From a virus: a DNA stretch of 27,471 bases. Position 1 is the stretch's first letter, and every line of letters begins with the position of its first letter. Below, in pieces: positions 1 through 27,471 of this stretch. Below the pieces are notes generated by a model. That model made no database searches, was not told the origin of the DNA, and saw nothing but the letters and a program-made list of their open reading frames with translations. The position numbers were made by a program, and so were the translations under genes. The DNA is taken from the IMG/VR virus record IMGVR_UViG_3300044640_001275, positions 1 through 27,471 of that record; one strand, written 5' to 3'.

Positions 1-1
1 A

Positions 2-853
2 GCTGATTATAGTTATAAAACACAAGTGTTTTATCAGTCAGGAACTTGGATAAAACCTCAAGGTATAACTATGATATCCATTACTGCTATTAGTGCTGGT
101 GGTGGGGGAGCTGGTGGTGCTACTAACTCATCTGCAAATAATAGGTCAGGAGGTGGAGGTGGTGGAGGTGGATGTTTAACTAGATTAATTATTCCTGAAA
201 TTTTTATAACAGATTCTTTGATAATAAATGTAGGTACTGGAGGTGCTGGGGGAGTATCGAGTGGAGGAGCTGGAAGTAATGGAGGTCCTACATTTGTTGA
301 TATGCCTGTTCCTGGTAATACTGATATATATACACGTATTATAACCACTTCAGGTGGTACTGGAGGTAATGGAGCAACTGCTGGTAATGGAGGCTCCACC
401 GCTAACGTTGCAGACGCATTATACTCAACGATTGGAGTTTGGACAACAATTGCAGGCCTTGGTGGAGGTGCAGGGACAACAACTAATGGAACTTCACTTA
501 CATGGGGTTCTCTTGGTATGTTATATGGGGGTGCTGGTGGAGGGGGTATGGCGGCAGGAGCTACCACACCAACAAATGGAGGAAATTTAACAGGTGCAGG
601 TATAGTCCCTACAAATACTGGAGGACAGTCAGGTGGTGCAGGTAGTGTAGGGGTATTTTCATTAACCCCATTCTATTCTATTGCAGGAAGTGGTGGTGGA
701 GGAGGTGGTACTACACCTGCTTCAGGTGGAGCAGGTGGTGATGGAAACATTGGTACTGGTGGTGGAGGTGGTGGTGCTGGTACCACACCTACAGGTGTTG
801 GAGGGACAGGAGGACGTGGAGGTGATGGTTTAGTAATAATACAGTGTTGGTAA
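2..853 (+). CDS. Glycine-rich phage adhesin-like protein, 5' partial
   Basis: The reading frame is open from base 2, so this gene begins upstream of the window; the GTG at 26 is internal. The visible part is 283 residues. It starts with a short beta-type segment (KTQVFYQSGTWIKPQGITM), followed by long Gly-rich runs broken by Ser/Ala/Thr, and ends GGDGLVIIQCW. A similar hydrophobic lead-in, Gly-rich body and GDGLVII-type ending occur in the glycine-rich domains of phage tail-tip adhesins, where glycine runs can pack as polyglycine II helices. It aligns along its length with the next gene, so the two are tandem paralogs. A role as receptor-binding or tail-fibre tip protein is inference. The minus-strand frame opposite is Pro-rich only because it mirrors the Gly codons. 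Confidence 0.8.
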   Translation, partial: ADYSYKTQVFYQSGTWIKPQGITMISITAISAGGGGAGGATNSSANNRSGGGGGGGGCLTRLIIPEIFITDSLIINVGTGGAGGVSSGGAGSNGGPTFVDMPVPGNTDIYTRIITTSGGTGGNGATAGNGGSTANVADALYSTIGVWTTIAGLGGGAGTTTNGTSLTWGSLGMLYGGAGGGGMAAGATTPTNGGNLTGAGIVPTNTGGQSGGAGSVGVFSLTPFYSIAGSGGGGGGTTPASGGAGGDGNIGTGGGGGGAGTTPTGVGGTGGRGGDGLVIIQCW

Positions 854-863
854 AAATTTAATT

Positions 864-1772
864 ATGGATTTTGCATATAATTTAACAAATAACGCTCACA
901 AAACGCAAATATATTATACTGCGGGTCAATATGCTTACACTTTACCTAAAGGTATAACTATGGTCTATATCTTATGTATGGGTGCAGGAGGTGGAGGAGG
1001 TGGTGGATTTACTCGAGCCGCTGGTTCAGCTGGTGGTGGAGGTGGAGGTGGAGGAACAGGTGCTCTTACTCGTGTAGTTATACCTAAAATTTTTCTATCA
1101 GATAGTTTACTCATATTGGTTGGTACGGGAGGATCAGGTGGTGCTGGTGGTGATCCTGCGAGTGCGGGTATTGCTGGTGGTCAATCAATTGTTACTACTA
1201 ACTTAGGTGGTACGATTGCATTAAATAATTTATATATCGCTCAGGCTAATGGTGGTAGTGCCGGAAATCCTGGAACAGGTGCCGCAGGGGGTACAGGAGG
1301 TGCGGGAGGTACCGCGACAACTAATACAGGTATGGGTATGGTATCGTTAGGTACATTTACAAATAGAATTGGTATTAAAGGTGGTGATGGTAACGCAACT
1401 GCTTCACCACTTGCTGATGTATATGGAACAGGTTCTATACCATTTTCTGCTGGACGAGGTGGAGGTGGTATAAATGCTGCAAACCCTGGTACAAGTGCAA
1501 ATGGTGGGTCAATATCTGGTAGAGGTTTTGTTGTTGATGTTGCTGGTGGTGTCGCTCCTGGTGGTAATGGACAAAATGGAATGTTTATGATGAAACCTTT
1601 TGTTTCTCTTGGAGGTACAGGTGGTGCTAGTCATAATGCTAGTGACGGTGGTTATGGAGGTAATGGTGGTCCAGGATGTGGAGGTGGTGGTGGTGGAGCT
1701 GGAACATCTCCGAGACCTGGGCGTCAAGGAGGTGCTGGTGGTGATGGTTTAGTAATTGTAACTTGTTGGTAA
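864..1772 (+). CDS. Glycine-rich phage adhesin-like protein (tandem paralog)
   Basis: A 302-residue protein starting at ATG 864, 10 bases after the previous stop, so probably co-transcribed with it. Residues 1-45 hold the lead-in (NNAHKTQIYYTAGQYAY, then LPKGITMVYIL), which matches the start of the preceding protein. Gly-rich runs follow, and the C-terminus is GGDGLVIVTCW. No signal peptide or membrane segment is visible, as expected for a virion protein. The leader (taaaaatttaattATG) has no Shine-Dalgarno sequence. The gene converges with the minus-strand operon, leaving 17 bases between stops and no clear hairpin terminator. A receptor-binding/tail-fibre role rests on the glycine-rich domain type and on the other adhesin-like genes nearby. 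Confidence 0.82.
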   Translation: MDFAYNLTNNAHKTQIYYTAGQYAYTLPKGITMVYILCMGAGGGGGGGFTRAAGSAGGGGGGGGTGALTRVVIPKIFLSDSLLILVGTGGSGGAGGDPASAGIAGGQSIVTTNLGGTIALNNLYIAQANGGSAGNPGTGAAGGTGGAGGTATTNTGMGMVSLGTFTNRIGIKGGDGNATASPLADVYGTGSIPFSAGRGGGGINAANPGTSANGGSISGRGFVVDVAGGVAPGGNGQNGMFMMKPFVSLGGTGGASHNASDGGYGGNGGPGCGGGGGGAGTSPRPGRQGGAGGDGLVIVTCW

Positions 1773-1789
1773 TTGCAAATATAAAATAA

Positions 1790-2161
1790 TTAATATTCTT
1801 TATACGATTTTTCTTCAACAAAAGATGAACCGTATTTAATATTAATCTCTTTTTTTATTTCCGATCTTTGATCATTTGTAACATAAACAGATCTCGCCAA
1901 TTCAATAAAGTCAGAGTCAAATTGTTTTTCCCTTTCTTTGTTTCTTATTTTATCTTCAATATCCCAAAGACGTTCATTAACAATTTGTAATTTATGAAAA
2001 TCCTCAGAATCAATCTTTAATTTATTAAATACTATTTCAAATAGGTAATCGTATTCCTTAATAATATTATTTAATTTGTCTTTGTCGGTTATGTTAAGTT
2101 TTTTAATTCTTAAAATAGATAGTTTATCTACTATCTCCCCAATTGAAACTTCTATTTCCAT
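1790..2161 (-). CDS. DUF6165 family protein
   Basis: A 123-residue soluble, charged, probably helical protein. It opens EVSIGEIVDKLSILRIKK and contains LWDIEDKIRNKE, FIELARSVYVTNDQRSEIK and a closing VEEKSYKEY. I recognise these as the conserved blocks of DUF6165, a small family usually found beside sugar-transfer and surface-polysaccharide genes; its biochemical role is unknown to me. It is the last gene of the minus-strand operon. Its ATG overlaps the stop of the upstream glycosyltransferase (TAATG), indicating translational coupling, so it most likely works with those enzymes. No cysteine or catalytic motif stands out. Confidence 0.75.
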   Translation of the reverse strand: MEIEVSIGEIVDKLSILRIKKLNITDKDKLNNIIKEYDYLFEIVFNKLKIDSEDFHKLQIVNERLWDIEDKIRNKEREKQFDSDFIELARSVYVTNDQRSEIKKEINIKYGSSFVEEKSYKEY

Positions 2162-3078
2162 TATTTATTTGTTATTAATTCAAGTAAATCGTTAAATGCC
2201 GCATTTGGTGATGGGTGACATTCATACTTTGGTTTATTTTCAAAACAACCTGGACTTTTATAACCATTCCATCTTGTTATTTTTTCATCTCCTAATACAT
2301 TATATTTCATATCTGATTGGCAAAATAATTTACAAGATCCTCCAACAAATTTATGTTTGTAATCTTGTCTTCCATTTCTGTAAGGCGTTCTATAGTAAGG
2401 ATTAATTGCGCTACCCAATTCAATTATGTTTGTGTCAGTGGTTCCTGCTAAATGTAATAACCCACTATCCATTGTGAAGATAGCAAAACTATTATTTATA
2501 ACGTGCCAAATTTGTGAAAGATTTAATTTATTACCCGTGTTAATGACATTAGGGTTATCTATCTTAAAGAAACTTTTTTTGTCATCACCATATGTAACAT
2601 CTTTACCATCAACAACAACTTTATAACCTAAGTCAAGAATCATGTTAATTAATTTTTCCCACTTCTCCTGATCCCAAGTTCTTGATTCCCAAGTTATGGA
2701 TGGGTTTACAACAACGTATCTACCTTCAGGTAGATCAATGTCCAATGGATCAGGATAGAACTCTAAGGTTCTTTCTTCGGGGGTTAAGATACACCCTAAA
2801 TGTGTTGACCAATAGTCAACTAAGTGCATCTTTCTAATTTGTTTTTGTGTGTCACCAAAGTTGTGACCATTACAATCATAAAACACAAAATCGTGTGGCA
2901 TTATTTGACCTTCTTCGGGGTTGTATATTTTGTCAACATATGGATTGTTTCTAAATATTTCTGGTCTGTTGGTCTCAACACTCAATTTACGATTATGTGA
3001 TTTACTAAAGTACTTCAATAATGGTGTGGAGTTTAACACATCACCAAAACACCCTGATATTTTAAACCCTAATTCCAT
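2161..3078 (-). CDS. Glycosyltransferase family 9 (heptosyltransferase-like)
   Basis: A 305-residue GT-B fold glycosyltransferase of the ADP-heptose:LPS heptosyltransferase type. The start is placed at the ATG at 3078, one base after the upstream stop, because that gives the family N-terminus (MELGFKISGCFGDVLNSTPLL, a G-D-x-L-x-x-T-P pattern). A longer frame would overlap the upstream gene by 26 bases. Visible blocks are NNPYVDKIY (44-52), ESRTWDQEKW (131-140) and the nucleotide-sugar region TMDSGLLHLAGTTD (202-215). Four cysteines lie near the C-terminus (249, 253, 278, 287), as in many GT9 enzymes and in TibC. It is a clear paralog of the plus-strand gene at 6075-7013. The donor sugar and the acceptor (virion protein, host surface glycan or other) cannot be read from sequence. 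Confidence 0.85.
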   Translation of the reverse strand: MELGFKISGCFGDVLNSTPLLKYFSKSHNRKLSVETNRPEIFRNNPYVDKIYNPEEGQIMPHDFVFYDCNGHNFGDTQKQIRKMHLVDYWSTHLGCILTPEERTLEFYPDPLDIDLPEGRYVVVNPSITWESRTWDQEKWEKLINMILDLGYKVVVDGKDVTYGDDKKSFFKIDNPNVINTGNKLNLSQIWHVINNSFAIFTMDSGLLHLAGTTDTNIIELGSAINPYYRTPYRNGRQDYKHKFVGGSCKLFCQSDMKYNVLGDEKITRWNGYKSPGCFENKPKYECHPSPNAAFNDLLELITNK

Positions 3079-3079
3079 T

Positions 3080-6007
3080 TTATTTTCTATTATCCATATA
3101 TACAATTACTTCACAATAATATTCTAAGAAATGATCATTATAAAGATTCCATTTTATATCAACTCCATCTACGGAGAAAACTTGTATGTTATCAAATTGT
3201 GGGAAGATATTATCTCTAAACCATTTGAACTTACATTTATGGAAATTTTCATCATCTCTCATATGGAACTCAGTGACAATCTTTGGAATTGTTTTTAAGA
3301 ATTCAATGTTACTTTGTTGGAACACATCGTATTCTCCACCTTCACAATCACACTTTAAGAAATCAATGTGTTTAATGTTATTCTCTTCTAAAAATTCTTT
3401 GAAGGTAAATGTTGGAACACTTTCACTAACATCATCCCAAGTGATATCAATTTTCTTTTTATCTGTGATTGCTCCTTGAATAATTTTAACGTTATCTCTA
3501 CCGACATTTTTATTGAGGACATCAATCTGATAAGACAATGGTTCTACAACATAACATTGTTTTGGGTTCTTTGGTAGGATCTTATATGTGAATGGACCTA
3601 ATGACGCTCCTAAATCCACAACAACATCACCTTCTTCAACCTCAAAGAATCTTTCATATATGTCATCTTCAAATATTTCTTTTATTGCGGCATCTACGTA
3701 CCAATTACTTTTTTTACCCCAATCAAAAACAATTTCATCTGATTTTTCTACCATTACTTCTTTGTTAATTATTTTATTTATTTGTTTTATTACCATGTCT
3801 GAACTTATTTGTTTTGTACATTCAAACATACGACTTGTATTTTTATGTAGTGGACACCAATTACAATCACCGGCATCTAATCTTTCTGAATTAAAACATC
3901 CGTGACAAACACTTTCGTTGATGACTCTGTATGTATCTAAAGTTGTTTCTGCCCATTTCTCACTAAACCCTGAGATTAAAACAACAGGTAGTTTACAAGC
4001 CCAAGCCAACCAACTCAATCCTGATCCAAGACCAATGAAAAATTCGCAAGATGACAAATCATCAATTACTTCTTGTAGATTACCACCTTTAAAAATTGTT
4101 ACACCTTTAGGATGAACGTTATTCATATAACCATCACCTTCTTTAGAATAAATCATACACTCATAACCTAAATCGTTAAGGTGGTCAACAACCGATTGCC
4201 ACCCGTTAGGGTTGTTCCAATACTTTGCTTGTGCGGTTGAATGGAAACCAATACCTACCTTTTTCTTTTTGGGTGTGTTAGGTAATTTTAATAGAGGTCT
4301 CACTTCCTTATAATCTAAACCTAATATGTCTGTTGCGGTTTTTTGTAACGGAATCTTTTTAAAATCAAAAGGATGTTTGTTATTATCATATTTACCGTCT
4401 TCATTGTAAAACCAACCTAATCTATATTGTGCGTGTATATTTGGAACCAAATCACCTGGTTCAACAAATTTAATGTTAGGGTACTGATCTTTAAATAAAC
4501 TATTAAGGAATGTGGAAACTATAAGTTCACAACCGTGTTTTTCTCTGAAGATTTCACAATATGGAATCCAAGCCATTGTATCCCCTAAAGATTTTGAACC
4601 AAACGAAATATAAACTCTTTTATCTTTTAGATCTAAAGTTTGGTCATATATCATTTCACCATTTTCCTCAACGGTAGTTCTCCATTTAATAAAGTATTCT
4701 TTTTTTAATTTAATCCAACTATTAATTGATAGTTCATTTTGGTAAACATTATTATTATTACCGTCATAACAATTAATTTTTAATTTGTTGTCTGATGTCC
4801 CCAACACTTCAAAATAAGGTTGTGTAACATAATGTCTAACAAACGTGTAGTCATTCTTTAATGGTTTGTTTTCTGTGACATCTAAATTACTTACCGTTTG
4901 ATACATCGCAAGTAAATCCTCACCAAATGTTTTGTCAGGTAATATCTTATACTCATCTTTACTATTAATGAGATTAACTAATTGTTTTGATATATTTTTT
5001 ACGTCACCTTCAATTGGTGTTATATAGTCATCAAACATACCCATGTATTGTGGTAAATCTCTTGCAATAATTTTCATACCGTAGTTAATTGATTCTCTAA
5101 CTACCAATGGATTACACTCCCAAGTTGAGTTAAACATTAACACATCACAAGCCGTCATGAATTTATCAACGTCAGATCGTTCCCCCCATACTTTAACATT
5201 TGAAGGTAAGTCCTTCATAATAGGTCCCCAATATTCCTCAAAGTTTGGAGCTTGGTTTCCAATGAAGTGAAATTCAATATCGGGGTTTGATTCAACTAGT
5301 TCTCTTGCAACATTAATGCCTTCACCTTGATTCTTACCACTTGTCCATAAACCAACATTAAGTACGTGAGTTTTAAACATATCTAAACCAAGTTCATTTC
5401 TAACCTTTATTTTTTCAATAAGAGGTACCTGATTAAAGTTTCCGTATATTTCGTTTTCTTTTAAAATTTCTGTTACCTTATCTTCAATAGGGTATAACGA
5501 TAAAAATTTCATTGGTTTTTCTTTTGAGAACGTATCTTTTAGATGGTAAGGTGTGACAAAACAATATGCGTCAGGATTGAACTTTTTATGTGTTTGAGGG
5601 TTAAACCAAATGTTATGACAAGTTTCAATTATTTTCCAAGTTCTATCATTTGAATATAACTCGTTCAATACCGTTAGTGGGATCTTATTAAAACTTTCAA
5701 ACCCTTCTAACATTTCTTCTGAGTGAACAATATGAATATGATTATTCTTTATAATGTCAATCAAATGAGATTTTCTTTCGGTATCTTTTGTATCACCTAA
5801 ACTAAAGAAATGACCATCACCCAATAGATTAATGATTTCATTTCTTTGTACAACATACGTATCACTAAATTTAGAAAACTCAACCAAAAATATTTCAATT
5901 TGGTCTTTAAATTTTTGAAGTTCTTTAATTCGTTTTAATACGAATTGAGGCATCCCACCTGTTGATAGATGTGGCGTTAAATATAATAATCTAATTTTAT
6001 TTCTCAT
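3080..6007 (-). CDS. Three-domain GT4 / TibC-like heptosyltransferase / FkbM methyltransferase
   Basis: A 975-residue fusion. Residues 1-375 look like a GT4 (GT-B) glycosyltransferase, with LYLTPHLSTGGMPQFV at the start, HVLNVGLWTSGKNQG near 214-228 and an E-x7-E pair (E297, E305). Residues 395-745 match the autotransporter O-heptosyltransferase (TibC/BAHT, GT9-related) pattern: EYFIKWRTTV, DLKDKRVYISFGSKSLGDTMAW, LQKTATDILGL, HSTAQAKYWNNPNGWQ, and a cysteine cluster (701, 704, 715, 718, 730) like the iron-binding site of TibC. Residues 785-975 are an FkbM-type SAM methyltransferase (DLGASLGPFT 798-807; LKCDCEGGEYDVF 884-896). It is the first gene of the minus-strand operon, one base before the next ATG. 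Expected chemistry is transfer of two sugars plus methylation of a hydroxyl. The acceptor is unknown; TibC-type enzymes modify Ser in proteins. Confidence 0.85.
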   Translation of the reverse strand: MRNKIRLLYLTPHLSTGGMPQFVLKRIKELQKFKDQIEIFLVEFSKFSDTYVVQRNEIINLLGDGHFFSLGDTKDTERKSHLIDIIKNNHIHIVHSEEMLEGFESFNKIPLTVLNELYSNDRTWKIIETCHNIWFNPQTHKKFNPDAYCFVTPYHLKDTFSKEKPMKFLSLYPIEDKVTEILKENEIYGNFNQVPLIEKIKVRNELGLDMFKTHVLNVGLWTSGKNQGEGINVARELVESNPDIEFHFIGNQAPNFEEYWGPIMKDLPSNVKVWGERSDVDKFMTACDVLMFNSTWECNPLVVRESINYGMKIIARDLPQYMGMFDDYITPIEGDVKNISKQLVNLINSKDEYKILPDKTFGEDLLAMYQTVSNLDVTENKPLKNDYTFVRHYVTQPYFEVLGTSDNKLKINCYDGNNNNVYQNELSINSWIKLKKEYFIKWRTTVEENGEMIYDQTLDLKDKRVYISFGSKSLGDTMAWIPYCEIFREKHGCELIVSTFLNSLFKDQYPNIKFVEPGDLVPNIHAQYRLGWFYNEDGKYDNNKHPFDFKKIPLQKTATDILGLDYKEVRPLLKLPNTPKKKKVGIGFHSTAQAKYWNNPNGWQSVVDHLNDLGYECMIYSKEGDGYMNNVHPKGVTIFKGGNLQEVIDDLSSCEFFIGLGSGLSWLAWACKLPVVLISGFSEKWAETTLDTYRVINESVCHGCFNSERLDAGDCNWCPLHKNTSRMFECTKQISSDMVIKQINKIINKEVMVEKSDEIVFDWGKKSNWYVDAAIKEIFEDDIYERFFEVEEGDVVVDLGASLGPFTYKILPKNPKQCYVVEPLSYQIDVLNKNVGRDNVKIIQGAITDKKKIDITWDDVSESVPTFTFKEFLEENNIKHIDFLKCDCEGGEYDVFQQSNIEFLKTIPKIVTEFHMRDDENFHKCKFKWFRDNIFPQFDNIQVFSVDGVDIKWNLYNDHFLEYYCEVIVYMDNRK

Positions 6008-6055
6008 AATACTTTAATGATAAAAAAGTTTTTGTAATTCTGTATTTTATAAGTC

Positions 6056-6066
6056 ATTTATTTATA
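6056..6066. promoter_or_regulatory. A/T-rich element in the 67-base divergent intergenic region
   Basis: The region 6008-6074 separates divergent genes and must hold starts for both. Read on the plus strand, ATTTATTTATA resembles the recurring TATTTAT element upstream of other genes here, 8 bases before ATG 6075. Read on the minus strand, 6066-6059 is TATAAATA, the T4 late-promoter consensus, 51 bases before the ATG at 6007. The sequence cannot say which strand is used. Confidence 0.35.
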
Positions 6067-6074
6067 CTTTTAAT

Positions 6075-7013
6075 ATGAAAAAAGTATGTTTAGATTTATT
6101 AGGTTGTAGGGCGTTAGGTGATACCTTGGCTTCAACTCCGACTTTAAGAAAACTTTACCACACATATGGTCAGAAAATTTCGGTTATAACTTATCACCCA
6201 TATCTATTCTCAAATAACCCATATGTTGATGTAATTTATGATGAGGTGGTTAATCCGTTAACAGATGAACAGAGACAAGAATATGAGGTCTTTAATTCAT
6301 TTAATATTGGTTATCACCCAAATGGTGTTTGTTATAAACACAATGCAATGGATATCAGACAATTTCACGCAATTAATCTTGGGTTTATGTTAACCAAAGA
6401 TGAAATGGAATTGGATTATATTTCAGATAAATACGAACCGATTGAAGGTCTACCTGAAAAATATATTTTAATTCACCCCGTTCAAAATTGGAATTCAAGA
6501 ACATGGGATGCAAAAAAATGGCAACTACTTGTAAAACTTTTAAATCAAAAAGGAATTACAGTTGTTTCAGTAGGTAAAGATTCTTCTGAACTTGGTGGAT
6601 CCAATGTGGATAAACCTGTATTTAATTTTCCAATAGAATTAGGTATGAACCTAATGAACCAAACAAGTTTATCACAAACTTGGCACCTCATCAATAAATC
6701 AATGTGTTTTATTACAATGGACTCAGGTCTATTACATTTAGCGGGAACAACAGATGTTGAAATCATTCAATTGGGTAGTTCAATTAATCCTGAGTTCAGA
6801 TCGCCATATAGAAAAGGATATCAAGAATATAAGTACCACTATGTTAGAGGTGGTTGTGGTTTAAATTGTGCTTCCGACATGAGATACGGAGTTAGAGAAT
6901 GGGGTTCAATTCAGGGGATTCCTTCGTTAGTAAATTGTTTGGAAAGAAAAGAAACATTTGAATGTCACCCAAACCCAATCATTGTCTATAATAAGGTCTT
7001 GGAAATTATATAG
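6075..7013 (+). CDS. Glycosyltransferase family 9 (second paralog)
   Basis: A 312-residue GT9-type glycosyltransferase. The N-terminus MKKVCLDLLGCRALGDTLAS is the family G-D-x-L start. It shares with the minus-strand paralog at 2161-3078 the blocks NNPYVDVIY (48-56), NSRTWDAKKW (140-149), TMDSGLLHLAGTTD (214-227) and the R-x-PYR-x-G-x-Q-x-YK stretch. Its four C-terminal cysteines (261, 265, 288, 297) keep the same C-x3-C and C-x8-C spacing as the paralog, suggesting a shared structural or metal site. It is transcribed away from the three-domain gene across a 67-base divergent region. As one of three GT9-like modules in 5 kb, it probably adds a further sugar to the same glycan. Donor and acceptor are unknown. 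Confidence 0.86.
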   Translation: MKKVCLDLLGCRALGDTLASTPTLRKLYHTYGQKISVITYHPYLFSNNPYVDVIYDEVVNPLTDEQRQEYEVFNSFNIGYHPNGVCYKHNAMDIRQFHAINLGFMLTKDEMELDYISDKYEPIEGLPEKYILIHPVQNWNSRTWDAKKWQLLVKLLNQKGITVVSVGKDSSELGGSNVDKPVFNFPIELGMNLMNQTSLSQTWHLINKSMCFITMDSGLLHLAGTTDVEIIQLGSSINPEFRSPYRKGYQEYKYHYVRGGCGLNCASDMRYGVREWGSIQGIPSLVNCLERKETFECHPNPIIVYNKVLEII

Positions 7014-7018
7014 GTCTT

Positions 7019-7029
7019 GATATTTATTA
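7019..7029 (+). promoter_or_regulatory. Recurring GATATTTATTA element
   Basis: One copy of the ATATTTAT element found upstream of many genes here, 12 bases before ATG 7042 and in the short gap after the 7013 stop. Its repeated placement suggests a phage promoter or operator; no function is proven. Confidence 0.4.
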
Positions 7030-7041
7030 TTAAAAACTATT

Positions 7042-8022
7042 ATGTCAACAACAAGACCTTTTGCGTATAATACAGGATCACCAATTGACGGAACAATACA
7101 AGTTGGTAATTTATCCATTGGTTACCCAACAACAGGATATACAGGAACCGAATGGTGGAATGGGCCCGACGAAGAATTGGGTTATGTAATTGCTCAACCT
7201 GTTTCAGGTGATACCCAACCAACACCTGTTTTTGGACAAACAGCATCCGTTGGTTTTTTTAGAACTAACGGTTTTGATGACAATGAATTTATTGATATTG
7301 CAAATATACTTTTAAATTCAAATTACGATAACGCACCTGACGCTTCAACAGGTTTAACAACAAATGGTTATTGGAATTCATATCTTATCCCTATTCTATC
7401 TTTAGATGCGGGTAACCCATTAAGTTATCCGGGTACAGGAACAGTTTGGACTGATATAATTGGCGGCAAAACATTTAATTTAGTTAATGGTCCTGGATAT
7501 GATCCGAGTAATGGAGGTAAATTTTATTTTTATGCTCCCGGTGGGCAATACGCAATATGTAACACAAGTTTACCAAGTTTAAGTACTTGGACTGTTGGTG
7601 TTTGGCATTACTACACAGGGTCGGAAACAGGCAGCGCACCTTGTATTGTTACTGAAACCTTTGTTGGTGGAGGTATAAACTATTCACTTGGTAAAAATAA
7701 TGGTCCATTTAGTGTAGGATTCTTTAATGGCGGATGGCAAGTTACGGATGGTTATTCATTAACACCAAATAATTGGTATTTTATTGTCGGAACTTACGAT
7801 GGGTCAACTATTAATTTATATGTTAACAATACGTTAGTAGATAGTACTAACTATGTGGGAACACCAACATCATCAGGTTCTGGTATAAGATTAATGGAAC
7901 GATGGGATTTATCAGATTATTGGGATGGTTATTTATCAATAGTTAACATTTATGATAAAGCGTTAAACCCAAGTCAGATAACTTCTTATTGGAACTCAAC
8001 TAAATCAAGATTCGGATTATAA
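7042..8022 (+). CDS. Phage tail/adhesin-like protein with LamG-type lectin domain
   Basis: A 326-residue protein. Residues 1-60 (RPFAYNTGSPIDGTIQVGNL, then EWWNGPDEELGYVIAQ) form a compact N-terminal module that looks like a virion attachment segment. Residues about 118-322 resemble a concanavalin A/LamG beta-sandwich: LDAGNPLSYPGTGTVWTD, the central TWTVGVWHYY, NWYFIVGTYDGSTINLYVNN, and the closing WDGYLSIVNIYDKALNPSQI. This domain type commonly binds sugars in phage fibre proteins. No signal peptide is present. It is followed within 3 bases by the Cys-rich gene at 8026, so the two are likely co-expressed. Its position amid glycosyltransferases hints that it, or its neighbour, may be a substrate. 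The tail-fibre/baseplate role is inferred from the domain type. Confidence 0.7.
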   Translation: MSTTRPFAYNTGSPIDGTIQVGNLSIGYPTTGYTGTEWWNGPDEELGYVIAQPVSGDTQPTPVFGQTASVGFFRTNGFDDNEFIDIANILLNSNYDNAPDASTGLTTNGYWNSYLIPILSLDAGNPLSYPGTGTVWTDIIGGKTFNLVNGPGYDPSNGGKFYFYAPGGQYAICNTSLPSLSTWTVGVWHYYTGSETGSAPCIVTETFVGGGINYSLGKNNGPFSVGFFNGGWQVTDGYSLTPNNWYFIVGTYDGSTINLYVNNTLVDSTNYVGTPTSSGSGIRLMERWDLSDYWDGYLSIVNIYDKALNPSQITSYWNSTKSRFGL

Positions 8023-8025
8023 TAA

Positions 8026-8553
8026 GTGTCTAACGTTATTCAAATATCAAACCCAACAGGTACTCCACCATTTAACGTTTACGTTTGTGATGTAACAAAC
8101 ACGTATTGTTATTTTGCAATAACTTTTGGTGGTGGAACAATAACCTTTGATTCTCCCGCACCATTAGAATATGCTACACCAATATTAATAAAAATAATTG
8201 ATTCCCAATTATGTGAATCATTCCAATACTACCAATGTGTTCCTACCCCAACACCGACACCAACCCCAACATTAACACCTACCGCAACAGGACCTTGTAC
8301 TTGTTGTTGTCTTGCAGTTAGTTGTGATAATGGTAGTGGAGGATCTTTCACTTATACCGATTGTTTTGGGAATGTTATAGGTAATGTTCTTGTTGCCGGT
8401 AATTCTATTGTATATTATTGTGGTAGTAATGTAACTAATTTAAGTAATGTCGTAGTTAATTACGGATCACCTTGTGTTGATGGGACTTGTGTATTACCTA
8501 TACCGACATCAACTAGTACTCCAACACCAACACCAACATCAAGTGCAAAGTAG
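8026..8553 (+). CDS. Cys-rich two-module virion-like protein with Pro/Thr linkers
   Basis: A 175-residue protein that starts with GTG, 3 bases after the preceding stop. Module 1 (residues 1-71) is beta-rich with Cys 21, 28, 63 and 71 and contains NPTGTPPFNVYVCD. A Pro/Thr alternating linker spans residues 73-89. Module 2 (90-155) begins with the cluster C91-T-C93-C94-C95 and has Cys 100, 113, 132, 150 and 155. A second Thr/Ser/Pro tail spans 158-173. I do not recognise a named family, but small beta modules strung on Pro/Thr linkers suggest an exposed structural protein. The linkers are candidate O-glycosylation sites given the GT60 gene that follows. Disulfides would not form in the cytoplasm, so the cysteines may bind metal or oxidise after lysis; that is speculation. 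Confidence 0.7.
   Translation: MSNVIQISNPTGTPPFNVYVCDVTNTYCYFAITFGGGTITFDSPAPLEYATPILIKIIDSQLCESFQYYQCVPTPTPTPTPTLTPTATGPCTCCCLAVSCDNGSGGSFTYTDCFGNVIGNVLVAGNSIVYYCGSNVTNLSNVVVNYGSPCVDGTCVLPIPTSTSTPTPTPTSSAK
8242..8292 (+). repeat. Pro/Thr-rich mucin-like linker, residues 73-89
   Basis: Codons for PTPTPTPTPT-type sequence between the two cysteine-rich modules of the 8026-8553 protein. The Thr and Pro codons are mixed (ACC, ACA, ACG; CCA, CCG, CCT), so the tract is kept at the protein level and is not a simple slippage repeat. A second tract lies at 8497-8547. Confidence 0.7.
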
Positions 8554-8584
8554 TTAATATTTGTCATAGCAGTTAATTAGTTTC

Positions 8585-8593
8585 TATTTATTA
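8585..8593 (+). promoter_or_regulatory. Recurring TATTTATTA element
   Basis: Copy of the recurring element in the 77-base gap (8554-8630) before the GT60 gene, 37 bases upstream of ATG 8631. Nothing else recognisable, including a hairpin terminator, is visible in that gap. Confidence 0.35.
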
Positions 8594-8630
8594 TTCTATC
8601 TTCATTAGTATTTTTTCCATAAAAAGAAAT

Positions 8631-9878
8631 ATGAAAATATTTGTGCAAATAGCATCCTATAGAGATCCACAATTAATTCCAACAATAAAAGATATGTTGG
8701 ATAAATCAAAAAAACCAAAAAACATTAGACTTGGTATTGCAAGACAATTTCACCCTGAAGACGGTTTTGATGATCTGTCAGAATATGAAGATGATCACAG
8801 ATTTAGAATATTAGATATTCCATATACAGAATCAACAGGTGTTTGTTGGGCAAGAAATTTAACCCAACAATTATATAACGGTGAAGAATATACCTTACAG
8901 ATTGATTCTCATATGAGATTTGAACAGGATTGGGATGACACCTTAATCAAAATGATTAAACAATTACAAAAGAAAGGTCACAAAAAACCTCTGTTAACAG
9001 GATACGTTTCTTCATTTGATCCTGATAATGACCCACAAGGAAGAGTTAAGGAACCGTGGAGAATGTCATTTGATAGATTCACACCTGAAGGATGTGTTTT
9101 CTTTTTGCCTGAAACAATACCAGGTTGGGATAAACTAAAAAGTCCAATCCCGTCAAGATTTTATTCCGCTCACTTCTGTTTTACTTTAGGTCAATTCTCT
9201 ACTGAGGTACAACATGACCCTGAGTTTTATTTCCACGGAGAAGAAATCTCAATTGCAGTTAGAGCTTACACGCATGGTTATGATTTATTTCACCCACATA
9301 AAACTGTTATTTGGCATGAATACACTCGTAAGGGTAGAACAAAACAATGGGATGATGACAAAGAATGGGGTAAAAGAAATGAAAGATGTCACCAAAAAAA
9401 TAGACAGTTATTAGGTGTTGATGGTGAAACTCCTGATAGTGATTTTGGTATCTATGGTTTAGGTACTGAAAGAACAATTCAAGATTATGAAAAATATGCT
9501 GGAGTATTGTTCTCAAAAAGAGCGGTTCAACAATACACATTAGATAAAAAATACCCACCAAACCCTTACATATATAGTTCGGAAGAAGAGTGGAAAGGAT
9601 CATTCTCTTCAATATTCAAACATTGTATTGACGTTCATTATGGTAGTGTCCCTGAAACAGATTATGATTTTTGGGTTGTGGCGTTCCATAACTCAAAGGA
9701 TGAAACGTTATATAGATTAGATGCCGGAGTTGACGAGATCAATAGAATGAAAAACGACCCTGATGGTTATTGTAAGATATGGAGAGAATTTAATGCCACT
9801 GATAAACCAACCTATTGGGTTGTATGGCCTCACTCAGTATCAAAAGGGTGGTGTGATAGATTAACAGGTAATTTATAA
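8631..9878 (+). CDS. GT60-family polypeptide GlcNAc-transferase-like glycosyltransferase
   Basis: A 415-residue protein whose first 265 residues match the Skp1/mucin GlcNAc-transferase family (GT60, Pfam GlcNAc). Blocks seen: IFVQIASYRDPQLIPTIKDM (3-22), YTESTGVCWARNLTQQLY (65-82), the metal/donor motif LQIDSHMRF (89-97; D-S-H), REPWR-type KEPWRMSFDRFTPEG (140-154), SRFYSAHFCFTLG (175-187), FHGEEISIAVRAYTHGYDLF (201-220) and WHEYTRKGRTKQWDDDKEW (228-246). Characterised relatives move GlcNAc from UDP-GlcNAc to hydroxyproline of Dictyostelium Skp1 or to Thr of Trypanosoma cruzi mucins. Residues about 300-415 are an extra domain with several Trp, of unknown function. The next gene's ATG follows after one base, so translation is coupled. 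Protein-directed activity in the phage is inference; family membership is well supported. Confidence 0.85.
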   Translation: MKIFVQIASYRDPQLIPTIKDMLDKSKKPKNIRLGIARQFHPEDGFDDLSEYEDDHRFRILDIPYTESTGVCWARNLTQQLYNGEEYTLQIDSHMRFEQDWDDTLIKMIKQLQKKGHKKPLLTGYVSSFDPDNDPQGRVKEPWRMSFDRFTPEGCVFFLPETIPGWDKLKSPIPSRFYSAHFCFTLGQFSTEVQHDPEFYFHGEEISIAVRAYTHGYDLFHPHKTVIWHEYTRKGRTKQWDDDKEWGKRNERCHQKNRQLLGVDGETPDSDFGIYGLGTERTIQDYEKYAGVLFSKRAVQQYTLDKKYPPNPYIYSSEEEWKGSFSSIFKHCIDVHYGSVPETDYDFWVVAFHNSKDETLYRLDAGVDEINRMKNDPDGYCKIWREFNATDKPTYWVVWPHSVSKGWCDRLTGNL

Positions 9879-9879
9879 T

Positions 9880-11457
9880 ATGAAGATAGTTGTTGCTCAA
9901 TTTTATACATCAAATGTTTCTTATGGTAAATTCTCTGAAGAAATAAATCAAAAATATTGTAATGATAATGGTTACGAATATTTTGTGGAACGTGATGGGG
10001 ACAAAATAAAGAATAAAATTGGATCTCGTTCTTGGACTTGGTATAAACCATTTTTAATAGAAGAAGTATTTTTAAATCACCCCGATTGTGATTACGTTTT
10101 ATTTATGGATATTGATGCCATATTTTGTAATAACAATAGAAAAATAGAGGAGTTCATTACAAATGATTTTAGTATATTAATGACAGAAGATCACGGACCA
10201 TCATTGGTTAATGCCGGTGTTATGTTATTAAAGAACAATCAATTCTCAAAAGAATTTATAAAAGATTGGTGGGACATATGTGAAGAATTTCCAAATTATA
10301 AACAAGGGTTATGGCACGACCAAACTTGTATTGGTTTACTACACCAAAGATTAAAATCACCAGAACAATTTAAAATTATTAAAAATAATGATTTTAATGC
10401 AAGGGAGTACAATGAAGAAAGGTTTATATTTCACGCATTTGCGTATGGGTCACTTCCAAACAGAAGTATTGACAACATATATAAAAAGAAATTTAATTAT
10501 GTTGATACCGTAAAAAGAGAAAACATAAATGCCATTGTGTATCACATTTATTGTGTGGGTAATTATTTAGATATTGTTAATTCTCAAATTAAAAGATTAA
10601 AAGAATCTGGCTTATACGATTGGTGTGACATTATGGAAGTTACTTGTATTGATGTTAATCAACAGTATAATGGTATTGATCAAATCTTTGATGGGATGGA
10701 TAAAGTTAATATGTTTAAAACTCATAGAAATAGTTATGAGTATTGGGCAATTAAAAAAATTTGGGACTTATCTCAAACCTATAACGGACAAGTTTTTTAT
10801 TTCCATTCAAAAGGAGTATCAAACAATTATACCAATTTAAACACAAAAGAAATAAACCAATGGAAAGTAAGTGGCATATCTTACTGGAGAGAGATGTTAG
10901 AATATTATTTAATTGATGACTTCAAAGATTGTTTATCAAAATTAGAAACTCATGATAGTTGCGGAGTCACTTGTAATGGTGGTTGGTTTTGGGGTAACTT
11001 TTGGTGGTCTAATTTATCATTTGTAAGAGAAAATTCAGAACCTGTTTTTGGTGACAGATGGTACTTTGAGGCTTGGTTAAATAAAGGTAGGGATCACAAT
11101 AGTTATGAGTATTATAAATTTAATTTTAACCCATATTTTTCTAATTTACCTACTTACATTTATAAAAATAATGAATTAAAAGAAAGGATTGTTACTATTG
11201 ATTCGGCATTTTACGGCACACTTGGTATTCAATTAGATGAGGGATATCCTAATGACATTCCATTACTCCAATCAGATGTTACGGAAAAAGTAAAACAACA
11301 TTTAACAAACAATGAGATTATGATTAATGTGGATAACACAATATTTGGTGATCCGGCATATAATCATAGAAAATTTTTATTAATTAATATAAACATTGAT
11401 GGTGAACCATATCGTGTGGTTTTTAGTGAAGGTACCCATGCAAAATTAAAATTATAA
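9880..11457 (+). CDS. Multidomain glycosyltransferase (GMA12/MNN10-like N-terminus)
   Basis: A 525-residue protein with at least two transferase-like parts. Residues 1-205 look like a GT-A enzyme of the galactosyl/mannosyl (GT34-like) kind: MKIVVAQFYT at the start, WYKPFLIEEVF (54-64), DYVLFMDIDAIF (71-82; the D-x-D metal motif is 77-79), NAGVMLLKN (111-119) and LWHDQTCIG (144-152). Residues 215-430 form a second module (YHIYCVGNYLDIV, VFYFHSKGVSN, and GGWFWGNFWWSNLSFVR at 367-383) of a type often fused to surface-glycan transferases. Residues 435-525 (DVTEKVKQHL, GDPAYNHRKFLLI) are a small beta domain distantly like DUF3395 of DnaJC11; this last match is tentative. The gene lies one base after the GT60 gene and shares its transcript. 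Substrate unknown. Confidence 0.72.
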   Translation: MKIVVAQFYTSNVSYGKFSEEINQKYCNDNGYEYFVERDGDKIKNKIGSRSWTWYKPFLIEEVFLNHPDCDYVLFMDIDAIFCNNNRKIEEFITNDFSILMTEDHGPSLVNAGVMLLKNNQFSKEFIKDWWDICEEFPNYKQGLWHDQTCIGLLHQRLKSPEQFKIIKNNDFNAREYNEERFIFHAFAYGSLPNRSIDNIYKKKFNYVDTVKRENINAIVYHIYCVGNYLDIVNSQIKRLKESGLYDWCDIMEVTCIDVNQQYNGIDQIFDGMDKVNMFKTHRNSYEYWAIKKIWDLSQTYNGQVFYFHSKGVSNNYTNLNTKEINQWKVSGISYWREMLEYYLIDDFKDCLSKLETHDSCGVTCNGGWFWGNFWWSNLSFVRENSEPVFGDRWYFEAWLNKGRDHNSYEYYKFNFNPYFSNLPTYIYKNNELKERIVTIDSAFYGTLGIQLDEGYPNDIPLLQSDVTEKVKQHLTNNEIMINVDNTIFGDPAYNHRKFLLININIDGEPYRVVFSEGTHAKLKL

Positions 11458-11471
11458 AAAAATTAAATAAT

Positions 11472-13163
11472 ATGAATGGAAATATAACATTAGTTACCGG
11501 TCTTTGGGATATGGGTAGAGGTAATCTTGAAGGATGGGCGAAAAGAGACTTTGATTATTATAAAAATAGATTCTTTGAATTTTTGGAAACAGATGTTCAA
11601 ATGTGTATTTGGATACCTAAAGATTTAGAAGATGAAGTATTAAGGATACGTGGTGATAAACCAACAAAAATATTTATTAAAAACTTGGAGGATTTTAAAA
11701 CTTGGAATCCATTCTTTGATAAAATACAAGAAATAAGAAACACAGACAGTTGGAAAAATTTTGCTGGTTGGTTAGGTGATTCCCCCCAAGCAAGATTAGA
11801 ATATTACAACCCGATGATGTTTACCAAGATGTTCATGTTAAATGATTCCGCAATTGTTAATCCATTTAATTCCGAATATCTTTTTTGGGTTGATGGTGGT
11901 TTAACAAACACAGTTAATTCAGGGTATTTTGTAAAGGACAAAGTATTAGATAATTTAGAAAACTATATGTTGTCTTTAGATAAAGAATATGTTCATATAA
12001 CATATCCTTATGAATATAACGATGAGATTCATGGGTTTGAGAGAAAACAAATGGCAAAGTATTGTAATACTGATTATGTAAATTATGTTGCAAGAGGTGG
12101 TTTCTTTGGTGGACATAAAAATACAATCCATAATATGAATACATTATATTATGGAGTTATGGAGTCAACGTTGAATGATAATTTAATGGGCGCCGACGAA
12201 TGTTTATTCACAATCATGTGTCACAAATACCATGATTTAATCCATAGATTTGAGATTGAAGGTAATGGGTTAGTGTGGCCATTTTTTGAAAACCTAAAGA
12301 AATTTGACAAACCAATTAATTTTGAAACCAAGATTAAAATTAATGATGTTGGTAGTGATATTGGTTTATATGTTATAACATTTAATTCACCAAAACAATT
12401 TGAAACTCTTATTGAGTCTATGTTATCATACGATCCATCATTCATAACTAAGACTAAAAAATACTTACTTAATAATTCAACTGATTTATCAACAACTCAA
12501 AGGTATAATGATTTATGTGAACAATATGGGTTTGAACACATTAAAAAAGATAATATAGGTATTACGGGTGGTAGACAATTTATTGCCGAACATTTTAATG
12601 ATCAAAATAATTTAAGTCATTATTATTTCTTTGAGGACGATATGTTCTTTTATGATGGTTCAGACGTAACTTGTAAGAATGGTTTTATTAGAAAAATTAA
12701 AAATATTTTTGATAACACTTTAAAAATTATTAAAGAAGAAAACTTTGACTTTTTAAAATTAAATTTTACTGAATTTTATGGTAGTCATATTAAACAATGG
12801 TCTTGGTATAATGTTCCTCAATCTTTTAGGGAATCTCATTGGGTAAACAACCCAAGATTGCCTGAACATGGTTTAGACCCTAACTCACCTAATTTAGAAT
12901 TCAAATATATTAAATCTTATAATGGTATACCATATGCCACAGGTGAGATTTATTTGTGTAATTGGCCAATAGTAATGTCAAAAGAAGGTAATTACAAATG
13001 TTATCTTAAAACAAAATTTAGTATGCCTTACGAACAAACTCTTATGTCCCATTGTTATCAGGAAATGGTTAAAGGTAAAATAAAAGGATCTGTTTTACTT
13101 GCAACCCCAACAAATCATAACAGATTTGATTTTTATGATGGTAAATTAAGAAAAGAATGTTAA
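11472..13163 (+). CDS. Bimodular glycosyltransferase (HtrL/WlaTC-like plus GT-A module)
   Basis: A 563-residue protein. Residues 1-285 resemble the HtrL/YibB-WlaTC family: ITLVTGLWDMGRGN (5-18), RLEYYNPMMFTKMFML (108-123), NPFNSEYLFWVDGGLTN (130-146), and ARGGFFGG (207-214) followed by ADECLFTI. Residues 296-563 look like a second GT-A module: GLYVITFNSPKQFETLIESM, NIGITGGRQFIAEHF (361-375), the acidic metal-binding motif YFFEDDMFF (385-393), and an SMPYEQTLMSHCYQE block near 517. It ends the plus-strand glycosyltransferase run that began with GT60, with 14 bases and no recurring promoter element before its ATG. It probably extends the same glycan. Exact donor and linkage cannot be assigned. 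Confidence 0.7.
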   Translation: MNGNITLVTGLWDMGRGNLEGWAKRDFDYYKNRFFEFLETDVQMCIWIPKDLEDEVLRIRGDKPTKIFIKNLEDFKTWNPFFDKIQEIRNTDSWKNFAGWLGDSPQARLEYYNPMMFTKMFMLNDSAIVNPFNSEYLFWVDGGLTNTVNSGYFVKDKVLDNLENYMLSLDKEYVHITYPYEYNDEIHGFERKQMAKYCNTDYVNYVARGGFFGGHKNTIHNMNTLYYGVMESTLNDNLMGADECLFTIMCHKYHDLIHRFEIEGNGLVWPFFENLKKFDKPINFETKIKINDVGSDIGLYVITFNSPKQFETLIESMLSYDPSFITKTKKYLLNNSTDLSTTQRYNDLCEQYGFEHIKKDNIGITGGRQFIAEHFNDQNNLSHYYFFEDDMFFYDGSDVTCKNGFIRKIKNIFDNTLKIIKEENFDFLKLNFTEFYGSHIKQWSWYNVPQSFRESHWVNNPRLPEHGLDPNSPNLEFKYIKSYNGIPYATGEIYLCNWPIVMSKEGNYKCYLKTKFSMPYEQTLMSHCYQEMVKGKIKGSVLLATPTNHNRFDFYDGKLRKEC

Positions 13164-13167
13164 TTGC

Positions 13168-13192
13168 AATATTTATTGTAAAAACAATAAAT
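13168..13192 (+). promoter_or_regulatory. Recurring AATATTTATT element within a perfect inverted repeat
   Basis: AATATTTATT at 13168-13177 is another copy of the recurring element. It overlaps a perfect inverted repeat with 9-base arms (ATTTATTGT at 13171-13179, ACAATAAAT at 13184-13192) and an AAAA loop. The right arm covers the first two bases of the ATG at 13191. The dyad could be a protein-binding operator, or an mRNA hairpin that masks the start codon. Confidence 0.5.
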
Positions 13193-13769
13193 GGAATTTT
13201 ACATTAAGAAAAATGCTACGTTGCCCGTTTTAAAGATGCAAGTCGTTAAGGACGGTAGAAGTGATTATAACAAGATGATGGAAATGATTGAGGAGGCTTC
13301 TATCTTCTTTTCTATGGTAGATACTGAAACAGGAATTCCACGAATCGTTACAAGACCTGCGGGGTTTGTTGAGAAGAAATTATTAGACCCAAATGCAGAA
13401 TACGAATACTATGTGTATTATCAATTTACACCAAACGACACAAGAAAGGTTGGTAGATATGAAGGTCAGTTCTTATTAAGAAATTCAGATGGTACATTAA
13501 TTTTACCAATTAGAGAAAAACTATATATAAACGTACAGGAAAGTTTTATTGCGGACGATCTTCCGTATGAATCTTGTTATGTTGTTAGTTTCCCTTGTTG
13601 TGTAAGTATTCCAACGACAACCACAACAACCACAACTCCTTGTCCTTCTTGTAGACCTTGTTGTCCGCCAACACCGACACCGACAACTACAACGACTACA
13701 ACAATAATACCAACTACAACAACTACAACGTTTATACCAATCACAACAACTACAACATTTCAAGGTTGA
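13191..13769 (+). CDS. Virion-associated-like protein with poly-Thr mucin-like tail
   Basis: A 192-residue protein. Residues 1-125 form a beta-rich domain (MEFYIKKNATLPVLKMQVVK, FFSMVDTETGIPRIV, YEYYVYYQFTPNDTRKVGRY, LPIREKLYINVQESF) reminiscent of phage baseplate or tail-associated proteins; I cannot name the family. After Cys 129, 136 and 137 comes a low-complexity tail (140-192) with Thr runs of 8, 7, 6 and 5 residues, a Cys/Pro cluster (PCPSCRPCCPP) and Ile-Pro spacers; 28 of the last 52 residues are Thr. Thr codons are mixed, so the tract is selected as protein. The tail resembles T. cruzi mucin acceptor repeats (T8KPP), which are GT60 substrates. It lies directly after the glycosyltransferase run. 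Structural role and glycosylation are inference. Confidence 0.7.
   Translation: MEFYIKKNATLPVLKMQVVKDGRSDYNKMMEMIEEASIFFSMVDTETGIPRIVTRPAGFVEKKLLDPNAEYEYYVYYQFTPNDTRKVGRYEGQFLLRNSDGTLILPIREKLYINVQESFIADDLPYESCYVVSFPCCVSIPTTTTTTTTPCPSCRPCCPPTPTPTTTTTTTIIPTTTTTTFIPITTTTTFQG
13608..13766 (+). repeat. Poly-Thr mucin-like tract, residues 140-192
   Basis: Thr runs of 8, 7, 6 and 5 separated by Pro, Ile and Cys. Codons within the first run are ACG, ACA, ACC, ACA, ACA, ACC, ACA, ACT, so the tract is not a uniform triplet expansion. It is the longest candidate O-glycan acceptor in the window. Confidence 0.75.
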
Positions 13770-13794
13770 CATCAAAATAATTTTATGATATACT
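13766..13794 (+). promoter_or_regulatory. Sigma70-like promoter for DNA polymerase
   Basis: A perfect -35 TTGACA (13766-13771), a 17-base spacer and -10 TATACT (13789-13794; 5 of 6). The -35 overlaps the stop codon of the preceding gene. Transcription would start near 13801, leaving a leader of about 54 bases before ATG 13855. This is the clearest sigma70-type site in the window. It differs from the recurring ATATTTAT element, so the polymerase may be expressed earlier than its neighbours. The Bacteroidota -7 pattern TAnnTTTG is also nearly met by TACTTATG at 13791. Confidence 0.6.
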
Positions 13795-13811
13795 TATGAG
13801 TGTAAGGTAAA

Positions 13812-13828
13812 TTTCGTTATACACGAAA
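13812..13828 (+). promoter_or_regulatory. Leader hairpin upstream of DNA polymerase, possible translational operator
   Basis: TTTCG (13812-13816) pairs with CGAAA (13824-13828) around a 7-base loop, TTATACA, 26 bases before the polymerase ATG. T4 and RB69 DNA polymerases repress their own translation by binding a small leader hairpin (5-base-pair stem, 8-base loop in T4). The size and place are similar, but this hairpin is farther from the start codon and weak on its own. Confidence 0.35.
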
Positions 13829-13854
13829 GCCAATGAACCAACTCAAAAAGTATT

Positions 13855-16653
13855 ATGATAACACAAGAAGAAATTAAAAGTTTCCTAGAAGGGAACGATT
13901 CAGAGGAGCATATTGTTTCCGTAGAGTTTGATTATATATCAGACCACATTTTCAAAATTAAAGAAGTACCGGGAAAGGGTAAAGTTATTCAACAAGATTC
14001 ACTCATTGCGTTTGCTTGGGTTGGTGATCTACGTGGTCTTAATTTTTACGAAGGATCCAAGGCGTTACAGAAACAAGCCATGGGTAAATACGGTATCCTA
14101 ATAGAAAAACTCCGAACAGATGGTAATGAACGATTAGAGAATGGTTTAACTTTTATGGTTAAATCAATCAAAGGTTATCGTTCGTTAATTCAATTTTTCC
14201 GTGATGGAGGAATTGATCCGTGGGGAGAAAAGACAAAAGATAAAATCCTAATGGTATCACCTGTGGAACAATACCTCATCTCAAAAGAGAAACGATTGTT
14301 CAAAGGATTTGAAGAATATAATGACATCACAAGATTTGTATTTGACCTTGAGACGACCGCATTAGAACCAAAGGATGGTCGTATATTCATGATTGGGATG
14401 AAAACAAATAAAGGGTTCCAAAAAGTTATTGAGTGTTCAAATGAGGATGAGGAACGAGCGGGTATTGTGGAATTCTTCAGAACAATAGACCAACTTAAAC
14501 CATCTATCATCGCAGGATATAACTCGGCAAACTTTGACTGGTTTTGGATCTTTGAAAGATGTAAGGCGTTAAATTTAGATATTAAGAAGATTGCAATATC
14601 AATGAACGCCAAGAAAACAATCTCACAGAAAGAATCAATGTTAAAGTTAGCAAACGAGGTTGAGAGATTTAACCAAGTTCAAATGTGGGGTTATAACGTA
14701 ATTGATATTATTCACTCAGTTCGTAGATCACAAGCAATCAATTCAAATATTAAAGAGGCGGGATTAAAGTATATTACCAAATATATTGATGCCGAAGCAC
14801 CCGATCGTATCTACATTGACCACACAAGTATCGGTCCAATGTATGCGGAAAAGGATGAGTATTGGTTGAACACCGAAAATGGTAAATACAAAAAAGTCGG
14901 TATTGATTCAAAGGTAGATGAGATATGTGTGAGACGAGGAGATATATACCTTAAAACAACAGGGGACGATATCGTTGAGCGTTATCTTGACGATGACCTT
15001 GAGGAGACGTTGATTGTGGATGACGAGTTCAACCAAGCAACTTTTCTATTAGCATCTTTGGTTCCAACAACTTATGAGAGAGCATCCACAATGGGTACCG
15101 CAACATTATGGAAAATGGTAATGTTGGCTTGGTCATACAAATATGGTTTGGCAATCCCCAAGAAAGAAGAAAGAAGAAACTTTGTTGGTGGTCTTTCACG
15201 ATTACTTAAAGTAGGGTACTCTAAGGACGTTCTTAAGCTTGACTACTCGTCACTATACCCATCCATTCAGTTAGTTCACGACGTGTTCCCTGAGTGTGAT
15301 ATAACGGGTGCAATGAAGGGGTTATTAACTTATTTCCGTAACTCTCGTATCATGTATAAGAATTTAGCTGCGGAATATAAGGATATTGATAAAAAGAAAT
15401 CAACATCTTATGACCGTAAACAATTACCAATTAAGATCTTCATCAACGCATTCTTCGGATCGTTATCGGCACCACAGGTATTCCCATGGGGGGATATTGA
15501 TATGGGAGAACAGATTACTTGTACGGGTAGACAATACTTAAGACAAATGTTAAACTTCTTTAGTAAGAGAGGGTATAGTCCTTTGGTATGTGATACAGAT
15601 GGTATGAACTTCTCATTACCTGAGGGTGGTGTTGATGATAGAGTTTATATCGGTAAAGGAAAAAATTGGTTGGTTAAGGAAGGTAAAGAATATCGTGGGT
15701 ATAATGCTGATGTTGCTGAGTTTAACGATATCTTTATGAAAGGTGAGATGGGACTTGATTGTGACGGTACTTGGGATTCTTGTATTAACTTGGCTCGTAA
15801 GAACTATGCAACGATGGAACACAACGGTAAAGTTAAACTAACAGGTAATAGTATTAAATCCAAGAAGATGCCAAAATATATTGAGAAGTTTTTGGATAAA
15901 GGGGTTAAACAATTACTTAGAGGTGAGGGTAAAGAATTTATTGAGTGGTATTACGAATACATACAAAAGATATTTGACCAGAGAGTTCCATTAGCTGAGA
16001 TTGCATCCAAATCAAAAGTTAAGTTATCTATTGATGATTATATTAAACGTAGTAAACAAACCACAAAGGCAGGTAGTCTTAACTCACGAATGGCTCATAT
16101 GGAACTTCTTATAAAGGATGGTATACAAGCAAATCTTGGTGATATGATTCTTTATGTTAATAATGGAACAAAGGCAACTCACGGTGATGTTCAGAAAGTT
16201 AACAAACCAAAAAAAGGATGGTCACAATCTGATTTGGATAATATGATGGAAGGATATGGTAAAATACCTCGTGAAATGGTTGAATCATACGTTCAACTTA
16301 ATTGTTATAGAATTGAACCATCTGATTTAGAAAATAACCCTGAAATGTTAGGTGAATATAATATACAAAGAGCAATTGCAACATTTAACAAACGTGTGGA
16401 ACCTTTGATGATTGTGTTTGATGATGAAGTTAGAGACACATTGTTAGTAAAGAATCCTGAAGAAAGAAGTTTTTATACAACAGATCAATGTAAATTAATT
16501 AATGGTAAACCATTTAGTCCTGAAGACCAAGATGATGTTTATGAGAACTTAATCAAGATGGAGCAAGGTGAAATTGACTTTTGGAATCGTGTTGGTATTG
16601 ACCCTAATTACATTTATGAATTTGCTGAAGAAGGGTGGGAAGAATTCGTATGA
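13855..16653 (+). CDS. Family B DNA polymerase with 3'-5' exonuclease
   Basis: A 932-residue replicative polymerase, slightly longer than T4 gp43 (898). Proofreading motifs: Exo I FDLETT (D164, E166), Exo II YNSANFDWF (N223, D228) and Exo III YLDDD (Y377, D381). Polymerase motifs: A, LDYSSLYPSI (D463); B, KIFINAFFGSLS (527-538), where the usual NSxYG reads NAFFG; C, CDTDGMNF (D580, D582). All metal-binding acidic residues expected for both activities are present. The ATG at 13855 has no Shine-Dalgarno sequence. The gene has its own sigma70-like promoter and a leader hairpin. It ends 8 bases from the convergent minus-strand block. It would copy the phage genome with phage clamp and helicase proteins lying outside this window. 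Confidence 0.95.
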   Translation: MITQEEIKSFLEGNDSEEHIVSVEFDYISDHIFKIKEVPGKGKVIQQDSLIAFAWVGDLRGLNFYEGSKALQKQAMGKYGILIEKLRTDGNERLENGLTFMVKSIKGYRSLIQFFRDGGIDPWGEKTKDKILMVSPVEQYLISKEKRLFKGFEEYNDITRFVFDLETTALEPKDGRIFMIGMKTNKGFQKVIECSNEDEERAGIVEFFRTIDQLKPSIIAGYNSANFDWFWIFERCKALNLDIKKIAISMNAKKTISQKESMLKLANEVERFNQVQMWGYNVIDIIHSVRRSQAINSNIKEAGLKYITKYIDAEAPDRIYIDHTSIGPMYAEKDEYWLNTENGKYKKVGIDSKVDEICVRRGDIYLKTTGDDIVERYLDDDLEETLIVDDEFNQATFLLASLVPTTYERASTMGTATLWKMVMLAWSYKYGLAIPKKEERRNFVGGLSRLLKVGYSKDVLKLDYSSLYPSIQLVHDVFPECDITGAMKGLLTYFRNSRIMYKNLAAEYKDIDKKKSTSYDRKQLPIKIFINAFFGSLSAPQVFPWGDIDMGEQITCTGRQYLRQMLNFFSKRGYSPLVCDTDGMNFSLPEGGVDDRVYIGKGKNWLVKEGKEYRGYNADVAEFNDIFMKGEMGLDCDGTWDSCINLARKNYATMEHNGKVKLTGNSIKSKKMPKYIEKFLDKGVKQLLRGEGKEFIEWYYEYIQKIFDQRVPLAEIASKSKVKLSIDDYIKRSKQTTKAGSLNSRMAHMELLIKDGIQANLGDMILYVNNGTKATHGDVQKVNKPKKGWSQSDLDNMMEGYGKIPREMVESYVQLNCYRIEPSDLENNPEMLGEYNIQRAIATFNKRVEPLMIVFDDEVRDTLLVKNPEERSFYTTDQCKLINGKPFSPEDQDDVYENLIKMEQGEIDFWNRVGIDPNYIYEFAEEGWEEFV

Positions 16654-16661
16654 TGAGGTGT

Positions 16662-17012
16662 TTATAACATCTTCAAACCATCGGACGAAAGTATATACCA
16701 GTTACCCTGAACAAATTGAAATTGGACACAAGCTCCTTTTTCTAATAATAGTTCATCCCACTCCTCATCAATCTTACCCGTGTTAGGTTTAACTAAAACA
16801 CTAACCAATGATTTTATAATTATACGATTGGTGGTTTCAGAATTTAATAATATTTCTGATCCACCGATTGTTTTAACAATAATTAAATCTTCACCATTTG
16901 TGGTGTAATTTTTTTCTAACAAAATTAAATTATCGTATTTTGTATTATCTTCTATGACGATATTTTGTTTCATTATTGTTTTTCTTATAGGTACTTCTTT
17001 AATTATTGGCAT
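16662..17012 (-). CDS. Small hypothetical protein, possibly virion-associated
   Basis: A 116-residue protein with alternating hydrophobic/polar beta-like segments (IIVKTIGGSEILLN, TNRIIIKSLVSVLVKP) and a C-terminus FQFVQGNWYILSSDGLKML. The NWYILSSDG ending resembles short segments of phage fibre and decoration proteins, but no family is recognised. The ATG at 17012 lies one base after the stop of the neck-like gene, so it is translated from that transcript; an internal Met at residue 14 is an alternative start. It converges with the DNA polymerase gene. Its company suggests a head/tail accessory role, which is only a guess. Confidence 0.5.
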   Translation of the reverse strand: MPIIKEVPIRKTIMKQNIVIEDNTKYDNLILLEKNYTTNGEDLIIVKTIGGSEILLNSETTNRIIIKSLVSVLVKPNTGKIDEEWDELLLEKGACVQFQFVQGNWYILSSDGLKML

Positions 17013-17013
17013 A

Positions 17014-18138
17014 TTAAATAACGTATATTTGTCTTGGCATTGCTCTAAACTTAAGTGCCTTATTTAAATTCTCAGCAATTAACGCCTCACGTTCCATTAC
17101 CTTTTCAGGTTTCAATCTTGTTAGACGACCTTCAGCTCCAATTAACTCATCAATTAATTTTGTTTTTTCATCTTTGGCTTCAGTTGCCAAAGCGGCATAA
17201 TCCATAGTCAAATCACCATCAGGTGATTTAAGGTTACCACTGAATTTACCTCTTACTCTTGCCAATGTTTCTTTACAATATGCGATGAACCATCTTCTTA
17301 CCCAAACTTGAGCCGGATTATTAAGATCCAACCAACTAATTTTATCGTAAGGTACATCAGAAGGTAATTTAATAATATCAGGATTGTTTTTTAAACATGC
17401 GTCTCTATCTTCAGGACCAACATCGTAATACCAATACCAAACTCTACCTTTCATCATTGTAGAATTACCAAAGTCAAATTTACCTCCAGGTGTATTCATT
17501 AAGTGAACTGCCTTTTTACCCCCCGGTAATGCGGTTACTCTATATGTTAAATCACCTGAAATAATTCTTTTTTGAATATTGATCTCTTGCATTCTTAATA
17601 ACATATCAAATGCTGGCATCATAAAATAACTTCCTGCCATATTACCCATTTGTGCGAATCCACCGGCTCCACCAATACCACCACCAAATTCACCAAAACC
17701 AAATCCCGCACCAAACATTGAACTGTTTAAAGTTGCCGGTGTGAACCATAATAATTCGTTAAGTTCTCTGTTTTCAGGGATTTCATAAATCTGTTGGTTG
17801 GGAACTAATTGTATAAAATCTTTTTTAAGTACTGAATCGCCACCCGCTTGTAAACCTACGATCTTAGAATATGCGTAAGTGTATCGTGTTTCGTAATCTA
17901 AACTTCTTGTTGTGAACGCCTTTGATAATGATTGGGTGTCCATATTTAAATTATACAAATTAGTCCACTGAGATTCAGTTAACCAATCTTGTACGTATTG
18001 TGAATATTCGTCAATAGAAAATTCAAGAAGAGTGTCCATTTGTTCCTCTTCCAATTCTATACTTCTAAGTGGTGCACCTAAAACGTGTTTAACTTTTTTG
18101 TATAGTTCACTTCTTTGTGGTTCGCTTATTATTGACAT
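17014..18138 (-). CDS. Neck / head-completion protein, T4 gp13-like
   Basis: A 374-residue protein with the N-terminal pattern seen in T4-like neck proteins: KKVKHVLGAPLRSIELEEEQ, then MDTLLEFSIDEYSQYVQDWL (34-53), and DLNNPAQVWVRRWFIAYCKE, ending FRAMPRQIYVI. T4 gp13 (309 residues) sits between head portal and tail and is needed for head completion. This version has a Gly/Phe/Met-rich insert at residues 141-170 (FGAGFGFGEFGGGIGGAGG), probably a flexible loop. The ATG at 18138 follows a copy of the ATATTTAT element (18151-18160). It is on the minus strand, while the probable connector and sheath genes are on the plus strand. The gp13 call is by eye and moderate. Confidence 0.6.
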   Translation of the reverse strand: MSIISEPQRSELYKKVKHVLGAPLRSIELEEEQMDTLLEFSIDEYSQYVQDWLTESQWTNLYNLNMDTQSLSKAFTTRSLDYETRYTYAYSKIVGLQAGGDSVLKKDFIQLVPNQQIYEIPENRELNELLWFTPATLNSSMFGAGFGFGEFGGGIGGAGGFAQMGNMAGSYFMMPAFDMLLRMQEINIQKRIISGDLTYRVTALPGGKKAVHLMNTPGGKFDFGNSTMMKGRVWYWYYDVGPEDRDACLKNNPDIIKLPSDVPYDKISWLDLNNPAQVWVRRWFIAYCKETLARVRGKFSGNLKSPDGDLTMDYAALATEAKDEKTKLIDELIGAEGRLTRLKPEKVMEREALIAENLNKALKFRAMPRQIYVI

Positions 18139-18150
18139 ATGACTTTTATT

Positions 18151-18160
18151 AATAAATATC
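18151..18160 (-). promoter_or_regulatory. Recurring GATATTTATT element
   Basis: Minus-strand copy 12 bases before ATG 18138, in the 25-base gap after the SOD-fusion stop; it continues into a short palindrome, TTTATTAATAAA. Same orientation relative to its gene as the other copies. Confidence 0.4.
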
Positions 18161-18163
18161 TTA

Positions 18164-19252
18164 TTATTTTGTTCTTAACAAATATAACTCATTAACAAAT
18201 TCCCAATTTACATGGTTCCAAAAGTTATTGATGTATTCGTCACGTTTGTTACGATATTTTAAATAGTATGCGTGTTCCCACACATCAAGACCTAATAACG
18301 GGTATCCACCGTCCTTAACGACATTCATTAAAGGGTTATCTTGGTTAGGTGTGGATATAATCTTCAATCTATTGTTTTTAGTTAAAATTAACCAAGCCCA
18401 TCCAGATCCAAATCTATCTTTTGCTACCTGATTAAATTCGTCCTTTAATTTTTTAATATTTCCGTATTGTTTTGTAATTTTTTCAAACACTTCACCACTT
18501 GGTTTCTGTTTAGTTGGACTTAACATTTTCCAAAATAATGCGTGATTAAAAGCTCCACCAGCATTATTTCTAACTTTAGTGTCGTACTTACTAATGGTTT
18601 TAATTATGTCCTCTAATTCAACATCACCTTTCTTATTAGCAAGTGCATCGTTTAATTTTTTCACATAACCTTTATAATGTTTGTTGTAATGAACATCCAT
18701 AGTTTCAGGATCAACAAATTGTTTCATTGATGAATATGAATATGGTAATTTTTCAATACCAATTTTTTTCATCTCCATTATAAAATCTTTTTTAATGTTT
18801 TGTTTTTCAGAAATTAAAATTTGTTCGTTGATTAGATTAATTTTATTTTCTATACCTGTAAGTCCCTCAAAAACAAGTTCGTTAAATTGTGGGTATTCTT
18901 CTTCAAACATTTTAACTAATCTACCAGCATAAGCGTTTGCTTCATCTTCGTTTTGACCACCAATGTTAGGACCTTGTTCTCTGTTAAGAACGTTTCTTTG
19001 GTAAGCATGAACCCATTCGTGAGCCAATGTTCTCATTATATCACGATTCAATCTACCATCAGTTAAAACTTTAATACCATCTTCAGGGTGTTGACTACCT
19101 GTAGACATCCCCCCTATTTTTTGACCTACTAAATGAATAGTGATATCATTCTTTAATTGATAATTTCTTTGCAAAAATTTAATAAAGGTGTGAATTAACT
19201 CGTTATACTTAGAGTTAAGTCCTGAATTTGTACGTTTGATGCTTACTTTCAT
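18164..19252 (-). CDS. HExxH metallopeptidase-like domain fused to Mn-type superoxide dismutase
   Basis: A 362-residue two-domain protein. Residues 1-130 hold a zinc-peptidase-like helix MRTLAHEWVHAYQ (HEWVH, 78-82) followed by NEDEANAYAGRL (101-112), where a third ligand could lie. Residues 165-362 form a complete Fe/Mn superoxide dismutase: metal ligands His188 (DVHYNKHYKGYV), His237 (FNHALFW), Asp323 and His327 (GLDVWEHAYYLKYRNKRDEY). NNAGGAFNH with Gly in place of the FeSOD Gln, and Gln304 in TPNQDNPLM, are MnSOD-type features. The product would dismutate superoxide. No signal peptide is seen. It lies between the helicase and neck-like genes behind two copies of the recurring element. Whether the fusion is packaged, or the peptidase half is active, is unknown. 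Confidence 0.85.
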   Translation of the reverse strand: MKVSIKRTNSGLNSKYNELIHTFIKFLQRNYQLKNDITIHLVGQKIGGMSTGSQHPEDGIKVLTDGRLNRDIMRTLAHEWVHAYQRNVLNREQGPNIGGQNEDEANAYAGRLVKMFEEEYPQFNELVFEGLTGIENKINLINEQILISEKQNIKKDFIMEMKKIGIEKLPYSYSSMKQFVDPETMDVHYNKHYKGYVKKLNDALANKKGDVELEDIIKTISKYDTKVRNNAGGAFNHALFWKMLSPTKQKPSGEVFEKITKQYGNIKKLKDEFNQVAKDRFGSGWAWLILTKNNRLKIISTPNQDNPLMNVVKDGGYPLLGLDVWEHAYYLKYRNKRDEYINNFWNHVNWEFVNELYLLRTK

Positions 19253-19256
19253 TATT

Positions 19257-19286
19257 GATAAATATTATCAATAACATAAATATTTA
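19257..19286 (-). promoter_or_regulatory. Two recurring AATATTTAT elements upstream of the SOD fusion
   Basis: The 31-base gap between the helicase stop and ATG 19252 carries two ATATTTAT copies (minus strand, 19286-19276 and 19266-19258). The second sits in a dyad whose 7-base arms, ATTGATA and TATCAAT, flank AATAT. This is the only promoter-like region with a doubled element. Confidence 0.45.
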
Positions 19287-21047
19287 CCTTCTCTTATTAA
19301 TTAAGGTAAGGATTTCTTCCACAACATCACCAACGTTTTCAGGTTGTTGATCCCCCATTACTGTTCTAATGATTTCCTTTTTACGATTTAGGATATCATA
19401 TACCGCACCTTCTATTGTATTTTCATACAATGGGTAGTATACAAGTACGTTTGATTTTTGACCATAACGATATGCTCTATCTTCAGCCTGAGCGTGTTCT
19501 GCGGGAACAAATGATAGGTCATTCATAATAACAACCTCAGCTGCAGTTAAAGTTAAACCTACACCTGCAGCTTTTAAGTTTCCAACAAATACTTTAATTT
19601 TATCGTTCTCTTGAAACTCATCAACCGCATTTTGACGATGAGGTTTGGAACAACTACCATCTAAATAAACCGCCTGTTTACCAAAGTGTTGATAGATAGT
19701 TTGTAAAGTATCGGTGAAGTTAGTGAAGATTATAACTTTTTTACCTTGTTCAATGATATTCTCAGCAAACTCAATAGTTTGGTTTGTTTTCTCATTTGCG
19801 ATAACTTTTCTTACCTTCATCAATTTTGAGAACTGAACCGTAAGAGATGATGATTCATCTTTTTTATTGTCAAACCAATCATAATATTCTCCCATCAATT
19901 CTTCATACTCTTTTGATTTCAAACGAAGATATACTGGTGAAATAATTTTATCAGGAAGATCTAAAACATCTTCTTTTAATCTACGAAGAATTTGTTTTGA
20001 TGTACGATCACGTAATTCTTCTAAGTTGGATGCACCTGTTACGTTCCAAACTTTTCTTTTACCCGCCATAAATTGGTACCCCTGACAATAACGAATGGCA
20101 TAAGCCATCCAATTCTGAGCAACAGGTGATTCAATTATGTTTAATAAATTATAATAATTCATTGGACGAGATGTCATCGGAGTTCCTGTTAATAACCAAA
20201 CTCTTTTTATGTTCTTAACGTAATGATTAATAATTTTTGTTCTCTGAGCTTGTGGATTTGAGATCATATGTGCCTCATCTAAAATAACTAATTCAAATTC
20301 AGATTGATTCAATAAAGATTTACCTTTGTCTTTCATATCATGAAAGTTTTTAAGGATATCGTAGTTAACGATAACAAAATCAGATTCAGTTGAAAATTTC
20401 TTACCTTCTGCAATATATACAGATCTATCCGTATAATTTTCAATTTCACGTTGCCAGTTAATCTTTAGTGATGCGGGACAAATTATTAATATTTTCTTCG
20501 CTCCCGTTTCTAAAGCCGCGATAATTGTTGCGGTTGTTTTACCAAGACCCATATCATCAGCAAGAATGAATCGTCTTGATCCCGCCAATTTTTCTATTGC
20601 TTCTTTTTGATGATCCAATGGTGGTCGGTGATCATATTTGGAATAATCTACTTCAACTTTTTCAACATTGTGTGTTTTTATTAATGAAGATTTTGGAACC
20701 CAAAATTCTGTTAATGGATCCTTTTCAAAAAACTTACCCCAAATATGGTATGATTTTTCTTTTTCAACTAATAATTTTTCAATGTAAATTTTATCAGGTA
20801 TTTCCATCAAATATCTTTCTTCTGCAAACTTTTTTGCAAAATAAGTATCAAGGTCAACCCACTTACGAGCAACTTTAGGTGCCGTATCATAATAATTTAC
20901 GATGTAGTCCGCTTGAGTTCTTGTAGGATAAAACTTTTTACTTGTTTCTTTTTTTGTTTTTAGATACAATATATGATTATTGGCACCCGAATACGAGTCC
21001 AATAAGGATAGCGCCTTATGCTCTATTAATGATGGGGTAACTTCCAA
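19284..21047 (-). CDS. SNF2-family DNA helicase/translocase
   Basis: An SF2 ATPase. Counting from the TTG at 21047 (587 residues), motifs are Walker A ADDMGLGKT (163-171), DEAH (257-260), LLTGTP (285-290) and motif VI QAEDRAYRYGQ (520-530). The helicase C-terminal part includes KKVIIFTNFTDTLQTI and VGNLKAAGVGLTLTAA. The pattern fits SNF2/SMARCAL1-like annealing or fork-remodelling enzymes; in T4, UvsW does a comparable job in recombination-dependent replication. The frame stays open to a TTG at 21104, but the extra 19 residues come from the A/T-rich divergent promoter region and would leave no leader, so I prefer 21047. No ATG occurs before residue 81 of this numbering. The start remains uncertain; the function is secure. 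Confidence 0.88.
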   Translation of the reverse strand: MEVTPSLIEHKALSLLDSYSGANNHILYLKTKKETSKKFYPTRTQADYIVNYYDTAPKVARKWVDLDTYFAKKFAEERYLMEIPDKIYIEKLLVEKEKSYHIWGKFFEKDPLTEFWVPKSSLIKTHNVEKVEVDYSKYDHRPPLDHQKEAIEKLAGSRRFILADDMGLGKTTATIIAALETGAKKILIICPASLKINWQREIENYTDRSVYIAEGKKFSTESDFVIVNYDILKNFHDMKDKGKSLLNQSEFELVILDEAHMISNPQAQRTKIINHYVKNIKRVWLLTGTPMTSRPMNYYNLLNIIESPVAQNWMAYAIRYCQGYQFMAGKRKVWNVTGASNLEELRDRTSKQILRRLKEDVLDLPDKIISPVYLRLKSKEYEELMGEYYDWFDNKKDESSSLTVQFSKLMKVRKVIANEKTNQTIEFAENIIEQGKKVIIFTNFTDTLQTIYQHFGKQAVYLDGSCSKPHRQNAVDEFQENDKIKVFVGNLKAAGVGLTLTAAEVVIMNDLSFVPAEHAQAEDRAYRYGQKSNVLVYYPLYENTIEGAVYDILNRKKEIIRTVMGDQQPENVGDVVEEILTLINKRR

Positions 21048-21080
21048 AATTTTGTTTTTTATAAAAATAACAATAAAAAA

Positions 21081-21099
21081 GATATTTATCAATAAATAC
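21081..21099. promoter_or_regulatory. Divergent palindromic element, GATATTTAT plus GTATTTATT
   Basis: GATATTTATCAATAAATAC reads as the recurring element on both strands: GATATTTATC toward ATG 21106 and GTATTTATTG toward the helicase start. Lying between divergent genes, it could serve as a shared bidirectional promoter or operator. Confidence 0.45.
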
Positions 21100-21105
21100 G
21101 ACAAA

Positions 21106-21618
21106 ATGGCGAATAGAGTTCCTATAACAAGATTAGGTAAATTTTTTGGAGAAAACGATTTTAACCTTGAAGTTGAGATGGGTCAAGAGTGGTTAGTTGG
21201 TGATATGAATTACACTTGTGTGCTTTATAGAGTTGATAAAACCAAAACTAAAATTGACAACGTATATGGTGAAACAGTTAAAGATGGGATTAAATTTTTA
21301 CCCCCTGTTGAGTTTAACGCATATGTTGCGATTGCCGCACCTGAGAATAAATTTTTAGGTTCTACTAAAATGGATCAGTTTGAACCAGGAAATATTACAA
21401 TGTCAGTTTATTTAAAAACTTTAGAAGATTTAGAAATTGATATTCAATTTGGTGATTATGTTGGTTATTACGATACGGAAAGTTTTGTGAGATACTATAC
21501 CGTTGTTAATGATGGTCGTGTCACTTCAGATATAAAACATACTTATAAAGGGTATAAACCTTTTTATAGAACAATAATGGGATCACCTGTTGGTCCAAAT
21601 GAATTTAGAGGATTATGA
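21106..21618 (+). CDS. Probable head-tail connector/neck structural protein
   Basis: A 170-residue protein from ATG 21106. A longer frame from 20980 exists, but it runs over the helicase gene and the divergent promoter, and its first 42 residues look like non-coding translation. Sequence blocks are MANRVPITRLGKFFGENDFN, YTCVLYRVDKTKTKIDNVYGE, FEPGNITMSVYLKTLEDLEI and QFGDYVGYYDTESFVRYYTV. The regular beta pattern and the context (start of a plus-strand block leading to the sheath) suggest a connector or head-closure protein in the position of T4 gp14. I cannot confirm the family. It overlaps the next gene by 4 bases (ATGA), so the two are translationally coupled. Confidence 0.6.
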   Translation: MANRVPITRLGKFFGENDFNLEVEMGQEWLVGDMNYTCVLYRVDKTKTKIDNVYGETVKDGIKFLPPVEFNAYVAIAAPENKFLGSTKMDQFEPGNITMSVYLKTLEDLEIDIQFGDYVGYYDTESFVRYYTVVNDGRVTSDIKHTYKGYKPFYRTIMGSPVGPNEFRGL

Positions 21619-22043
21619 GAATAATAATTACTGAAGAACAGGAAGAGTTGTTAAAAAATAATATTAACGATTTAATCGGCAAAAAAGTTATGTGTTATTA
21701 TGACTTACACAGACATACTTTTTCTGTCACATATAAAGGACTTGTTATGTTAAAGGCTGACTATTTAAGATTAAGTGATGTTGAATTTAGAGTAAGAAAG
21801 GGTGGTAAACAAAAAGTTAGAGATGAACAAAGAAAAAATGTACACGCATTTGTAATTGGTCATTTAGATGATTATTGTGAGTTCCCTTGTGAAGATATTC
21901 CCCAACCTGAGTCAAATGAAGTAGTAACATATAATCCTTACAAATACGATTCCTTCGTAATCAAAAGTACTGAAGAACCAATTTATAAGGCAAATGAAAT
22001 TGAAATGATTAACATTAAAGATAAAATATTTTTAATAAACTAA
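21615..22043 (+). CDS. Hypothetical phage protein
   Basis: A 142-residue basic/acidic mixed protein starting MRIIITEEQEELL, with a compact middle part (LSDVEFRVRKGGKQKVRDEQRKNVHAFVIGHL) and two nearby cysteines (DYCEFPCED). No domain is recognised. Its ATG overlaps the previous stop by 4 bases and its stop is 1 base from the next ATG, so it is made together with two probable tail/connector proteins. That suggests a role in virion assembly, possibly as chaperone or minor component. This is context-based inference only. Confidence 0.6.
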   Translation: MRIIITEEQEELLKNNINDLIGKKVMCYYDLHRHTFSVTYKGLVMLKADYLRLSDVEFRVRKGGKQKVRDEQRKNVHAFVIGHLDDYCEFPCEDIPQPESNEVVTYNPYKYDSFVIKSTEEPIYKANEIEMINIKDKIFLIN

Positions 22044-22044
22044 C

Positions 22045-23082
22045 ATGGGGTTACCTAAAAAAATTAAGAAAGACATATCGTTAATACCTAAGAAGACACT
22101 TCTTCCTAGAAGACACGAGATTGCTGATATGATTTCAGAAGATGGAACTTATTTACCCAAAAGTTTATTACACGCAGATTTAGATAGAGGGTTTTTAGAT
22201 TTTGTTAAAGACGGATTAAAAACTGTTGTTGAGGGAAAAACCGTACCTATGGTTGATGTTTTAGTCACAACACAGAATTGGGCTCAGTTTGTTGAGACAT
22301 GGGACTTTGAAAATATTGATAAGAATGTTGAACCACCATTTATCACGGTGATCAGAACACCTGAAGTGAAATATGGTAATAACCCTGCGGTTATGTACAA
22401 TATTCCAAACAGAAGATTGTATTACTACGCTAAGGTACCAACATTTGATGGACAACGTCATGGTATGGATATTTACAAGATACCACAACCTGTACCTGTA
22501 GATATAAAATATACGGTCGCAATTGTTTGTAATAGAATGAGAGAATTAAATAAATTCAACCAAATTGTATTAGAAAAATTTGCTTCAAGACAATCCTATC
22601 AAACAATAAAAGGTCACTACATTCCAATTATTAATGATGACATTTCCGATGAATCAATTTTGGATTTGGAAAAGAGAAAAGTATACATTCAAAAATATAG
22701 TTTCACAATGATGGGATTCTTAATAGATGAAGATGAGTTTGAGGTACAACCTGCAGTTACAAGAATATTTCAAATGTACGAAACTGAAAGTAAAATCAAA
22801 AAAAGAAAACCTAAAAAGGAAGTACCTAACTTACCCCCAACCGCAACATTTAATTATTCGGATATTGAAATAGAAAGGGAAGAAACGTTTCGTTATACCG
22901 TAAACATGAGATTCATGGATAGTGATAATGTTGAAACCTATTCTGTATTCATTAATGATGATTATTATGGTGATGATATAAATGAAATACAAGTTAATAA
23001 TGGGGACGTTATTAAAATTATAATTGATAAAAAAATCGGTGGACAACCATCGTCAATAGTATTTAACGAAGAGTTACTTTAA
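22045..23082 (+). CDS. Probable tail completion / sheath-terminator protein
   Basis: A 345-residue protein. The central part (IKYTVAIVCNRMRELNKFNQ, ASRQSYQTIKGHYIPIIND, then RKVYIQKYSFTMMGFLIDED) resembles the layout of tail-terminator or T4 gp15-like proteins: a two-strand repeat, a conserved KGHY-type turn, then a closing sheet. A Lys-rich stretch (KIKKRKPKKEVP) leads to a C-terminal beta domain (residues about 265-345). It sits just before the sheath gene, in the same transcriptional direction, as expected for a protein that caps the tail tube and sheath. Its stop overlaps by 4 bases the convergent small RHH-like gene. The gp15 parallel is tentative. Confidence 0.5.
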   Translation: MGLPKKIKKDISLIPKKTLLPRRHEIADMISEDGTYLPKSLLHADLDRGFLDFVKDGLKTVVEGKTVPMVDVLVTTQNWAQFVETWDFENIDKNVEPPFITVIRTPEVKYGNNPAVMYNIPNRRLYYYAKVPTFDGQRHGMDIYKIPQPVPVDIKYTVAIVCNRMRELNKFNQIVLEKFASRQSYQTIKGHYIPIINDDISDESILDLEKRKVYIQKYSFTMMGFLIDEDEFEVQPAVTRIFQMYETESKIKKRKPKKEVPNLPPTATFNYSDIEIEREETFRYTVNMRFMDSDNVETYSVFINDDYYGDDINEIQVNNGDVIKIIIDKKIGGQPSSIVFNEELL

Positions 23083-23243
23083 TCTTCCCCGTATATATCT
23101 TTTTTCTCCTTACATTTCTCAAAAATAAGGTTTTCCAAAAACCGATACATTTTAATACCACGTTTATCACAATACTTCTTTAAAGCATCATGTGATTCAA
23201 CTGAAATCTTCAAGTTTTTTATCTTCTTAGTATCTTTATCCAT
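23079..23243 (-). CDS. Small ribbon-helix-helix-like DNA-binding protein
   Basis: A 54-residue protein, ATG at 23243 and TAA at 23081-23079. It reads MDKDTKKIKNLKISVESHDA, followed by LKKYCDKRGIKMYRFLENLI and a Lys-rich end. The short beta strand (NLKISVES) followed by two helices with a turn at KRGIKM is the ribbon-helix-helix (Arc/CopG) plan, used by small dimeric transcription repressors. It lies antisense between tail genes and overlaps the 3' end of the 22045-23082 gene by 4 bases. Its own upstream region carries CTATTTATAT (23278-23287). It could regulate the adjacent late genes, for instance by binding the recurring A/T-rich dyads; that is speculation. Confidence 0.65.
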   Translation of the reverse strand: MDKDTKKIKNLKISVESHDALKKYCDKRGIKMYRFLENLIFEKCKEKKDIYGED

Positions 23244-23366
23244 AGGTAGAAAAAAGGCAGAATAAAATCATACCAAAATATAAATAGTTTAGAATAAGTA
23301 AAGTTTTTCCCCGAATTATCAATATTTATATAATAAATAAAATTAAAAACAAAAATAAACTAAATT
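23244..23366. promoter_or_regulatory. Intergenic promoter region of the sheath and RHH-like genes
   Basis: 123 bases, very A/T-rich, between divergent genes. It holds CTATTTATAT (minus strand, 23287-23278), 34 bases before the RHH-like ATG. On the plus strand it has TATAAATA (23279-23286, the exact T4 late consensus) and AATATTTATA (23321-23330), the latter followed by an ATAAAT dyad. The final leader (aaaacaaaaataaactaaattATG) has no Shine-Dalgarno sequence but is A-rich, as in highly expressed Bacteroidota genes. Confidence 0.5.
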
Positions 23367-26300
23367 ATGGCAACTAACGGTAAAGTATTCGTATCACCTG
23401 GTGTTTATACTTCTGAAGTGGATTTAAGTTTTGTAGCACAAAGTGTGGGGGTTACCACATTAGGTATTGCAGGTGAAACTTTAAAGGGTCCGGCTTTTGA
23501 ACCGATATTCATCAAAAATTATGAGGAATTTCAAACGTATTTCGGTGGTACATCCGCTGAAAAATTTGTGAACACACAAATCCCTAAGTATGAGGCGGCT
23601 TACATCGCTAAATCATATTTACAACAATCTAATCAATTATTCGTAACAAGAATCTTAGGTCTTTCAGGTTATGATGCGGGACCATCATGGTCTATTATAA
23701 CACAAGCAAATGTTGATCCTAATACGATTGACTTTTATTGTGAAGATCCACAAATCGTAGATTGTTTACCTTATTGTGATCCGGCAGATTATAAAACATT
23801 AAACTATACTGTAGAATTTACGGGATGTTCAAACTCACAAGCGTCAATTAGTTATGTAACTAATTTCCCTGATGAAATTGAAAATCTTTTAACTGTTCCT
23901 TTTGAGCAATTCAATGGTAACACATCAACATTAGAAACCCAAATCAATAATTTGATTTCTGATGTATTAACAGATGCTAATCCATTAACCGCACAAACTA
24001 ACACAATTGAATATTTTGGTTCTATATACGGTCCTGACTACGATACATTGTCAACAGTTTTCACAAATGAAACTAATGTTTATGGTGTACCTTCAGTATC
24101 AAGTACTTTGACTGATTATACGTCACCATTCAACGATCCTTGGTATTATTCATTGTTTTCTAACAATGGTAACAATAGTTATTCAGGATTCTCATTCTTT
24201 GCATATGTTGATGATTTGACTTTAATACCGGTAACTACAACAACAACAGTCGCAACAACTCCAACTCCTACACCATCAGCGGTTAATCCATGTGCTACGG
24301 CAACACCAATGCCGTCACCAACACCTACACCAACTGCGGTTAATAACAATTGTTATACAGGTACTATTAATGGAACAATTTATTATTACACAGGTACATC
24401 TTACACTGAGTACGATAATTTAGTTGTTGGTACATTAAGATCAAGAGGTATTGCGACATATGAGGACTCTACAAACCCAGTATTTGAAGTAACAGACATT
24501 AATCATGTTACTATAGATATGAGTGGTCAGTATTCAGGTGTTACTAAAAACCCTTACTTACCATTTTTAATCAATGTTACAAATGATGAAGGTACTTCAT
24601 TTACGTTTGAAACTTCATTCGCAACTTCAGATTCTCAATATATTTCTAAAGTATTCGGAGCAACTAACTTCCAAAAACCAAGAAAAAATGTTCCTTTATT
24701 CTTAGAGGAAAGATTCCAAGCGTTATTAAACTACGGATGGAACAAAGGATACATTAGAGGTTTGAGTTCAGAATTAATAGCGTTAGATTCAGCACAAAGT
24801 GGACAACAAGATAGTATTGGATGGTACTTAGATAGATACCAATCACCAAGTACTCCTTGGATTGTTTCTGAGTTAAGAGGTACAAAAGTATTTAACTTAT
24901 TCAAGTTCTACTCAATTTCTGATGGTAATTCAGCAAACTCTGAAATTAAAGTTTCACTTTTCAATATGTCATTCTCCAATGGAACGTTTGATGTAATTGT
25001 AAGAGATTACTATGATTCAGATGCTAACCCAACAGTTTTAGAGAAATTTACAAGTTGTAGTATGGACCCAAGTCAAAATAATTTCATCGGTAAAAAAATC
25101 GGATCTTTAGACGGAGAATACGCATTGAACTCTAAATTTGTAATGGTTGAGATGAATGAAGATGCACCTGTTGATTCATTACCTTGTGGTTTTGACGGAT
25201 ACACATTCAGAGAGTACGATGGTGTTACACCTCCATTCCCTGTTTACAAAACTAAATATGATTTCCCAGGTGAAGTTGTATATAACCCACCGTTCGGATT
25301 TACAAACGGTAACGATGATTCCATCAGATCAAATGGTGATAACGTTAGAAGAACTTATTTAGGTTTCTCTAACAACATTGGATTTGATACTGACTTCTTC
25401 CAATACAAAGGAAAACGTGCTCCAATTGACTTATGTAATGTTGATGGAGTTGAATGGGGTTATCAAACAAGAGGATTCCACATGGATAAAGACGCTAGTG
25501 TTATTGAAATAGGACCGGCATTTGCAACAAGTGGAACACCTAAATACTATGTTGGTGATGCTACATTCCAACAAGAACCTACAAGTGAAACAAGTCCATA
25601 TTACAGAATTTACTCAAGAAAATTCACAACAATGTTCTATGGTGGTTTTGATGGATGGGATATCTATAGAGAATACAGAACAAACGGAGACAGATATGTT
25701 TTAGGTAGAACTGGATTCTTGAATGGAGCTTGTCCTTCACCAAGATACCCAACCGCAACAGGATGGGGATCATTTAAACAGATCTCAATCGGTGATGGAA
25801 CACAAAGTTTTGCAAATACTGACTACTACGCTTACTTATTAGGAATCCAAACATTCTCTAATCCTGAGGCGGTTAACATCAATGTATTTGTATCTCCAGG
25901 TATTGACTATGTAAACAATAGTGACTTAGTTGAATCAACAATTGATATGATTGAAAACAACAGAGCTGACTCATTGTATATCACAACAACACCTGACTAC
26001 AACTTGTTCTTACCAACAACTACAGGTGGTGATGGATTAATTTACCCACAAGAAGCGGTTGACAACTTAGAACAAACAGGAATTGACTCTAACTACACGG
26101 CAACTTACTACCCATGGGTATTAACTCGTGATAGTGTGAACAATACGCAAATCTACATCCCAGCAACGGCTGAGGTGACAAGAAACTTGGCATTGACCGA
26201 TAACATTGCATTCCCATGGTTCGCAGCAGCAGGTTACACAAGAGGTATTGTAAACTCAATCAAAGCTCGTAAGAAGTTGACTCAAGAAGATAGAGATACT

Positions 26301-26708
26301 CTTTACCAAGGAAGAATCAACCCAATCGCAACCTTCTCTGATGTTGGTACGGTAATTTGGGGTAATAAGACTCTTCAAGTTAGAGAATCTGCACTTGATA
26401 GAATCAACGTAAGAAGATTATTATTACAAGCTCGTAAATTGATTTCAGCAGTTTCTGTGAGATTGTTGTTTGATCAAAACGACGAACAAGTAAGACAAGA
26501 CTTCTTAAATGCGGTTAATCCGATCTTAGATGCTATCAGAAGAGACAGAGGTTTATACGACTTTAGAGTTACGGTTTCAAGTGACACTGAAGACTTAGAT
26601 AGAAATCAATTAGTAGGTAAAATCTATATCAAACCAACTCGTTCTTTAGAGTTCATAGATATAACATTCTACATCACTCCAACAGGAGCATCGTTTGATA
26701 ATATCTAA
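23367..26708 (+). CDS. Contractile tail sheath protein with large inserted mucin-like domain
   Basis: A 1113-residue tail sheath, far longer than T4 gp18 (659). The N-terminus (KVFVSPGVYTSEVDLSFVAQ, TTLGIAGETLKGPAFEPIFI, LFVTRILGLSGY to residue 102) and the C-terminus (RINVRRLLLQARKLISAVSV, FLNAVNPILDAIRRDRGLYD, DRNQLVGKIYIKPTRSLEFI) are the conserved sheath ends that interlock neighbouring subunits. Between about 110 and 400 is extra sequence with Cys 125, 133, 137, 154, 309 and 329 and a Thr/Pro tract at 288-326. In T4 such insertions lie on the outer surface of the tail, so this tract is probably exposed. The gene has an A-rich leader and ends at a strong hairpin terminator, consistent with very high late expression. 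Confidence 0.93.
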   Translation: MATNGKVFVSPGVYTSEVDLSFVAQSVGVTTLGIAGETLKGPAFEPIFIKNYEEFQTYFGGTSAEKFVNTQIPKYEAAYIAKSYLQQSNQLFVTRILGLSGYDAGPSWSIITQANVDPNTIDFYCEDPQIVDCLPYCDPADYKTLNYTVEFTGCSNSQASISYVTNFPDEIENLLTVPFEQFNGNTSTLETQINNLISDVLTDANPLTAQTNTIEYFGSIYGPDYDTLSTVFTNETNVYGVPSVSSTLTDYTSPFNDPWYYSLFSNNGNNSYSGFSFFAYVDDLTLIPVTTTTTVATTPTPTPSAVNPCATATPMPSPTPTPTAVNNNCYTGTINGTIYYYTGTSYTEYDNLVVGTLRSRGIATYEDSTNPVFEVTDINHVTIDMSGQYSGVTKNPYLPFLINVTNDEGTSFTFETSFATSDSQYISKVFGATNFQKPRKNVPLFLEERFQALLNYGWNKGYIRGLSSELIALDSAQSGQQDSIGWYLDRYQSPSTPWIVSELRGTKVFNLFKFYSISDGNSANSEIKVSLFNMSFSNGTFDVIVRDYYDSDANPTVLEKFTSCSMDPSQNNFIGKKIGSLDGEYALNSKFVMVEMNEDAPVDSLPCGFDGYTFREYDGVTPPFPVYKTKYDFPGEVVYNPPFGFTNGNDDSIRSNGDNVRRTYLGFSNNIGFDTDFFQYKGKRAPIDLCNVDGVEWGYQTRGFHMDKDASVIEIGPAFATSGTPKYYVGDATFQQEPTSETSPYYRIYSRKFTTMFYGGFDGWDIYREYRTNGDRYVLGRTGFLNGACPSPRYPTATGWGSFKQISIGDGTQSFANTDYYAYLLGIQTFSNPEAVNINVFVSPGIDYVNNSDLVESTIDMIENNRADSLYITTTPDYNLFLPTTTGGDGLIYPQEAVDNLEQTGIDSNYTATYYPWVLTRDSVNNTQIYIPATAEVTRNLALTDNIAFPWFAAAGYTRGIVNSIKARKKLTQEDRDTLYQGRINPIATFSDVGTVIWGNKTLQVRESALDRINVRRLLLQARKLISAVSVRLLFDQNDEQVRQDFLNAVNPILDAIRRDRGLYDFRVTVSSDTEDLDRNQLVGKIYIKPTRSLEFIDITFYITPTGASFDNI
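24228..24344 (+). repeat. Thr/Pro mucin-like tract inside the sheath, residues 288-326
   Basis: Encodes PVTTTTTVATTPTPTPSAV followed by Cys and PMPSPTPTPTAV. The composition matches the linkers of the 8026 and 13191 genes. It lies in the non-conserved central insertion of the sheath, flanked by Cys309 and Cys329, and is a candidate surface O-glycosylation site. Confidence 0.7.
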
Positions 26709-26728
26709 TCAGATAATTAAATTTAATG

Positions 26729-26755
26729 AAAAGGGGAATTCGTTCCCCTTTTTTT
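26729..26755 (+). terminator. Intrinsic terminator after the sheath gene
   Basis: AAAAGGGGAA (26729-26738), a TTCG tetraloop (26739-26742) and TTCCCCTTTT (26743-26752) form a perfect 10-base-pair stem, followed by further T residues to 26755. It lies 20 bases after the sheath stop. It is nearly symmetric and could also act on minus-strand transcripts. Confidence 0.92.
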
Positions 26756-26763
26756 ATTTTCCT

Positions 26764-26773
26764 AATATTTATT
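26764..26773 (+). promoter_or_regulatory. Recurring AATATTTATT element
   Basis: Copy of the element placed between the sheath terminator and ATG 26779, 5 bases from the start codon. Because it follows a terminator, a promoter is needed here, which supports a promoter function for the element. The very short distance would give a nearly leaderless transcript. Confidence 0.45.
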
Positions 26774-26778
26774 AATGT

Positions 26779-27471
26779 ATGAAAAATTATCATAAAGTTA
26801 TTGTCAAACAAATTATTAACGAAATTATACAGGATAATCAAACACCTGTAATGAAATATTATGCGTTTGACTGGGATGATAATCTTATGTTTATGCCAAC
26901 AAAGATATACCTTAAAGATGATAAGGGTAAAAGTGTTGGAATGTCAACTGAAGATTTTGCGGAATATAGAACTGAAATTGGTAAAGAACCTTTTGAATAT
27001 GAAGGACATACCATAGTATCCTTTGATAAGGAACCTTTCAGGGATTTTGGTGTGTTGGGTGACAAACAATTTTTAAAGGACTCAATGACCGCTCCAACAG
27101 GACCGGCATGGGATGATTTTGTGGAGGCTATTAATAATGGATCAATATTTGCAATTGTAACTGCTAGAGGTCATACTCCTTCTATGTTAAAAGAAGCGGT
27201 TTACAAATTAATTAAACAGAACAAACATGGGTTGGATTCAAACCAGTTAGCAAAAAACCTTTTAAAGTATAGAGATTTAGCTGACGAAGAAAAATTATCT
27301 AAAGATCAACTTATACGATCTTACTTAGATATGTGTCGTTTTCACCCTGTGTCTTTCGGAGAAGGTTCGGCAACTAATCCTGAACAAGGAAAAATAAATG
27401 CAATGGAAGAATTTGTTAGTTATGTGAAAAATTTATCACATTCATTACAAGAAAAGGCATTTATGAAAAAC
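26779..27471 (+). CDS. HAD-superfamily phosphatase-like protein, 3' partial
   Basis: The frame is open from ATG 26779 to the window edge (231 residues visible). After an amphipathic start (MKNYHKVIVKQIINEIIQDN) comes the HAD motif I in YYAFDWDDNLM (nucleophile D31, general acid/base D33). Motif II is seen in FAIVTARGHT (T128). Motifs III and IV would lie further on; FGEGSATNPEQGKINAME near 193-210 may include the conserved Lys. HAD enzymes of phages include polynucleotide 3'-phosphatases and nucleotidases, and the substrate here cannot be told. In T4 the tail tube gene follows the sheath, so this gene in that place is unusual. It is separated from the sheath by a terminator. Confidence 0.7.
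   Translation, partial: MKNYHKVIVKQIINEIIQDNQTPVMKYYAFDWDDNLMFMPTKIYLKDDKGKSVGMSTEDFAEYRTEIGKEPFEYEGHTIVSFDKEPFRDFGVLGDKQFLKDSMTAPTGPAWDDFVEAINNGSIFAIVTARGHTPSMLKEAVYKLIKQNKHGLDSNQLAKNLLKYRDLADEEKLSKDQLIRSYLDMCRFHPVSFGEGSATNPEQGKINAMEEFVSYVKNLSHSLQEKAFMKN

Follow-up and report, generated by a model that had tools for sequence, protein, structure and literature searches.

The closest described relatives of the phage protein analyzed here are TibC and AAH (TIGR04414; PDB 4RAP, 4RB4), BAHT enzymes that use ADP-heptose to heptosylate Ser residues of autotransporters directly. The working parts of TibC, i.e., the catalytic Asp110, the donor contacts, the thumb and the iron finger, were defined previously, and Arg286, which contacts adenine N1, was found to be highly conserved in BAHTs and to leave little or no activity when replaced by Ala (PMC4358343). 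The stereoselectivity for heptose is set by Pro300 in TibC and by Ser294 in AAH (PMC4358343).

Two further systems bear on the surroundings of this protein. In T. cruzi, a UDP-GlcNAc:polypeptide alpha-GlcNAc-transferase is known, and the glycosylation of mucins starts with the transfer of alpha-GlcNAc to Thr (PMC3769586). In mycobacteriophages, there is precedent for glycosylated capsid and tail proteins (Freeman 2023, as cited in PMC12619734); in the citing text, the subunits of the capsid and of the tail tube carry the glycans at their C-termini, and mucin-like tracts are unmentioned.

A three-domain phage protein with a TibC-like core

An earlier note on the DNA analyzed here (hereafter the window, a 27,471-nucleotide stretch from virus record IMGVR_UViG_3300044640_001275) claimed that three normally separate enzymes are joined in 975 residues. 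Pfam and NCBIfam domains and, for the first two parts, AlphaFold2 fold matches agree on the joining, each of the three parts containing the domain assigned to it, and the observation of a three-domain single phage protein holds (Table 1). The GT4 part matched PF00534 at residues 202-343 and has the other features of its class, a GT-B fold and an E-x7-E motif (E297/E305). The middle part contains the TibC/BAHT signature that had been reported, including HSTAQAKYWNNPNGWQ, and matched TIGR04414 (Aah/TibC) at residues 407-746 with 294 bits, above the curated (equivalog) cut-off of 200 bits. The C-terminal part exceeded the cut-offs of both PF05050 and TIGR01444 (FkbM) at residues 795-922, and a SAM motif is present, with DLGASLGPFT and KCDCEGGE in its sequence.

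Table 1. Features of the window and the evidence on which each was assigned
Feature	Position	Strand	Evidence
GT4 / TibC-like / FkbM fusion, 975 aa	3080..6007	minus	ORF call (ATG start), domain scans, recurrence in viral contigs
GT4 (GT-B) domain, residues ~1-385, E297-x7-E305 motif	4853..6007	minus	PF00534, VIA Z ~23 to GT4 structures
TibC-like domain, residues 387-751, N-terminal beta-barrel	3755..4849	minus	TIGR04414 294 bits, VIA Z 36 to 4rb4, residue map
Iron-finger segment, C701, C704, C718, C730 (C715 extra, non-conserved)	3818..3907	minus	Alignment to TibC, conservation
FkbM-type methyltransferase module, residues ~758-975, swapped or absent in relatives	3083..3736	minus	PF05050, TIGR01444
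GT9-like transferase directly downstream of fusion, own four-Cys finger	2161..3105	minus	PF01075, alignment; likely start, ATG near 3078
DUF6165 small protein, end of fusion gene row	1790..2161	minus	PF19662
Second GT9-like transferase, four-Cys finger, divergent neighbor of fusion	6075..7013	plus	PF01075
Protein with (PT)n mucin-like tracts, directly upstream of GT60 gene	8026..8553	plus	Tract search, association test
GT60-type polypeptide GlcNAc-transferase (predicted)	8631..9878	plus	PF11397, 249 bits vs 21 cut-off
GT34/DUF273-type transferase	9880..11457	plus	PF05637, PF03314
HtrL_YibB protein	11472..13163	plus	PF09612, model and fold search
Thr-rich mucin-like protein	13191..13769	plus	Tract search
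Tail sheath protein with short Thr/Pro tract	23367..26708	plus	phrog_23, tract search

The best PDB sequence match of the fusion was TibC (4rap/4rb4, E ~1e-67). An AlphaFold2 model had a mean pLDDT of 78.6 and a pTM of 0.49, the relative placement of its domains being uncertain. When the model was overlaid on TibC, residues 387-751 aligned over 354 residues with a VIA Z of 36.1 and an rmsd of 2.7 Å, including the N-terminal barrel and the thumb; residues 2-377 matched GT4 enzymes with a Z of ~23. The FkbM assignment is based on Pfam and NCBIfam, and an FkbM fold was not among the PDB fold matches listed for the model, a list that the larger domains fill. Structure matches over most of the fusion were also obtained with two UniProt entries, A0A6J5SVC1 (‘Glycosyltransferase Aah/TibC’ of an uncultured Caudovirales phage, 924 aa) and A0A7S9XE01 (Virus NIOZ-UU157, 985 aa). 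These are the same kind of phage multi-domain enzyme, known by their database names only, and a function for either was not found in the literature searched.

In the alignment to TibC, the catalytic D110 is kept as D476, and T226, K230 and W305 are kept as T591, K595 and W666; the tip of the thumb is hydrophobic, as in TibC (Y627/M628). The iron cysteines 339, 342, 358 and 370 of TibC correspond to C701, C704, C718 and C730, which are invariant in A1 and A3 and are predicted to bind iron. The catalytic and metal residues are kept here and conserved across phages. The earlier note had described a cluster of five cysteines, of which these four stand as the TibC iron finger; a five-cysteine metal site was rejected because the fifth position, C715, is Trp in relatives.

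The phage domain has in common with TibC and AAH the beta-barrel, the GT-B catalytic lobes, the hydrophobic thumb tip, the four-Cys finger, the catalytic Asp and the Thr/Lys/Trp donor contacts. It differs from them in its fusion to a GT4 domain and a methyltransferase, in the replacement of R286 by V647, in a Gly (G661) at the P300/S294 position, which is also Gly in most relatives, in its placement in a separate clade, and in that no SLS acceptor was found for the phage-side proteins.

Transferases and mucin-like proteins around the fusion

The fusion gene heads a minus-strand row that continues with a GT9-like enzyme and DUF6165. In both GT9-like transferases that flank the fusion, a four-Cys finger is found where TibC has its iron finger, and relatives of the divergent one (6075-7013) were present in 12 of the 19 related loci compared. 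The transferase genes of the window lie among tail and adhesin genes. The window also encodes, at 18164-19252, an Fe/Mn superoxide dismutase whose N-terminal extension carries a HEWVH zinc-protease-like motif, which is unusual for a phage.

PF11397, matched by the gene at 8631-9878, is a family that we take to be CAZy GT60 and to include the trypanosome enzyme. Like the T. cruzi alpha-GlcNAc-transferase, whose targets are mucins (PMC3769586), the product of this gene is associated with Thr/Pro-rich proteins, which are encoded beside it; unlike that enzyme, it is phage-encoded and accompanied by other transferases, and its function is a predicted one. A GT60 gene was present in 14 of 30 TibC-bearing records, the window being one of the 14, and GT60 and HtrL occurred together in 76 of 80 GT60 loci. 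The HtrL_YibB protein was modeled as two GT-A-like domains, of which the C-terminal one is closest to B4GALNT1, POMGnT1 and GnT-I (Z 15-16).

The ORF directly upstream of GT60 carried a Thr/Pro-rich tract in 62 of 77 loci, whereas ORFs drawn at random from these loci would give 13.5 (the highest of 2000 draws was 26). This adjacency is partly inherited, since one protein family accounts for 51 of the 62 tract-bearing proteins, with the rest spread over several others. Tract proteins numbered 2.9-10.9 per 100 kb in seven GT60-positive records versus 0-1.8 in four GT60-negative ones, a difference that is a trend in non-independent counts because the records are related. In cultured XacN1 and Stenotrophomonas phage RAS14, two jumbo phages whose GT60 proteins are only 43-46% identical, GT60, HtrL and large PT-rich proteins lie in one stretch, and the GT60/HtrL pair is also present in the cultured phage CM1. 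Between the GT60 and HtrL genes of Xanthomonas phage XacN1 lies an annotated carbamoyl transferase gene (L320, 19409-21706), which suggests that the XacN1 sugar may be carbamoylated. From the genomic association with Thr/Pro tracts, phage GT60 is predicted to transfer GlcNAc to Thr/Ser of a polypeptide. Literature searches yielded no paper linking GT60 with bacteriophage and nothing relevant on phage mucin-like glycosylation.

From this setting and from the domains we infer activity, donors, step order, acceptor and role, and we give an even chance to the reading that the fusion serves a large tailed phage as a modular enzyme for glycan assembly, acting on glycans of the phage’s own virion. 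The GT4 domain would add one sugar and the TibC-like domain another, and the FkbM domain would cap the product by O-methylation. The domains and kept residues are consistent with the claim of the earlier note that the protein could build and methyl-cap a glycan. The likeliest acceptor would be the phage’s own glycoprotein, i.e., a glycan on the mucin-like Thr/Pro tracts of tail and sheath proteins, which GT60 of the same locus may initiate with GlcNAc and the tandem transferase HtrL_YibB may extend. The link between the fusion and these tracts is only partial, because only 18 of 80 GT60 loci have a TibC-like domain nearby and the fusion also occurs in GT60-negative phages; the Thr/Pro tracts may also be mere spacers.

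Enzymes of the GT9, GT4 and FkbM types are often found in the synthesis of polysaccharides and LPS, and the HtrL_YibB family is one of LPS loci. The fusion might therefore remodel the surface polysaccharide or LPS of the host during infection, e.g. as a block to superinfection. We consider this unlikely, given that the genes are located among those for tail and adhesin proteins and that the neighboring GT60 is of a polypeptide-acting family and stands beside mucin-like proteins.

Donor and acceptor of the TibC-like domain

The earlier note pointed to the BAHT function, transfer of heptose to Ser of autotransporters. If the middle domain were a true BAHT, it would place heptose from ADP-heptose directly on Ser of a protein, and the other two domains would extend and methylate the product. 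The TIGR04414 score above the equivalog cut-off, the TibC fold (Z 36) and the retention of D110, T226, K230, W305, the thumb and the iron finger favor this, whereas the changes at R286 and at the P300/S294 position speak against it. Among ~115 relatives, the cellular BAHT clade retains Arg286, while the large phage clade has Val, Leu, Thr or Ile at this position. A tree separated the cellular clade (21 rows, including E. coli TibC) from the phage-side lineage with an SH-aLRT of 99, and the Arg286 state changed three times on it; two phage-side fused proteins (L029 and L117) still have Arg286. Four proteins with fused N-terminal modules from MAGs (L112, L113, L118 and L120) were rejected as cellular copies, since their genes adjoin phage tail, baseplate, endolysin or connector genes and thus lie on phage contigs binned into MAGs.

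The acceptor repeat points the same way. TIGR04415, the repeat modified by BAHTs, was found in 18 of 21 cellular-clade genomes, which served as a control, while it had no match in 38 phage records, that of the window being a fragment, or in 9 MAGs with the phage-side lineage. As for the donor, none of 23 records had HldE domain II above cut-off, and GmhA exceeded its cut-off in only 1 of 30 records and not in the window; the heptose donor could still come from the host. Altogether, functional membership in the BAHT family is not supported, failing on R286 and on the SLS/TIGR04415 partner, and we regard a true BAHT as quite unlikely. Because Arg286 is replaced and the TIGR04415 repeat is absent from the phage records, the donor and acceptor of the phage domain probably differ from those of BAHTs. 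Of what the earlier note proposed, the three domains, the TibC fold and the metal cysteines thus stand, and the functional BAHT identity does not.

It is very improbable that the fusion decorates phage DNA bases: DNA-glycosylating phage transferases are known, according to the text of PMC12619734 that cites them, but no base-modifying enzyme is present among the identified ORFs of the window, itself a fragment, and the characterized members of the TibC and GT60 families have protein as their substrate.

Recurrence and exchange of modules in phages

A first viral scan returned 26 loci, nearly all with a fused GT4-TibC core, and a second scan, with a domain alignment as the query, identified TibC-like relatives in at least 518 viral contigs. 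A misassembly that joined separate genes, which the earlier note had named as a refuting case, has a negligible chance, since the same in-frame fusion recurs in independent contigs and samples. The usual phage form is GT4-TibC, and a few relatives have extra N-terminal transferases. The description of the three enzymes as normally separate is valid for cells but not for phages, where GT4-TibC is usual and FkbM exchangeable. Of 47 phage rows, 21 have a C-terminal module of at least 130 aa, a state that changes 8 times on the tree, and one relative (L044) retains a 51-aa FkbM remnant; FkbM is an optional, exchangeable add-on in phages. In another locus (L039, 2245-2717), the FkbM module was matched in two overlapping stretches in different frames, reflecting a frameshift or a sequencing error. 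Microcystis phage Mel-JY01 encodes a 1227-aa protein with a TibC-like C-terminus; GT60 was not found in this phage, nor were T/P tracts in the stretch examined.

Over positions 3758-19875 (~16 kb), the contig of L005/L238 matches the window at 99.9% identity; at residue 750 of the fusion it switches to a different C-terminal module, which L008 also carries in fused form. Another contig, that of L004, stops at the same residue-750 junction. The simplest reading of these metagenome contigs is that the last module has been exchanged at the population level between near-identical phages; chimeric assembly of one contig may be an alternative source of the difference. We conclude that the fusion is real, occurs widely among phages and is a modular enzyme built around a TibC-like core.

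If this modular enzyme assembles virion glycans as proposed above, exchange of its C-terminal module between near-identical phages would change the glycan cap, and this would fit a shielding or varying of the virion surface. More broadly, large phages may possess a mucin-type O-glycosylation system of their own, comprising a GT60 initiator, mucin-like virion proteins that include the tail sheath, and swappable GT4-TibC-like multi-enzymes by which the virion glycan is lengthened and varied, the donor specificity of the TibC-like transferase having changed. We offer this as a tentative proposal, possible though short of even chances, and the tie of the fusion to such a system is its least proven part. 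The GT60/HtrL pair of the cultured phages XacN1, RAS14 and CM1 makes the core claim testable. A natural TibC-type enzyme with a probably changed donor and acceptor is useful for understanding specificity in the iron-finger family. If the proposal is true, a mucin-like coat of sugars whose caps can be exchanged would have arisen in phages, and surface variation of this kind is more familiar in cells and in eukaryotic parasites.

Follow-up and report, generated by a model that had tools for sequence, protein, structure and literature searches.

A putative phage-encoded mucin-type O-glycosylation system pairing a GT60-family transferase with Thr/Pro-tract tail proteins

The virus represented by IMG/VR record IMGVR_UViG_3300044640_001275 likely coats its own particles with sugars, because it encodes a GT60-family glycosyltransferase, surrounding glycosyltransferases, and tail proteins with Thr/Pro tracts, and because the pairing of GT60 with such tracts recurs in unrelated phages and in some bacteria.

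Gene content of the window

The stretch of DNA analyzed (positions 1 to 27,471 of the record, 27,471 nucleotides; hereafter the window) comes from an uncultured virus of bacteria, and the features in and around its glycosyltransferase cluster are given in Table 1. An earlier note, made from the sequence alone, had described a GT60 gene flanked by two Thr/Pro-tract genes, additional glycosyltransferases around it, and a Thr/Pro tract in the sheath. The first description is upheld by the PF11397 match and by tracts that exceed those of shuffled sequences, the second by two GT9 enzymes, a GT4-GT9-FkbM fusion, a GT34-like enzyme, and an HtrL_YibB-domain enzyme, and the third by the sheath tract TTTTTVATTPTPTPS. 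The range covered by that note also includes a tract-free LamG structural gene.

Table 1. Features of the window (coordinates are positions in the window)
Feature	Position	Strand	Evidence
GT9 glycosyltransferase	2161-3105	-	PF01075 E 1e-11
GT4 + GT9 + FkbM methyltransferase fusion, 975 aa	3080-6007	-	PF00534 E 8.7e-10; PF01075 E 1.7e-5; PF05050 E 1.4e-11
GT9 (heptosyltransferase-type) glycosyltransferase	6075-7013	+	PF01075 E 4.5e-15
LamG/concanavalin-like phage structural protein, without tract, between GT9 and first tract gene	7042-8022	+	PF13385 E 1.5e-20; phrog_8510 virion structural protein E 1.2e-9
Thr/Pro-tract protein immediately 5' of GT60, candidate substrate (tract 1)	8026-8553	+	Tracts exceed all shuffles
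GT60-family glycosyltransferase, 415 aa	8631-9878	+	PF11397 E 1.1e-73; phrog_24687 E 1.4e-168
GT34-like (GMA12/MNN10)/DUF273 glycosyltransferase, position variable	9880-11457	+	PF05637 E 5.2e-13
HtrL_YibB-domain enzyme	11472-13163	+	PF09612 E 7.4e-18
Tract protein with conserved beta-rich N-domain and disordered T8-Pro/PTPT tail, candidate substrate, baseplate-like (tract 2)	13191-13769	+	
DNA polymerase B, 3' of cluster	13855-16653		
Tail sheath with Thr/Pro tract, candidate substrate	23367-26708	+	phrog_23 tail sheath E 3.6e-55; PF17482 E 4.6e-9

On the strength of a near-full-length profile match in two stretches (PF11397 positions 2-43 and 98-349 of 352), the product of the central gene is assigned to the GT60 family. 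The residues D92-S93-H94, a DSH motif of the metal-site type, and H229 are invariant in a 24-sequence GT60 alignment. The CAZy family GT60 comprises polypeptide alpha-GlcNAc transferases that initiate mucin-type O-glycans, as known from Dictyostelium and T. cruzi (reviewed in PMC8724618), and the phage enzyme is predicted to be a putative initiating polypeptide O-HexNAc transferase. Its structural model has a GT-A fold at low confidence (pLDDT 64), and a Foldseek search with this model returned GalNAc-T2/T4 and Toxoplasma GalNAc-T3 among GT2 enzymes, mostly at TM values below 0.4; a model this weak does not distinguish between polypeptide, glycan, and teichoate acceptors. Comparison of the GT60 sequence with solved structures gave no match, and the open literature yielded no paper connecting GT60 or PF11397 to phages.

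Tract 1 comprises VPTPTPTPTPTLTPTAT and LPIPTSTSTPTPTPTSSAK, and tract 2 comprises SIPTTTTTTTTPCP (the T8-Pro run) and PTPTPTTTTTTTIIPTTTTTT. The tracts in all three proteins of the window, including the sheath, surpass every one of 2000 residue shuffles of the same protein, narrowly so for the sheath (15 versus a maximum of 14). Degenerate 9/18/27-bp arrays are reported by TRF at 8245-8289 and 13683-13757, and the tract codons are mixed (ACA/ACT/ACC/ACG for one residue and CCA/CCT/CCG for the other); because synonymous codons are mixed, an artefact of simple DNA microsatellites is ruled out. Within the sheath, phrog_23 matches residues 823-1111, and the tract lies in the large region preceding this conserved C-terminal part. 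The N-domain family of the baseplate-like protein is present in 20 of 29 loci, with 12 members bearing tracts; the tail of this protein is modeled by AF2 mostly at a pLDDT of ~50 or lower, and there is a weak Foldseek match to a phage NF5 baseplate protein (9m8o_P). Sequence searches of the tract protein and the HtrL_YibB partner against the PDB returned nothing meaningful. Sequence and fold matches point to the tail sheath, a crAss muzzle homologue, and the baseplate-like protein as candidate virion carriers of the tracts.

The most constant partner of GT60 is the HtrL_YibB homologue (27 of 29 GT60 loci), and the best 25 of 69 families found nearby include GT9, GT4, GT34, GT2, GT11, sulfotransferase, FkbM, DegT, and carbamoyltransferase. 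The GT60 region as a whole is a variable island containing many unrelated insertions.

Co-occurrence of GT60 and Thr/Pro-tract genes

GT60 and Thr/Pro-tract genes are recurrently paired across unrelated phages and bacteria, and are found together in at least four settings (an aquatic myovirus lineage, XacN1-like jumbo phages, crAss-like contigs, and Bacteroidota genomes). The survey of co-occurrence proposed in the earlier note, which had named a lack of co-occurrence as evidence against its reading, was positive: among 28 dereplicated loci, a tract gene lies immediately upstream of GT60 in 15/24 and within 8 kb in 19/22. A tract ORF is present in 75 of 81 sequences (the window and 80 viral loci), and dense Thr/Ser/Pro domains of acceptor type are encoded alongside GT60 in both the window and the loci. 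Two crAss-like contigs (L583 and L588) carry GT60 and a muzzle protein (PF25729, E 1.1e-19) that contains tracts. In the reverse direction, contigs picked solely by the pattern (TP)4T carry GT60 in 12 of 36 cases, versus 0 of 17 picked by a control pattern (p 0.005). GT60 was not detected on the other 24 of the 36, some of them long, so the tracts are not strictly GT60-dependent, although many contigs are fragments. The GT60-negative contigs include pieces of the same lineage, from which no contrast is drawn; the T4-like control set, obtained via the Bellamy sheath, consists mostly of short contigs, few of which are usable. Clustering of tract sites around GT60 in aquatic contigs is modest (combined p 0.004).

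Among complete phages, TPTPTPT sites are present in all three with GT60 (16 in XacN1, 6 in RAS14, and 6 in CM1) versus none of 11 without it (Fisher p 0.003, or 0.013 when CM1 and RAS14 are counted as one), and the GT60-free jumbo relatives of XacN1 contain zero such sites. The GT60 of XacN1, ORF334, is 46% identical to that of the window and is adjoined by a carbamoyltransferase gene; XacN1 and RAS14 have their closest TPTPTPT sites 9 kb and 39 kb away from GT60, respectively. According to PMC5852040, XacN1 has two phage glycosyltransferases (ORF328 and ORF334) and at least two glycoproteins, which were reported from an analysis of its virions and are known by their count and not by a link to tract proteins.

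Bacterial genomes show the pairing as well as exceptions to it. All three TPTPTPT sites in the 4.5 Mb of Jiulongibacter fall in one gene located between two GT60 genes, and the same arrangement is seen in genome G389. Nine of 14 bacterial or MAG GT60 loci have no adjacent tract, and at one locus (L604) the genes for GT60 and for a 2OG-Fe(II) oxygenase (PF13640, E 7e-11) overlap; because this GT60 is paired with an oxygenase instead, GT60 substrates may differ.

Proposed pathway and alternative explanations

The cluster probably encodes a cytoplasmic, phage-run pathway for mucin-type protein O-glycosylation, in which GT60 starts on Thr/Ser of virion tracts and neighboring enzymes finish the glycan. 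During virion production, GT60 would add the first sugar, probably a HexNAc such as GlcNAc supplied by a UDP donor, to Thr/Ser in the disordered Thr/Pro tracts of tail, baseplate, and sheath proteins, while extension and capping would fall to the constant HtrL_YibB partner and to strain-variable GT9, GT4, GT34, GT2, GT11, methyl-, sulfo-, and carbamoyltransferases. As this set is variable, related phages would carry different coats. The glycan may shield the virion from antibodies, proteases, or decoys, or it may serve adhesion through mucus or host binding. We infer the action of GT60 on tract Thr, the sugar identity, the enzyme order, extension by the neighbors, and the biological use. The earlier note's reading, that the phage decorates its own tail and baseplate proteins, gains from the GT60-tract co-occurrence and from the published XacN1 virion glycoproteins, while its acceptor, donor, extension, and masking or mucus role stay conditional. 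A broader proposition, for which belief and doubt are evenly balanced, is that prokaryotes and their viruses own a mucin-type O-glycosylation consisting of GT60 and dedicated Pro/Thr-tract proteins, mobile among chromosomes and contractile-tailed, jumbo, and crAss-like phages, with swap-in extension and capping enzymes that yield a phage-specific coat.

Alternatively, the tracts may serve tail proteins as flexible linkers or spacers and stay unmodified, with GT60 acting elsewhere and the genes being neighbors merely through a shared variable tail-fibre/glycan region. Linkers of Pro and Thr are a common feature of surface proteins, and both the contigs with tracts and no detected GT60 and the many unrelated insertions of the variable island fit this explanation. 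It is nonetheless regarded as unlikely, given that the pairing recurs among unrelated phages as well as on bacterial chromosomes without a tail module, that Jiulongibacter and G389 place the PT gene between two GT60 genes, and that GT60-free jumbo relatives of XacN1 are devoid of TPTPTPT sites. The GT9, HtrL_YibB, FkbM, DegT, sulfotransferase, and carbamoyltransferase families of the GT60 loci are typical of surface polysaccharide loci, as expected of a cluster that alters the host surface (LPS or capsule) in the style of serotype conversion and thereby blocks superinfection. That role is judged quite improbable, as it predicts neither the link to tracts nor the XacN1 glycoproteins, characterized GT60 enzymes act on protein (PMC8724618), and no flippase, polymerase, or GtrA/B is found among the best 25 of 69 neighbor families.

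It is very unlikely that the targets of GT60 and its partners are bases of the phage DNA, hypermodified with sugar as a defense against restriction, even though there are known phage glycosyltransferases that use DNA as a substrate (cited in PMC12619734), DNA polymerase B follows the cluster, a carbamoyltransferase lies beside GT60 in XacN1, and TAGT is matched weakly (E 0.0036) by a bacterial homologue of the YibB partner. Against this role, GT60 also occurs in bacterial chromosomes adjoining PT-protein genes, and the Tet/JBP oxygenase PF12851 is found in 0/15 GT60 records, a weak point from a search without a positive control. Modification of hydroxyproline in the Pro/Thr tracts, in the manner of Gnt1 on Skp1, has a precedent in the known Skp1 route of GT60 (PMC8724618) and would suit the overlapping oxygenase gene at L604, but tract 2, largely poly-Thr, offers few Pro residues. 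This explanation is hardly credible, and the Skp1-type route is largely rejected for phages, with PF13640 in 1 of 15 large GT60 phage records and in neither XacN1 nor RAS14.

Relation to known glycosylation systems

The proposed O-glycosylation of virion tracts resembles the protist GT60 mucin-type O-GlcNAc systems (T. cruzi and Dictyostelium; PMC8724618) in its enzyme family, its Thr-rich, Pro-containing acceptor tracts, and the further enzymes extending the glycan. Unlike the protist systems, it is phage-encoded and would operate in the bacterial cytoplasm, with a predicted donor, putative virion tail acceptors, and strain-variable extension enzymes. Phage virion glycosylation is already known, and the GT60-tract form would be a new variation on it. 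Mycobacteriophages carry glycans at the C-termini of capsid and tail-tube virion proteins (Freeman et al. 2023, cited in PMC12619734), likewise phage virion-protein glycans of the kind proposed here, but theirs are C-terminal and are not described in terms of GT60 or PT tracts in the accessible part of the citing paper. XacN1 shares GT60 and tracts (the 16 TPTPTPT sites) with the window and adds the reported glycoproteins; it differs in the distance to the nearest site and in the carbamoyltransferase beside GT60, and the accessible text of PMC5852040 mentions neither the GT60 family, nor mucin-like tracts, nor a link between them.

The known cases of phage virion glycosylation are few, and usually they come with no rule to tell modified proteins from others. 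A rule based on GT60 and tracts, if true, would allow glycosylated virion proteins to be predicted from the sequences of many environmental phages, and the cultured GT60 phages XacN1, RAS14, and CM1 make it testable now. Such phages would then bear mucin-like, possibly variable sugar coats, with consequences for immune recognition, mucus, and host adhesion, and a type of glycosylation known mainly from eukaryotes would extend to bacteria and their viruses. The Moraphages, a further point of comparison, are large aquatic phages with four core-group putative glycosyltransferases (PMC12619734).

Thr/Pro tracts and glycosylation genes in the window

The window, a 27.5-kb piece of the genome of an uncultured contractile-tailed phage, encodes a tail sheath (phrog_23, E 3.6e-55), DNA polymerase B and an SNF2 helicase. 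The earlier note had described a GT60 gene lying between two Thr/Pro-tract genes, with glycosyltransferases around it and a further tract in the sheath. This arrangement was confirmed: the 415-aa product matches PF11397/GT60 (E 1.1e-73) and phrog_24687 (E 1.4e-168), and the tract of each of the three proteins exceeds all 2000 shuffles, by a narrow margin for the sheath. Because the shuffles were exceeded and the tract codons are mixed, the tracts are maintained at the protein level and not made by slippage alone. In the downstream tract protein, the tail part is predicted to be unstructured and the N-domain bears a weak resemblance to a baseplate protein of phage NF5.

Features of the window
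Feature	Position	Strand	Remark
PF21722 glycine-rich tail protein	26-853	+
PF21722 glycine-rich tail protein	864-1772	+
GT4-GT9-FkbM methyltransferase triple fusion	3080-6007	-	one 975-aa phage protein
Thr/Pro-tract gene	8026-8553		directly upstream of GT60
GT60	8631-9878	+
HtrL_YibB-domain protein (YibB partner)	11472-13163	+	near GT60 and tract genes
Thr/Pro-tract gene	13191-13769		3.3 kb downstream of GT60
Superoxide dismutase fusion	18164-19252	-	PF02777 1.6e-39, PF00081 5e-20
Mycobacteriophage L5 gp82 homologue	21615-22043	+	PF25735 7e-29
Tail sheath	23367-26708		third tract
GT9, two genes			surrounding GT60 and tract genes
GT34-like enzyme			surrounding GT60 and tract genes

Co-occurrence of GT60 and tracts in phages and bacteria

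The survey of GT60 and Thr-rich proteins that the earlier note proposed revealed a tract gene ending within 300 bp upstream of GT60 at 15 of 24 dereplicated loci, and one within 8 kb at 19 of 22. Among complete or near-complete phages, the GT60 carriers XacN1, RAS14 and CM1 (GT60 of the last detected by tblastn only) contain 16, 6 and 6 TPTPTPT sites, respectively, and neither GT60 nor TPTPTPT was found in SCTP-2, Phosso, CBB, Vibrio 2.275, RaK2, XaC1, 121Q, LR756508, Bellamy (family search on its IMG/VR copy, G084), Mel-JY01 or immuto. GT60 occurs in 12 of 36 contigs chosen solely by (TP)4T, versus 0 of 17 chosen by a control pattern, and was undetected in the other 24 tract contigs. Within single phage contigs, TPTPTPT sites cluster modestly near GT60 (combined p 0.004); XacN1 and RAS14 show no such clustering. 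Six long AT-rich viral contigs (L248, L281, L306, L311, L319, L320) carry many Pro/Thr tracts with GT60 not detected; they are fragments or else rely on a different initiating enzyme.

The pairing also appears in other settings, and descent within a lineage does not by itself explain it there. Two contigs of crAss-like phages (L583, L588), assigned by binning to Planctomycetaceae and Gammaproteobacteria MAGs, carry tracts within the muzzle protein (PF25729) as well as in a second gene next to GT60, which is accompanied by a DXD glycosyltransferase. All three genomic TPTPTPT sites of Jiulongibacter sediminis fall in one gene with GT60 genes on both sides within about 240 bp, followed by carbamoyltransferase and FkbM-YibB genes. 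A tract gene likewise lies between two GT60 genes in genome record G389, where it adjoins one of them. The tract proteins of these two Bacteroidota loci (L605, 7384-11952; L581, 7942-11227) share the N-terminus KKGLNRRLAL.ELFLGSS. No adjacent tract was found at 9 of 14 bacterial/MAG GT60 loci. Several bacterial tract proteins begin with a signal-like segment (Tat-like SRRTFVRRL in L587), which would fit modification before export. In a bacterium of the order of Jiulongibacter (G371; L604, 9035-10532), a GT60 gene overlaps a 2OG-Fe(II) oxygenase gene (PF13640 7e-11) by 17 bp; the two genes look like a bacterial equivalent of the prolyl hydroxylase and GlcNAc-transferase that act on Skp1.

Enzyme family, locus anatomy and proposed glycosylation

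D92-S93-H94 and H229 are invariant among the phage GT60 enzymes and resemble the metal site (DxH...H) found in GalNAc transferases of family GT27. For the window enzyme the AF2 model is weak (pLDDT 64), and its Foldseek neighbours are GT-A enzymes that mix GalNAc-T2, T4 and Toxoplasma GalNAc-T3 with teichoate and chondroitin enzymes, so the fold does not fix the acceptor. According to a review that also covers the hydroxyproline pathway of Skp1 in the cytoplasm (PMC8724618), CAZy GT60 enzymes are polypeptide alpha-GlcNAc transferases that act in the mucin-type glycosylation of protists. These phages are unlikely to use a hydroxyproline route, since PF13640 is present in just 1 of 15 GT60 records.

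Pattern and tblastn searches of IMG/VR gave at least 436 relatives of the window GT60. Clustering of neighbouring genes at 28 dereplicated loci plus the window identified three constant genes: GT60 (29/29), the YibB partner (27/29) and the N-domain of the second tract protein (20/29, with 12 family members carrying tracts). Between them lies a variable set of GT9, GT4, GT34, GT2, GT11, sulfotransferase, DegT aminotransferase, carbamoyltransferase, FkbM and other methyltransferase genes, a layout suggesting a glycan whose start is constant and whose completion varies.

GT60 would most likely act in the host cytoplasm on the disordered tracts of tail proteins that have just been synthesised, and neighbouring enzymes would lengthen the chain and cap it. 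The purpose may be a shield, protection of exposed linkers from proteases, or adhesion, all of which fit. Genomic linkage and enzyme family support the idea that the phage O-glycosylates its own tail and baseplate proteins, the chemistry being a prediction. In the XacN1 study (PMC5852040), proteomic analysis gave at least two glycoproteins, whose relation to tract proteins is conjectural, and the phage glycosyltransferases ORF328 and ORF334 are named as their possible makers. ORF334 is the XacN1 GT60. No paper linking GT60 to phages was found in the open literature. The window system would add a further form to the virion glycosylation already known in phages.

Other genes of the window

The iron/manganese superoxide dismutase follows a zincin-like N-terminal part (LAHEWVHAYQ) in one polypeptide, an unusual fusion to be encoded by a phage. 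The two successive glycine-rich tail proteins have strong repeated Gly runs, and the long ORF antisense to the first is probably mechanical. The homologue of mycobacteriophage L5 gp82 occurs here in an AT-rich phage.
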